Shown here: positions 1 to 64,000 of the stretch, one piece after another | How positions within the stretch are numbered: the first letter of the stretch is position 1 | How the letters are laid out: each line of letters begins with the position of its first letter | Source: Gracilariopsis chorda | Taxonomy: Eukaryota > Rhodophyta > Florideophyceae > Gracilariales > Gracilariaceae | NCBI GenBank assembly: GCA_003194525.1 | Contig: NBIV01000185.1 | Location: 1 to 64,000 of the forward strand | DNA length: 64,000 nt | Direction: 5' to 3' | Notes under the pieces: generated by a model | Seen by the model: the letters and a program-made list of their open reading frames with translations, nothing else | Database searches by the model: none | Told to the model about the DNA's origin: nothing | Made by a program: the position numbers and the translations under genes

Positions 1-137
1 TTGCGTATGTGAATGGACTGACTGTGGCAGCTCATTAGAACGAGCCACAGGGTCCACACACTAGACGTCTGGAGATAAATATAGACTGGCGTTTTCACTC
101 CCCAAGGGAGAAAGAAAAGGGGGAGCGACAACCGCTA

Positions 138-174
138 CAGTGGGAGGATCCGAAAAATCACAGTTTCACAGTTT
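138..174 (+). repeat. Left terminal inverted repeat of Harbinger element
   Basis: Its 37 bp match the reverse complement of 5237-5273 at 35 positions. Preceded by TA at 136-137. Confidence 0.85.
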
Positions 175-579
175 CACAAACATGGAGCGAATCAAAGTGG
201 CTAGAAACGCTCGTCTTGTTGCCTGAAAGTGTGGAAACTGTGACCCAAAGCACATACCCGCCACACCTTTCGCAATTGCTCTATGGTGCAATGGGAAGCA
301 AGATTTGAATAAGAAAACAAGCACTCCTTCTATCTTTACGCATAAATGATCATCGACTAACTCTAATGTGATGAGTTCTTCTTTTCTAAAAGCTCACATG
401 GATTCAGACGTAGAGCTTATTCTCATCCTTGCCGTTGCAATAACCAACATTTTCTTTGTACTACATCAAATCTCGACCGTCGCACAACAAGTCGTGCCAA
501 ATATTAAAGTACACTACACATGGCATACAACACCCCCTTTGCCAAGAAACTTCATGGAAACGTCTTCTGAGAAACGCTG

Positions 580-1568
580 ATGACTCTCAGTTTGTTGTGG
601 CGCAAGCGGTGCCTCGCTTCTTATTCTTTGGTGAACTTCTTCCATGGTTTGACAAAAGAAGATGGGAAGTGCACAATGGTTCTCCATTTCACCATACTAA
701 CTTCTTCGCGTGGTCGAAAGCCTCTCCTAAACTCAGAAGTCTTGTTGGGGCTTGTACTTTCGTACATATGAACGAAAGATGTGATGTTACGAACTATGCA
801 GAGCTTTTGAATCACGCCAAGTTCACTATCGGAATGGTTAGATTATTCGTTGGAGATTCTGTGGGATGTGATGAGAGACCCAAGCTACGAGGCCTTTCGA
901 ATCGTATGGCCAACTGTCGCCGAAATGGAAGAATCAACACAGCTGTTGCAGAAGTATCGATCGTATGGGTATGCACTGCGGGGAGTTTTCGGTATGACAG
1001 ACGGAGTGCGCTTTCAAATGTGTTAGTTTCGACGATATGGATGCGCAGAATGCGTATTTTCAAGCTTTCACGCAGCAAGTTGAGGTAAAGAACCTTCTTG
1101 TGTGGAACTTCAAGGGCGAGATAATCCACATTGCGTTAAACTTTCCGGGAAGTTGGCATGATAGTAAAACTCGCCTATGTTTCAGGACTTTATTGGCCCT
1201 ATCTAAAAGACGATACGATCACACCTCCAGGTTATGCTATTCTGGGTGATAGCGCCTTTGTCAACAATACACGGGTGACAAATGGGAAGGTTCTGCGAGC
1301 ACGAAAGCTCAATGAGATGAAGACTATTCCCAAGTCCGACGAGTGCGCCGCAATCGAGCTATTGCTTCAACGGTTATATCCGAGCAAGCGGCAGAGTGCA
1401 GAGTGGGGAGTTCGGGGGTTGCGTGCAACGTTTCGCCGCTTGAGTACGACACTTCCATCCAACTCGCGTAAACGAGGCGGACTGCTCAGCGTGGCCTGTT
1501 ACCTTTCTAACTATCGCACAAGAAAGGTTGAATACAATCAAGTAAGGACTGTGTACGGCTCCTTCTGA
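580..1568 (+). pseudogene. Harbinger DDE transposase (DDE_Tnp_4 type), broken
   Basis: Role if intact: DDE endonuclease that cuts and joins transposon ends. Seen: the frame starting at 580 carries a helical N-terminal segment, then a block ending GVFGMTDG, whose Asp (codon at 1000) fits the first catalytic Asp. After a frameshift near 1020 comes the block NFPGSWHDS. After a second shift near 1165-1195 comes LGDSAF, with the second Asp codon at 1248. AEWGVRG follows, with a Glu codon at 1401, and then an LYNFR-like tail YLSNYRTRKVE. Spacing and motif order match the DDE superfamily endonuclease of PIF/Harbinger transposons. Breaks: in-frame stops near 772 and 808 plus the two frameshifts. An additional coding trace upstream (about 370-580) may be the original N-terminus. 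Confidence 0.8.
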
Positions 1569-3559
1569 CGTGTATATGCCTGGAATGGGCGTGCTGCACG
1601 AGGTGCAAATCATGCCGAACGCCAGAAAATTTGGACTGCGCTGGATAGGCGAACAACGATAGCGAAACAGTGGGAGCGGTATGTTTGTAGAGATATGAAA
1701 GAGGCTGCGAAAGCGTTAGGCGGTATTGCAGGGGAATTAGCACGGTTCTGCAACGAGGCATCTGGCCGACGCCCTGAGCGCCAGCATGAAGTTGTGGTTG
1801 TCGGCGGTGAGGTATAGCGTAGAATGGCGGTCGAAAGGCAAGGTTTGCGCGACAAGGTGAATCGCCGAGGAGGTGTTTGCAGTGAAGATGATTCGTGATC
1901 TTGCGCATTGAAGAAGCGCAATACCGTTGTCTTGGCGCCATGAAAGGCGGCGGTGGCAGCTGAGAACGGCAGTGAGGCCGAATGCGGGATAGCATACACG
2001 TTGGAAGAAATATTTGATATGTGCTGTTCAGGGAGCGACTTCGGCCCGGGACATGCGCCGGTGTAGCCGAAATAGAGGACGTTAGATCGGTCAAGTTGTG
2101 AAAACTGCTTTCGACGCAGTCTAGAAAAGGCGGAAGTGTCGGTCATAGCCAATGGCATCGGTTTGACAGCAGACAAAGAACGAGCGGGCAAACAGCGAGA
2201 AAGAAGAGACGAAGAGGCGTGACCAGGGGAAGGAGGGCGACGCCGGCACGAGCATAGGAGAGCCATGGCTGCTTTAAGCACGTTGGGGCGAAATGCAACG
2301 GCGGTAAAGAACAACAGCGGCCAAAGAGGACCCTCTGCGCAAATGGGCCATGTGTTTGCAGCACCCTCCCGACTTTGCACCAGATTGCAGCAAAAACTTG
2401 GTATCGCACGTCCCGTCACTTTCACAGCGTTTGTCGCCACGCAGATTTAGCGCCACGCAGCGGACCAATCAGCGCCAGCCATGACATGGCGGCGTAATGC
2501 GCCCAACACGCCACCTGCCATTCACGTCTAGACGAGACGGGACGCTCTGCCATCCACAACAAGTCACACACCTGGTTGTACAGCCACCAGCATTTCGTCC
2601 TTTCCTCTCACCATGCCATTGAAGATGATGTGCCTCTTGATCTGCTCAGCGGCATGTTGAGCTGCAACTTGGGCGTAATCACTGTGGAGCAACGCTTTCC
2701 AGTCGGTTGGGAGTTTTTCCTATATATAGGAGTATCCACTGGTGGATTGGTTCGATACCTCATTTATAAGTTGATCCCTCGCGGGATAGCGATGAGGTCG
2801 CACTTGAGGGACCTGGACAGGTATTACTAGTGGCATTCTGGTGACAGATGGTACGCTGTACGCGTGTGGTAATTTCGGTCCCAATTTTGGATATTTAATT
2901 TTATGGTTATCGCCACTTGTGGCCCAGAAAGTGGGAACTCCACGTGTATGGACCTCAAGAGGTGTGCACCAAATTAGTTAATTTATTTAGTTTATTGTGC
3001 TGCAAACCTATTTAGGTAATCACGGCTTCGCCGTCAGCACCACCAGTAAATGGTAACCTTGGTTCTCTTTCGAGATATACTCTTTGCAGAGTAAGGCTCT
3101 GGTAAGAAAGGCCCTCGTAGGGATTACGACTCCTCGCGGAGAGTATCCAAGAGTGGATTCCGTCTACCATCCCCTTGGGAACATTCAGGCGTCACTACTG
3201 CTACAGTATCACTGTGTTCGGTATTGGTTATATGTTCCACTGTCAGTCTTGGATTCCGCCCCAGTATTGGGTTCTTAGTCGTGGTGTTTACCACATTCCC
3301 GTATGGGATTCGTTCTTTATTTTGGTTCGCCCCGTCGCTGGGTCTGTTGCCGCGTGTTGCACGCCCCGTCGCCGGTTCTCTTGGGTTTTCCCTTTTTCCT
3401 TTTGCTTTCCTTCACAGGATATCGTGTCATTATACACTCACGTGTGTACCATCCGTTCCTGGAGTTTACCCTCTTCTGGGCCATTCCCGAACCTCTGCAG
3501 GTATAGCCAGAACCACGTTGGTCTTACAAGCCAGCCTTTACGTGGCGCAGAGGGATCTC
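1569..3559. other. Interior of Harbinger element, no supported gene
   Basis: About 2 kb between the two converging transposon pseudogenes. The first part (to about 2450) is GC-richer with open but unrecognisable frames on both strands. From about 2720 there is a TATA-like run (TATATATAGG) followed by AT-rich sequence, then a pyrimidine-rich stretch (3360-3420). The 2650-3530 segment has the look of a solo LTR or promoter, but I could not find matching target duplications. Confidence 0.4.
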
Positions 3560-5072
3560 TCAACTGAGACTCCATCCCATAGGGAGCGAGGTCTCGAACA
3601 CCTTGAGGGTACTTCCCGCTTCCGGGTTTTGCTCTACCATCACAAAAATCTGTGGCGACTCTTCCTTCTCTGCATCCTCAAACATCATGCTCATGATCTT
3701 CAGCTCGTTGTTTGGGTCCAGCCACTGATTCAGCTCGTCTGCAAACACAAAGGGTGGCATCCGCTCTTCCTCCAGCAGCAAAGAGAAGCAGAATAGCATC
3801 GTGCCACACAATTTTCCTCGCCGCTATTCGCGCATGCACTGATCGCCGTCAGCCCAACGTCTTCCCTATACGACATTAAGATCTGCAGCGCCAGATCTCG
3901 AACTTTCCCCGATTCCGCGTTGATCAACTCCAGATCCCCAGCGCACCTTAATGGTTCTTAAAGGGTAGAAACCTTCACCCCCATCTTCGCAATGCCCTTA
4001 TTAAGCCAACTCAAAAATTCCGCCTTATCTCTTCACAACCGTTCGCGGTTCGATTTAAACCGCTTTTGCTGTTTCTCCACCTCGCGTGCAAGCGCCTCAG
4101 TCTTTCGCTGTCGCGGTTGGAAGCTCTTCCCACAAATATGTCAGCGATAAGCATTTTACTAACACTCTTTTCTATACTTGGGACAATCTGGAACCCAATG
4201 GCCAACCCTCATGAAAAGGATATCGAACGAAGAGTCGTCCCAACCGCATGAAGTGTCGCTTTTTTGCCAGTGAGAAGTTCATACCAAGGTTGTTACATGT
4301 TCTGGTGAATTCATCTTATTGCAGCCTCAACAGCATCGGGTAAATTGTCTTTTGTGACCAAAGACTTTTGATTCTTCACAGGTCTCTTGGCAAGAATGCG
4401 AATGGAATATGGTATTTCCTGAAGGGTTTCGTTCATTTCAATGCGCCGTCGTTTTGGAAAAGACCCTTGGCATATAGGTTGAATCGAATTTGGGTCGTTG
4501 GTACGTTTATAGTTGAATTTCTCTGGTTGAGCTTCTAATTCGCGTTCGGTATTCTGATTTCTTTTCTTCTGCAGGTTTCTATTTTAAATTGTAGCATGCA
4601 TCTTCGCGAGAATTTAATTTTGAACTCGTTAGGCTCTACGCACTGATAAAGGAAATTTTGGATCGCCAATAAGTTTTGGTGTGTAAACTAACTTATCATA
4701 CTTTTTCCTCAGACTTGACACAGTTCTACAGGGTTTTTCATTCCACTTGGCTTATTCATCATATGCTACTTTCACTCTGGCCTATCCGTTCTGACCAATA
4801 GGTTTCACTTCTTCTACAATATCCAGCAGTTTATCTTCGTCTTCATCGCTGTAGTTCTGTGCCCCATATCGTCTCCCATGACCTGGTTCTTCTGCGTCGT
4901 TACAAGAATTTTTGTCTTGGTCTGTGTGGTTGGAATCAGGATAGAGACGTTTTCGAGATGGTGCGAGTGCTACGAGATTTGCAATTGCAATACGAGAGCG
5001 CTGCATGTTGTGTTTAATTTGAATGTATTGTGCAAAAGACGTCGGTGTTATGTAGAATGTCATTCTCGACAA
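3560..5072 (-). pseudogene. Harbinger Myb/SANT-like DNA-binding partner protein, broken
   Basis: Role if intact: DNA-binding partner that brings the transposase to the element ends. Seen, reading down the minus strand from 5072: an N-terminal segment, then NYSDEDEDKLLDIVEEVKPI, a tryptophan-type Myb/SANT helix start. After it, in the same frame, come the remaining Myb helices and a segment KLIGDPKFPLSVRRA, typical of the Harbinger Myb-like family. Two in-frame stops lie in this domain, at positions where the family has Trp. Further down (about 4110-4040) is a charged coiled-coil stretch (REVEKQQKRFKSNRERL) and a C-terminal helical segment near 3930-3800. The frame changes at least once. The transposase relic lies on the opposite strand of the same element. 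Confidence 0.7.
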
Positions 5073-5236
5073 ACCGAAACAGTTGAGTATCTAAGCAGAA
5101 CGGCGGCCGGATTGTTGCAGCTGTTCGTGTTATGAATACTGACAAGTGCACATGAAAAGAAACCTTGCACCTACGTGTAACTTTTGAGCAGTGTAGATTC
5201 TAAGCAAGGGAATGTCGCTACTGCTGAGGTCTGGGA

Positions 5237-5273
5237 AAACTGTGAAACTGTGATTTCTCGGATCCTCCCAGTG
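5237..5273 (-). repeat. Right terminal inverted repeat of Harbinger element
   Basis: Inverted copy of 138-174, followed by TA at 5274-5275. The pair defines a 5136-bp element. Confidence 0.85.
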
Positions 5274-5275
5274 TA

Positions 5276-5807
5276 GACGCAGCTTCGTGTACCAGCGTCA
5301 CGTCTGTGTGACTGGAGCCGGCCGTGCTGATCACGAGTCCTATCAAAGCCCGGAATCTGTCGAGCGGATAATCTAGTTTTTGGCGAAGTCATGAGTATTT
5401 TCTGGTAGACGTGTCAAGACTTGGGAGGTGAAACAAATGCCGTTATTGTGAATGCCATTGGTCAGCTCCACAAACTGTGATCTCGTTTTGTCTTTTAGAG
5501 GAATAAAGAAATTTAGCGCTCGCGAGGCAGCGCTTGCGCCTAGTCAGAGCTGGCGCATTGCCATTTTGACACCTGGTACAAATGAATGCCGAACGTTCAT
5601 TGGTCGCTCGCATATCCGAGCGACCGACATCTGGAGTTCCTTTCTCCTTCCCTTTCTATGCGGCCTTATACATGTGTATCTCATTCCCACCGCACTCACG
5701 CTCGCATTTCATTCACCGTCTTGCAGAGCACGCTGCTCTTGTCATTGGCTTTTGTACCTTCGCATTGCTCAACGCCAATTTCAGACCTTTTTACGCTCTC
5801 CGCGAGT
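5276..5807. other. Intergenic and presumed 5' region of the NLR-like gene
   Basis: No gene recognised. The open frame of the downstream gene extends upstream to an ATG at 5586, but that extension (74 codons) has no domain character and I treat it as 5' leader. Confidence 0.4.
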
Positions 5808-8800
5808 ATGGCAGCGATTTCAGCATCCGCAGCCATTGGCGCATTAGTTCTTTCTGTCGTCAAAAAGGGCGAAGAAGCAGTCAACAAATGGTACGAACGC
5901 AAGGACCTCACCGAAGATAACAAGAGCCTTCTTCAGCGAATTCAACGCCACTACGCCCAACTCGAGCGACTGATCCCTCGCATTGAACACATTCTATCCC
6001 ATGATATCATCGGCAAGGCCAAACTCGACCGTTTGCTGCAGAACTTGGAACAAGATACTGACGCTCTCAACTCATGGGAGCCACAAATCGGAAGTGCAAA
6101 CCCTGCGGACCGCGTCCGAAGAATGCATCACATTTTGAAGCGGTGTGCAGAAGATCTGGAGAAGCTCTTCAGCTTTTTCGATGAAAGGAATGCAGCCGTT
6201 TTGCAATCTTCTACATCGGGGAACGATTTTTACGAGCGAGCTAATACTGTTCCCGTCAACCCGCCGCGACTCACTTTAGACTACAATAACACTGCTACAT
6301 GCGAAGGAAAACTGAAGGCCGCAGTGCTTAGAAAACAGAATTGTCGGGTTGTTGGCTTTGTAGCCTCTGGGAAAGGAGGAGTAGGTAAGACATGCGCCGT
6401 CCGAGGGCTTGCAGAAGATCCTGAAATCGAGAAAGAGTTTTCTGGTGGTACTCTCTACATTCAACTCGGAAACGACGCAACGATTAATCATGTTATCAGT
6501 GGTCTGGCAAAAGTTGTGAAAAGCACTGGGGGTGCAAAGCTGTCTGAGAAGGTAAACAACAGTAAGACGCTGCAAGAAGCATCAGAAGAAGCTTCAGATT
6601 GGTTCCGCAAGCAAACATGCTTGTTTCTGGTAGATGACATATGGCGTATGAATGGCATCGACTCTGAAGTTCTCACTATTCTTGGCTCAATGGTGAACAA
6701 GACCAGTCGCTTAGTGTACACTAGCAGAGACAAACACTTTCTAGACCTGGCGCATGAAGTAATTAAGTTTGAGGGAACCGAGACAGACCGTGCGCGGTCC
6801 AGGAAGATGTTATTGAAACACGGTGGGTTTCCGGAAACCACCGAGCTGGACCAGAGAAACAAAGATGCATTTGAAGCCATCCTAGATGAATGCCAAGGAC
6901 TTCCGCTTGCATTTGGCATCGCTGGGGGTGTTGTTCGCAGACTGTCCGATCGGCAACAGAAAGACCGAGAACAAGATGCGTGGTCAGATGTTCACAGAAT
7001 GATTTCACACCCGGAGCATTCGGTGTTGTTGAATGAACAGGCTGAGCCGTACGGTAGCCTAAACAGAATTGTAGATGTGTCTCTTCAAGTTCTGGGCAAG
7101 CGCTATCAATCGGAAAATTACGAGAGAATGTTTCGAGCACTATGTATCCTTCAAAAACAACAACGAGCGCCAGTGAGCATGTTGCAAAAGGTATGGAATC
7201 TGGACAGTCTGGATGACACGGAGAAGGCCGCAGAAGCTATGGACGATTTGTCTATTGTACAGCTGCGAAAGCATAATGACGCATTGTGCGTGGAGTTACA
7301 TGACTTGGTTTTGGACATTGCAACAGACAAGGCGTTGAAGGCTTACGAAACTCAAAGCTTTTTCCGAATATTGATTGACAAATACACTCGAACTCAGCAA
7401 GATTGGTGGAACATTGAGGACGATGGCTACTTGCATAACAATCTGTGCAGGGTATTGCGGTGCGCCGGGAACGTTGATGAGCTGTTGCAACTTTTGTCAG
7501 AGCCGAAATGGATTGTATATCGCTTGATGAATGGAGGAATCAACAGCTTACAACAAGACCTGAAAGAAGGAAAGTCTGTTCTTCCTGTCAATGGGAATGA
7601 TTCGGGCTACAGAGAGCACTTGGAGATGATAGGCAAGGCTGCTAGGCTGGGATGCACTTTTTTTGAGGGAAACGAACGTGAGATTTATTTTCAGCTATAC
7701 GGACGCTTGTTATGGCATGCATCGCGAAATGACAAGACGCAAGAGTTCCTGAAGAAGTTGGAAGATCGTGCACCAAGACCGTGGGTCAAGGCATCGATGG
7801 GACTCTTGCCACAAGCAGGCAGCGGTGCTCTTGACTTCATCTCGAGCAGCGGCACGGTGCTTGGTATTCATCAGGAGGAGGAAACCATTTCGTTCATCTG
7901 GAGTACTGACGAGAGACTAGGTGTTTCTCAGTATAACACATCAACCGGCCTATCCCAGACAGTTGACTGTGTACATGAAAGCGTGGTGTTCCCGGCGCAA
8001 TGTGCGGCCTTCCTGATTGATCAGTGCACTATTGTGAGTGCTCACAAAGGTGAACGTGACGGAACGTTGAAGTTAATTTTTTGGAGCAGGAAAACTGGTG
8101 AGATGGAGCGGGTGGTTGAGTTGAAAAAACCGAAAGGAAAGAGATCGCCTCGACGCTGGCGAGACATGTGGTCAAGAGGCGTTGGAAGTAGTAGAAGTGG
8201 AAGCGAGAGAAAGCAACCGCAGCAGCATCTGGAGGTTTTGGGTTTTTACGAAGACGGCACGCGAGTGGCAACGGCGGACAGAATTAATTACGCAATACAA
8301 GTATGGGACGCGCAGAGTGGAGCGGCGGTTGGAGAGCCTCTCCGCGGCCACACTGGAAGGGTGTGGTGCGTGGCCGTGAGCGCGGACGGGACGCGCATTG
8401 TGTCGGGGTCGCGTGACAAGACGGTGCGCGTGTGGGACGCGCAGAGTGGAGCGGCGGTTGGAGAGCCTCTCCGCGGCCACACTGGTGGGGTGTGGTGCGT
8501 GGCCGTGAGCGCGGACGGGACGCGCATTGTGTCGGGGTCGGATGACAAGACGGTGCGCGTGTGGGACGCGCAGAGTGGAGCGGCGGTTGGAGAGCCTCTC
8601 CGCGGCCACACTGATGGGGTGAGGTGCGTGGCCGTGAGCGCGGACGGGACGCGCATTGTGTCGGGGTCGGATGACGAGACGGTGCGCGTGTGGGACGCGC
8701 AGAGTGGAGCGGCGGTTGGAGAGCCTCTCCGCGGCCACACTGGTGGGGTGTGGTGCGTGGCCGTGAGCGCGGACGGGACGCGCATTGTGTCGGGGTCGCG

Positions 8801-9572
8801 TGACAAGACGGTGCGCGTGTGGGACGCGCAGAGTGGAGCGGCGGTTGGAGAGCCTCTCCGCGGCCACACTGATTGGGTGACGTGCGTGGCCGTGAGCGCG
8901 GACGGGACGCGCATTGTGTCGGGGTCGATTGACGAGACGGTGCGCGTGTGGGACGCGCAGAGTGGAGCGGCGGTTGGAGAGCCTCTCCGCGGCCACACTG
9001 ATTGGGTGACGTGCGTGGCCGTGAGCGCGGACGGGACGCGCATTGTGTCGGGGTCGGATGACGAGACGGTGCGCGTGTGGGACGCGCAGAGTGGAGCGGC
9101 GGTTGGAGAGCCTCTCCGCGGCCACACTAGTTGGGTGACGTGCGTGGCCGTGAGCGCGGACGGGACGCGCATTGTGTCGGGGTCGTATGACGAGACGGTG
9201 CGCGTGTGGGACGCGCAGAGTCAAAAACAGGTCGGTACTGCGATTTTGCACGAAACCGAGGTTTATGCTGTTGCATGGAGCGCAGATTGCTCTCGAATAG
9301 CAACGCAAGACGGATTGAGAACAAGGCTGTGGGACGCTCAGAGGAGAGTGTGCGTGCTCACGTCAGACGACGACGCGTGGCAGTCGACCGTGCACTCTCT
9401 CAATCTTTCATGGTCAACAATCAAGTGGCACCCATCAGCTCGGCAGGTGACAGCGCGTGGCGAGAACGGCTCCGAAATGGTGCTGGCCACCAGCGAGAGT
9501 GCAGTACAGAATATTTGTGGTGGCGACGTTTACTGGGGGCATGAATTCGAATCGTGTGCAATTATTCGCTGA
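5808..9572 (+). CDS. NLR-like protein: helical N-terminus, NB-ARC ATPase, WD40 repeats
   Basis: Likely an intracellular signalling or recognition ATPase of the STAND/NLR class (APAF1, plant NLRs and fungal HET-E-like proteins are known relatives in architecture). 1254 residues from the ATG at 5808 (context GAGTATGG). Residues 1-140 are strongly helical with a hydrophobic first helix (AAISASAAIGALVLSVV), resembling a four-helix death-effector bundle. NB-ARC follows: Walker A GKGGVGKT (188-195), Walker B LFLVDDIW (272-279), RLVYTSRD (301-308) and GLPLA (364-368), then winged-helix and helical linker sequence to about 800. From residue 832 come seven 43-residue WD40 blades, nearly identical at DNA level, then two or three degenerate blades to the end. 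Ends in TGA. Single exon, no visible defect. The repeat section is much GC-richer than the rest of the gene. The upstream ATG at 5586 is an alternative but less likely start. Ligand and output are unknown. Confidence 0.88.
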   Translation: MAAISASAAIGALVLSVVKKGEEAVNKWYERKDLTEDNKSLLQRIQRHYAQLERLIPRIEHILSHDIIGKAKLDRLLQNLEQDTDALNSWEPQIGSANPADRVRRMHHILKRCAEDLEKLFSFFDERNAAVLQSSTSGNDFYERANTVPVNPPRLTLDYNNTATCEGKLKAAVLRKQNCRVVGFVASGKGGVGKTCAVRGLAEDPEIEKEFSGGTLYIQLGNDATINHVISGLAKVVKSTGGAKLSEKVNNSKTLQEASEEASDWFRKQTCLFLVDDIWRMNGIDSEVLTILGSMVNKTSRLVYTSRDKHFLDLAHEVIKFEGTETDRARSRKMLLKHGGFPETTELDQRNKDAFEAILDECQGLPLAFGIAGGVVRRLSDRQQKDREQDAWSDVHRMISHPEHSVLLNEQAEPYGSLNRIVDVSLQVLGKRYQSENYERMFRALCILQKQQRAPVSMLQKVWNLDSLDDTEKAAEAMDDLSIVQLRKHNDALCVELHDLVLDIATDKALKAYETQSFFRILIDKYTRTQQDWWNIEDDGYLHNNLCRVLRCAGNVDELLQLLSEPKWIVYRLMNGGINSLQQDLKEGKSVLPVNGNDSGYREHLEMIGKAARLGCTFFEGNEREIYFQLYGRLLWHASRNDKTQEFLKKLEDRAPRPWVKASMGLLPQAGSGALDFISSSGTVLGIHQEEETISFIWSTDERLGVSQYNTSTGLSQTVDCVHESVVFPAQCAAFLIDQCTIVSAHKGERDGTLKLIFWSRKTGEMERVVELKKPKGKRSPRRWRDMWSRGVGSSRSGSERKQPQQHLEVLGFYEDGTRVATADRINYAIQVWDAQSGAAVGEPLRGHTGRVWCVAVSADGTRIVSGSRDKTVRVWDAQSGAAVGEPLRGHTGGVWCVAVSADGTRIVSGSDDKTVRVWDAQSGAAVGEPLRGHTDGVRCVAVSADGTRIVSGSDDETVRVWDAQSGAAVGEPLRGHTGGVWCVAVSADGTRIVSGSRDKTVRVWDAQSGAAVGEPLRGHTDWVTCVAVSADGTRIVSGSIDETVRVWDAQSGAAVGEPLRGHTDWVTCVAVSADGTRIVSGSDDETVRVWDAQSGAAVGEPLRGHTSWVTCVAVSADGTRIVSGSYDETVRVWDAQSQKQVGTAILHETEVYAVAWSADCSRIATQDGLRTRLWDAQRRVCVLTSDDDAWQSTVHSLNLSWSTIKWHPSARQVTARGENGSEMVLATSESAVQNICGGDVYWGHEFESCAIIR
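8301..9203 (+). repeat. Seven tandem 129-bp WD40-coding repeats
   Basis: Period exactly 129 bp (43 codons), seven units with no length variation, each beginning VWDAQSGAAVGEPLRGHT. Among units only codons 19, 20, 22, 38 and 40 vary (residue sets G/D/S, R/G/W, W/R/T, R/D/I/Y, K/E). The one other difference is the first Val codon, GTA in unit 1 and GTG elsewhere. Such homogenised repeats imply frequent gene conversion or unequal exchange, with variation kept at exposed positions. Confidence 0.95.
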
Positions 9573-10057
9573 TAAACACATACCAAACCGCACATGCATG
9601 ACGGTGGTGGCTCTGGTTTTTCTTGCCACTGGTTGTGCCTTCAACAGCGCACACCGAAAAACGAATGCGGCCCTTCGCCAACATTTGGTTGAGGGAGACG
9701 GAAGCGGAAGGGGGCACGGCGCAGAAATTGCTGCAGCAAGAAAGGCACAGCTGCGGTGTATGGGGAGCTGCAAACGCTTTGACGACGCTTCGTGCGCGTA
9801 TGTGGCCCTGCGTGGTGCATTTGCGTCGTTGGGCGGGGCTATCGGCACGCACCGCCTTTATTAAAAAAAAGTCGGGCAGCGGAGGTTTGCTCCTCACGAC
9901 TTCCACGTAGCGGCGCGTTGCCGTGTTATGCATAGGCGCTCTTGGCACCGATCTGAGTTAACACGAGCAAAGACGCTTTTTGCAAGTTCATTGCAAGAAA
10001 CGAGACCCGCAGTAGCAGAAACGGATCAGAGGACACTCAGCGTGTTTGTGCGGCAAA

Positions 10058-10132
10058 AACGCCGTCTCGTTTGTCTGTTGAGTGCTGCTTGCTTGTGTTG
10101 CTGCAGTCAGCAACTTTTGAGCAGACGGCGTT
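10058..10132. repeat. Nested inverted repeats (possible cruciform)
   Basis: Outer arms AACGCCGTCT (10058-10067) and AGACGGCGTT (10123-10132) are perfect complements. Between them is a second perfect 7-bp stem with a 4-nt loop (10097-10114, GTTGCTG / CAGCAAC). Function unknown. Confidence 0.55.
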
Positions 10133-10444
10133 GGAAAACTGAGAAAATCCCAAATATCTACACGTGTACATGTAAGCGTGATGTTGTGTGTAAACTGTCT
10201 CATATACTGCAGTCAATCGCGCGGACACACGCTTTCGGGACGAATATGGATGCGTCGAGTGCATCTCATGTCCGCCCTCACGGTCCCGGAACAACGCACT
10301 TGTGTTCATTGCGACAGCGGCAGCAAATCAGAGAGAAAACCGAAACGTGGCCTGGTAAGCGTCTTTCTCACAAGTCTCCCGAAGGTGAACGTTACATCTG
10401 CGCATCGGCTGCGCCTCAAAATCGATGCCGTAAGAGACAAAGCG

Positions 10445-10457
10445 TTAACCCTTAACC
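10445..10457 (+). promoter_or_regulatory. Candidate AACCCTT-type upstream motif
   Basis: GTTAACCCTTAAC lies about 340 bp upstream of the ATG at 10797. Related AACCCTT / ACCCTT clusters lie upstream of other genes here (15440-15463, 25661-25680, 28320-28330 inverted). Regulatory role is inferred from recurrence only. Confidence 0.3.
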
Positions 10458-10462
10458 TTTGA

Positions 10463-10482
10463 TACCGTTGGTACCAACGGTA
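10463..10482. repeat. 20-bp perfect palindrome
   Basis: TACCGTTGGTACCAACGGTA reads identically on both strands. It is followed by a further TACCAACG half-copy and sits about 315 bp upstream of the cysteine-rich gene. It could be a dimeric transcription-factor site. Confidence 0.6.
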
Positions 10483-10796
10483 CCAACGTTAGCTTACACT
10501 GTTCTTCACAAGCTGTGGATTGACTGCCAGCTCGGACAACAGATCGCCATCAATGCGTCTGCCCGAATACACTCCATGGCGTTCACTTACGTAGTCCTTC
10601 GTGAACGCCTCGTGGAATTGTGTGAGTCACAAATACTTGTACAGTAGTCCACCAGCCCTTAGAACGTCCCTTAGGACGCGATCAAGTCCGCGATCGTCTC
10701 TATAAGCACCATCTTCGCCAGAGAGCACCCCGCAAGAAGCTCCTCACAACCATCCCCGCTTGAAAATCACTCTTTGTCACTCCGATACATTGCGCC

Positions 10797-11702
10797 ATGT
10801 TTGTGCAACTTCCATCTGCTCTTCTCATTGCGATCTTCCTCTCAACCATCGTACTTTCAAGTGCGAAATGCCCCCCAGGAACGGAAGGTGATAAATGCAC
10901 ACCATGTCAACCCGGTTACTATTCCTCAACAGCCGGTTCAGCTTCCTGTACCATTTGCCCAGCTGGAACATTCAATAACTGGATGCGGGCAAGCTCCTCC
11001 AAGGCGTGCAGACTGTGCCCGAAAGGGTTCATAAGTTCGCGCGGTAGCGATCAATGCTACCCGTGCCAGCCGGGGTATTACGCCGATCTTCCTGGCCTGC
11101 AATCTTGCCGAAAGTGTCCGGCCGGGACGTACAGCGTGACCGTTGGTGCCACCTCATCGTCGTTATGTTGGCCGTGTCCGAAGGGAAACACTAGTCGACG
11201 AGCAAGCAACCAATGCTTGCCATGTAGCGCAGGGTATTACGCCGATCGCATCGGATCTGACTCTTGTAAACGCTGTCCGTCTGGAACTTACGGAACATTC
11301 ATGGGGGCGATATCGGTGCATGCATGCAAGAAGTGCCCGCGAGGTTGGTTTAGTCGGGGATCTGCTTCTACAGCGTGCACGAAGTGTGGGGCTGGATATT
11401 ATTCCGATAAGGTGGGATCCAGTTCTTGTAAGAGATGTGCAGCTGGCACGTTCAGTCGCGCCGTCGATGCTACATCAAGCGCGGCGTGCAAGCCGTGCCC
11501 TAAGGGAACATACAGTCGGTCGGCTTCGATTAGCTGCCTCAGCTGTTGGGCAGGTAGTTTTGCGGCCACACCGCGTTCTCGTAGTTGTACGAGATGCTCC
11601 TCCGGTACTTTTGGAACGATCGTTGGTGCGAAGTTTCAGGGCGTTTGTCGGCGATGCCCGTTTGGGAGGAAGAGTCGGAGTGGCTCCACGTATTGCTATT
11701 GA
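10797..11702 (+). CDS. Secreted cysteine-rich protein with GCC2/GCC3 (ephrin-receptor-like) repeats
   Basis: 301 residues. A cleavable signal peptide is visible (residues 1 to about 23, hydrophobic core LLIAIFLSTIVL, then SSA-K). The rest is a series of cysteine-rich repeats of the form C-x-x-C-x-x-G-[YT]-[YF]-x(10-12)-C-x-x-C, for example CTPCQPGYYSSTAGSASC and CRKCPAGTYSVTVGATSS, about ten half-repeats in all. This is the GCC2_GCC3 / ephrin-receptor-like fold, known from extracellular proteins of many eukaryotes, where it makes disulphide-rich rods. No transmembrane segment or GPI signal is obvious, so it is likely secreted or in the cell wall. The frame is intact and ends in TGA. Partner and role are unknown. 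Confidence 0.85.
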   Translation: MFVQLPSALLIAIFLSTIVLSSAKCPPGTEGDKCTPCQPGYYSSTAGSASCTICPAGTFNNWMRASSSKACRLCPKGFISSRGSDQCYPCQPGYYADLPGLQSCRKCPAGTYSVTVGATSSSLCWPCPKGNTSRRASNQCLPCSAGYYADRIGSDSCKRCPSGTYGTFMGAISVHACKKCPRGWFSRGSASTACTKCGAGYYSDKVGSSSCKRCAAGTFSRAVDATSSAACKPCPKGTYSRSASISCLSCWAGSFAATPRSRSCTRCSSGTFGTIVGAKFQGVCRRCPFGRKSRSGSTYCY

Positions 11703-14145
11703 AGCAGATGGCTACCTGGATGAAGAGTGGGATACAGAAGACGAATTGAGTTCCACGCCTAAGCTTTACCGTTTTTCTAAATGAGGAACAGTTGTTAGGT
11801 TTAGAAAGTGACAGTCTAGTAAAGAAGATATGTGATGTGGTTGTGTGTAACTGGCTGTGAAGGCACTGGGCTCGTTCCTGCTGTTACGAAGTTCGATTGT
11901 ACGAAGCACGTGATCATCAACTCGGGCTAGAAGCATAAGACATCAAAGAGTTGTGACGTTGAGACAGGCCCTAATGCCGGCGAGCACGTGATCAGCGACA
12001 GCACAAGACAACGGGAACACGCCCGTTCTAACCGTCTGCATAACCACCGCCTCAGCGTTAAACGGCAGCATCAGCACGCACGCCCACGCCCTACCTTCGC
12101 AGCACGCGCCGACGCACCGCCTGCGCGCGCCACAACGGCACTTGTATACGGCTCGCTACCAAATCCGAACATGTAGAACCGCACCACCTCGCCCCGGCGC
12201 GCGCAGCACGCTCCTATTCCCATACAACCACCCGTGTACGGCGCATTGTTTTTGCCGTGAGCAGGGTTTAGTCCAAAGCATTTTGTGGGAAAAAACCGCA
12301 CATCGCTTCAGGGCTTTTGTCATGCCACATACGTCAAATGGGGTTGCTCGCTCATACCCGCCTTTTTCATCATGTGGTACGGCCTGAGTGCGTTTGCTGA
12401 GCGCGATTGGAAAGGCACAGGTGCTGGTGCTGTGGCAATGTTGTTTGCGCTGCATCATGGATGTGCATGGGAAAGAATAAAATGCAAGGAAAGAAATGAA
12501 CAGCAAAAATCTGAAACAAACCGTTGTCACAATGTGCCTCATGCAGGTGGCTGCCCGGCAGCCACATGCAGAGGCACACAACGAATGTGGCTGGCAAATG
12601 ACATGTTTCGAGATTCCCTGTTCCAGAGCAAAGGGGTACCATGCAAAGCAACGTAAACGGCTTTCCCACCCTCCTCCCGATGCGGAGGAGAGGGGCGCCA
12701 GTTTACATGTAGGATGTCGGACCGTAGCAAGATCGCTAGCTAGGTTGCCAATCACTGTTGGTCCACGTTCCACGCTGACGACGAGCCGTTTGCTCCGGGG
12801 TGCTTTACGGAGGAGCTGAAGGGTTATGGACTACGTGTGTGACTGGAAGAGACTCTTCATCAACAGTCCGCTTCGCCACGGGCCAAAATATGATCGGTGT
12901 GCAATGCATGCCAAGTTGCATGCCAAGTGCCAATGGCATCCAACCAACCAAAACAGCAAAACGTGGACACGCCTACACTTGCCGTACCAAACCTGCAAAG
13001 TGACAGTACGTTCTTCACCACGTCCCAGCAGCCTTCCTGGTGCCGAGTGCCAAGGCGCTCGTCCGAGCAGCATCGCGATGTGCCAACGATTTATCCCTTT
13101 CGCAGGAGCACACCCTCAAGGACGTCGGCTCATGCACCGCGCAACCCTGGAGTCTATCCTGAACAATCCCTGATACCTAGACACGGTGGTGCTCGAGTCG
13201 CCTGGAATTTACTAAACTGCGGAAACGCTCTCAAGGAAGGAGGTAACAATTCCACCACCATCAGAAACTCGGCATAAGAGATCTAGGTAACACTACTGAG
13301 TATGTCAGTAAGAAGCTACCGCTGTTCGCATCGCTCGCGCTCAGCCCAGTCGCGCGTGAGCCTCCGCATTGACTGCTGGAGTTGATCTTGCTTACCGTCA
13401 TTTTCTGTGGCAGATACCACTTGATTGGAAGGAAGGGTTACACTTGCACTTGGTTCGTTCGATACCTCTTATATTGCTGCTTGGGGGTTTTCAGTATGTC
13501 CACTTCGGTACCGCTTCCGAGCACCGTCAAGAAGGTAGAATGACCGTTTTGGACGTGGCCTATGAATGGTCGCGAGCGCTGGCATGCCTTTATAGACAGG
13601 GCTTTTTGCGCCCGGAGCCTGCCGTGCATCCGAAGTGAGGAACGCAGACCAGAAGCGTATGCTGATACATTTCAACTTGTTTTCTGCATATTCAAACACG
13701 ATTACCGCGTAGGGCACGGTATTCGACTTGGTGCTGTGAGCAAACAGCACAGCTGACTTGTATTGAGGAGGAATTCTGCTTGTCAATGGAATTGCCCATA
13801 TACCATCAACACGTGTTTGGTCACTGGTGAAGGGTGTTGCAGAAATTGTTATCGTTAGAAGAATGAATCTGTTCTGCCGCTGACACAGCTAGCACTGCAT
13901 CCAACCGTGTCCTGAAATAACTCATTCTATGAACAAGGAACAAGTAACGGTTATGTTTATCCTATTCTAGTATGTATTTCCACTACTTGTACATCAACGC
14001 AGTCTTGCCCCTCTTACGTCGCAGTAGTTGAAAATGGGTATCAGAAACGCAACGGCTGCGGAAACAAAAAGAGAGATAAAGCTTTCCAAGAATGACATGC
14101 TCTTGTCAAAAGTCAGGTGGTTATAAGTGCTGAAGGGGAACTTCA
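11703..14145. other. Long intergenic region, only weak ORFs
   Basis: About 2.4 kb with no recognisable gene. It holds two copies of AGCACGTGATCA (11905-11916 and 11983-11994), a GC-rich stretch around 12100-12210 and one ORF described separately (12933-13277). Minus-strand open frames around 12156-12773 have no family character. Confidence 0.4.
12933..13277 (+). CDS. Hypothetical 114-residue protein (doubtful)
   Basis: ATG at 12933 opens a frame starting MASNQPKQQNVDTPTLAVP, polar and Pro/Ser/Thr/Gln-rich, ending in TAA. The composition is coding-like and recalls retrotransposon gag N-termini, but nothing downstream supports an element. It may be chance. Not recognised. Confidence 0.2.
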   Translation: MASNQPKQQNVDTPTLAVPNLQSDSTFFTTSQQPSWCRVPRRSSEQHRDVPTIYPFRRSTPSRTSAHAPRNPGVYPEQSLIPRHGGARVAWNLLNCGNALKEGGNNSTTIRNSA

Positions 14146-15135
14146 TCAGAGTCCGATCCGCACAGCAATGCTGAGCAGCTTCTCCTCAATGTCGGATTCA
14201 AACCGAGCCGCTAAGGCAGTAAAAACGAGACGGCTTGACCTGGAAGGTATGCGTGCTCGTCGCTCGTACTTTGGACTGTTCACCAAGCGAACAGAAGGTT
14301 TGCAGGTGACAAGTGTGCAGTACGACTTCATCATCATCGGTCGCCCATCAAACTGAACGACATGTCCCGGAGTAGCGCAATTTTGGTGCCGGTCACAAAG
14401 AACCCGCGCGCGAACATGCGTTGAGAAAAGAAGCTGTTCAGAAGGCACATGTTGCAGGTGCTGTACTGCAATACACGACGATTCAGATTTTGGGCTGGCG
14501 GAAGGCTCGAACTCCTCGATTCCTGCAACGCCCTGTATTCCCTCAGATTCGGAGAACTGTGGAATCTCCACAGGTTCTTCCGGCGGTGGCGAGATGTCCA
14601 GGTCGAAATCGTCGTCTGCGCCCTCTGTTTCGAGAGGTTGTGCTTCGGGCTGTGGCGAGATAGTCGGGTCAAAGTCGTCGCCTGGAGTTTGCATATCGGG
14701 AAGTTGGTCTTCTGGCAATGGCAATATGTCCGGGACGAAATCGTCTTCTGCGAGTGATGGCTCCGCGAGTGATAGCTCCGGGTGCTTTTCAACGGCGGCG
14801 AGTGACAAACAGCCGCTGATCCTGAGACCTGCGAAGGTGGCACACACTTCTCCTGGTACGGAGCAGTCGGCGGCTGAGGAGCAAATGAGATCTGTGATAT
14901 CCTGGGTTCCACAGTAGCACGAATCACGCATATCACACGGTCCAAACGAGGAAGGAGAGTCTAGAGGCAAGTAGTAGCATATTCGTGATCCCTTGCAATT
15001 CGCCGTTGTAGTGCATTCATCGCCGCTTAGTCCGCGCGAGGTGGTAGAAGCTGCTGCAAGAGGGAAGTGAGCAGAAATGGAGAGAATGAGGAAGAGCGAT
15101 ATCAATTGTAGTGCTGCACTGAGAAATAGACCCAT
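14146..15135 (-). CDS. Secreted protein, Cys-rich N-part, acidic Pro repeats, C-terminal PMMMK-motif domain
   Basis: 329 residues, ATG at 15135. Signal peptide: hydrophobic 1-28 ending LAAAS. Residues 40-110 are cysteine-rich (CTTTANCKGSRIC, DSCYC, CSSAADC, CSVPGEVC). Residues 130-190 form three acidic repeats of the type DDF-(V/D)P-(D/T)I-(L/S)P-x-PE. Residues 220-275 form a second domain with C221, C247, C253, C273 and the conspicuous block CATPGHVVQFDGRPMMMKSY. I recall this kind of block from secreted proteins of red algae but cannot name a family. The remaining C-terminus is basic with no transmembrane helix. Likely extracellular; function unknown. Ends in TGA. It is divergent from the membrane protein gene at 15838. 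Confidence 0.75.
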   Translation of the reverse strand: MGLFLSAALQLISLFLILSISAHFPLAAASTTSRGLSGDECTTTANCKGSRICYYLPLDSPSSFGPCDMRDSCYCGTQDITDLICSSAADCSVPGEVCATFAGLRISGCLSLAAVEKHPELSLAEPSLAEDDFVPDILPLPEDQLPDMQTPGDDFDPTISPQPEAQPLETEGADDDFDLDISPPPEEPVEIPQFSESEGIQGVAGIEEFEPSASPKSESSCIAVQHLQHVPSEQLLFSTHVRARVLCDRHQNCATPGHVVQFDGRPMMMKSYCTLVTCKPSVRLVNSPKYERRARIPSRSSRLVFTALAARFESDIEEKLLSIAVRIGL

Positions 15136-15837
15136 GTTGAAGTTTGGCGGAGTCTGATTTCGAGGCTAGGTAGTGGCAATGGGTAGGGTAACATGCCAAG
15201 GGTAACATAGGGTCTTATGTGTTCTACGTTCGATGCGCGTGAAGGTGCACCTTGCGTGAGGATGGCGTGCAGCTGGTGAGGAAAGCCCGCTCCAGCAAGG
15301 CTCCAGCCGTCTACAACAATGAATCTGCTGCACCGTGTTGTCCACACCGCGCCTTTTTTTGTATTGAAGCCACGCTGGCACAAGGAGAGATTTTCCTTTT
15401 AATCCAAGTAGACTATGGAGGGTAGACCCGGTCTAGTTTACCCTTGTAACCCTTACCCTTAACTTTTGGAAGTACAGCGCTGCCTTGACCCGTTAACAAG
15501 GTCACGCGTCATCCCCAGTTGCTCGTGAACAGCTTGTGTTCGATGAACCAATGGCAAGTGTTCAAGTTACGGAATGCTTTCAGATCCACCCCTCATAGTC
15601 CTGTGCCAAGCTGCCACTGAGGCAGTGGAGCCCTTCGTAGAAAAAGTTGTGTCCTAACAACTTTGTTAAGCAACAATCCGCATCCATTGTGCCACCGCAG
15701 CGCTGCCAGCCCATGCGAAGTGATGGTTCTTTCCAGCGGTCACCCACTTCACACATGTTCCAAGAACATAAGCTCAACCTCCTCATGCTTCAGGGTCTAT
15801 CCCTGACCATGTTCGCTTTCGTTTTCACGCTGCCGAG
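15136..15837. other. Divergent promoter region
   Basis: Lies between two genes transcribed away from each other. Contains an AACCCTT-type cluster at 15440-15463. No gene seen. Confidence 0.45.
15440..15463 (+). promoter_or_regulatory. Candidate AACCCTT-type motif cluster
   Basis: The core GTAACCCTTACCCTTAAC occurs here, about 305 bp upstream of the minus-strand ATG at 15135 and 375 bp upstream of the plus-strand ATG at 15838. Compare 10445, 25661 and 28320. Confidence 0.3.
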
Positions 15838-17316
15838 ATGGAACTCAATACCAATCTCCCGGTACCCATCTTCAACGTCCTCAAGTACCTTTTCATAACA
15901 CTAGCAATCGATGGAGTAGTGCGCAGTGGCCTTGACGGGTTTGAGCATTTCCGTCGCCGTCTCTCTCTACACCGAGGCTACTCCGTTCACTTTGAAAGTA
16001 CTCGAATAGATCGTTACAACCTTCTTCATCAAATCTCCTTCTGTCGCTTCTCTTCTCTCGTCCTCCTCTTCATAACGTTAGCAGCCTATGCCGTTGAGAT
16101 CGGCCTCGAATTCGCCACAGACTCCAAAGCGACTCGTTTTCCGATAGCTGGGACCGTTAGGCGTCTGAACTACACGCGTGGAGTATGCTCGCTAGACACG
16201 ATCATCTACCGCACAAACGCAAACCAATTTGCGCGTCTTGCCGAGGAATGTATCGTATTGGAAGACAACAAATATCGACTTTACCGCCCTATATGGATCA
16301 CCAGTCCGGAAGACTCAGCTCAACCTCTGTGCGAACCTACGCCAGGAAACTTGCTTTATGAGAGCGGAGAGGTCTACGAGTCTTTGCATGGGAAAGGTGC
16401 ACAGGCGGCACGTGAGCTGGATCAGCTCATAAGAACCATGCGCGCACACTCGTACAAATCAAATGGCGATGTGAACCGTTCCTTCATTTCCATGCAAATC
16501 ACTTCTAAGGACATTGTCGGAAAGTTTCCGTATCGCATGAGGGACACAGAATATTTCACATCTGCCGTCTTCATCAAGCTTCTGGGCAAAACCGGAGTCA
16601 AATGCATAGGCACCGTATATGGCCGTCACGGCGAAGGTATGATGCGAGTGATGATGCTCGCCTGTACTAATGGTTTCACGGAGAACGGCACACTTTCCTA
16701 CGCACAGGGAACCGGTTTAGTGGAGATGGATGTCGGGGATGTAGACGGAAATTGGAGCACCATAATTGCTGTTGAAAGCCGTCGTTTCGTGTACCAGTTT
16801 GCGAGGGGAGTTGTAGGGGAACAATTTCAAACTAATGCTGTTGCCTATGCTGCTTTCCTCGCCGTGTCCCGAGCGGAAGATAAGATCAACGTGAACAAGT
16901 ACGCCATCGCATACCGTAATTGCAAGCAGTTGTCCGTTCCCTCTCGAAATCCTGAATCATGGGTTGAGAGCATTCCTTTCTACCGCTCAGAGCCCCGCAT
17001 TACTGCTACTGTTGAACTTTGGGCGATCATAGTTCTAGTGTGCTGGCTGGTCGTGGTCACCGCTGCACGAATTCTGCTTCATGCAGTAGCAAATCACAAG
17101 GGAATGCCAAACAGACTGCTCGGTGAACAGCAAATGGTCTGCCGATGGGTAGAGGAGAAGGAACGAGAAAAGCTGAGTGGGGAAGGTAATGATTCTATAG
17201 AGCCGTGCAAGAGGGGGTACTTGTCGGTCGAGAACGGAGATTTCAAAGATTGCATCACAGCAACAAAACGTCCCAGAAACATAATCCGTGATAGAAGAAA
17301 AAGCTTCAGTCCTTAA
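15838..17316 (+). CDS. Two-pass membrane protein with large ectodomain, paralogue 1
   Basis: 492 residues, ATG at 15838; the paralogue starts at the same Met, supporting the start. Residues 1-70 contain a conserved amphipathic segment (VLKYLFITLAIDGVV) and a basic stretch. TM helix at about 71-90 (SSLVLLFITLAAYAVEIGLEF). Residues 91-390 are a presumed ectodomain with conserved cysteines (117, 138, 165, 256, 276, 362) and N-glycosylation sequons (NYT 111, NGT 283). A second TM lies at about 394-417 (LWAIIVLVCWLVVVTAARIL). The tail is charged and presumed cytosolic, ending in a basic IIRDRRKSFSP. Not a family I recognise. Topology suggests a surface protein with both ends inside. The tandem copy at 18814 and relic at 22857 show a local family. 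Ends in TAA. Confidence 0.8.
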   Translation: MELNTNLPVPIFNVLKYLFITLAIDGVVRSGLDGFEHFRRRLSLHRGYSVHFESTRIDRYNLLHQISFCRFSSLVLLFITLAAYAVEIGLEFATDSKATRFPIAGTVRRLNYTRGVCSLDTIIYRTNANQFARLAEECIVLEDNKYRLYRPIWITSPEDSAQPLCEPTPGNLLYESGEVYESLHGKGAQAARELDQLIRTMRAHSYKSNGDVNRSFISMQITSKDIVGKFPYRMRDTEYFTSAVFIKLLGKTGVKCIGTVYGRHGEGMMRVMMLACTNGFTENGTLSYAQGTGLVEMDVGDVDGNWSTIIAVESRRFVYQFARGVVGEQFQTNAVAYAAFLAVSRAEDKINVNKYAIAYRNCKQLSVPSRNPESWVESIPFYRSEPRITATVELWAIIVLVCWLVVVTAARILLHAVANHKGMPNRLLGEQQMVCRWVEEKEREKLSGEGNDSIEPCKRGYLSVENGDFKDCITATKRPRNIIRDRRKSFSP

Positions 17317-18813
17317 GAATAATGGTAAAGGGTTACTGCTCCAAGCCAAATGGCAAAAAAAGCAAACATGAAGCCAAGGCACATGCAGTCCAGCCTGTCG
17401 AGGTGAACCGACCTTCCGAAATGGCTGCAAAATTATGCCGGACGAGGGCGCAAGAGCCACCTCTTACAAGACGCCTTGCTTTGAGTATGAACTGACAGCG
17501 AGTAGAGCAAGGGACGAAAGAGGACACCAACCATCAACATGTCGTAATCAGGCATAATGAACCCCCAATAATAAAGAAGAAAAAGAAGGAGGACGCGCAG
17601 CTGGGCTGGAAACAAGGATTTTGATTCTACGGGTGAACTCTCCTACCCAGAACTCCCCGGGAATAACAACTGTGCCGTCTGAAATGTAGTGATTAACCTT
17701 GGAGTGATAGACACAAACCTCTTTTCTCGCGCTTTAGGAGGAGAGCTGACACGCAATGCGTCCTAGGGGCAGCTGACGGTGAGCCGACATTCCATTGCAC
17801 CCCTTTGAATAGGGCAGTACAGGGCGATGTCTCGTCCAGGCAAAGAAGCCATCGTACGATCAGGTAAATAGTTGTTAAAGAGGGAGCCAAAGGGTGATGC
17901 GATTGGGTTTGATAGGGGAACTTAGCTCTCGAATGGATGATTAGCTTTTTGCATACTAGAAGTTAATACCGCTGCCTCAGAATTGAGGGCACTGCCCGCA
18001 AATACCAATCAACCAACCAAACATGAAGCCCGTTTTCGTCTATCTGCCCTTCGGTTGTTTGGGCGTTAAGAATTCCGTCATCAACCATTTCGCTAGTTCC
18101 GCTTCTCAAGCAGCAGCTTGCTTGCCAGACTGGATTTGCAAGAATGAACGCGTTGACCGAAATGCAAGAAGAACACGTTGAACTCATCTGGTACAAATTA
18201 TGGTTGCTAAGCTGCATACCCTAAACAGGGGAACTCTGTCTGTTCAGAGTGAAGATAGAAACTGCGAAACGTCTTGTACCACAGTAGGTTCAGGTCCTCA
18301 GCGAAAAGAAATCTAGCGCATCGTCAAAATAAACAGCAGGAGAGCGACAGCATGCGTCAACAATCAGCCATTCCGCTTCATGGTTGTGTTCAAACCCAGG
18401 TGGCACGTAGTCTTTGCAGCGTGACAGACCACTCCAACAAATTAAGCAATGCAAATGCTACTGTGTTCACTCCAGCTGGCAGAATATCGTAAGCAATGAC
18501 GGCTCCTTGGACCCATTGGAACTATTGCGCGAACTGGATTATATGTGGTGCTTGCATAGCAGTCCTCGTCTTGGCAGAAATATGTTCCATCGTCCATACC
18601 CGAAAGCAAACGAATTAGGGGTGTAAGGATAGCAATCCCTAACAGTCAAACCGTTTGTGAATTGCTGCAAGAAAGAAGGTAAGGTTTCCGCTCCGGTGGC
18701 CATTCCTCGTTACGTATCAACTGAAGCTGTCCGTAAATGCCTTCCTCCGCCTCGAGCCTCGAGTGCCCTAAACATGCACTCCTTCCTTATTCCTTCCCTT
18801 ACGTCGTCCCGAA
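17317..18813. other. Spacer between tandem paralogues, degenerate duplicated flank
   Basis: No gene. Short stretches (for example around 18110-18220 and 18255-18400) resemble the downstream flank of the second paralogue (20420-20560 and 20740-20800). This indicates that the duplication unit included the 3' flank and has since diverged. Confidence 0.5.
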
Positions 18814-20277
18814 ATGGAACTCCATACCAGTCTCCCGGTACCCGTCTTTAACGTTCTCAAATACCTTCTAATAGCACTAGCAACCGATGGAGTGGTGCGA
18901 AATGGTCTTGACAGCTTTGAACATTTCCGTCGCCGTCTCTCCTTCTATCGCGGCTACTCCGTTCAATTCGAAACCACTCGGATAGATCGCTACAACGTCC
19001 TTCACCGAATCTCTTTCCGTGACTTCTTATCTCTGTTCCTCCTCTTCATAACTTTGGCAGCCTATGGCGTTGAGATCAGTCTCGAGTTCGCTACAGACTC
19101 TAGAGCTGTCCGCTTTCGGATAGCTGGGAACGTTAGGCGTCTAAACTTTACACGTGGAGTATGCTCTTTGGACACCATCCTCTACCAAGAAAATGCAAAC
19201 CGGTTCGCGCGTCTTGCTGAGGAATGTGTAGTCTTGGAAAACGGTATGTACCGACTCTACCGTCCTATTTGGATAATCAGTCCAGAAAAAACCCCTCAAC
19301 CTCTCTGCGAGCCTACCTCCGAAAACCTACTTTATGAGAGCAAAGAGGTGTACCATGCTTTGGAAGGCAAAGGAGAACAAGCAAAACGTGAGATTAAAGA
19401 GCTCCTTCGAACGATGAGCTTACACTCGTATAAATCAAATGGCGATGCGAAGCGTGCGGTCATCTCCATGCGCATCACTTCTAAGGATGTCGTAGGGAAG
19501 TTTGTGCACGAAGATGCCGATGCACTTCCCATCATATCCGCGGCCTTCATCAAGCGTCTATCTAAAACTGGAGTCAAATGTTTTGGCACTGTGCGTGGCC
19601 GTCACGGCGAAGGTATGATGCGACTCGCAATGCTTGCCTGTACCAACGGTTTCACGGAGAACAGCACAATGTCGTATGCAGAGGGAACCGGTTTGGTTGA
19701 GATAGATGTCGAAGATATAGACAAAGAATGGAGCACCATAATTGCTGTCGACAACCGTCGTTCCTTGTATCAATTTGCGAGGAAAGTTGTGCGAGAACGA
19801 CTGGAAAACAATGCCGTAGCTTTTGCCGTTTTTCTTGCAGAATCACGAGCGCAAGATAAGATCAATGTGAACAAGTACGCCATCGCATACCGTAATTGCA
19901 GAAAGTTGTCCGTTCCCTCTCGAAATCCTGAATCATGGATTGAGAACGTTCCAATCTCCAACTCAGAGCTACGTACGACTGCTACAGTTAAACTTTGGGC
20001 GATTGTAACTCTGGTGTGCTGGCTGGTCGTGGTCACCGCTGCACGAATTCTGCTTCATGCAGTAGCAAATCACAGGGGAATGCCAAACAGACTGTTCGGT
20101 GAACAGCAAATAGTCTGCCTTTGGGTAGAGGAGAAGGATAGAGAAAATCATGACTGCATAGAAAAGTGCAGGAGGGCGTACTTGTCAGTTGAGACCGGAT
20201 ACTTCAAAGACCACATCACAGCAACAAGACAACCAAAAGACATAATCCGTGATAGAAGAAAAAGATTCAGTCCTTAA
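18814..20277 (+). CDS. Two-pass membrane protein with large ectodomain, paralogue 2
   Basis: 487 residues, tandem copy of the 15838 gene with the same architecture. TM1 is about residues 71-90 (SLFLLFITLAAYGVEISLEF), the ectodomain keeps the same cysteine positions, TM2 is near residue 395 (TLVCWLVVVTAARILLHAV), and the tail ends IIRDRRKRFSP. The two TM regions and the stretch from the ectodomain end into the tail are nearly identical between copies. The middle of the ectodomain differs most, for example the segment around residues 228-240. This suggests either partial gene conversion or relaxed or diversifying change outside the membrane. Frame intact, ends in TAA. Function unknown. Confidence 0.8.
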   Translation: MELHTSLPVPVFNVLKYLLIALATDGVVRNGLDSFEHFRRRLSFYRGYSVQFETTRIDRYNVLHRISFRDFLSLFLLFITLAAYGVEISLEFATDSRAVRFRIAGNVRRLNFTRGVCSLDTILYQENANRFARLAEECVVLENGMYRLYRPIWIISPEKTPQPLCEPTSENLLYESKEVYHALEGKGEQAKREIKELLRTMSLHSYKSNGDAKRAVISMRITSKDVVGKFVHEDADALPIISAAFIKRLSKTGVKCFGTVRGRHGEGMMRLAMLACTNGFTENSTMSYAEGTGLVEIDVEDIDKEWSTIIAVDNRRSLYQFARKVVRERLENNAVAFAVFLAESRAQDKINVNKYAIAYRNCRKLSVPSRNPESWIENVPISNSELRTTATVKLWAIVTLVCWLVVVTAARILLHAVANHRGMPNRLFGEQQIVCLWVEEKDRENHDCIEKCRRAYLSVETGYFKDHITATRQPKDIIRDRRKRFSP

Positions 20278-20927
20278 GTAGTAGTTCTTAGTACAAACAT
20301 CGAGCTGGCTTTCGTTTAGTTGTCGTTTGCCGTCTAACTTTTTGGCAGCTCATGAGCAAGCACTTTCGTCCGTAAACAGTTCGTTTTTCTCATTTGTCAA
20401 GCGTAGCTTGCCCAACACGCTAGGCGTACAAGAATGAGCGCGAGACACTGAATTGCAAGAGGACCATCTCATATCACTTAGCACGAATTATTCTTGCTAA
20501 GCAGCGGACTGCGTTCTCTTAGGGGCAAAATTGGAATTCGTGAAACGAGATGTATCACAGCAGCAAACAATCCTTGAGCACAAGGAGATCTAGCGCGTTG
20601 TAACAGTGAGATACCCAGGTCACCTCGCAGATCGTGCCATGTGAAAGAAACTACTGTTGGAGAGAAATTACCACAGTGGAATGAAACACGGAAGAGTGGT
20701 TCGAATCTCCCAAATAACTGCGACATACTGCTGACGAAACCATGTGGCACAAGAAGAACGGCGGCGTGCGTCAACTGTCAATCATCGCGCTTCATTGTAC
20801 GGTACTTGTGATAGTTTCGTCTTCCCTCGCACTGCGCTCCTCTCAAGTGAAAAGCCGTTATGACCGCCTCACAAGACTAAGAAACGATTTTCATAGAACG
20901 GTATAAGTGGGCAAACAGTAAATCGTC
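20278..20927. other. 3' flank of paralogue 2, no gene
   Basis: Resembles in patches the flank after paralogue 1 (17900-18400) and the flank after the relic (23330-23480), for example the shared word GGCGTACGAGAA / GGCGTACAAGAA. Confidence 0.45.
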
Positions 20928-22679
20928 TCATGAGCACATCGCCGTCCGGTTTGAGGGACACAAAACCAATTGGTCTGCTAATTGCGTTGCGCTTGCGTTA
21001 AACTTCCACACCCTCCCCAAGCATTTTTCCTCCGTGACATGCAAGCCTCTGTCTAACCGATCGACTCTTCGAAATTCACCATCGGGACCTCTCAGTCCGA
21101 CGTGCCCGCTGTCCTCCAACCCGAACTCGTACCCTACTTCCTCAATCTCCCGCACACTGAGCGGCTCGTCGATGACGATAGTGCCGCGCAACTCTGGCCC
21201 AAAGAAGCAAGCATTCACCGGTGCGAATTTCGTTTTTGCGTATGGCTCTAGTAGCACTTTCTTCCAATCCCCCCGGAATTCCCTCTTGATTTCGCTCAAC
21301 CTTGTCACCGTTATGTATCCCGAGATCCAGTCGTTCAGGTCTCGGTCGTGAATTATCTTGATCAGCAAGGACAACAGCATAACGCCAAGTGGTAACGAAC
21401 CTGCCCCGAGCGCCAGCGCTTCGCTTTTGCCGTCAAGGAACCACATGCCGACGGCAACAGCAACGATAGCCACCATGCCGAGCAGCGTGAGCACGATTTC
21501 GGTCGAACCGCGTACCAAACGCACGCGACACTTTCCACTGGACAGTCGAATGGCATGAGACACGTCCACGCAAACATCACCTCCGTCTACTGCAGTTCGT
21601 TTGAGGGCACGCACCGCGGACGTCTGCATCGCGCGCATATTGCCTCGGAAGAGCGCAACGATGACGGCACCCACGTGCCGGTTGGGCGCGGTCGCATGCC
21701 CGAGGTTTAAATGCAGGTCATGCGCTGAAACAAAGTCGTTCTCGGACTCAAATTCTGGCACGCGCTGGCGTCGCAGCCATTGACGCACGAGGTGGCCGCA
21801 CTTGTCGCTCATCCGCACAATATCGTTTTGCGTAATCATACGCGCAATCACCAGCTCCGCAAATAATTCGTACAGACTCCAAGGGCGGCCCTTGGCGAGG
21901 CTAACGCCTTCTAACGGGAATTGTCCGTCGAAAGCGCAGTCGCGCTCGACCTCAAAGCGTATGTTGGATGCAAGCGTAAAGAGACCCAGCGAAATGAATA
22001 CTGCATATGGCATGTTGTCGTCTCCGATCTCCACATGACAATCCGCCACGTTTGCCGTGATGAAGCGTTCGATGACCTCTTGCTCGAGGTCGAACTGCAC
22101 AGCAGACGATCCGACGAGTTCACCGCGGCGAAAAAGGTAGGTGCACTCCCGCGGCAGTTTCACGCTGTCTTGATTGATTTCGACTTGGAAAGAGGTGCTT
22201 GGGAGCTCCCAGAGGTAGCTGATGTAGACACCCTCTTTTAGCTCGAGCCACATTCGACCCGTATCGTCACGAACAGTGTAAACATAGTCGCGGGGCCCTC
22301 TCAAGTCGGCGATGACCTTAATGTCTTCGTACAGCTTATTGCAAGCGTCAACAAGATCGCCACCAATGTCCAGGCTTTCGATAGTGGCGAGCAACGCACG
22401 GTGCGCGATGTCGAATTCATCTCGGTTGGACCCAAAGTTGACCTCTGCACTGCCGAGCCAACCAAAGTACATCTTGAAGTATTCCGCATGTGGTAATGGC
22501 TGCTCTTCATCCTGGAACTTAATCGGACTGTCGTGTATCAGCTTGTACAAATTGTCGCGCACCTGAGCTATGTGCGGATGTCGTCCAACAGGTGGGTACC
22601 AAGTTCGTCGCTCGGAAAAGGTCATTCTGCGAAAGGGTCGGCATTCGCCACCGTAAGTCCTGAACGGCACGACTGACAT
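20928..22679 (-). CDS. Orphan 583-residue protein with two transmembrane helices
   Basis: ATG at 22679, TGA at 20928, no break. The first 380 residues are soluble-looking with mixed helices and strands (for example VYISYLWELPSTSFQVEIN and YAVFISLGLFTLASNIRFEV). Two TM helices are visible at about 393-415 (IVLTLLGMVAIVAVAVGMWF) and 422-443 (LALGAGSLPLGVMLLSLLI), joined by a short loop. A C-terminal soluble part of about 140 residues follows. Both ends are thus predicted on the same side of a membrane. Codon use and length argue for a real gene. I do not recognise a family. It is convergent with paralogue 2, so the 3' ends are 650 bp apart. Confidence 0.75.
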   Translation of the reverse strand: MSVVPFRTYGGECRPFRRMTFSERRTWYPPVGRHPHIAQVRDNLYKLIHDSPIKFQDEEQPLPHAEYFKMYFGWLGSAEVNFGSNRDEFDIAHRALLATIESLDIGGDLVDACNKLYEDIKVIADLRGPRDYVYTVRDDTGRMWLELKEGVYISYLWELPSTSFQVEINQDSVKLPRECTYLFRRGELVGSSAVQFDLEQEVIERFITANVADCHVEIGDDNMPYAVFISLGLFTLASNIRFEVERDCAFDGQFPLEGVSLAKGRPWSLYELFAELVIARMITQNDIVRMSDKCGHLVRQWLRRQRVPEFESENDFVSAHDLHLNLGHATAPNRHVGAVIVALFRGNMRAMQTSAVRALKRTAVDGGDVCVDVSHAIRLSSGKCRVRLVRGSTEIVLTLLGMVAIVAVAVGMWFLDGKSEALALGAGSLPLGVMLLSLLIKIIHDRDLNDWISGYITVTRLSEIKREFRGDWKKVLLEPYAKTKFAPVNACFFGPELRGTIVIDEPLSVREIEEVGYEFGLEDSGHVGLRGPDGEFRRVDRLDRGLHVTEEKCLGRVWKFNASATQLADQLVLCPSNRTAMCS

Positions 22680-22856
22680 AGTCCGCAGTCTGAGTGGCTA
22701 CGCAGTGGTTGTGATAAGCAGCACTATCGTCGGCACGAAGAAAGGCGTTCCCAGGTGACTTGGGCCTTTCTACAGCTAAGGACACATGTGATTGAATCAT
22801 CACGGATCTCGCCCCAGCAACCACGCATTAGCGGTACAGTCCACACGTGTACACCT

Positions 22857-23285
22857 GTATCAATCAAACGGCAACGCGAAACTTGCCGTCATCTTCCTCC
22901 GTATCGCCTCGCGGCATGCACTGGGGAAGTTGTAACCCTTTAACACCAAGGGTTTAGGGGATAAAGATGCAGTTCCCGTCACGTGTGCCGCCTTGATCAA
23001 ACGCGTAGCTGAAACGGAAGTAATATGGTTCGGCGTGTTACCCGAATTGTGGCTCATGCAACTGCAAATCCCAAGGGAATGCCAAACAGACGGCAAGGTG
23101 AACAGCAAACGGCTTGCGCGTGGGTAGAGAAGGGTAAAGAAAAGCAGAGCGCAGAAGATCATGATTGTACAGAAAATAAAGAGAGGAGACTTGTCAGTTG
23201 AGAACAGAGATGTCGAAGACCGCATCGCAGCAACAAGACATCCGAGAGACATAATCCGTAGTAGAAGCAACGGGTTCAGTGCCCG
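22857..23285 (+). pseudogene. Relic of a third copy of the two-pass membrane protein
   Basis: Nucleotide similarity to the second half of the 15838 and 18814 genes is visible in order. It opens with a stretch like AATCAAATGGCGATGCGAAG, then a block matching the middle of the ectodomain. The TM2-to-tail region follows (GGGAATGCCAAACAGAC, GGTGAACAGCAAA, TGGGTAGAG), then the terminal AGACATAATCCG. Large internal deletions and frame changes remove the rest, including TM1. A decayed 3' flank continues to about 23480. Confidence 0.7.
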
Positions 23286-23828
23286 AGCAAACCTCTTGGT
23301 GCAGACATGGAGCCAGCTTGCGTTTCCCTTTCGGTTTTGAAGTTCATGCGCAAACAATTTCGTCATCAAGCCGCTTGCTCTTCCCACCTTTCATAGTGCG
23401 GCTTGCTTACGAACTGGGCGTACGAGAACGGGGCGAGCACTGGGACGCAAGAGCCATCCAACCCCATAGGCAAGAGCTCCCTCTAGTAGCCCGGCGGGCT
23501 ACCGCTGGTAACCGTTTACTGCTGTCGGTATGCTACTTGTTCACAGGGAACAGATTGCACACGTGCGCCGTTGCACTGTATTTTGTAATGCTGTAAGCCA
23601 GAGCCGGTCGCGCGCCTTTCAACAAAAAGGCATGTGACGGTGACACTGTCCACTATGATGCGAAGGCTGATGACTCCATTCCGAGAGCATGGCTTAAGCT
23701 AGTCCGCTAAACCATCGTGAGTCATGTGCGGCGCGCTCCTCCAGCTTCCTCACCACTTGTTCTCGGCGAAAGAATGCGCATCGTTTCTCTGATCCTCCAT
23801 CTTCACGTTTGAGGCATCTCTCCACGTT
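23286..23828. other. Intergenic upstream of TMEM198-like gene
   Basis: Decayed flank of the relic followed by the presumed promoter of the 23829 gene. No further features supported. Confidence 0.4.
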
Positions 23829-24830
23829 ATGGCCATCGTAGATTCGCTCTCCGATTCTGCTGATTCCATCTTGTCTAACTTCAATACCTATGCCGCATCG
23901 CATGAAGACGGCATCATTGCCTTGCTTCTGTTTGTTGGCGTAGTGGTTTCATTTTCCGGTCGCGTGCTACTCACCCCTACTGTCTTTCTCCTCGGCTTCA
24001 TCCCGTCTTCAACCACCATCACCGCCTTAGCACTCGCTTACATTCAAGATAAGAAACCTGCAAATCCACGCATCATTGGTGCACTTGCCATGCTATGCGC
24101 CGTAGCGGTCGGTGTTCTCGTCGGAGTTATCATGCTCCGCCTCTTGTTTCGAATAGCAACGTTCCTGCTATGCGCAGGGTTTGGAGCTGTCATCGTTCTC
24201 ATCGTCCATCTCTTCCTGCTGGAACCTTCGGTAGGACCGAATGCTCTAATCATACTTTACTCCATAGTCATTCTCGCCGCTCTTCTCGCAGGACTCTTTT
24301 CCGTCAGCTATCCGGACACCGCCATCATCCTCGGCACTTCCTTCGACGGCGCAGCGTTGGCCGTCTTCTCACTCGCTCGCTTTCTCGGTCACCGCCCAAA
24401 GCTACTCATCCAAGTACCGCAAGGCGCGCAGATACCCGCTTTATGGGCAATCGGCTACGCGTCAGCTACGTTGCTCCTCGGAATCTTTGGCGCCATGACG
24501 CAACGTCAAGTAGCCGTTGCAGACGCCATAATCGCCGCTGCCGCCGAAAAGCGCGATTCAACACGAGAGCACAACGAAAGCGAGCTTCCAGAATCGCTTC
24601 CCACAACAGAGCAACAACACCTGATACCTTTCCATGCCGAACCACCACACACACCTCCGTACGAGAGAGAACCTATACACAGCCCGATTGGGAACAGCAC
24701 GTACGGCGCGGTGGATCAGGATGACTCGCAATATTCTGTGGTTCACAACATCGGCGCAGAGCCACTTCCCGTGAGTCTGGACATTATCAAGAACGCCAAA
24801 GACGCAAAAGGCGCACAGCTTCCTCTCTAA
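23829..24830 (+). CDS. TMEM198/TM7SF3-like (DUF4203-type) seven-pass membrane protein
   Basis: 333 residues, ATG at 23829. Seven hydrophobic helices at about 28-45, 47-70, 82-105, 108-131, 138-158, 163-186 and 205-222. The order, spacing and small-residue-rich helices match the TMEM198/TM7SF3-type membrane domain: a first pair around GRVLLTPTVFLLGF, a Gly-rich third helix VGVLVGVIMLRLLF, and a SYPDTAIILGTSFDGA segment before the sixth helix. A soluble, acidic, Pro/Glu-rich C-terminal tail (230-333) follows with several Ser/Thr-Pro sites, probably cytosolic. In animals TMEM198 is linked to Wnt signalling, but in algae or fungi the role is unknown. Intact, ends in TAA. Confidence 0.8.
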   Translation: MAIVDSLSDSADSILSNFNTYAASHEDGIIALLLFVGVVVSFSGRVLLTPTVFLLGFIPSSTTITALALAYIQDKKPANPRIIGALAMLCAVAVGVLVGVIMLRLLFRIATFLLCAGFGAVIVLIVHLFLLEPSVGPNALIILYSIVILAALLAGLFSVSYPDTAIILGTSFDGAALAVFSLARFLGHRPKLLIQVPQGAQIPALWAIGYASATLLLGIFGAMTQRQVAVADAIIAAAAEKRDSTREHNESELPESLPTTEQQHLIPFHAEPPHTPPYEREPIHSPIGNSTYGAVDQDDSQYSVVHNIGAEPLPVSLDIIKNAKDAKGAQLPL

Positions 24831-24969
24831 AGATATCAACAAAAAGAACGTCGCTTTACTCGCTTCTAACTCGTCTATTACCTCTGCTAACAACAAGCCG
24901 TCTCCTGTTCAACTGCGTCACGCACAGTAAAAGCACCCTTCATTTTCGCATTCTCAATTGAGCCAAATG

Positions 24970-25605
24970 TCACCACTTTCTTCGTCGTCGTTTCTTCATG
25001 GCGGCGGGATCGACGATGCGTCGATTTGCCATGCGGTCGCTTTGTAGCTTTTGATACCTGCTTTTTGTGTAGTGCATGGTTTCTTTGCTCGCCAGAACTT
25101 GGTCAATTATACGTGCGCGACGTTCCCTCTTGAGCAGTCGACCAGAGAAGAACTCATGGGCTCCGGACAACACGGTTCCCACCTGCACATGAGTCGGCAG
25201 CTGCCCCTTCTTACGGCCCGTTCCCGAAGATTTGTAAAACCGCTTCGGATCTAAATGCTGTCGGTTCTCTATAATGCGCAGGTCGCGCTGCAGCTCTGGG
25301 GTAAGGTTAGCGGCGGGCATCTCGTGCCAGTGGTCATCTTCTATGAACGTTGTTTGCACTGATGGTGGTGGCTTTGCTTCTTTCAGATCATGTTCTATCT
25401 CCGCCCAGTTCGCGGGCGGTACTTGCTGCGGTGTTTTGCGGGAGCGTCGTTCTGTGGATCGGTTGAGAAAGTGGAGTTCTTGTCCGACCAATTTCTGTTG
25501 CCTGTCCAGTTGTGATTCTTGATACAGAAGCTTTGTTGTCGGGAGCTTAAGCCCGTTCAGATTGACGAGCGGGCTAGATTCATTGTTCATTGCCGTGTAG
25601 GCCAT
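24970..25605 (-). CDS. FCF2: Fcf2-type pre-rRNA processing factor (DNTTIP2 homologue)
   Basis: 211 residues, ATG at 25605. The core of the Fcf2 domain is plain at residues 88-190: W93 in DHWHEMPAANLTPELQRDL, the signature LDPKRFYKS (118-126), QVGTVLSGAHEFFSGRL and TKSRYQKLQ. Basic C-terminus (KKRRRRKW) is a likely nuclear or nucleolar signal. Known: Fcf2 works in the small-subunit processome at the early pre-rRNA cleavage sites and is essential in yeast. Length is typical for the short fungal/algal form and lacks the long N-terminus of animal DNTTIP2. Convergent with the TMEM198-like gene (140 bp between stops). Confidence 0.92.
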   Translation of the reverse strand: MAYTAMNNESSPLVNLNGLKLPTTKLLYQESQLDRQQKLVGQELHFLNRSTERRSRKTPQQVPPANWAEIEHDLKEAKPPPSVQTTFIEDDHWHEMPAANLTPELQRDLRIIENRQHLDPKRFYKSSGTGRKKGQLPTHVQVGTVLSGAHEFFSGRLLKRERRARIIDQVLASKETMHYTKSRYQKLQSDRMANRRIVDPAAMKKRRRRKW

Positions 25606-26562
25606 GATTCAAAGTCCGTGATGAGGTCTAGCGACGGAGGTTTGCTCCGCGCCGTTCCGTGCTAACCCTTTACCCTTGTAAACACTCGTTCAGAAGGTGC
25701 CTGGAGAGACGCCAGCGCCATGATGGCCTCAGACTCGAAAACATCGAAAAGTGCACAAAAGAGATAAATCTTTCGTCCATGTCCGCCGGCGGGTGGTGGC
25801 GCTACAGTACGAAGAGGTATGGCACAAATTCGCCATTGCTCTACCCTTCATACCTGCTTGAACATGTCACACAAGCCCGTTACCGTCTACCAAGGATACA
25901 CCGCTACATAGCAGTGATGGCAATCAGGGTGGATTGCTAACCCTGTGAAGTTCAGTCTTAGCGGTCAGAAGGGCTTAACTAGGAACACATTCAAGACATT
26001 AAAAAATGTAAAATTTTGCACAGCTTTTGGTATCTCCCGCACCGATGGTAGACAAAGGGCTTAACTTGAGACAAAGACAAAGCTTTGACTTCTTATCGTC
26101 TCTTGAAACTTGTGTTCTGTTCTGGGATAGTGGCACTGAATCTTGTTAGTATAAACCGCAATAGTGCTAACCCTGCAACCCTTGTCTAAGATACATGTAC
26201 AGTATGATTGTGTGTTTTGCCCAACCTCGGGCACTTCAGATCATGAGAAAACCGCAGTGTCTTCGTCGTGGAGAGCACCCGAGAACGCACATAACCGGAT
26301 GCAAGTTTGCCGGCCCAAAAACACACTGATACAGTGCAGTATAGTACGAAGCTGACGACGTGATAGTGACAAGGTTTCTCACTTACAAACGCACATACAA
26401 GGGTACAGCCCATTTCTTCCCGTTCTGATTCCGACGTCCGTGTAAAGACGGACGCCTTCCTCTTAATTAAGCATACAAAAGTAGCTAACACATTAGAAAC
26501 ACGCACATTTCCGAAAAAACCGGTTTCATTCCGAGTATCCAGGTATACATACATTACATACA
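25606..26562. other. Intergenic, promoter of Fcf2 gene and unassigned sequence
   Basis: Holds AACCCTT-type motifs at 25661-25680 (just upstream of Fcf2) and 26167-26184. Open frames here are short and featureless. Confidence 0.45.
25661..25680 (+). promoter_or_regulatory. Candidate AACCCTT-type motif upstream of Fcf2
   Basis: GCTAACCCTTTACCCTTGTA ends about 75 bp upstream of the Fcf2 ATG (minus strand). Same type as 10445 and 15440. Confidence 0.3.
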
Positions 26563-27972
26563 CTATCTTCGCGCTGGCAAGACGGTTCTCAATGAAGAAG
26601 GCTCCCTTCTCTTCTTATTCTTCTCGAGCATTTCTAGAATGTTCCCCACCTGCAGTATGGCATCAAGCCGCTGCTTATGCGCTTTGCAAAGCGCCATTTT
26701 TTGTTCCTCCAGTCCACTCGTGCATGCAGGCGAAACCTTCATAACCACATAGCTCACATTCGTCATGGGGAACCACTCCAGTTCATTTCTCTGAGCGCAT
26801 TTGGCATCGAAATCCGTTCTCCTCAGCAACAGCGGCACGTTCTGCGCAGACGAGCGCGTCTGAACGTACAGCTTGGCGTCCACATTCTTCTCCAAGAAAA
26901 AGTAATAACCGTACCTCAGGTAATTAGCGCGGCTAGTGTGCTCTGTAACATTGGTTCCCTTCGATTTGGAGTCGTCACCCGCCGGCATATGTGAGTTCGC
27001 TAATCTAAACTTCATATCCACCGGAAGAACGTGATCCGGAGCCGAGTACTTTCGCAGCCCCCGTTTGCCAATTGCCGCAACCGCTTGAAACGCACGTGCA
27101 ACCAATTCGGCATACGGAAGTGCCACGGCGCCCTTTTCAACAAAGTCGCCAAGCTGCGTGATTCCAAACACGGCTTCAATCTGTTCATCGCTCACCTTGT
27201 CAATATCCAGCACTTCGAATCGCACAGAAATGTCATCATCATCAATTTCTCGTCGCCGACACGAACGGCGGAACTGTTTGTACACGGCCTTAGAGGCAGG
27301 GATGGGAACAAACGTATTGGGCTTCGTTCCAGTGGTGCGACCATCTCCCTCCGTGTCATAGTGAATGAACGGAACGTCCTTTTGGTATGTGGATAATGCC
27401 GGGTTAAGTCTCGAGTCTATTGAAGCCACTCTGCGAATCTTCGGTTGCGACTGGTCCGGAGCCACTTGGTCTGACACGACAAAGCCGTTTTGCATGTTGA
27501 CCTTGAGAGAATTGGCTGAACTTATCTTCTGCGCCCATTCGCATTTCGCGCTATCAGAGCCGCTCGTAAGACTGTACAACACCAGCTCATTTTTGTTGCA
27601 CGCGAACAAGTCCTGCGGACTGATGTTCATTCCGACGAAGGAGATTTCAAATTCGTCGCCCTTCTTGACGAGGTTGTCGACGTCGGGGGTGATTCTAATA
27701 TATTGCGTTGCTGTTCTGGACGTGGATTCAGGTTTGTGGCTTTCGTCCGGGGCGTAGAAAACGCGGTCTCGCACCATTGCCGGGGCAGCTTCCACGGACA
27801 CTCGACGCCATCTTCGAAAGCAAGTGCGGCGCGAAAAGCGATTACCCTTGCGTAAACCGTTGTTCGCGGAGCCTTTCAAATCGTTGGGGTGAACGAGAAT
27901 GGAGATTGAGTTGGGCTTTGGGGCGGACGAAGACATGGTGATGGAACTGAAGCGTATCGAACCGAAAGCCAT
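26563..27972 (-). CDS. Orphan 469-residue soluble basic protein
   Basis: ATG at 27972 (an alternative ATG at 27936 would give 457 residues). No signal peptide or membrane helix. The N-terminus is basic (GNRFSRRTCFRRWRR). The middle has beta-rich segments (QYIRITPDVDNLVKKGDEFE; DISVRFEVLDIDKVSDEQI). A later segment has strongly patterned strands (YGYYFFLEKNVDAKLYVQT, VSYVVMKVSP). The C-terminus is a charged helix (QVGNILEMLEKNKKRRE). Consistent codon use and length support a real gene. No family recognised. Ends in TAG. Confidence 0.7.
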   Translation of the reverse strand: MAFGSIRFSSITMSSSAPKPNSISILVHPNDLKGSANNGLRKGNRFSRRTCFRRWRRVSVEAAPAMVRDRVFYAPDESHKPESTSRTATQYIRITPDVDNLVKKGDEFEISFVGMNISPQDLFACNKNELVLYSLTSGSDSAKCEWAQKISSANSLKVNMQNGFVVSDQVAPDQSQPKIRRVASIDSRLNPALSTYQKDVPFIHYDTEGDGRTTGTKPNTFVPIPASKAVYKQFRRSCRRREIDDDDISVRFEVLDIDKVSDEQIEAVFGITQLGDFVEKGAVALPYAELVARAFQAVAAIGKRGLRKYSAPDHVLPVDMKFRLANSHMPAGDDSKSKGTNVTEHTSRANYLRYGYYFFLEKNVDAKLYVQTRSSAQNVPLLLRRTDFDAKCAQRNELEWFPMTNVSYVVMKVSPACTSGLEEQKMALCKAHKQRLDAILQVGNILEMLEKNKKRREPSSLRTVLPARR

Positions 27973-29051
27973 GTGCGCGCGAAGCGTTAAATAAAGGGCG
28001 AAGAGTCGGCGGCAGTCGAAACAAGTAGAAATTTGTGCAGTTGTGGCAACAAGCGAAGACCTGAAAGTCTCACGGTATTCGTAGGGTGGAAGGTAGATAG
28101 TTGTGTACTACACAATGTGTAGCTTCGGCAGCGAGACTGGCGTTAGAAGTACGGCGGCGGCACGTGGAGTTTGGGAATACGTGTGGAAAGATGAGTCAGG
28201 CGCAGGAGAAATGAACCATCAAAGACGAGCGAGGCACGAAAGACGGTCTAGAGCGGACGAACACATGCCCTGGTAGCTCGATGAGGCAGACTTGGCGGAA
28301 TGTGTTGGCCGACATGGAGATAAGGGTTAAATTCTAGCTACAGTAGTTGACCAAGTGTAGCTAATGGGTGGCAGGTGGTGCAAATTGGTTGGTTGCCACG
28401 GAGGATATAATGATACTGTTGTTTGGTGCCACCTGGGAGTGACCAATGTGCCCTCGCAGCGCGCGAGGCGGCAGCCGTGACGGCGCGCTGTGCCACCATT
28501 GCCCTGAGTGTATCAAAAACAAACTCCTCCGTGCGTACTTCCACGACACGGCGCGCCGGCTCCTCGAACAAAGTTGTGACTCATCTTCTGCGGCAGCAAC
28601 CCTGTGGTAGCCTTATACAGTACAGGCTATCGAGGATACCATCAATGCTCTGCACGGAGAATCACCACCTCGGCTGTCAGTTGCGGATCATGCACACTCA
28701 CGGCGCATGCATCTTACAGTGGGCCGCCAGAGCCAATGAGTGCATGCCGATCACTCCACAAATGCCGCATTCCGCTTTCCGCTCAGCTCGCATCGTTTGC
28801 CAAACCCACTCCATTGCTCCCTATGTAGATAGATATCTCCTCTGGGTGAGGCCACGAAAACAAGCACCACCTTTCAAATTAAAACAAAGCCCGCTCGCCA
28901 CGGTAGCTTCAGTGGACTGATTGGAACCACAATATGTACACAATGCAAATTCAAATAAAATAGAAGCATCGTTCTTTTGTTTCTTAAATATTAAAACAAG
29001 AATGCCCTTCTGAATACCGAAACCTGTTCAGCTTTCCACCAATGCGAGCAT
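27973..29051. other. Intergenic between orphan gene and tandem array
   Basis: Contains an inverted AACCCTT-type motif (TAAGGGTTAAA at 28320-28330, about 350 bp upstream of the minus-strand ATG at 27972) and a GC-rich patch around 28440-28560 with overlapping short open frames of no recognisable kind. Confidence 0.4.
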
Positions 29052-29079
29052 AAATACCGTGTCGGAATCGATTGCAGCC

Positions 29080-29157
29080 GGGCGGGGGTTGGTGCATCAG
29101 CCCCCGCCCAGTGGGAAGCTCAGCGAGGATGGGTGCGGGAGTTGGGGGTTCGATTCC
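29080..29157 (+). ncRNA. Hairpin plus tRNA-like A-box/B-box segment (copy 1)
   Basis: A 12-bp stem with a 6-nt loop (GGGCGGGGGTTG / CAGCCCCCGCCC, 29080-29109; one G-U pair) is followed by AAGCTCAGCGAGG, which fits the pol III A box at 12 of 13 positions. GGTTCGATTCC at 29147-29157 follows, a perfect B box. The A-to-B spacing is shorter than in a normal tRNA, so no complete cloverleaf forms in this order. Likely a tRNA-derived (SINE-like) or otherwise pol III-related sequence; expression unknown. Confidence 0.45.
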
Positions 29158-29218
29158 CAGGGAGTCGAAAGCCGTAAACTGCACTCATCACTCGCTTGGA
29201 ATTGGAAATTGGAAGTAG

Positions 29219-29440
29219 GGTTGGGGAGTAGCGACCCCGGTCCTTGGATACGGGGCACTGATCCCCCCGGTCCTAAAAGAAGATGACGAGAAGATGAAGA
29301 GGGTTGGGGAGTGGTGACCCCAGTCCTAGGATACGGGGCATTGATACCCTCGGTCCTGAACGGAAGATGGGGCTTGGGGGTTGGTGCCCCCAGTCCTTGG
29401 AGTACCGAGGGAGTGGCGCCCCTCGGATCCTAAATTTTGT
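29219..29440 (+). repeat. Degenerate minisatellite after the tRNA-like segment (copy 1)
   Basis: Three degenerate units each containing GTTGGGGAGT-like starts, a CCCC-GTCCT word, and a GGATACGGGG or GTACCGAGGG word, roughly 65-85 bp each. Present again in units 2-4 at about 38014, 46813 and 61217. Confidence 0.6.
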
Positions 29441-29989
29441 TTTTTGTAAAAATCATTTCATTCTTTATGCGGAAAATGCTCATGTCATTTCTACATTGAA
29501 GATGCTGGAAAGATTGCAGCCATTGCCACCTCCACGTTGAAGATTCTCTCACAGTCGATACCAAGAGTAGTAAAAACACCAAGCTTTATACATTGATAAA
29601 AAACCTTTCCGTCACTTTATTTGTAATGTAGTGTATAACAGCCGTAACGCGCTAAGACGCTGCTTAACGTCCATGTCAATCACGTTACTGAACCTGCACA
29701 AAACATTAATGCCTCATCCACTCTCCATACCGAACGCGTCCTGTATGTGAAAGTGGTACCGAAAGTGGTCCATTCTCAATAGTAGATGGGGAATGAAACC
29801 AAGCCCTTCTTTATCATTTCTTTCTCAAAACGATATACAAAGATATAAAAATGTATTGCTTTTAATTGCAAACCCAATATTTTATTAGCTAGTGAGCAGT
29901 CATCCTCTCGTCGTTCCTGTAATACCTTGAAATTTACCGCCGTACCACCAGTAATCCATGCATTATGACTTGAAAGCCAACAGTTCCAT

Positions 29990-30003
29990 TGTTAGTCTGA
30001 ACT
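29990..30003 (+). promoter_or_regulatory. Conserved upstream block of the decayed paralogue
   Basis: TGTTAGTCTGAACT lies 196 bp before the paralogue's ATG (30186). The intact gene has the same 14 bp 197 bp before its ATG. A second shared block, TACAGAGTACTTCGGTT (from 30134), lies 52 bp before the ATG. Confidence 0.5.
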
Positions 30004-30185
30004 AATTCGCAGGCGATGCAATTCAAGCACCACATACAACAAGTCACCATCTTCATCTTCAGCTGAACAACACATGACCCGCGTCACTTGTACACATGCA
30101 TTTGAGCCCATTACATCCGACCAGTTTTACCACTACAGAGTACTTCGGTTTGCGACGTTGCGCATTTGTGTTTGACAAGGCCACA

Positions 30186-31142
30186 ATGAAGGGAATCACG
30201 AACACCAATCAGATCACTGACAAGGAAGCAGCGAACATTGTTTCTGTGGCCGAACAAAATATAGAAGAGCAAACGTCCCGACTCCTGAGAATCTGTTTCT
30301 TTCGCAGATGATATCTGGTCTCCCGCCAAACGATAATATGCCATTCAAGGTGGACTTTGATTTGGTGGTAGAGATTTAGGAGCTCGAGCGCCAACAATCA
30401 ATTGCGGCGGTTTCGGATTCTGGAGAAAAACTCTCAGCAGGACTTGATACCAAAGAAGTTGCCGAAAGGATCACAGATCAAAAACCTCATCATAAGAATG
30501 ATATGGCCTCATACTCTGCGAAGAAGCGGTCCACCTTCAGGAACCCAAATATTCAACTACAAACTTCAGAAAAGAGCATTCAAGAGCGTGTCTGACGCCA
30601 GAACTGTAGCACTCGCTACGGGAACTATTGAAAGAGGATCACGAGCAATCTTGCAAATCTCCTACATAAATGACCTGGGAAACGGTAGTACTGGAATCTG
30701 AACCCCCGTGGCGATCGAGAGCGCAAGTCAAATCAACGAACGCTCTCTAAGGGCTTCTGCATCCAAACCAAAGAACGGAGCGGTAAGGAAAAACACCTCA
30801 GGCAAGAGGGCTAGAATTTCCCCAAGACAGCCGGCCGCAGTATCCAAAACCCAAACTTGTGAACAGAAACCACAAAGGAGGGCAAAACCCCCGCAGCGGT
30901 ACAACAATAACGTGAATCTCGAATACACGCTTGGGGCCAGACACAACAGACCCACATACAGAAATGTGGTCGAGCAGGTTCCGTCAAGATCTCAGCTTGA
31001 CCTTCTGTTCAACGACAAAGCGTGTAAACAAGCGATGAATTCTCTGAATACCACATCGCTAATAACTGATCAGGTTGCACTTGTGCCGTCTTCTATTGTG
31101 CAGGCTTATCTCTGCATTGTCCGGAGGCCAACGCGTCCCTGA
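30186..31142 (+). pseudogene. Decayed paralogue of the 786-residue array gene (unit 1)
   Basis: The start MKGITNTNQITDKEAANIVS aligns with the intact gene's MDASAG...ESEAANLVS. After a frameshift near 30270, a segment ending ELERQQSI matches the same segment of the intact gene, with CAG changed to TAG at 30377. More frameshifts follow. From about 30708 the frame again matches, with the block NVVEQVPSRSQLDLLFND (intact: NVVEQVPSRGQIALLLND). Resemblance fades after 31142. The upstream region is also homologous to the intact gene's promoter, so gene plus promoter were duplicated before the 8.8-kb unit was amplified. Confidence 0.75.
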
Positions 31143-33710
31143 AATGTTTGCAGGGAATGTTTACGAATACCACTACCTTTGCCGCCACGCCATTTAGACT
31201 TGATGCTTTGCGTTATTCTGCCCTCCCACAGCCGCACGTGTTGGCCTTGGAAATTCACGTTGCCTTCTTTCCTCCTTCGTGAGGTTTTGAAGCCCTTCTG
31301 ACATTCCATTCGGTAATCCAGCTCTGAATCTCGATAGTAGATTGCTTGCAGCGATATTTTTGAATGCTACGAGCCTTCTAGACCTGAGATAAGAGTTTGA
31401 TTTGACAAAGGGCTTGTGGCTGAGGGTGCAGTTGCATCTTCTTCGGTTCCCCAAGTAACACTTTGACAGGTATGGAAGGCGTGTCAACCCGTTTTCTGAG
31501 CGCTTTTGGGAACGCCCTTATGCATTGACATCTGTTTCACTTTGGGTACGAACATCAACGCCAACTGCGCAGGCACAGTTCCCAACGGGGCTTGAGGTTT
31601 CTCAATCTATGACATATCCTGTTCTTTAAGTTGCTCGTGCCAACAATCGTTACTACACCTTCAGACCGTCGAAACACAAGCCAACCGGCCAATCCGTATC
31701 AGAGGGCAGTAAATCGTGTGGAAGAGAAGGTGAAATAATCATCGACTTCCCCAAGCGAAACATCGACGAAGAAACCCAGAATTCCGATGGCCTGGAAGAA
31801 CGTTGTTGGTCATCTCGTTGCAAAACGGTTCACAGTTGGGGGCGATACAAAGCTAGTATTCTTACAGATCACTGCTGCGTTCCTGTAAAGACTCAGTTCA
31901 TGTATGGTGAATTACGAGATGGAATGGGAAGTGCAGTTAACATTTGTACGTCACTTGTCATCAGCACACGATCACCAGGGGCAGAACGTCATGCGCTGTC
32001 AGGAGTTGTACCCGTGTTCGACCGTGCCAAGAGAGAGAAGCGAAAATGGTTGGTATCGAGGCCTGTTCTCCGCAAGAGACCGACAACAAACAACAGCAGT
32101 ATCCATCAGGAGTACAGACAGCGAAAAACGCCAATGCGCATGCACTTCGTGTATCACAGACCACGCTGCTTGTTTTGCTTCCATTAGAGATGTGTAGCAC
32201 CCGCTGTTCGCAATATGTGGTGCATAGGGCACAGAGAAAGTACTCTGACCGTACCGTTACGTTGCAGTAGAGAAGTAGACTCCCCACTGGATTCGTCGCA
32301 CCAAATGCTCAGTACAAGCCCGATGTTCACTTTCAGCTTATTCTCTTCTACAGCACAAATGCAACGGATCAATGTGTAACCCTCTACCCTGCAAGTGCTT
32401 TCCGTAAACTACGTACATACCCTTCCAATGGGCCTGCCTCTCCAGCAGATATGAGACAGAACCCTATCATTCAGCAGAACACAATATGGCTTACAACACA
32501 GGTGCCAGCGGTCAATGTACTGCTTGTTCTTTCTTTTAAATCCACCTCCACAAGCAATCTGAAACGAATCCGCAATCTGTCCCCTGAACCTGCACAGTAT
32601 TAGCTACTTTAGTGTTCAACTTCTCGAATTCGTTTCCAAACAACCGTCTAATTTGTCCAATTCGTTTCCAGACAACCGGCCATTTTCTCCAATTCGTATC
32701 CAAACAAGAGGCGAAAAGCCTCCAGCAAGCTATTTTCAATCTGTCTGCTGTCTCTCCCCACGTGGTTTACAGACAAATTGCCCAGAGGATGAACAACACT
32801 GCTTACAACGTATCTTTGAAAGACCGATATCTACATGCACTCTCAGTCACGACATGCCCACCATCAACTCATCGCATTAGCTTATTCGAACTATCCATCT
32901 GTAGCGGTGAAGAAGATGATGTGTTAATGCAAGTCATCAAGTTCTGCGCTGGACATTCTGTTTGCAAAGATTGATGCCTTAAGCAGCTACGCAAAACCTT
33001 GACCTTGCTTTTTTCTCTCTGCTCTTCCGAACGAGTACTTCACATTGCTCAGAGAACGCGTGTTGCTGCTCTATAGCTTTGTTCCGGAAGAGCTCTTAGG
33101 GGATCCCCTGTTGCGGTTTTTTAATCATCCACCCTACCCACTGGAGCAGCTCTTTGTCCTAAAGGGATACTTGCATCAAGTTCCACTGAAATAAATGCTA
33201 CGCCAAGTTTCCACCTGGTAGCTACTCTACAAAATTCAGTAAAGAGTTGCGCGGACAAGGAGCTGCGATGCATAAACAGCTCAAGAATGGCGTCTCACTT
33301 CTACACGACGCCCGACGTGTCGATACCATTCGTTTGGGATGCCCACGATTGCAGCGAAAGCAATAGCGGCCACGTCACGCTGAGACATTTCGTACCTGTC
33401 CAGTGTTATGTCACGGTCATGAAAGCGTATAATATATCCAAACGCCACAACTCTTTTATACCGAACCCCTCTCACATCTGATCTTTGATGGCGAAACTGG
33501 ATGAATCCATGGGAATTGAAACCAGTTTTCTTTTCAATTCAAAAAGATACCAAGTTGCTGAGATGTATACGAGGATACTGTCGGTACTCATTTAATTCCA
33601 AACCCACCCCGCTCCGTAAGAATAGATTTCCCTCTCGTCATTTCTAAATGCTTTCCAATTTGTCAGCCACGTACTCGATGCAGCATGACTTGAATGCCTA
33701 CAGGCTCCAG
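31143..33710. other. Unit interior between paralogue and intact gene (unit 1)
   Basis: No supported gene. There is a non-ATG open stretch at 31630-32187 (185 codons) of no known kind, faint traces of the paralogue's tail up to about 32550, the 32-bp triplicate at 32623-32718, and short frames at 32612-32974 and 33287-33481 that may be chance. Equivalents: 39941-42509 and 54341-56908. Confidence 0.4.
32623..32718 (+). repeat. Three tandem 32-bp repeats (unit 1)
   Basis: Units share the core AATTCGTWTCCARACAA with exact 32-bp phase. Not CRISPR: there are no spacers. Copies in other units at 41421-41516 and 55821-55916. Confidence 0.75.
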
Positions 33711-33724
33711 TGTTAGTCTGAACT
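33711..33724 (+). promoter_or_regulatory. Conserved upstream block of the intact array gene (unit 1)
   Basis: TGTTAGTCTGAACT 197 bp upstream of the ATG at 33908; also at 42510-42523 and 56909-56922. A second block TACAGTGTACTTTGGTT starts at 33856, 52 bp upstream. Both are shared in position with the decayed paralogue, which suggests promoter or initiator function. Confidence 0.5.
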
Positions 33725-33907
33725 GATTGACGGGTAACGTTGGTCAACTCTCTTCCGGTGAGCACGGCATGATCTGCTATTCTTGCGCAAATCTCTTTGA
33801 ACACATTTGGCCAAGACAATTCTCTTTTACGATTCTCTGTATCTCGCATTGTTCCTACAGTGTACTTTGGTTAGAACCGTATTGTGTCTTTACTTGAAAA
33901 GAATTCA

Positions 33908-36268
33908 ATGGATGCAAGCGCGGGAATGAATCCGACCACTGAGAGCGAGGCAGCCAATCTTGTCTCTCTCTCGGAGCAGAACAAAGAGGATGTGAAGCTT
34001 CCGAGCCCAGAGGACATCTTTTTGCAGAAGATGATGTCTAATGTCTCGCAAAACATGGATTTGCCAGGGAAGTTGCACTTTGATCCAGTCGCAGATATCC
34101 AGGAGCTCGAGCGTCAACAATCGATTATGCGGGTTTCGGAAGGCAGAAAGAAGAGCTTGGCAGCCCCAGATAAGAACAATGTTTCTGAATCTCTCACCCA
34201 GAATCATGGATCAGAACAGAGTTTAAAGAAACCCGTGGGAACCAGCTGCGCTGTCAGGAATGCGAACACTCAGACCAAGATAAACGAAAGTAGTCAAGAC
34301 AAGCATGGCAGTACAACCATGTCGAATGATCCTCAAGATTCTGACGCAGTTACACTTGCAAACCTCCAATTCTTGAAAGGATTTCTGGATGACAACGGGA
34401 ACGTGAGATCCAAAAACCAAGCACAACTCACGAATCCAGGTCACGCAAACAAACCTCCAAGATATTCAGCACGAAGCTTGCAGAAAAAGGACTCCAGAAA
34501 GGGGTCCTCACTCAATCATCCAAGAAAACCGTCGGGGATTTCCAAACCCAGAGGAAATGAGAAGCGGCAAGAGAGGGGTGCACCAATCCCGGGGACACAC
34601 AACAATAACTTAAATCCCAAGAACACACATACACATAGGGCCGGAAAGAACAGGTGTATAGACCGCAATGTGGTCGAGCAGGTTCCGTCACGAGGCCAGA
34701 TTGCCCTTCTACTTAATGATGGTGCGTATGAACAAGCCATGAAGTTCCTAGATACTAAATGGCTCTCAAATGGGCACGCTGCAGCTGGACCACCTTCGAA
34801 CGTGCAAGCTCGACCTATACCAGCTGCTGCACCAGACGCAGCAAAGCGTGAAGTGGCAGGATTATGGAACGATATCGGAACCGCTATTCCGATAGTGAAT
34901 AATCGCAGATTGAATTCTTGTCCGACCCAATCATGGGCGCCCCCCCCAGCCCAACATGTTGCATCAAGGCCTTTGGAGACCAGTGACGATTCTGGTCCAC
35001 ATTACGTACAAAATCCATCCTTTCGTGCAGTGTCGGCCTTGATGAACGATGAAGTTTACGACAGCGCAATGAGAGCCTTCGAAACTCTCCAATCAACAGC
35101 ATGGAGAAATGCAAGTGTTAAATGTCGAAACGGAAGGCAGAATGCCCACAAAGCACAAGCGCGCTCAACTGAGACCCCTTCAAAGAGGATTGGGATACCG
35201 AAAAGCCGCAAACAAGTCCGTCGTTCTTCATTTTTTTGCGAGTCCGCAGGTGCCGGTAGTACAAAACCTGCTGCTCGCGCATCTCATGGAATCCGTACAA
35301 AGCCGCCTTCAGTAGACCGAACGCGTTCAACGCCACAAGCTCAGTCGGTTCGTAGCAGGTTACATCGGCCGCTTGTTAATAACGAAAGGTATCATCCCGA
35401 ATTGCAATCTGCTAGCAACTTTCATGCAACTGGAATTCGTGCGACTCAACCTTCGCTAACATATCCCACTCAGCCTCGCCACTCCCATGTCCCTCAAGCA
35501 CTCCATCTGGCACCGGGAATGGAGGCAGCCTCTACACCATATGCTTGTCTTCGAAGCACGACTGTCGGGCATCCTTCGGCATCGAACGGTCAACACAACA
35601 TCGCTTTTCCAGCCCAGTCATTTATTCCTTGCAATACAATAGCAACGGGTCAATATGCGCAGTCCACAAACATACCCACCACACACTTTTATCACACTGT
35701 ACCTCATCTGTCTTCTTTCAATACTGGTCACGAGCCTATTCTTCAGTTTAATAATACTATTCCTTCCACCTCGGCTGGAACTGATCGATATGTCCAAAAC
35801 TCTCAATACCTCCCCGTACCGAACTACCAGCAGCCTCTCCACAATGTGAGTGCAATTGCTGCAAATCAACATTACAATCGAGCCATTGATACGAATCTCA
35901 TTCCAGCTTACAATGCAACTGACAGCGCTCAAAACGCGCAGACTCTGCAAGCTGCATCTACAACAAACTACCGTTGGCGTCAAGAGTACGAACAAACTGT
36001 GCCAAACGTGACGTTGCCTACGGTTCCGGCACATATACCACTCGATCGGATTGCTCAGATGAATCAAAGCGCTACTCAGCATATATCTAGTGGCAATCGA
36101 CTTGCATGGGCAGATCAAAACAAAGCCACAGCAAACTCACCACCACCCGTGCCCGACCTGCATGCATTTCTTACAAACTTGCAACAGAGTCCACAAACTA
36201 CCGGCAGCATTCCTGCCGCTCAAACACAACAAGCCGCGAATGCTTACAAACCACACCAACGTGGTTAG
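33908..36268 (+). CDS. Array gene, 786-residue low-complexity protein of unknown function (copy 1)
   Basis: ATG at 33908 chosen because the paralogue starts at the equivalent Met; the frame is open 8 codons further up but only from a GTG. The N-terminus (1-75) is helical and acidic, with EDIFLQKMMSN and IQELERQQSI. 100-250 is polar and basic. A 28-residue motif occurs twice: at about 257-284 (VEQVPSRGQIALLLNDGAYE) and 368-395 (VQNPSFRAVSALMNDEVYDS), a probable helical hairpin. A basic cluster KSRKQVRR (432-439) could be a nuclear signal. 470-786 is Gln/Asn/Pro/Thr-rich and likely disordered, ending near PPPVPDLHAFLTNLQQSPQT. No signal peptide, TM or catalytic motif. Not recognised. The make-up would suit an RNA- or protein-scaffold role, but that is speculation. 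Three copies in this window. Confidence 0.75.
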   Translation: MDASAGMNPTTESEAANLVSLSEQNKEDVKLPSPEDIFLQKMMSNVSQNMDLPGKLHFDPVADIQELERQQSIMRVSEGRKKSLAAPDKNNVSESLTQNHGSEQSLKKPVGTSCAVRNANTQTKINESSQDKHGSTTMSNDPQDSDAVTLANLQFLKGFLDDNGNVRSKNQAQLTNPGHANKPPRYSARSLQKKDSRKGSSLNHPRKPSGISKPRGNEKRQERGAPIPGTHNNNLNPKNTHTHRAGKNRCIDRNVVEQVPSRGQIALLLNDGAYEQAMKFLDTKWLSNGHAAAGPPSNVQARPIPAAAPDAAKREVAGLWNDIGTAIPIVNNRRLNSCPTQSWAPPPAQHVASRPLETSDDSGPHYVQNPSFRAVSALMNDEVYDSAMRAFETLQSTAWRNASVKCRNGRQNAHKAQARSTETPSKRIGIPKSRKQVRRSSFFCESAGAGSTKPAARASHGIRTKPPSVDRTRSTPQAQSVRSRLHRPLVNNERYHPELQSASNFHATGIRATQPSLTYPTQPRHSHVPQALHLAPGMEAASTPYACLRSTTVGHPSASNGQHNIAFPAQSFIPCNTIATGQYAQSTNIPTTHFYHTVPHLSSFNTGHEPILQFNNTIPSTSAGTDRYVQNSQYLPVPNYQQPLHNVSAIAANQHYNRAIDTNLIPAYNATDSAQNAQTLQAASTTNYRWRQEYEQTVPNVTLPTVPAHIPLDRIAQMNQSATQHISSGNRLAWADQNKATANSPPPVPDLHAFLTNLQQSPQTTGSIPAAQTQQAANAYKPHQRG

Positions 36269-37856
36269 AACATTGGTTCGCAACCAGTTGCCGCTGCATT
36301 TACGTCAATAGCACTAATTGCAACTGCGCGTGAAAACGGCTCACCGCCGATAAACACGTATCGTGTAATCTCGGTGCTGAGCAAAATCAGGACCACGAAT
36401 GAATCCACTACTACGAAAATCGAGACTTGTACGTGTGACGTGCTTAAGAGTAGAGGAGCGCGTGCGAAGACCTTTTGGAGGCAGATACTGCAAAGCAATT
36501 TGTAAAGCACTAACAAGAAACTGCGGAGTATCCATGAACACGGACAATGTCCCAAGCGATGTTTGACGTGGTGTAGTAGAGTGACATCTGTGTGTTGGTC
36601 GCTCAGTGTCTTTGTGGTTGCATCGAAATGAGTTCATTGGAATTTCAAGGAACGCAGAAGATGAGTTTTTTCCGTACTGAAGTAGGCGGGATGCTAGATC
36701 GCACTGGCGGATGATCACTTGGCATCTGCCAGCACAGGATAAGAGGTTCCAGCTCCTGGTCTACGACGGCGGCGACCGTTCTCCCTCGACAATCATCGCC
36801 GCCGGCGCGTCTTCTAGGGGTTCCGCGTTCTTGCCATACGCATTTGTGTTCCCGCCCTCCCCTTCCCGTAGAAGCAGTGAGGCCTTCTGAGACTCACTGA
36901 ACGCGTCAGACTGTTGCCTTTCGGTGTAGCAGAGCACATGGCTCTTGCCGCCCTGTGTATCCGACAGTACCCAAACAATAAGATCTACCATTGAGCGATA
37001 AGGAAGGAGCACAATAAAATGGCTGATTTGTGCAACATGCACAACTCTGAAGCGAATCTTGCGGCTGCTTAGACACATTTGTTGTAGAACTTATGTACAG
37101 GTATATTTCGGATCATGGCCGTTTTCCCGCGCCCGTATGTTATCGGTTCACGACGGCAGGCTAAGGGTTATCAAAGGATACCGTCCGGTAAGCTACTTTC
37201 GTACCTTGGGTACGTTGGAAGTTAAATCTGGAACCACTCGTGAAGCTTCTCAGGGAGATCACTGGGCTTACACCCTTCCAAAAAAAGTTGAAAATCTCAT
37301 GGCATTGTGTTGAACGACTGTGAAGTAACATACAGTGATGACACCCATTGAAGTCAGTAACATGTCGCAGATTTGTCAGAGCTATGCGTTTGCGTGACCC
37401 GCCGGACCAGCGTAACGATGTACCGTTTGAAGAGAACAGCTTCGGGTTACGAGATTAGGGATTCCCCTTACACGCTTCCCTTGATAATATGTGAGTAAAT
37501 AACCGAGAAGAAGGCCACATGCTCGCAGTCTGTCAATGAAGAGACACCCGTCACCTCCCAAATTCAGAAAGTTGTAGCCGCTTTTTAGTAAAAGACAAAA
37601 GAACGAATAACCGAAAACAATTCGGTAGCTTTTTCGATTACAATCAAATGAAAGAGCTTCGATAAAAGCTAGAAAACTGCTGACACGTAACCACTTTGGT
37701 ACTTCACCAATACCAGCTGAGCTCATTTTCTAGCTGATGCTTTCCAGTTGTACTTGTACACGTTCAAGAATAACTATTATTCAAGAATAAACACACAATT
37801 GAATGCAAAGATTCCAAAAAAAGCTCTTCTTCGACTAGCTGGGGGTTCAAATACCG
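36269..37856. other. Non-coding tail of unit 1
   Basis: 1.6 kb after the array gene with only short featureless frames. Equivalents are 45068-46655 and 59467-61057. Unit 3 has a two-base insertion (TA) near 60037 that fuses two short frames, consistent with no coding constraint. Confidence 0.5.
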
Positions 37857-37876
37857 TGTCGGAATCGATTGCAGCC

Positions 37877-37954
37877 GGGCGGGGGTTGGTGCATCAGCCC
37901 CCGCCCAGTGGGAAGCTCAGCGAGGATGGGTGCGGGAGTTGGGGGTTCGATTCC
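37877..37954 (+). ncRNA. Hairpin plus tRNA-like A-box/B-box segment (copy 2)
   Basis: Same sequence as copy 1; B box at 37944-37954. Confidence 0.45.
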
Positions 37955-38983
37955 CAGGGAGTCGAAAGCCGTAAACTGCACTCATCACTCGCTTGGAATT
38001 GGAAATTGGAAGTAGGGTTGGGGAGTAGTGACCCCGGTCCTTGGATACGGGGCACTGATCCCCCCGGTCCTAAAAGAAGATGACGAGAAGATGAAGAGGG
38101 TTGGGGAGTGGTGACCCCAGTCCTAGGATACGGGGCATTGATACCCCCGGTCCTGAACGGAAGATGGGGCTTGGGGGGTTGGTGCCCCCAGTCCTTGGAG
38201 TACCGAGGGAGTGGCGCCCCTCGGATCCTAAATTTTGTTTTTTGTAAAAATCATTTCATTCTTTATGCGGAAAATGCTCATGTCATTTCTACATTGAAGA
38301 TGCTGGAAAGATTGCAGCCATTGCCACCTCCACGTTGAAGATTCTCTCACAGTCGATACCAAGAGTAGTAAAAACACCAAGCTTTATACATTGATAAAAA
38401 ACCTTTCCGTCACTTTATTTGTAATGTAGTGTATAACAGCCGTAACGCGCTAAGACGCTGCTTAACGTCCATGTCAATCACGTTACTGAACCTGCACAAA
38501 ACATTAATGCCTCATCCACTCGCCATACCGAACGCGTCCTGTATGTGAAAGTGGTACCGAAAGTGGTCCATTCTCAATAGTAGATGGGGAATGAAACCAA
38601 GCCCTTCTTTATCATTTCTTTCTCAAAACGATATACAAAGATATAAAAATGTATTGCTTTTAATTGCAAACCCAATATTTTATTAGTTAGTGAGCAGTCA
38701 TCCTCTCGTCGTTCCTGTAATACCTTGAAATTTACCGCCGTACCACCAGTAATCCATGCATTATGACTTGAAAGCCAACAGTTCCATTGTTAGTCTGAAC
38801 TAATTCGCAGGCGATGCAATTCAAGCACCACATACAACAAGTCACCATCTTCATCTTCAGCTGAACAACACATGACCCGCGTCACTTGTACACATGCATT
38901 TGAGCCCATTACATCCGACCAGTTTTACCACTACAGAGTACTTCGGTTTGCGACGTTGCGCATTTGTGTTTGACAAGGCCACA

Positions 38984-39940
38984 ATGAAGGGAATCACGAA
39001 CACCAATCAGATCACTGACAAGGAAGCAGCGAACATTGTTTCTGTGGCCGAACAAAATATAGAAGAGCAAACGTCCCGACTCCTGAGAATCTGTTTCTTT
39101 CGCAGATGATATCTGGTCTCCCGCCAAACGATAATATGCCATTCAAGGTGGACTTTGATTTGGTGGTAGAGATTTAGGAGCTCGAGCGCCAACAATCAAT
39201 TGCGGCGGTTTCGGATTCTGGAGAAAAACTCTCAGCAGGACTTGATACCAAAGAAGTTGCCGAAAGGATCACAGATCAAAAACCTCATCATAAGAATGAT
39301 ATGGCCTCATACTCTGCGAAGAAGCGGTCCACCTTCAGGAACCCAAATATTCAACTACAAACTTCAGAAAAGAGCATTCAAGAGCGTGTCTGACGCCAGA
39401 ACTGTAGCACTCGCTACGGGAACTATTGAAAGAGGATCACGAGCAATCTTGCAAATCTCCTACATAAATGACCTGGGAAACGGTAGTACTGGAATCTGAA
39501 CCCCCGTGGCGATCGAGAGCGCAAGTCAAATCAACGAACGCTCTCTAAGGGCTTCTGCATCCAAACCAAAGAACGGAGCGGTAAGGAAAAACACCTCAGG
39601 CAAGAGGGCTAGAATTTCCCCAAGACAGCCGGCCGCAGTATCCAAAACCCAAACTTGTGAACAGAAACCACAAAGGAGGGCAAAACCCCCGCAGCGGTAC
39701 AACAATAACGTGAATCTCGAATACACGCTTGGGGCCAGACACAACAGACCCACATACAGAAATGTGGTCGAGCAGGTTCCGTCAAGATCTCAGCTTGACC
39801 TTCTGTTCAACGACAAAGCGTGTAAACAAGCGATGAATTCTCTGAATACCACATCGCTAATAACTGATCAGGTTGCACTTGTGCCGTCTTCTATTGTGCA
39901 GGCTTATCTCTGCATTGTCCGGAGGCCAACGCGTCCCTGA
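38984..39940 (+). pseudogene. Decayed paralogue of the array gene (unit 2)
   Basis: Same lesions as the unit 1 copy (30186-31142), so the decay predates the amplification. Confidence 0.75.
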
Positions 39941-41420
39941 AATGTTTGCAGGGAATGTTTACGAATACCACTACCTTTGCCGCCACGCCATTTAGACTTG
40001 ATGCTTTGCGTTATTCTGCCCTCCCACAGCCGCACGTGTTGGCCTTGGAAATTCACGTTGCCTTCTTTCCTCCTTCGTGAGGTTTTGAAGCCCTTCTGAC
40101 ATTCCATTCGGTAATCCAGCTCTGAATCTCGATAGTAGATTGCTTGCAGCGATATTTTTGAATGCTACGAGCCTTCTAGACCTGAGATAAGAGTTTGATT
40201 TGACAAAGGGCTTGTGGCTGAGGGTGCAGTTGCATCTTCTTCGGTTCCCCAAGTAACACTTTGACAGGTATGGAAGGCGTGTCAACCCGTTTTCTGAGCG
40301 CTTTTGGGAACGCCCTTATGCATTGACATCTGTTTCACTTTGGGTACGAACATCAACGCCAACTGCGCAGGCACAGTTCCCAACGGGGCTTGAGGTTTCT
40401 CAATCTATGACATATCCTGTTCTTTAAGTTGCTCGTGCCAACAATCGTTACTACACCTTCAGACCGTCGAAACACAAGCCAACCGGCCAATCCGTATCAG
40501 AGGGCAGTAAATCGTGTGGAAGAGAAGGTGAAATAATCATCGACTTCCCCAAGCGAAACATCGACGAAGAAACCCAGAATTCCGATGGCCTGGAAGAACG
40601 TTGTTGGTCATCTCGTTGCAAAACGGTTCACAGTTGGGGGCGATACAAAGCTAGTATTCTTACAGATCACTGCTGCGTTCCTGTAAAGACTCAGTTCATG
40701 TATGGTGAATTACGAGATGGAATGGGAAGTGCAGTTAACATTTGTACGTCACTTGTCATCAGCACACGATCACCAGGGGCAGAACGTCATGCGCTGTCAG
40801 GAGTTGTACCCGTGTTCGACCGTGCCAAGAGAGAGAAGCGAAAATGGTTGGTATCGAGGCCTGTTCTCCGCAAGAGACCGACAACAAACAACAGCAGTAT
40901 CCATCAGGAGTACAGACAGCGAAAAACGCCAATGCGCATGCACTTCGTGTATCACAGACCACGCTGCTTGTTTTGCTTCCATTAGAGATGTGTAGCACCC
41001 GCTGTTCGCAATATGTGGTGCATAGGGCACAGAGAAAGTACTCTGACCGTACCGTTACGTTGCAGTAGAGAAGTAGACTCCCCACTGGATTCGTCGCACC
41101 AAATGCTCAGTACAAGCCCGATGTTCACTTTCAGCTTATTCTCTTCTACAGCACAAATGCAACGGATCAATGTGTAACCCTCTACCCTGCAAGTGCTTTC
41201 CGTAAACTACGTACATACCCTTCCAATGGGCCTGCCTCTCCAGCAGATATGAGACAGAACCCTATCATTCAGCAGAACACAATATGGCTTACAACACAGG
41301 TGCCAGCGGTCAATGTACTGCTTGTTCTTTCTTTTAAATCCACCTCCACAAGCAATCTGAAACGAATCCGCAATCTGTCCCCTGAACCTGCACAGTATTA
41401 GCTACTTTAGTGTTCAACTT

Positions 41421-41516
41421 CTCGAATTCGTTTCCAAACAACCGTCTAATTTGTCCAATTCGTTTCCAGACAACCGGCCATTTTCTCCAATTCGTATCCA
41501 AACAAGAGGCGAAAAG
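41421..41516 (+). repeat. Three tandem 32-bp repeats (unit 2)
   Basis: Copy of 32623-32718. Confidence 0.75.
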
Positions 41517-42706
41517 CCTCCAGCAAGCTATTTTCAATCTGTCTGCTGTCTCTCCCCACGTGGTTTACAGACAAATTGCCCAGAGGATGAACAACACTGC
41601 TTACAACGTATCTTTGAAAGACCGATATCTACATGCACTCTCAGTCACGACATGCCCACCATCAACTCATCGCATTAGCTTATTCGAACTATCCATCTGT
41701 AGCGGTGAAGAAGATGATGTGTTAATGCAAGTCATCAAGTTCTGCGCTGGACATTCTGTTTGCAAAGATTGATGCCTTAAGCAGCTACGCAAAACCTTGA
41801 CCTTGCTTTTTTTCTCTCTGCTCTTCCGAACGAGTACTTCACATTGCTCAGAGAACGCGTGTTGCTGCTCTATAGCTTTGTTCCGGAAGAGCTCTTAGGG
41901 GATCCCCTGTTGCGGTTTTTTAATCATCCACCCTACCCACTGGAGCAGCTCTTTGTCCTAAAGGGATACTTGCATCAAGTTCCACTGAAATAAATGCTAC
42001 GCCAAGTTTCCACCTGGTAGCTACTCTACAAAATTCAGTAAAGAGTTGCGCGGACAAGGAGCTGCGATGCATAAACAGCTCAAGAATGGCGTCTCACTTC
42101 TACACGACGCCCGACGTGTCGATACCATTCGTTTGGGATGCCCACGATTGCAGCGAAAGCAATAGCGGCCACGTCACGCTGAGACATTTCGTACCTGTCC
42201 AGTGTTATGTCACGGTCATGAAAGCGTATAATATATCCAAACGCCACAACTCTTTTATACCGAACCCCTCTCACATCTGATCTTTGATGGCGAAACTGGA
42301 TGAATCCATGGGAATTGAAACCAGTTTTCTTTTCAATTCAAAAAGATACCAAGTTGCTGAGATGTATACGAGGATACTGTCGGTACTCATTTAATTCCAA
42401 ACCCACCCCGCTCCGTAAGAATAGATTTCCCTCTCGTCATTTCTAAATGCTTTCCAATTTGTCAGCCACGTACTCGATGCAGCATGACTTGAATGCCTAC
42501 AGGCTCCAGTGTTAGTCTGAACTGATTGACGGGTAACGTTGGTCAACTCTCTTCCGGTGAGCACGGCATGATCTGCTATTCTTGCGCAAATCTCTTTGAA
42601 CACATTTGGCCAAGACAATTCTCTTTTACGATTCTCTGTATCTCGCATTGTTCCTACAGTGTACTTTGGTTAGAACCGTATTGTGTCTTTACTTGAAAAG
42701 AATTCA

Positions 42707-45067
42707 ATGGATGCAAGCGCGGGAATGAATCCGACCACTGAGAGCGAGGCAGCCAATCTTGTCTCTCTCTCGGAGCAGAACAAAGAGGATGTGAAGCTTC
42801 CGAGCCCAGAGGACATCTTTTTGCAGAAGATGATGTCTAATGTCTCGCAAAACATGGATTTGCCAGGGAAGTTGCACTTTGATCCAGTCGCAGATATCCA
42901 GGAGCTCGAGCGTCAACAATCGATTATGCGGGTTTCGGAAGGCAGAAAGAAGAGCTTGGCAGCCCCAGATAAGAACAATGTTTCTGAATCTCTCACCCAG
43001 AATCATGGATCAGAACAGAGTTTAAAGAAACCCGTGGGAACCAGCTGCGCTGTCAGGAATGCGAACACTCAGACCAAGATAAACGAAAGTAGTCAAGACA
43101 AGCATGGCAGTACAACCATGTCGAATGATCCTCAAGATTCTGACGCAGTTACACTTGCAAACCTCCAATTCTTGAAAGGATTTCTGGATGACAACGGGAA
43201 CGTGAGATCCAAAAACCAAGCACAACTCACGAATCCAGGTCACGCAAACAAACCTCCAAGATATTCAGCACGAAGCTTGCAGAAAAAGGACTCCAGAAAG
43301 GGGTCCTCACTCAATCATCCAAGAAAACCGTCGGGGATTTCCAAACCCAGAGGAAATGAGAAGCGGCAAGAGAGGGGTGCACCAATCCCGGGGACACACA
43401 ACAATAACTTAAATCCCAAGAACACACATACACATAGGGCCGGAAAGAACAGGTGTATAGACCGCAATGTGGTCGAGCAGGTTCCGTCACGAGGCCAGAT
43501 TGCCCTTCTACTTAATGATGGTGCGTATGAACAAGCCATGAAGTTCCTAGATACTAAATGGCTCTCAAATGGGCACGCTGCAGCTGGACCACCTTCGAAC
43601 GTGCAAGCTCGACCTATACCAGCTGCTGCACCAGACGCAGCAAAGCGTGAAGTGGCAGGATTATGGAACGATATCGGAACCGCTATTCCGATAGTGAATA
43701 ATCGCAGATTGAATTCTTGTCCGACCCAATCATGGGCGCCCCCCCCAGCCCAACATGTTGCATCAAGGCCTTTGGAGACCAGTGACGATTCTGGTCCACA
43801 TTACGTACAAAATCCATCCTTTCGTGCAGTGTCGGCCTTGATGAACGATGAAGTTTACGACAGCGCAATGAGAGCCTTCGAAACTCTCCAATCAACAGCA
43901 TGGAGAAATGCAAGTGTTAAATGTCGAAACGGAAGGCAGAATGCCCACAAAGCACAAGCGCGCTCAACTGAGACCCCTTCAAAGAGGATTGGGATACCGA
44001 AAAGCCGCAAACAAGTCCGTCGTTCTTCATTTTTTTGCGAGTCCGCAGGTGCCGGTAGTACAAAACCTGCTGCTCGCGCATCTCATGGAATCCGTACAAA
44101 GCCGCCTTCAGTAGACCGAACGCGTTCAACGCCACAAGCTCAGTCGGTTCGTAGCAGGTTACATCGGCCGCTTGTTAATAACGAAAGGTATCATCCCGAA
44201 TTGCAATCTGCTAGCAACTTTCATGCAACTGGAATTCGTGCGACTCAACCTTCGCTAACATATCCCACTCAGCCTCGCCACTCCCATGTCCCTCAAGCAC
44301 TCCATCTGGCACCGGGAATGGAGGCAGCCTCTACACCATATGCTTGTCTTCGAAGCACGACTGTCGGGCATCCTTCGGCATCGAACGGTCAACACAACAT
44401 CGCTTTTCCAGCCCAGTCATTTATTCCTTGCAATACAATAGCAACGGGTCAATATGCGCAGTCCACAAACATACCCACCACACACTTTTATCACACTGTA
44501 CCTCATCTGTCTTCTTTCAATACTGGTCACGAGCCTATTCTTCAGTTTAATAATACTATTCCTTCCACCTCGGCTGGAACTGATCGATATGTCCAAAACT
44601 CTCAATACCTCCCCGTACCGAACTACCAGCAGCCTCTCCACAATGTGAGTGCAATTGCTGCAAATCAACATTACAATCGAGCCATTGATACGAATCTCAT
44701 TCCAGCTTACAATGCAACTGACAGCGCTCAAAACGCGCAGACTCTGCAAGCTGCATCTACAACAAACTACCGTTGGCGTCAAGAGTACGAACAAACTGTG
44801 CCAAACGTGACGTTGCCTACGGTTCCGGCACATATACCACTCGATCGGATTGCTCAGATGAATCAAAGCGCTACTCAGCATATATCTAGTGGCAATCGAC
44901 TTGCATGGGCAGATCAAAACAAAGCCACAGCAAACTCACCACCACCCGTGCCCGACCTGCATGCATTTCTTACAAACTTGCAACAGAGTCCACAAACTAC
45001 CGGCAGCATTCCTGCCGCTCAAACACAACAAGCCGCGAATGCTTACAAACCACACCAACGTGGTTAG
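42707..45067 (+). CDS. Array gene, 786-residue protein (copy 2)
   Basis: Encodes a protein identical to copy 1 as far as I can read. Start ATG at 42707 for the same reason. Upstream block at 42510-42523 conserved. Confidence 0.75.
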   Translation: MDASAGMNPTTESEAANLVSLSEQNKEDVKLPSPEDIFLQKMMSNVSQNMDLPGKLHFDPVADIQELERQQSIMRVSEGRKKSLAAPDKNNVSESLTQNHGSEQSLKKPVGTSCAVRNANTQTKINESSQDKHGSTTMSNDPQDSDAVTLANLQFLKGFLDDNGNVRSKNQAQLTNPGHANKPPRYSARSLQKKDSRKGSSLNHPRKPSGISKPRGNEKRQERGAPIPGTHNNNLNPKNTHTHRAGKNRCIDRNVVEQVPSRGQIALLLNDGAYEQAMKFLDTKWLSNGHAAAGPPSNVQARPIPAAAPDAAKREVAGLWNDIGTAIPIVNNRRLNSCPTQSWAPPPAQHVASRPLETSDDSGPHYVQNPSFRAVSALMNDEVYDSAMRAFETLQSTAWRNASVKCRNGRQNAHKAQARSTETPSKRIGIPKSRKQVRRSSFFCESAGAGSTKPAARASHGIRTKPPSVDRTRSTPQAQSVRSRLHRPLVNNERYHPELQSASNFHATGIRATQPSLTYPTQPRHSHVPQALHLAPGMEAASTPYACLRSTTVGHPSASNGQHNIAFPAQSFIPCNTIATGQYAQSTNIPTTHFYHTVPHLSSFNTGHEPILQFNNTIPSTSAGTDRYVQNSQYLPVPNYQQPLHNVSAIAANQHYNRAIDTNLIPAYNATDSAQNAQTLQAASTTNYRWRQEYEQTVPNVTLPTVPAHIPLDRIAQMNQSATQHISSGNRLAWADQNKATANSPPPVPDLHAFLTNLQQSPQTTGSIPAAQTQQAANAYKPHQRG

Positions 45068-46675
45068 AACATTGGTTCGCAACCAGTTGCCGCTGCATTT
45101 ACGTCAATAGCACTAATTGCAACTGCGCGTGAAAACGGCTCACCGCCGATAAACACGTATCGTGTAATCTCGGTGCTGAGCAAAATCAGGACCACGAATG
45201 AATCCACTACTACGAAAATCGAGACTTGTACGTGTGACGTGCTTAAGAGTAGAGGAGCGCGTGCGAAGACCTTTTGGAGGCAGATACTGCAAAGCAATTT
45301 GTAAAGCACTAACAAGAAACTGCGGAGTATCCATGAACACGGACAATGTCCCAAGCGATGTTTGACGTGGTGTAGTAGAGTGACATCTGTGTGTTGGTCG
45401 CTCAGTGTCTTTGTGGTTGCATCGAAATGAGTTCATTGGAATTTCAAGGAACGCAGAAGATGAGTTTTTTCCGTACTGAAGTAGGCGGGATGCTAGATCG
45501 CACTGGCGGATGATCACTTGGCATCTGCCAGCACAGGATAAGAGGTTCCAGCTCCTGGTCTACGACGGCGGCGACCGTTCTCCCTCGACAATCATCGCCG
45601 CCGGCGCGTCTTCTAGGGGTTCCGCGTTCTTGCCATACGCATTTGTGTTCCCGCCCTCCCCTTCCCGTAGAAGCAGTGAGGCCTTCTGAGACTCACTGAA
45701 CGCGTCAGACTGTTGCCTTTCGGTGTAGCAGAGCACATGGCTCTTGCCGCCCTGTGTATCCGACAGTACCCAAACAATAAGATCTACCATTGAGCGATAA
45801 GGAAGGAGCACAATAAAATGGCTGATTTGTGCAACATGCACAACTCTGAAGCGAATCTTGCGGCTGCTTAGACACATTTGTTGTAGAACTTATGTACAGG
45901 TATATTTCGGATCATGGCCGTTTTCCCGCGCCCGTATGTTATCGGTTCACGACGGCAGGCTAAGGGTTATCAAAGGATACCGTCCGGTAAGCTACTTTCG
46001 TACCTTGGGTACGTTGGAAGTTAAATCTGGAACCACTCGTGAAGCTTCTCAGGGAGATCACTGGGCTTACACCCTTCCAAAAAAAGTTGAAAATCTCATG
46101 GCATTGTGTTGAACGACTGTGAAGTAACATACAGTGATGACACCCATTGAAGTCAGTAACATGTCGCAGATTTGTCAGAGCTATGCGTTTGCGTGACCCG
46201 CCGGACCAGCGTAACGATGTACCGTTTGAAGAGAACAGCTTCGGGTTACGAGATTAGGGATTCCCCTTACACGCTTCCCTTGATAATATGTGAGTAAATA
46301 ACCGAGAAGAAGGCCACATGCTCGCAGTCTGTCAATGAAGAGACACCCGTCACCTCCCAAATTCAGAAAGTTGTAGCCGCTTTTTAGTAAAAGACAAAAG
46401 AACGAATAACCGAAAACAATTCGGTAGCTTTTTCGATTACAATCAAATGAAAGAGCTTCGATAAAAGCTAGAAAACTGCTGACACGTAACCACTTTGGTA
46501 CTTCACCAATACCAGCTGAGCTCATTTTCTAGCTGATGCTTTCCAGTTGTACTTGTACACGTTCAAGAATAACTATTATTCAAGAATAAACACACAATTG
46601 AATGCAAAGATTCCAAAAAAAGCTCTTCTTCGACTAGCTGGGGGTTCAAATACCGTGTCGGAATCGATTGCAGCC

Positions 46676-46753
46676 GGGCGGGGGTTGGTGCATCAGCCCC
46701 CGCCCAGTGGGAAGCTCAGCGAGGATGGGTGCGGGAGTTGGGGGTTCGATTCC
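46676..46753 (+). ncRNA. Hairpin plus tRNA-like A-box/B-box segment (copy 3)
   Basis: Same sequence as copy 1; B box at 46743-46753. Confidence 0.45.
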
Positions 46754-47782
46754 CAGGGAGTCGAAAGCCGTAAACTGCACTCATCACTCGCTTGGAATTG
46801 GAAATTGGAAGTAGGGTTGGGGAGTAGTGACCCCGGTCCTTGGATACGGGGCACTGATCCCCCCGGTCCTAAAAGAAGATGACGAGAAGATGAAGAGGGT
46901 TGGGGAGTGGTGACCCCAGTCCTAGGATACGGGGCATTGATACCCCCGGTCCTGAACGGAAGATGGGGCTTGGGGGGTTGGTGCCCCCAGTCCTTGGAGT
47001 ACCGAGGGAGTGGCGCCCCTCGGATCCTAAATTTTGTTTTTTGTAAAAATCATTTCATTCTTTATGCGGAAAATGCTCATGTCATTTCTACATTGAAGAT
47101 GCTGGAAAGATTGCAGCCATTGCCACCTCCACGTTGAAGATTCTCTCACAGTCGATACCAAGAGTAGTAAAAACACCAAGCTTTATACATTGATAAAAAA
47201 CCTTTCCGTCACTTTATTTGTAATGTAGTGTATAACAGCCGTAACGCGCTAAGACGCTGCTTAACGTCCATGTCAATCACGTTACTGAACCTGCACAAAA
47301 CATTAATGCCTCATCCACTCGCCATACCGAACGCGTCCTGTATGTGAAAGTGGTACCGAAAGTGGTCCATTCTCAATAGTAGATGGGGAATGAAACCAAG
47401 CCCTTCTTTATCATTTCTTTCTCAAAACGATATACAAAGATATAAAAATGTATTGCTTTTAATTGCAAACCCAATATTTTATTAGTTAGTGAGCAGTCAT
47501 CCTCTCGTCGTTCCTGTAATACCTTGAAATTTACCGCCGTACCACCAGTAATCCATGCATTATGACTTGAAAGCCAACAGTTCCATTGTTAGTCTGAACT
47601 AATTCGCAGGCGATGCAATTCAAGCACCACATACAACAAGTCACCATCTTCATCTTCAGCTGAACAACACATGACCCGCGTCACTTGTACACATGCATTT
47701 GAGCCCATTACATCCGACCAGTTTTACCACTACAGAGTACTTCGGTTTGCGACGTTGCGCATTTGTGTTTGACAAGGCCACA

Positions 47783-48360
47783 ATGAAGGGAATCACGAAC
47801 ACCAATCAGATCGCTGACAAGGAAGCAGCGAACATTGTTTCTGTGGCCGAACAAAATATAGAAGAGCAAACGTCCCGACTCCTGAGAATCTGTTTCTTTC
47901 GCAGATGATATCTGGTCTCCCGCCAAACGATAATATGCCATTCAAGGTGGACTTTGATTTGGTGGTAGAGATTTAGGAGCTCGAGCGCCAACAATCAATT
48001 GCGGCGGTTTCGGATTCTGGAGAAAAACTCTCAGCAGGACTTGATACCAAAGAAGTTGCCGAAAGGATCACAGATCAAAAACCTCATCATAAGAATGATA
48101 TGGCCTCATACTCTGCGAAGAAGCGGTCCACCTTCAGGAACCCAAATATTCAACTACAAACTTCAGAAAAGAGCATTCAAGAGCGTGTCTGACGCCAGAA
48201 CTGTAGCACTCGCTACGGGAACTATTGAAAGAGGATCACGAGCAATCTTGCAAATCTCCTACATAAATGACCTGGGAAACGGTAGTACTGGAATCTGAAC
48301 CCCCGTGGCAATCGAGAGCGCAAGTCAAATCAACGAACGCTCTCTAAGGGCTTCTGCATC
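47783..48360 (+). pseudogene. Decayed paralogue, 5' part (unit 3), split by retroelement
   Basis: Same as units 1 and 2, with one extra change (ATC-ACT to ATC-GCT, Thr to Ala) near 47813. Ends at the target duplication GCATC (48356-48360). Confidence 0.75.
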
Positions 48361-48805
48361 TGTTGTTTGGAGTTAGACTGAACGCTGTAAGAGCTAGCAA
48401 ACGATGCAGGGCTTGTTGGTCGATAGAGGGAATTGTTTTGTCGGTCGCTGAGGTTCGCGTAGGTGGAAAGGAGGGCACACCTCTTGAGCAACTTCTGTGA
48501 TGCTCTTCGAGGTTGCTCTCAGCTTGGGAGCTGAAAGCGTTTATTTGTAGTCCCCAAAGATGGAGCTATGGTAGTCGTAGCAGCAACAAGTGCGAACGCA
48601 AGAAGTTGAGAAAAAACGCACATGCATACGATTCCGCTTTGTACAGCAAAGCGCAAACGGGGTCCGACGGAAGGTATCGAAATCTAAAAGCATAGCCATG
48701 ATCTCCTTGCGCATATGCGTGACAAAGCGGCACGCATTATTCCAGCACATGCAGAATAGAACCGGTATAGCAATGCGCGACAGACATTTGTCGGTCGATA
48801 CAACA
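48361..48805 (-). repeat. 3' LTR of chromovirus
   Basis: 445 bp, TGTTG at one end and CAACA at the other. Eight differences from the other LTR. Confidence 0.95.
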
Positions 48806-48841
48806 GCGCCCCGTGAGTTATGATTTGAAAGCATCAATAAA

Positions 48842-49585
48842 TCATTTAGAGATTGACGAAGCGATGGAGCGCTGACGATGAGTCCCGGTTCTCTCCAACT
48901 CCTCCATGTATTCAGTCACAAGCGTAGGAACGTCTTCGCGAAGTTAGGAAAGGGTCACCCAGTCTGTTTCCTCATCGGAAAATCCACGCCATTTCACGAG
49001 TAACGCTATATTCCCTTGTCGCCGTTTGATGTCCAAAAACCGATCGATGACCAGAAGTTCATTTTGTTGGTAAGCAAGATACTTTTGTAGTTCTTTAGTG
49101 ACCTCAAAACTCCTGTTTCGAAAGAATTTTAACCTCCTACCGTGAATCTCCTCCTTTCGACCGTTCAATAGAGACTCGTTCTGGAAAATGTACTCGGATC
49201 GACATTCGAGAACGCGATACGGTCCGACCCATTTCAGTGACGGTTTGTTGGTTCGCTCACGCTGTAGTACGCCTTGAAGAACGAAATCTCCTTCTGTAAA
49301 ATTGATCGGACGAACGTTTGTTCTCCTGTTGTGGCTAGCAACGGCTTGCTGCCGCTTCTTCGTTGAACGCTCAGCCACATCCTTATGCATTCCGTCGAGG
49401 TCCGATTGTAGTTGTTCAATCCGATCCAACTGTGCCTTGCGAATATTTTCAAGCTTCAGAACCTGAACCTTTCCACCCACTTTCCTAGTGATAGCAGTGA
49501 ATGGCGAGTCTTGCTTATGACCAGTGATAACTGTCAAGGGACAACGCTTTCCAAGGCGATTAAGAATAGCATTGTTCAAAGCCGA
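48842..49585 (-). pseudogene. Chromovirus integrase C-terminus and chromodomain
   Basis: In frame with pol after a TAA at 49586-49588. Contains the integrase C-terminal beta domain (GDFVLQG, KWVGPYRVLECRSEY) and a chromodomain (LLVIDRFLDI, LLVKWRGFSDEETDWVTLS) that in related elements binds histone marks and steers integration. A further in-frame TAA at 48944-48946 cuts the last chromodomain helix (LREDVPTLVTEYMEEL); the frame then runs to 48842. The family usually has Gln at the first stop, so a CAA to TAA change is likely there. Confidence 0.85.
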
Positions 49586-52500
49586 TTAAACCACCGGCAA
49601 TACAATAGGCCAACAGCTATGGGGAAGCTGATATTCGTAAAGAAGAGCACGACATGCGCGCAAACGTTCCCTGCAAACTACTTCAACAGTGCCATTTGAC
49701 CAGGGGCAGTATGCCAACGTAAAATGGTGAGATGACTTTGTGCATTCTTTGAGGACACGAACGACTTCGTTCTTAAAGTGAGAGCCACGGTCAGACACCC
49801 ACTGGTTGGCTACACCAAAAGCGGCAAACCACTTAATTAAAATGTTCGCAGTGGCCTCAGCAGTTGTCTCGGTTGTAGGTGTGAGCCAAACGTATCCACT
49901 GTGGTCATCTTTGATAACTAGTACGTAGAGAAAGCCGTCTTCCCCACGGGACATGTAGCAGAAGTCGAAATGAATTAATTCGTTGGGTTGATCGGAGTGG
50001 AGACCGTGGCCTAGTGGACGCGGAATAATCTTTCCAGACGCTGTGCAAAGGCAGTGGAGGCACGTGTTCACGAAATCCTTGACATTTTCGTCTACGTCCT
50101 TCCAGGAGAAGTGTGCTTTGATCGTAGCCAGGGTTACGTTCGAACTTCGATGTCCTCCATGACCTGTATGGGCCGCGATGACGATTCGCAGCTTAAGAAG
50201 CTCGTCGTCCGAGGGAATCCACAAAACATCGCTATCAGTCCTGTAGCCATCAGGAGACTTCTTGAAGGTCTTTGGTGGTTTATCCTTCGACTGTCTCTGC
50301 GATTTCTTGATGTCCTCAAGATCTGGCCAGTCTAATTTTGCATCCACTCCAGGATTGATTGGCGCCATCATCAGGGACTTGGCACGTAGCAATTTAGTGC
50401 ATCTGATTGTTCGTTTTGGGTTTACAGCCCATCGCGTTAGCATGTCTTCCCAAACGTTGCGCTCTCCTGAGAGATGTTCGATAACATATCGAAAGGCACT
50501 GAGCTTGATAGCCCAGCGCATGAGCTTGCTTGCGGTGTGTCTCGATATACCTGGGTTTCTACCATACGGATCGTACAAATAGACAAGGTTGGAGTGGTCA
50601 GTAAAGATGTTCACTTCATGACCCATGACCAAGTAGTCCAGGCGACACATTGCTTCCACGATCGCGTAGCCTTCCTTTTCTGGAACAGACCAATTGGCTG
50701 CAGATCCGGAGAAAGCGCCGGAGAGGAAACAGAATGGTTCATGATGTTGCTCCTCGATCATCTTGTTCCTCTGTTTGAGGGGTACCTGGGTGAGTACTGC
50801 TCCCCAATGAGTGTCAGACGCGTCTCTAAAGAGGCACATGTAACAATTGGACTTCGGATGCGCGAGTTTGACAGAGGCAGCTAGTTGTGCTTTGATGTCG
50901 GTGAAAGCCGAATCATGGTTCGCGCCCCATGAGGTGCCGAGAGAGAGATTGCGCAAAGCTTTCTTTGTTCGCTTACCAACCTTCGCGTAGAATTGCTCAA
51001 AAAGCTCGTGACGTGGTGCTATGCGTTCGGCGTAGGCTGGGATTGAATTGCGCATCCAATTTGTGGCGCAGACGAATTGTTGAAGCTCACTTGCCATGAT
51101 GGGAGTCTTCATTGACACTAGGGATTCAAAATGCCGTGCGTGGTACTGTACTTCTTCGGCAGATATAATGCGGCCACAGAACCGCGCTTCCTGTGCGAAG
51201 AATGTTGACTTTTGGGCGTGCACCTTGAGCCCAATTTCGTTGCAAACGGAGAGGAAAGATTCAATGTTGATCAGCAGTTCTTCTTCGTCTGTAGCGTAAA
51301 AGAGGAAATCGTCTATCCACTGCAGCATCTTTTCGACGCGTCCGTCGAATTTGTGAGAGAGCACTGCGTGGAAGTGATTGCCGGAATCGCTGCCTCCTTG
51401 AAGAAGCCGTTTAGAGAAATAAACCCCAAGGGGAGTTTGAATTGACATCATTTCCTGGGATTCCGGTGAAAGTGGTATCTGCCAGTATCCGTGGGCGAGG
51501 TCCACGTTTGCAAAGCAGGTGCTGCCGGCTGTGTCTTGGAACTTTGATTCCAGGTGTGGCATTGCCGATTGAATCGGTATTGTCCTCGCATTGGGTCCCC
51601 GCAGATCTACAGTGAATCGTAGTTTGGTAGATCCTGGCTTCGGAACGGCTAGAGCTGGTGACGCCCAACGTGCGGAAGGGTTCTTGTAGATGGCGCCTAC
51701 GGCCTCCAGTTCTCGAGTCGTTTGCACAATAAAATCTCTTTGCTGAGGCGCATATCGACGCTGTGGGGAGCGGTATGGCTTCGAATTTTCGACAGGCGTG
51801 ATGGCTAACGGTGGTACGTCGACCGGTGGGTCATTTCCAAGCTTAATTCGAAAGACATCTCTGTACTGCTCGAGCATGTTGGAGAGTTTCGAACGGCCTT
51901 TGTCCGAGATACCATTGCCCTTTGCCTCAGTAAGAATCTTAGCGAAGGCTTGGTTGATGGATTCTATGGAATCCGTCCCGATGCCGGCGGCAAGGCCCTC
52001 GGGAAGCTGTATGGGATCGTTGTCAGCCACCATGTAGCTGAGACCCTCGTACTTCGCAGAGGCGAACTTCGCTTCGGGTATGCCCAGTTCGTCTATGTGC
52101 TTGTCGTGAATGGAGTCACGTACACGAAGGAGGTGATATCTGAGGTTGAATCCGATGGCATGCAGAAATGGGCGCCCCAGGAGAATCTCGTCCATAGTTT
52201 GATCCACGATATAGAACTCAATACCTCGAACAAGCACGGGAATATTCGATCCAGGCAGATATATTGTAGCTGTGAGCACCACTGATCGAGATGCAGAGAA
52301 ATTGGTGCCGCTATCGGCCTTGAACGCACCTGCCAGGGGTATAGGTGGATTAAAAGTCTTCGCACTAATGTCTGGCATGACGGTCTTCACCTTGTCGAAG
52401 ATTGAAGAGTCAATTGCGCTAAAGTCTGATCCAGAATCCCCAAGGACGATATCAAACACTGCATCTTCGAGGGCTATGCGAAAACGACCTTCATTTGCAT

Positions 52501-52906
52501 CTGGTATCCTAACGTCTGAGAACGGTTGCACTTTAACAGACTTAGCTCTCTTCACTTTCTTGCTATTGTAAAGTTTCTCAAATAGTTCCTTTTTGAGTTC
52601 TGTTGGCGTTTTCGGGCAGTCCTTCAGGCGGTGGATACCGTCACAATTCTCGTTTAAGCAGGGTTCCGTCCATTCGGGAGCCTTTCGCTTGGCTCCAGTG
52701 TTTGCAGATTTTCTCATTTCAAAAGGAAGAGGGGTGACAGATTTATCAGAGCTTATGCCAGCTTCTCGAGGACGTCCACGATCACGATGTTGACGAGTTT
52801 TGCGAGGATTGAGAGGCGCACGAGCCGTCTCCGTGAGGGATATTTCGAGTGCGATATTGGCGACTTCATCCTTGAAGAGCTTGATGTTTGCAAGTTGGTC
52901 CTTCTT
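49586..52906 (-). CDS. pol: Chromovirus pol: protease, reverse transcriptase, RNase H, integrase
   Basis: Continuous frame following the gag stop; the first ATG is at 52717 but translation probably continues from gag. Modified zinc knuckle CLNENCDGIHRLKDC (Cx4Cx3Hx4C) begins 19 residues after that Met. Protease active site DSGSD at about 52438. Reverse transcriptase has VDLRGPN, NVDLAHGYWQ and the catalytic WIDD (variant of YIDD). RNase H has the DASDTHWGAVL and FTDHSNL blocks. Integrase has an HHCC zinc site (HTGH...CLHC), first Asp in HFDFCYM, second in VSDRGSHF, and Glu in NGTVEVV. Stops at TAA 49586. The catalytic core looks complete. Confidence 0.9.
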   Translation of the reverse strand, partial: KKDQLANIKLFKDEVANIALEISLTETARAPLNPRKTRQHRDRGRPREAGISSDKSVTPLPFEMRKSANTGAKRKAPEWTEPCLNENCDGIHRLKDCPKTPTELKKELFEKLYNSKKVKRAKSVKVQPFSDVRIPDANEGRFRIALEDAVFDIVLGDSGSDFSAIDSSIFDKVKTVMPDISAKTFNPPIPLAGAFKADSGTNFSASRSVVLTATIYLPGSNIPVLVRGIEFYIVDQTMDEILLGRPFLHAIGFNLRYHLLRVRDSIHDKHIDELGIPEAKFASAKYEGLSYMVADNDPIQLPEGLAAGIGTDSIESINQAFAKILTEAKGNGISDKGRSKLSNMLEQYRDVFRIKLGNDPPVDVPPLAITPVENSKPYRSPQRRYAPQQRDFIVQTTRELEAVGAIYKNPSARWASPALAVPKPGSTKLRFTVDLRGPNARTIPIQSAMPHLESKFQDTAGSTCFANVDLAHGYWQIPLSPESQEMMSIQTPLGVYFSKRLLQGGSDSGNHFHAVLSHKFDGRVEKMLQWIDDFLFYATDEEELLINIESFLSVCNEIGLKVHAQKSTFFAQEARFCGRIISAEEVQYHARHFESLVSMKTPIMASELQQFVCATNWMRNSIPAYAERIAPRHELFEQFYAKVGKRTKKALRNLSLGTSWGANHDSAFTDIKAQLAASVKLAHPKSNCYMCLFRDASDTHWGAVLTQVPLKQRNKMIEEQHHEPFCFLSGAFSGSAANWSVPEKEGYAIVEAMCRLDYLVMGHEVNIFTDHSNLVYLYDPYGRNPGISRHTASKLMRWAIKLSAFRYVIEHLSGERNVWEDMLTRWAVNPKRTIRCTKLLRAKSLMMAPINPGVDAKLDWPDLEDIKKSQRQSKDKPPKTFKKSPDGYRTDSDVLWIPSDDELLKLRIVIAAHTGHGGHRSSNVTLATIKAHFSWKDVDENVKDFVNTCLHCLCTASGKIIPRPLGHGLHSDQPNELIHFDFCYMSRGEDGFLYVLVIKDDHSGYVWLTPTTETTAEATANILIKWFAAFGVANQWVSDRGSHFKNEVVRVLKECTKSSHHFTLAYCPWSNGTVEVVCRERLRACRALLYEYQLPHSCWPIVLPVV

Positions 52907-53449
52907 TCACCCCATGCGCAGCATTCTGATTCGTTCCTGTAGAAGATCTGGCTGAAATTTGCGAAAGAGGCGGTCCATAAACTTCTTAGCCATATCAGTG
53001 TCCTGTAAGACTTCCGAGGCCTTGTTCTGATCCAACATGGTTATCACATTGATGGTAAAGTTTGAAACCCCGCCTGCAGGGTCTGGTTTGTTCGGAACAA
53101 ACGTTAGGGATCTCAGAGATGAATCGATACGCTCTGAAAGGTCTTCAGGCGCAGAACTCGAAGCAGATTCGAACCAAGCTTGAACATTCTCTACAGTTGC
53201 TTCTTCCACTGTTGAAATTCCCGGTACTTCTCCCATTATGCACAGGGCGTGCAAAATAGACGCTTCCATACAGTCTTTGATGGATGCGGGTGACAGCTTT
53301 GCCTCCTCACTTCGATCCTTATTCACGTCTTCAACCTTTGCGCAGTAGGCGGTATACGCGGTTTCAAACTTGATGAGAGAGGGCTGATCAACCGTCGTGA
53401 GAACCGGAGGCTGGATGACAGACACAACACCATAATTCGAAGATGCCAT
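52907..53449 (-). CDS. gag: Chromovirus gag
   Basis: 180 residues, ATG at 53449, 63 bp inside the 5' LTR boundary. Helical capsid-like composition (for example KASEVLQDTDMAKKFMDRLF), no zinc finger before the stop. Ends at a single TGA (52907-52909) in the same frame as pol, so gag and pol are either joined by stop readthrough or were once one frame. Confidence 0.85.
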   Translation of the reverse strand: MASSNYGVVSVIQPPVLTTVDQPSLIKFETAYTAYCAKVEDVNKDRSEEAKLSPASIKDCMEASILHALCIMGEVPGISTVEEATVENVQAWFESASSSAPEDLSERIDSSLRSLTFVPNKPDPAGGVSNFTINVITMLDQNKASEVLQDTDMAKKFMDRLFRKFQPDLLQERIRMLRMG

Positions 53450-53511
53450 GTTTGCAGTAGCTTTTTACTACGAGCAGACAAAACCACCCAGACTCTTTGA
53501 GCAAAGCGCTT

Positions 53512-53956
53512 TGTTGTTTGGAGTTAGACTGAACGCTGTAGGAGCTAGCAAACGATGCAGGGCTTGTTGGTCGATAGAGGGAATTGTTTTGTCGGTCGCT
53601 GAGGTTCGCGTAGGTGGAAAGGAGGGCACACCTCTTGAGCAACTTTTGTGATGCTCTTCGAGGTTGCTCTCAGCTTGGGAGCTGAAAGCGTTTATTTGTA
53701 GTCCCCAAAGATGGAGCTATGGTAGTCGTAGCAGCAACAAGTGCGAACGCAAGAAGTTGAGAAAAAACGCACATGCATACGATTCCGCTTTGTACAGCAA
53801 AGCGCAAACGGGGTCCGACGGAAGGTATCGAAATCTAAAAGCCTAGTCATGCTCTCCTTGCGCATATGCGTGACAAAGCGGCACGAATTATTCCAGCACA
53901 TGCAGAATAGAACCGGTATAGCAATGCGCGACAGACATGGGTCGGTCGATACAACA
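53512..53956 (-). repeat. 5' LTR of chromovirus
   Basis: 445 bp; carries the promoter of the element, read on the minus strand. Confidence 0.95.
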
Positions 53957-54340
53957 GCATCCAAACCAAAGAACGGAGCGGTAAGGAAAAACACCTCAGG
54001 CAAGAGGGCTAGAATTTCCCCAAGACAGCCGGCCGCAGTATCCAAAACCCAAACTTGTGAACAGAAACCACAAAGGAGGGCAAAACCCCCGCAGCGGTAC
54101 AACAATAACGTGAATCTCGAAGACACGCTTGGGGCCAGACACAACAGACCCACATACAGAAATGTGGTCGAGCAGGTTCCGTCAAGATCTCAGCTTGACC
54201 TTCTGTTCAACGACAAAGCGTGTAAACAAGCGATGAATTCTCTGAATACCACATCGCTAATAACTGATCAGGTTGCACTTGTGCCGTCTTCTATTGTGCA
54301 GGCTTATCTCTGCATTGTCCGGAGGCCAACGCGTCCCTGT
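53957..54340 (+). pseudogene. Decayed paralogue, 3' part (unit 3)
   Basis: Resumes exactly at the GCATC duplication. Includes NVVEQVPSRSQLDLLFND. A stop present in units 1 and 2 (TGA at 31140 and 39938) reads TGT here (54338), so an open frame runs from inside the LTR (53741) to 54499; I regard that as chance. Confidence 0.7.
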
Positions 54341-56908
54341 AATGTTTGCAGGGAATGTTTACGAATACCACTACCTTTGCCGCCACGCCATTTAGACTTG
54401 ATGCTTTGCGTTATTCTGCCCTCCCACAGCCGCACGTGTTGGCCTTGGAAATTCACGTTGCCTTCTTTCCTCCTTCGTGAGGTTTTGAAGCCCTTCTGAC
54501 ATTCCATTCGGTAATCCAGCTCTGAATCTCGATAGTAGATTGCTTGCAGCGATATTTTTGAATGCTACGAGCCTTCTAGACCTGAGATAAGAGTTTGATT
54601 TGACAAAGGGCTTGTGGCTGAGGGTGCAGTTGCATCTTCTTCGGTTCCCCAAGTAACACTTTGACAGGTATGGAAGGCGTGTCAACCCGTTTTCTGAGCG
54701 CTTTTGGGAACGCCCTTATGCATTGACATCTGTTTCACTTTGGGTACGAACATCAACGCCAACTGCGCAGGCACAGTTCCCAACGGGGCTTGAGGTTTCT
54801 CAATCTATGACATATCCTGTTCTTTAAGTTGCTCGTGCCAACAATCGTTACTACACCTTCAGACCGTCGAAACACAAGCCAACCGGCCAATCCGTATCAG
54901 AGGGCAGTAAATCGTGTGGAAGAGAAGGTGAAATAATCATCGACTTCCCCAAGCGAAACATCGACGAAGAAACCCAGAATTCCGATGGCCTGGAAGAACG
55001 TTGTTGGTCATCTCGTTGCAAAACGGTTCACAGTTGGGGGCGATACAAAGCTAGTATTCTTACAGATCACTGCTGCGTTCCTGTAAAGACTCAGTTCATG
55101 TATGGTGAATTACGAGATGGAATGGGAAGTGCAGTTAACATTTGTACGTCACTTGTCATCAGCACACGATCACCAGGGGCAGAACGTCATGCGCTGTCAG
55201 GAGTTGTACCCGTGTTCGACCGTGCCAAGAGAGAGAAGCGAAAATGGTTGGTATCGAGGCCTGTTCTCCGCAAGAGACCGACAACAAACAACAGCAGTAT
55301 CCATCAGGAGTACAGACAGCGAAAAACGCCAATGCGCATGCACTTCGTGTATCACAGACCACGCTGCTTGTTTTGCTTCCATTAGAGATGTGTAGCACCC
55401 GCTGTTCGCAATATGTGGTGCATAGGGCACAGAGAAAGTACTCTGACCGTACCGTTACGTTGCAGTAGAGAAGTAGACTCCCCACTGGATTCGTCGCACC
55501 AAATGCTCAGTACAAGCCCGATGTTCACTTTCAGCTTACTCTCTTCTACAGCACAAATGCAACGGATCAATGTGTAACCCTCTACCCTGCAAGTGCTTTC
55601 CGTAAACTACGTACATACCCTTCCAATGGGCCTGCCTCTCCAGCAGATATGAGACAGAACCCTATCATTCAGCAGAACACAATATGGCTTACAACACAGG
55701 TGCCAGCGGTCAATGTACTGCTTGTTCTTTCTTTTAAATCCACCTCCACAAGCAATCTGAAACGAATCCGCAATCTGTCCCCTGAACCTGCACAGTATTA
55801 GCTACTTTAGTGTTCAACTTCTCGAATTCGTTTCCAAACAACCGTCTAATTTGTCCAATTCGTTTCCAGACAACCGGCCATTTTCTCCAATTCGTATCCA
55901 AACAAGAGGCGAAAAGCCTCCAGCAAGCTATTTTCAATCTGTCTGCTGTCTCTCCCCACGTGGTTTACAGACAAATTGCCCAGAGGATGAACAACACTGC
56001 TTACAACGTATCTTTGAAAGACCGATATCTACATGCACTCTCAGTCACGACATGCCCACCATCAACTCATCGCATTAGCTTATTCGAACTATCCATCTGT
56101 AGCGGTGAAGAAGATGATGTGTTAATGCAAGTCATCAAGTTCTGCGCTGGACATTCTGTTTGCAAAGATTGATGCCTTAAGCAGCTACGCAAAACCTTGA
56201 CCTTGCTTTTTTCTCTCTGCTCTTCCGAACGAGTACTTCACATTGCTCAGAGAACGCGTGTTGCTGCTCTATAGCTTTGTTCCGGAAGAGCTCTTAGGGG
56301 ATCCCCTGTTGCGGTTTTTTAATCATCCACCCTACCCACTGGAGCAGCTCTTTGTCCTAAAGGGATACTTGCATCAAGTTCCACTGAAATAAATGCTACG
56401 CCAAGTTTCCACCTGGTAGCTACTCTACAAAATTCAGTAAAGAGTTGCGCGGACAAGGAGCTGCGATGCATAAACAGCTCAAGAATGGCGTCTCACTTCT
56501 ACACGACGCCCGACGTGTCGATACCATTCGTTTGGGATGCCCACGATTGCAGCGAAAGCAATAGCGGCCACGTCACGCTGAGACATTTCGTACCTGTCCA
56601 GTGTTATGTCACGGTCATGAAAGCGTATAATATATCCAAACGCCACAACTCTTTTATACCGAACCCCTCTCACATCTGATCTTTGATGGCGAAACTGGAT
56701 GAATCCATGGGAATTGAAACCAGTTTTCTTTTCAATTCAAAAAGATACCAAGTTGCTGAGATGTATACGAGGATACTGTCGGTACTCATTTAATTCCAAA
56801 CCCACCCCGCTCCGTAAGAATAGATTTCCCTCTCGTCATTTCTAAATGCTTTCCAATTTGTCAGCCACGTACTCGATGCAGCATGACTTGAATGCCTACA
56901 GGCTCCAG
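54341..56908. other. Unit interior (unit 3)
   Basis: Equivalent of 31143-33710; no supported gene. Contains the 32-bp triplicate at 55821-55916. Confidence 0.4.
55821..55916 (+). repeat. Three tandem 32-bp repeats (unit 3)
   Basis: Copy of 32623-32718. Confidence 0.75.
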
Positions 56909-57105
56909 TGTTAGTCTGAACTGATTGACGGGTAACGTTGGTCAACTCTCTTCCGGTGAGCACGGCATGATCTGCTATTCTTGCGCAAATCTCTTTGAAC
57001 ACATTTGGCCAAGACAATTCTCTTTTACGATTCTCTGTATCTCGCATTGTTCCTACAGTGTACTTTGGTTAGAACCGTATTGTGTCTTTACTTGAAAAGA
57101 ATTCA

Positions 57106-59466
57106 ATGGATGCAAGCGCGGGAATGAATCCGACCACTGAGAGCGAGGCAGCCAATCTTGTCTCTCTCTCGGAGCAGAACAAAGAGGATGTGAAGCTTCC
57201 GAGCCCAGAGGACATCTTTTTGCAGAAGATGATGTCTAATGTCTCGCAAAACATGGATTTGCCAGGGAAGTTGCACTTTGATCCAGTCGCAGATATCCAG
57301 GAGCTCGAGCGTCAACAATCGATTATGCGGGTTTCGGAAGGCAGAAAGAAGAGCTTGGCAGCCCCAGATAAGAACAATGTTTCTGAATCTCTCACCCAGA
57401 ATCATGGATCAGAACAGAGTTTAAAGAAACCCGTGGGAACCAGCTGCGCTGTCAGGAATGCGAACACTCAGACCAAGATAAACGAAAGTAGTCAAGACAA
57501 GCATGGCAGTACAACCATGTCGAATGATCCTCAAGATTCTGACGCAGTTACACTTGCAAACCTCCAATTCTTGAAAGGATTTCTGGATGACAACGGGAAC
57601 GTGAGATCCAAAAACCAAGCACAACTCACGAATCCAGGTCACGCAAACAAACCTCCAAGATATTCAGCACGAAGCTTGCAGAAAAAGGACTCCAGAAAGG
57701 GGTCCTCACTCAATCATCCAAGAAAACCGTCGGGGATTTCCAAACCCAGAGGAAATGAGAAGCGGCAAGAGAGGGGTGCACCAATCCCGGGGACACACAA
57801 CAATAACTTAAATCCCAAGAACACACATACACATAGGGCCGGAAAGAACAGGTGTATAGACCGCAATGTGGTCGAGCAGGTTCCGTCACGAGGCCAGATT
57901 GCCCTTCTACTTAATGATGGTGCGTATGAACAAGCCATGAAGTTCCTAGATACTAAATGGCTCTCAAATGGGCACGCTGCAGCTGGACCACCTTCGAACG
58001 TGCAAGCTCGACCTATACCAGCTGCTGCACCAGACGCAGCAAAGCGTGAAGTGGCAGGATTATGGAACGATATCGGAACCGCTATTCCGATAGTGAATAA
58101 TCGCAGATTGAATTCTTGTCCGACCCAATCATGGGCGCCCCCCCCAGCCCAACATGTTGCATCAAGGCCTTTGGAGACCAGTGACGATTCTGGTCCACAT
58201 TACGTACAAAATCCATCCTTTCGTGCAGTGTCGGCCTTGATGAACGATGAAGTTTACGACAGCGCAATGAGAGCCTTCGAAACTCTCCAATCAACAGCAT
58301 GGAGAAATGCAAGTGTTAAATGTCGAAACGGAAGGCAGAATGCCCACAAAGCACAAGCGCGCTCAACTGAGACCCCTTCAAAGAGGATTGGGATACCGAA
58401 AAGCCGCAAACAAGTCCGTCGTTCTTCATTTTTTTGCGAGTCCGCAGGTGCCGGTAGTACAAAACCTGCTGCTCGCGCATCTCATGGAATCCGTACAAAG
58501 CCGCCTTCAGTAGACCGAACGCGTTCAACGCCACAAGCTCAGTCGGTTCGTAGCAGGTTACATCGGCCGCTTGTTAATAACGAAAGGTATCATCCCGAAT
58601 TGCAATCTGCTAGCAACTTTCATGCAACTGGAATTCGTGCGACTCAACCTTCGCTAACATATCCCACTCAGCCTCGCCACTCCCATGTCTCTCAAGCACT
58701 CCATCTGGCACCGGGAATGGAGGCAGCCTCTACACCATATGCTTGTCTTCGAAGCACGACTGTCGGGCATCCTTCGGCATCAAACGGTCAACACAACATC
58801 GCTTTTCCAGCCCAGTCATTTATTCCTTGCAATACAATAGCAACGGGTCAATATGCGCAGTCCACAAACATACCCACCACACACTTTTATCACACTGTAC
58901 CTCATCTGTCTTCTTTCAATACTGGTCACGAGCCTATTCTTCAGTTTAATAATACTATTCCTTCCACCTCGGCTGGAACTGATCGATATGTCCAAAACTC
59001 TCCATACCTCCCCGTACCGAACTACCAGCAGCCTCTCCACAATGTGAGTGCAATTGCTGCAAATCAACATTACAATCGAGCCATTGATACGAATCTCATT
59101 CCAGCTTACAATGCAACTGACAGCGCTCAAAACGCGCAGACTCTGCAAGCTGCATCTACAACAAACTACCGTTGGCGTCAAGAGTACGAACAAACTGTGC
59201 CAAACGTGACGTTGCCTACGGTTCCGGCACATATACCACTCGATCGGATTGCTCAGATGAATCAAAGCGCTACTCAGCATATATCTAGTGGCAATCGACT
59301 TGCATGGGCAGATCAAAACAAAGCCACAGCAAACTCACCACCACCCGTGCCCGACCTGCATGCATTTCTTACAAACTTGCAACAGAGTCCACAAACTACC
59401 GGCAGCATTCCTGCCGCTCAAACACAACAAGCCGCGAATGCTTACAAACCACACCAACGTGGTTAG
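57106..59466 (+). CDS. Array gene, 786-residue protein (copy 3)
   Basis: Same as copy 1 except for two residues in the disordered C-terminal half: Pro to Ser in SHV(P/S)QALH and Gln to Pro in QNS(Q/P)YLPV. The frame is intact despite the retroelement upstream at 48361-53956; its promoter blocks (56909-56922 and 57055 onwards) are untouched. Confidence 0.75.
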   Translation: MDASAGMNPTTESEAANLVSLSEQNKEDVKLPSPEDIFLQKMMSNVSQNMDLPGKLHFDPVADIQELERQQSIMRVSEGRKKSLAAPDKNNVSESLTQNHGSEQSLKKPVGTSCAVRNANTQTKINESSQDKHGSTTMSNDPQDSDAVTLANLQFLKGFLDDNGNVRSKNQAQLTNPGHANKPPRYSARSLQKKDSRKGSSLNHPRKPSGISKPRGNEKRQERGAPIPGTHNNNLNPKNTHTHRAGKNRCIDRNVVEQVPSRGQIALLLNDGAYEQAMKFLDTKWLSNGHAAAGPPSNVQARPIPAAAPDAAKREVAGLWNDIGTAIPIVNNRRLNSCPTQSWAPPPAQHVASRPLETSDDSGPHYVQNPSFRAVSALMNDEVYDSAMRAFETLQSTAWRNASVKCRNGRQNAHKAQARSTETPSKRIGIPKSRKQVRRSSFFCESAGAGSTKPAARASHGIRTKPPSVDRTRSTPQAQSVRSRLHRPLVNNERYHPELQSASNFHATGIRATQPSLTYPTQPRHSHVSQALHLAPGMEAASTPYACLRSTTVGHPSASNGQHNIAFPAQSFIPCNTIATGQYAQSTNIPTTHFYHTVPHLSSFNTGHEPILQFNNTIPSTSAGTDRYVQNSPYLPVPNYQQPLHNVSAIAANQHYNRAIDTNLIPAYNATDSAQNAQTLQAASTTNYRWRQEYEQTVPNVTLPTVPAHIPLDRIAQMNQSATQHISSGNRLAWADQNKATANSPPPVPDLHAFLTNLQQSPQTTGSIPAAQTQQAANAYKPHQRG

Positions 59467-61057
59467 AACATTGGTTCGCAACCAGTTGCCGCTGCATTTA
59501 CGTCAATAGCACTAATTGCAACTGCGCGTGAAAACGGCTCACCGCCGATAAACACGTATCGTGTAATCTCGGTGCTGAGCAAAATCAGGACCACGAATGA
59601 ATCCACTACTACGAAAATCGAGACTTGTACGTGTGACGTGCTTAAGAGTATAGGAGCGCGTGCGAAGACCTTTTGGAGGCAGATACTGCAAAGCAATTTG
59701 TAAAGCACTAACACGAAACTGCGGAGTATCCATGAACACGGACAATGTCCCAAGCGATGTTTGACGTGGTGTAGTAGAGTGACATCTGTGTGTTGGTCGC
59801 TCAGTGTCTTTGTGGTTGCATCGAAATGAGTTCATTGGAATTTCAAGGAACGCAGAAGATGAGTTTTTTCCGTACTGAAGTAGGCGGGATGCTAGATCGC
59901 ACTGGCGGATGATCACTTGGCATCTGCCAGCACAGGATAAGAGGTTCTAGCTCCTGGTCTACGATGGCGGCGACCGTTCTCCCTCGACAATCATCGCCGC
60001 CGGCGCGTCTTCTAGGGGTTCCGCGTTCTTGCCATATACGCATTTGTGTTCCCGCCCTCCCCTTCCCGTAGAAGCAGTGAGGCCTTCTGAGACTCACTGA
60101 ACGCGTCAGACTGTTGCCTTTCGGTGCAGCAGAGCACATGGCTCTTGCCGCCCTGTGTATCCGACAGTACCCAAACAATAAGATCTACCATTGAGCGATA
60201 AGGAAGGAGCACAATAAAATGGCTGATTTGTGCAACATGCACAACTCTGAAGCGAATCTTGCGGCTGCTTAGACACATTTGTTGTAGAACTTATGTACAG
60301 GTATATTTCGGATCATGGCCGTTTTCCCGCGCCCGTATGTTATCGGTTCACGACGGCAGGCTAAGGGTTATCAAAGGATACCGTCCGGTAAGCTACTTTC
60401 GTACCTTGGGTACGTTGGAAGTTAAATCTGGAACCACTCGTGAAGCTTCTCAGGGAGATCACTGGGCTTACACCCTTCCAAAAAAAGTTGAAAATCTCAT
60501 GGCATTGTGTTGAACGACTGTGAAGTAACATACAGTGATGACACCCATTGAAGTCTGTAACATGTCGCAGATTTGTCAGAGCTATGCGTCTGCGTGACCC
60601 GCCGGACCAGCGTAACGATGTACCGTTTGAAGAGAACAGCTTCGGGTTACGAGATTAGGGATTCCCCTTACACGCTTCCCTTGATAATATGTGAGTAAAT
60701 AACCGAGAAGAAGGCCACATGCTCGCAGTCTGTCAATGAAGAGACACCCGTCACCTCCCAAATTCAGAAAGTTGTAGCCGCTTTTTAGTAAAAGACAAAA
60801 GAACGAATAACCGAAAACAATTCGGTAGCTTTTTCGATTACAATCAAATGAAAGAGCTTCGATAAAAGCTAGAAAACTGCTGACACGTAACCACTTTGGT
60901 ACTTCACCAATACCAGCTGAGCTCATTTTCTAGCTGATGCTTTCCAGTTGTACTTGTACACGTTCAAGAATAACTATTATTCAAGAATAAACACACAATT
61001 GAATGCAAAGATTCCAAAAAAAAGCTCTTCTTCGACTAGCTGGGGGTTCAAATACCG

Positions 61058-62178
61058 TGTCGGAATCGATTGCAGCCGGGCGGGGGTTGGTGCATCAGCC
61101 CCCGCCCAGTGGGAAGCTCAGCGAGGATGGGTGCGGGAGTTGGGGGTTCGATTCCCAGGGAGTGGAAAGCCGTAAACTGCACTCATCACTCGCTTGGAAT
61201 TGGAAATTGGAAGTAGGGTTGGGGAGTAGCGACCCCGGTCCTTGGATACGGGGCACTGATCCCCCCGGTCCTAAAAGAAGATGACGAGAAGATGAAGAGG
61301 GTTGGGGAGTGGTGACCCCAGTCCTAGGATACGGGGCATTGATACCCCCGGTCCTGAACGGAAGATGGGGCTTGGGGGGTTGGTGCCCCCAGTCCTTGGA
61401 GTACCGAGGGAGTGGCGCCCCTCGGATCCTAAATTTTGTTTTTTGTAAAAATCATTTCATTCTTTATGCGGACAATGCTCATGTCATTTCTACATTGAAG
61501 ATGCTGGAAAGATTGCGGCCATTGCCACCTCCACGTTGAAGATTCTCTCACAGTCGATACCAAGAGTAGTAAAAACACCAAGCTTTATACATTGATAAAA
61601 AACCTTTCCGTCACTTTATTTGTAATGTAGTGTATAACAGCCGTAACGCGCTAAGACGCTGCTTAACGTCCATGTCAATCACGTTACTGAACCTGCACAA
61701 AACATTAATGCCTCATCCACTCGCCATACCGAACGCGTCCTGTATGTGAAAGTGGTACCGAAAGTGGTCCATTCTCAATAGTAGATGGGGAATGAAACCA
61801 AGCCCTTCTTTATCATTTCTTTCTCAAAACGATATACAAAGATATAAAAATGTATTGCTTTTAATTGCAAACCCAATATTTTATTAGCTAGTGAGCAGTC
61901 ATCCTCTCGTCGTTCCTGTAATACCTTGAAATTTACCGCCGTACCACCAGTAATCCATGCATTATGACTTGAAAGCCAACAGTTCCATTGTTAGTCTGAA
62001 CTAATTCGCAGGCGATGCAATTCAAGCACCACATACAACAAGTCACCATCTTCATCTTCAGCTGAACAACACATGACCCGCGTCACTTGTACACATGCAT
62101 TTGAGCCCATTACATCCGACCAGTTTTACCACTACAGAGTACTTCGGTTTGCGACGTTGCGCATTTGTGTTTCACAAG
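61058..62178 (+). repeat. Array unit 4, partial (1.1 kb)
   Basis: Only the first 1.12 kb of the unit, ending just before the paralogue's ATG position; after ACAAGG the sequence departs from the other units. Confidence 0.88.
61078..61155 (+). ncRNA. Hairpin plus tRNA-like A-box/B-box segment (copy 4)
   Basis: Same as copy 1; B box at 61145-61155. Downstream GTCGAAAG has become GTGGAAAG. Confidence 0.45.
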
Positions 62179-63189
62179 GTCTAGCGGTGTTTTGGCAATC
62201 AGCTACTCGAAGATACTGCAAATCATTGCCTTAGAATGAAAAGCATTTCAGCTTTGGCCATGGAAAGAAACTTTTTGGCCACGCAATAGATCGCGTTGGA
62301 CACGCAATGCAACTGATGATTTTGTTCTAGCTTGTAGAAGAAAGCTTTTCCACGTTCAAAAACATTGAAGCGGTATAAAACCCGCTTATGAATTCAATAT
62401 CAGTAAACTTTGGGGCCATCAAACTTTTCAACATACATCATCTTCGCACCTATACGGCCAACTTGCTCACATTGATCACTAGGAACTTGATTGTATCGCA
62501 CAGTACTTTGATCTACCAGAGTGCGTGCATTGACTTTCAACTTACATCATCTTTGCGCCTATATGTAACACAGAAGACAGCTTACAAGCCAAGTCACGCC
62601 TGATCACCGTGATCGACTTGTAGCTTTCATGTTCACAGATAGTACCTAGCTTGTAGCGTAGCAATAGAAATCTCTAGACCGCTACAAGATCTGTATAGAA
62701 TGGGCGTCAGCCGACCTTCGCTTCCATGTGGAGGAGGTCAGACTTCATTCACCATCACTACTTTACACTATGCAGCCAAATTGCTCACATTGATCACTAG
62801 GATACTTGGTTGTATCGCAAAGTACTTTGATCTACCAGGTTGCGTGCATTGACTACTTCATCACCAGCACTGATGACCACAAAACGGAATAAAAACAAAC
62901 CTGACTACGTTAAAAAACAACCATCTGCTTTATCGTTCTCACCAATCACCCAACGTTTCCATGTAAGAGAGTAATGACAATCAATCTTCACGTTTTCCTC
63001 TCTCTGTGCAATGATGAAGCTTCGCGTTTCTATCATTTTCAGGCAAACTAGCGTAGCTTATATAGAGGTGTTTGTTGTCGCTCTATGTTTGAATCGGATT
63101 CAAACATATGACTTTGTAACAAACGGTCGCTACGTAATAACAATTAATGGGTGTCGCGTAATACTATATTACATTCAACCTCTCTTTCG
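62179..63189. other. AT-rich non-coding region after the array
   Basis: No gene. Contains a direct repeat of about 81 bp (next entry) and a shorter internal one: CATCATCTTCGCACCTATA near 62436 and CATCATCTTTGCGCCTATA near 62545. Confidence 0.5.
62454..62853 (+). repeat. Pair of diverged direct repeats, about 81 bp each
   Basis: 62454-62534 and 62772-62853 share TTGCTCACATTGATCACTAG, AGTACTTTGATCTACCAG and TGCGTGCATTGACT in the same order. Probably remnants of an older repeat element. Confidence 0.65.
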
Positions 63190-64000
63190 AATCAGACGTC
63201 CTCGTTGATTCCTCATACGCGCGGATGAGATCCTTGCAGTTCATTAACTCGCTTTTTGCCATCCAAATAGCTTCTTTGTTTGTATCATTTTTGAATTGTA
63301 CCAAGTAGTAGACCTTTCAGCGTGACTTCTTCTTATCTAGAATTTCTTGGACTTCTTGTTCCAGATTGCCTTCGGAATCAATTACTACCGACAAAGCAGT
63401 GTTGTCTTTTTCTGCCCTCAAATACTTCTTCAGCTTCGTAACGTGAAAAACTTGGTGCATTAGTTTCATCGTAGGAGGACGCTTTACTTGGTAAGGCACT
63501 GGACCCATCACTTCAGTACCTGATAAAGGACCGACAAACTTCGGTCTCCATTCCTTTGGCAAAGCCGAGCGAGATGATAGATTCATGCCAGCAACATCCA
63601 ACATCACTAAGACCCCAACTTAGAAGCATACGTGTCTTCTCTTCTGATTAGCGTAGTAGATTTGTTGTGTTTTTGCATCGAAAAGGTTATCTCGGGCTAT
63701 TAAATTCAACCTCTCTCGTCGTTTTAGAAGGTTCACTGCTGTTTCACAATTTGAAACAGTACCCGGTGTTCTCGCCAATTCAGACTGAGAAACATATCTC
63801 AGATCGACTTCAAATGCAGTTAGCTTCATGTTTTTGTGTTTGTTGGCGTTTTACTCAAACGCCAGGTCACTGAGGAACAAATCTCATTTCTTTGGCTTTT
63901 TCTGAATGATATGACGTAGCATCGGGCTCAAAATTCGAATAGTATTCTCACTCTGATCATCGGTATGTAGATGTTTTTTGCTTGCCATATTTTTCTTAAT
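63190..64000 (-). pseudogene. Decayed Ty3/gypsy chromovirus pol fragment, runs off the window
   Basis: Reading down the minus strand from 64000: an integrase core end (TDDQSENTIRILSPMLRH) with in-frame stops, then LTAFEVDLRYVSQSELARTP and a helical linker LNLIARDNLFDAKTQQ. After a stop comes the C-terminal domain (EWRPKFVGPLSGTEVMGPVP, QVFHVTKLKKYL). Last is a chromodomain split by TGA at 63317 (VQEILDKKKSR, then VYYLVQFKNDTNKEAIWMA). Domain order is that of chromoviruses, but the sequence is quite different from the element at 48361, so this is another family. Confidence 0.8.

Follow-up and report, generated by a model that had tools for sequence, protein, structure and literature searches.

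A red-algal NLR-type gene with near-identical WD40 repeats that vary at five codons, a putative recognition receptor

What kind of gene keeps seven WD40 repeats nearly identical in DNA while a few codons within each repeat differ? We addressed this question in a 64,000-nucleotide stretch of the Gracilariopsis chorda genome (the window; contig NBIV01000185.1, positions 1 to 64,000), for which a sequence-only reading had described an NLR gene with a rapidly evolving sensor. The gene is organised as follows.

5808..9572, plus strand: NLR-type gene in a single exon, 1254 codons and a stop; a helical N-terminal part is followed by NB-ARC, an APAF-1-like region and WD40
5808..6287, plus strand: N-terminal domain, modelled at low confidence as four long helices; also in diverged paralogues (alignment A1, 17 sequences)
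6309..6938, plus strand: NB-ARC domain, residues 168-377; Pfam PF00931, 4.2e-15, 56.1 bits against a cut-off of 23.5
6369..6392, plus strand: P-loop GKGGVGKT, residues 188-195
6618..6644, plus strand: Walker B CLFLVDDIW, residues 271-279
6897..6911, plus strand: GLPLA motif, residues 364-368
7122..7316, plus strand: winged-helix region, APAF-1-like; PF21296, 13.7 bits, below the cut-off of 27
7296..7313, plus strand: MHD-like motif LHDLVL, residues 497-502
7359..7589, plus strand: APAF-1 helical-domain-like region; PF17908, 1.4e-4, 22.3 bits, slightly under the cut-off of 22.8
8220..9233, plus strand: predicted beta-propeller region; the model aligns full-length with solved propellers, eight-bladed ones best
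9222..9569, plus strand: divergent C-terminal WD40-like region, from sequence; the model here is mostly low-confidence

The NB-ARC match and the retained order of four motifs, which we take to be the P-loop, Walker B, GLPLA and MHD-like motifs, support an NLR-type architecture, in agreement with the earlier identification of the gene. The C-terminal repeat sensor matched WD40 at 7.9e-86 in seven stretches, and the placing of NB-ARC before and WD40 after agrees with the APAF1_C/WD40 subfamily. Among seven paralogues scanned, one (L107) exceeded the winged-helix cut-off of 27 (PF21296 27.2 bits, Dark_WHD 29.6 bits) and scored 20.1 bits, under the cut-off of 22.8, for the APAF1_C helical domain; the other six had no listed match to the latter. 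An in-frame ATG upstream at 5586 would give an alternative protein of 1328 aa; paralogue L091 lacks an equivalent of this ATG, and its first ATG is equivalent to 5808. The N-terminal domain (model mean pLDDT 60.7, pTM 0.49) may serve as the output domain; comparison with the four-helix bundle of plant CC/RPW8 or MLKL-type cell-death domains gave no clear assignment. A Pfam scan of 17 N-termini gave no convincing match among the best 25 of 65 families (the best, WASH_WAHD at 3.7e-4, in a single member), nor did a PDB profile search (best E = 0.0089); the 17-sequence alignment A1 is without paralogue L092, which has an in-frame stop near its start.

We then compared the repeat units of the array, whose features are listed here.

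8301..9203, plus strand: WD40 array, seven near-identical 129-bp units, in frame with the ORF ending at 9572
8355..8366, plus strand: codons 19-22 of unit 1, of which 19, 20 and 22 are variable; the offsets repeat each 129 bp in units 2-7
8412..8420, plus strand: codons 38-40 of unit 1, of which 38 and 40 are variable and Asp39 is invariant; the offsets repeat each 129 bp
9204..9221, plus strand: start of an eighth unit, 18 bases identical, with divergence afterwards

Tandem Repeats Finder reported a period of 129 with 7.1 copies and 96% matches at 8304-9221. Only bases 3, 55, 56, 57, 58, 64, 65, 112, 113 and 118 of the unit vary, the remaining 119 positions being invariant; these bases fall in codons 1, 19, 20, 22, 38 and 40, of which codon 1 carries a silent GTA/GTG change in unit 1 only. 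Unit comparison thus confirmed the pattern first read from the sequence, namely seven repeats alike except for five codons and one silent change. The further claim that all differences in the variable codons alter the residue fails at codon 19: unit 1 has GGA there, units 2 and 4 have GGT, and both triplets encode Gly. With the divergent flanking blades excluded, pairwise agreement of the seven units ranged from 38 to 42 of 43 residues, and their mean protein identity of 0.918 exceeds the criterion of 0.7 for highly repetitive WD40. When ten variable bases are scattered randomly over 129 positions, they hit six or fewer codons with a frequency of 0.0007. In the window units alone there was no replacement excess: some 96 replacement sites included 8 variable ones, and some 33 silent sites included 2 (Fisher P = 1). 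The notable feature of the array is the clustering of variation in five codons, rather than the overall replacement ratio.

A diversity-generating retroelement was considered and rejected: the variable sites are not adenine-only, as the first base of codon 38 takes all four bases and the other variable sites are A/G, A/T or C/G. Furthermore, among ten window ORFs scanned, the reverse transcriptase-bearing one (49586-52717) also carries RNase H and integrase and is retrotransposon-like.

The variable codons had been expected to lie on the ligand-binding face. By the contact-site rule for the WD40 top face, given in PMC3419727, codons 20, 22 and 38 correspond to R1-2, R1 and D-1 (a sequence rule that uses no coordinates), and codons 19 and 40 are neighbours of published top-face contact sites. 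Three of the five positions are therefore published contact sites and two are adjacent, in line with that expectation, and the D-H-S/T-W tetrad positions (39, 17, 41 and 45) are invariant across the window units. In fungal HET-D/E, positions 10, 11, 12, 14, 30, 32 and 39 are variable according to PMC12222747. If an offset of eight, which we infer, is applied, window codons 19, 20, 22, 38 and 40 correspond to HET-D/E positions 11, 12, 14, 30 and 32, so that five of the seven fungal positions vary in the window units and positions 10 and 39 do not; if this offset is right, the chance that five variable codons of 43 would all fall within the seven published positions is 2.2e-5.

We fetched 80 loci and retained 11 highly repetitive prokaryote WD40 arrays, these being the arrays that passed a filter of four units with 80% identity to the medoid, applied to 34 other frames in which the pattern matched four times or more; arrays that the pattern misses (for example L002, L014, L020 and L025) lie outside this set. 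Codons 19, 20, 22, 38 and 40 had the five highest mean entropies in the 11 arrays, which are not all independent because L037 and L071 are both titled Methanobrevibacter and L039 and L042 are both Moorena. Among the eight leading codons of each array, the exceptions were L006 (without 22 and 40), L008 (without 20 and 40), L033 (without 22) and L039 (without 20). A scan of the non-WD40 part in seven of the 11 arrays (L007, L008, L019 and L037 were left out) found a STAND- or AAA-type NTPase match in all seven, that of L071 being below cut-off. A scan of viral_contigs brought up no relative. The proposal of a fungal-style receptor outside fungi was supported in part, by an algal host, probably a red alga, and by HET-D/E-like variable positions. 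The sensor style itself is not specifically fungal, because the five codons also rank first in prokaryote arrays and an analogous shuffling takes place in LRR receptors of brown algae.

In the 91-Mb host genome we found 54 NB-ARC matches, 33 of them in this receptor gene family; a lone match means little, because 6 of 14 control genomes also gave matches, above cut-off in 3 of the 14. For the inferred red-algal host, a phycobilisome search was used as well, and it gave a match in 1 of the 14 control genomes, Synechococcus. At least four pattern-matched WD40 units were present in 13 of 36 loci, with fewer in the others, and comparison across loci showed that paralogues differ in repeat number and variable codons, as had been anticipated. 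The window gene and its near-copy L090 (C66:314813) show 0 differences in 3,506 bp upstream of the array and 3 differences in 1,717 bp downstream (99.8% identical), and their arrays have the last unit type alone in common; these copies differ almost solely in the array. Between the 19/20/22 and 38/40 clusters we counted two four-gamete quartets (18 units, without the frameshifted L090 unit). The four units of L096 equal units 1, 3, 7 and 8 of L095 by variable residues, with flanks about 99% identical, and in groups B and C unit numbers and orders differ between copies. Turnover is not universal, however, because the near-identical pair L107/L108 has the same arrays and the pair L094/L095 has the same unit order with one residue different. 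The suggested repeat exchange has signs in its favour in the absence of upstream differences beside very different arrays and in the four-gamete quartets; the two pairs that keep their arrays count against it, and a resulting change of specificity would be a further step.

We consider it likely, on sequence comparison, that the window gene encodes an intracellular STAND/NLR-type receptor whose WD40 sensor is reshuffled by recombination, with a putative role in immunity or allorecognition. The WD40 ring would act as ligand sensor, the NB-ARC domain as nucleotide switch and the N-terminal helical bundle as output domain. Gene conversion and unequal crossing-over would homogenise the seven blades, with diversity persisting at five top-face contact codons in each; gain, loss and exchange of blades, together with re-pairing of the 19/20/22 and 38/40 cassettes inside single blades, would then produce new binding faces and leave the switch untouched. 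Ligand binding on the top face may lead to activation by oligomerisation, and the response would be defence or self/non-self discrimination, probably through regulated cell death. The Pyropia transcripts described below, which rise in oomycete infection, count in favour of this reading.

Several other explanations have to be weighed. A WD40 scaffold without a role in recognition, its blades newly duplicated, could show the same array if the variable codons were tolerant sites, and the five positions may simply be tolerant ones of the WD40 fold: they also lead in repetitive arrays of other organisms and could thus be unconstrained, the window units alone show no significant excess of replacements, and in group A (window, L090 and L091; 19 units, of which 14 are distinct, with the frameshifted L090 unit counted) silent differences were raised at the five codons too (pS 0.14). 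Neutral drift should, however, vary silent sites elsewhere, whereas group A had a pN of 0.36 at the five codons and a pS of 0.0036 in the 25 other codons tested; identical switch domains carry different arrays, and three of the five codons are documented contact sites. We regard amplification without a recognition function as improbable. We also attach a low probability to an assembly artefact, in which wrong joins or poor polishing of the reads near contig ends would have created the array differences of near-identical copies. The end of C66 and the start of C185 share an overlap of about 12.2 kb, without a difference from window position 2226 to 8300, and the two contigs may represent a single locus; indel-type differences lie near both ends, and two 2-bp insertions that break unit 3 of the L090 array are possibly assembly errors. 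Mixing of the window and L091 arrays cannot, however, yield L090, since its unit types GSW.DE and GSW.EE are in neither; L091 sits inside C66 and its coding sequence differs at 13 of 2,493 positions, the window array is uninterrupted, and groups B and C vary between other copies as well.

Two further possibilities concern the use of such a receptor. It might be a candidate allorecognition (somatic incompatibility) receptor, by analogy with het-d/het-e, acting at fusion of algal individuals; this falls within the recombining-receptor reading preferred here, so that the two probabilities overlap, and we consider it possible although unlikely. The sensor design and variable positions match HET-D/E, and coalescence into chimeras is reported for red seaweeds (PMC5325190), whereas there is no known partner locus, the domains differ from those of HET-D/E, and expression in Pyropia relatives points to defence as well, 3 of 7 listed NB-ARC and WD40 transcripts of this red alga rising in both oomycete infection stages (PMC6928737). 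Candidate diversification of the array within one alga's life, by recombination in somatic or clonal lines, would give one individual several variants of an otherwise identical gene; a red alga would then have a receptor repertoire of adaptive-like character. The window gene and its near-copy on C66, identical over 3,506 bp with almost wholly different arrays, are the trace expected of this; they are explained equally well by a very recent duplication, by a difference between alleles or by an error of assembly, and we hold the somatic reading to be highly improbable.

For the preferred receptor reading, the family offers a concrete route by which red algae, which have NB-ARC genes, might keep up with pathogens or distinguish self from non-self: a fixed switch with a ring of interchangeable blades, variation at likely contact points only, and near-identical copies in which the blades differ. 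That fungi, prokaryote arrays and this archaeplastid family have this design at matching residues suggests that one way of evolving recognition was either invented repeatedly or retained from deep ancestry.

Among known systems, fungal HNWD proteins (HET-D, HET-E and HET-R of Podospora) share near-identical WD40 units, matching variable positions, differing repeat numbers and a STAND ATPase ahead of the array; their units have 42 residues rather than 43, and they carry HET and NACHT where the window gene has NB-ARC and a helical N-terminus. Neither domain was found among the Pfam families listed for the window protein (HET in residues 1-785 and 1-181; NB-ARC matched in place of NACHT), which places the gene outside HNWD proper. 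Algal NB-ARC/WH/APAF1_C/WD40 proteins (an Ulva study including rhodophytes; Pyropia; TIR-NBARC-WD40 in Chondrus) have the same domain order and host group, but homogenised repeats with hypervariable codons go unmentioned in the available descriptions. NB-ARC-WD40 proteins in red algae are thus already published, and the accessible parts of the open-licence literature gave no description of hypervariable homogenised WD40 repeats there. Highly repetitive WD40 proteins (305; 50% bacteria, 36% fungi, none in animals or plants; Hu et al. 2017) and WRAP-type STAND propellers of cyanobacteria are related designs, with red algae unnamed in the portions available.

Brown algae reportedly have NB-ARC-TPR proteins as candidate receptors beside LRR-ROCO. 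The latter resemble the window gene in repeat shuffling, selected sites on the binding face and algal host; their LRR motifs lie on separate exons with alternative splicing, whereas the WD40 blades here lie in one exon.

We examined the repeat array within the receptor gene of the window, whose parts are as follows.

5808–9572, forward strand: receptor gene, one open frame of which holds the whole array
Residues 168–377 of its product: NB-ARC domain (4.2e-15)
8301–9203, forward strand: array of seven in-frame 129-bp WD40 units
8172–9308, minus strand: open frame of 378 aa opposite the array, probably a by-product of repeat composition

Differences among the seven units were confined to codons 1 (silent), 19, 20, 22, 38 and 40, as first read from the sequence. 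The further claim that every difference in the variable codons changes the residue did not hold, since at codon 19 glycine is encoded by GGA in unit 1 but by GGT in units 2 and 4. The unit types (residues at codons 19/20/22, then 38/40) are, in order, GRW.RK, GGW.DK, DGR.DE, GGW.RK, DWT.IE, DWT.DE and SWT.YE. Clustering of the variable bases in so few codons is improbable by chance (six or fewer codons were hit at a frequency of 0.0007 when variable bases were placed at random in the unit). No overall replacement excess was present when the window units alone were counted. Over pairs of distinct units, computed without a recombination model, pN at codons 19, 20, 22, 38 and 40 was 0.36 in group A (window, L090 and L091), 0.41 in group B and 0.27 in group C (other sets of array-bearing copies), versus pS of 0.0036, 0.087 and 0.074, respectively, in the 25 other codons tested. 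Because pS at the five codons was itself raised (0.14, 0.18 and 0.15), pN/pS there was ~1.8 to 2.6.

Compared across paralogues, as the sequence-only reading had proposed, repeat number and variable codons both differ (window/L090/L091, L095/L096, L107/L109). L090, a near-copy on contig C66 of the same assembly (C66:314813), showed 0 differences from the window over 3,506 bp before the array (window 4795–8300) and 3 mismatches in 1,717 bp after it; the alignment of the next 4.8 kb upstream has 17 differing columns, including 13 gaps, every one of which falls in bases 1–2,225 of the window's contig, and five further columns are bases preceding the contig start. Its units (GRW.DE, GSW.DE, a frameshifted unit, GRW.DE, GSW.EE, SWT.YE) have only the last type in common with the window. 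L091, also on C66, departs from the window by 13 mismatches and a single gap over 2,493 positions ahead of the array and has six units, with GRW.RK, DWT.DE and SWT.YE common to the window. By variable residues, the L096 array equals units 1, 3, 7 and 8 of L095, with flanks ~99% identical, and L109 has nine units versus seven each in L107 and L108. Two exceptions count against turnover: L107 and L108 have identical unit codes, and L094 and L095 carry the same eight units in the same order, with one residue differing. Among 18 units, pairing the codon 19/20/22 group with the 38/40 group gave two four-gamete quartets, which reflect either exchange within blades or recurrent change.

The end of C66 and the start of C185, the window's contig, overlap by ~12.2 kb. 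The first C66 copy contains a 6.3-kb insertion that has the same start site in the second; window position 12235 is the empty site. The C66 end differs from the first C66 copy by 35 gap openings and 5 mismatches, and a gap-rich error profile is associated with unpolished long reads. Given this overlap, the insertion pattern and the gap-rich C66 end, the two contig ends may represent alleles or tandem copies, or else contigs that were joined imperfectly. Since the GSW units of L090 occur in neither the window nor the L091 array, the simplest reading is that L090 carries a third, separate array.

A start codon at 5808 rather than 5586 is favored, because L091 lacks an ATG equivalent to 5586 and its first ATG corresponds to the one at 5808. 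P-loop, Walker B, GLPLA and MHD-like motifs were all found, in this order. The APAF-1 helical domain match fell just under the cut-off (22.3 vs 22.8 bits); winged-helix matches were under the cut-off in the window gene, and over it in L107, one of seven paralogues scanned. Comparing residues 1–785 with solved structures by sequence, APAF-1 was best (2.2e-9), followed by the plant "probable disease resistance protein At5g66900" (1.8e-5), which we take to be an NRG1.

The genome holds at least 54 NB-ARC matches over cut-off (a lower bound for large families), 33 of these 54 falling within 36 loci that resemble the window gene (the window and 35 others). Of the 36, 13 carry at least four pattern-matched WD40 units (window, L090, L091, L092, L094–L097, L107–L109, L121 and L123), with L123 units more diverged than those of the other 12; homogenised arrays are therefore characteristic of certain lineages within the family. 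The same family includes a TIR-NB-ARC gene at L115:464–1855 (TIR_2 2e-13, NB-ARC 6e-13). The N-terminus of L116 is like that of L115, the likeness of L114 and L124 being at the DNA level; the genes of this group (L115 and relatives) contain in-frame stops. TIR-NBARC-WD40 in Chondrus is already in print (PMC9806590).

A scan of prokaryote genomes yielded 80 loci, with 11 arrays passing the filter for comparison. Mean entropy in these 11 was highest at codons 38, 19, 22, 20 and 40, the window's five codons (with exceptions in individual arrays), and all seven of the 11 scanned outside WD40 bore a NACHT, nSTAND1, AAA_35 or other ATPase match (that of L071 below cut-off). On these two grounds, the variable-codon pattern is a trait of highly repetitive, STAND-linked WD40 proteins more widely and is not confined to fungi. 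Diverse hotspot sites in highly repetitive WD40 proteins were already noted by Hu et al. 2017 (PMC5587647). NB-ARC+WD40 proteins are already known in red algae (PMC8891106, PMC6928737, PMC9806590), and in Pyropia three of seven listed NB-ARC+WD40 transcripts are elevated at both red rot infection stages (PMC6928737). A homogenised hypervariable WD40 sensor in red algae is apparently undescribed, no description having been found in the open-licence literature searched.

The source assembly comprises 91.3 Mb in 1,081 contigs, the window being the start of C185. An ORF on a contig of >122 kb matches the phycobilisome domain (28.1 bits when the genome was searched, 26.7 for the ORF itself, cut-off 22.2), and its N-terminus may be a transit peptide. 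Apart from cyanobacteria, phycobiliproteins are found in red algae, glaucophytes and cryptophytes. The same genome encodes a close relative (1,766.7 bits) of the alpha-1,4-glucan lyase 2x2h, a structure presumably from the red alga Gracilariopsis. These features make a red alga the probable host.

Directly downstream of the receptor gene, the ORF at 10797–11702 carries cysteine-rich ephrin-receptor/TNFR-like repeats. This region recurs beside two C66 copies (100%, rounded) and the copy on contig C172 (89%), so receptor and neighbor may travel as a pair. An element with a shared ORF pattern is present in three copies (31944–36268, 40742–45067 and 55142–59466). Copies one and two are spaced by 8.8 kb, and a Pfam scan gave no match for the 794-aa ORF of copy one; a retrotransposon-type polyprotein lies at 49586–52717. 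The adjacent ORFs 15838–17316 (492 aa) and 18814–20277 (487 aa), 79% alike in DNA, gave no match in the Pfam scan, and have a relative at C45:127692, on another contig.
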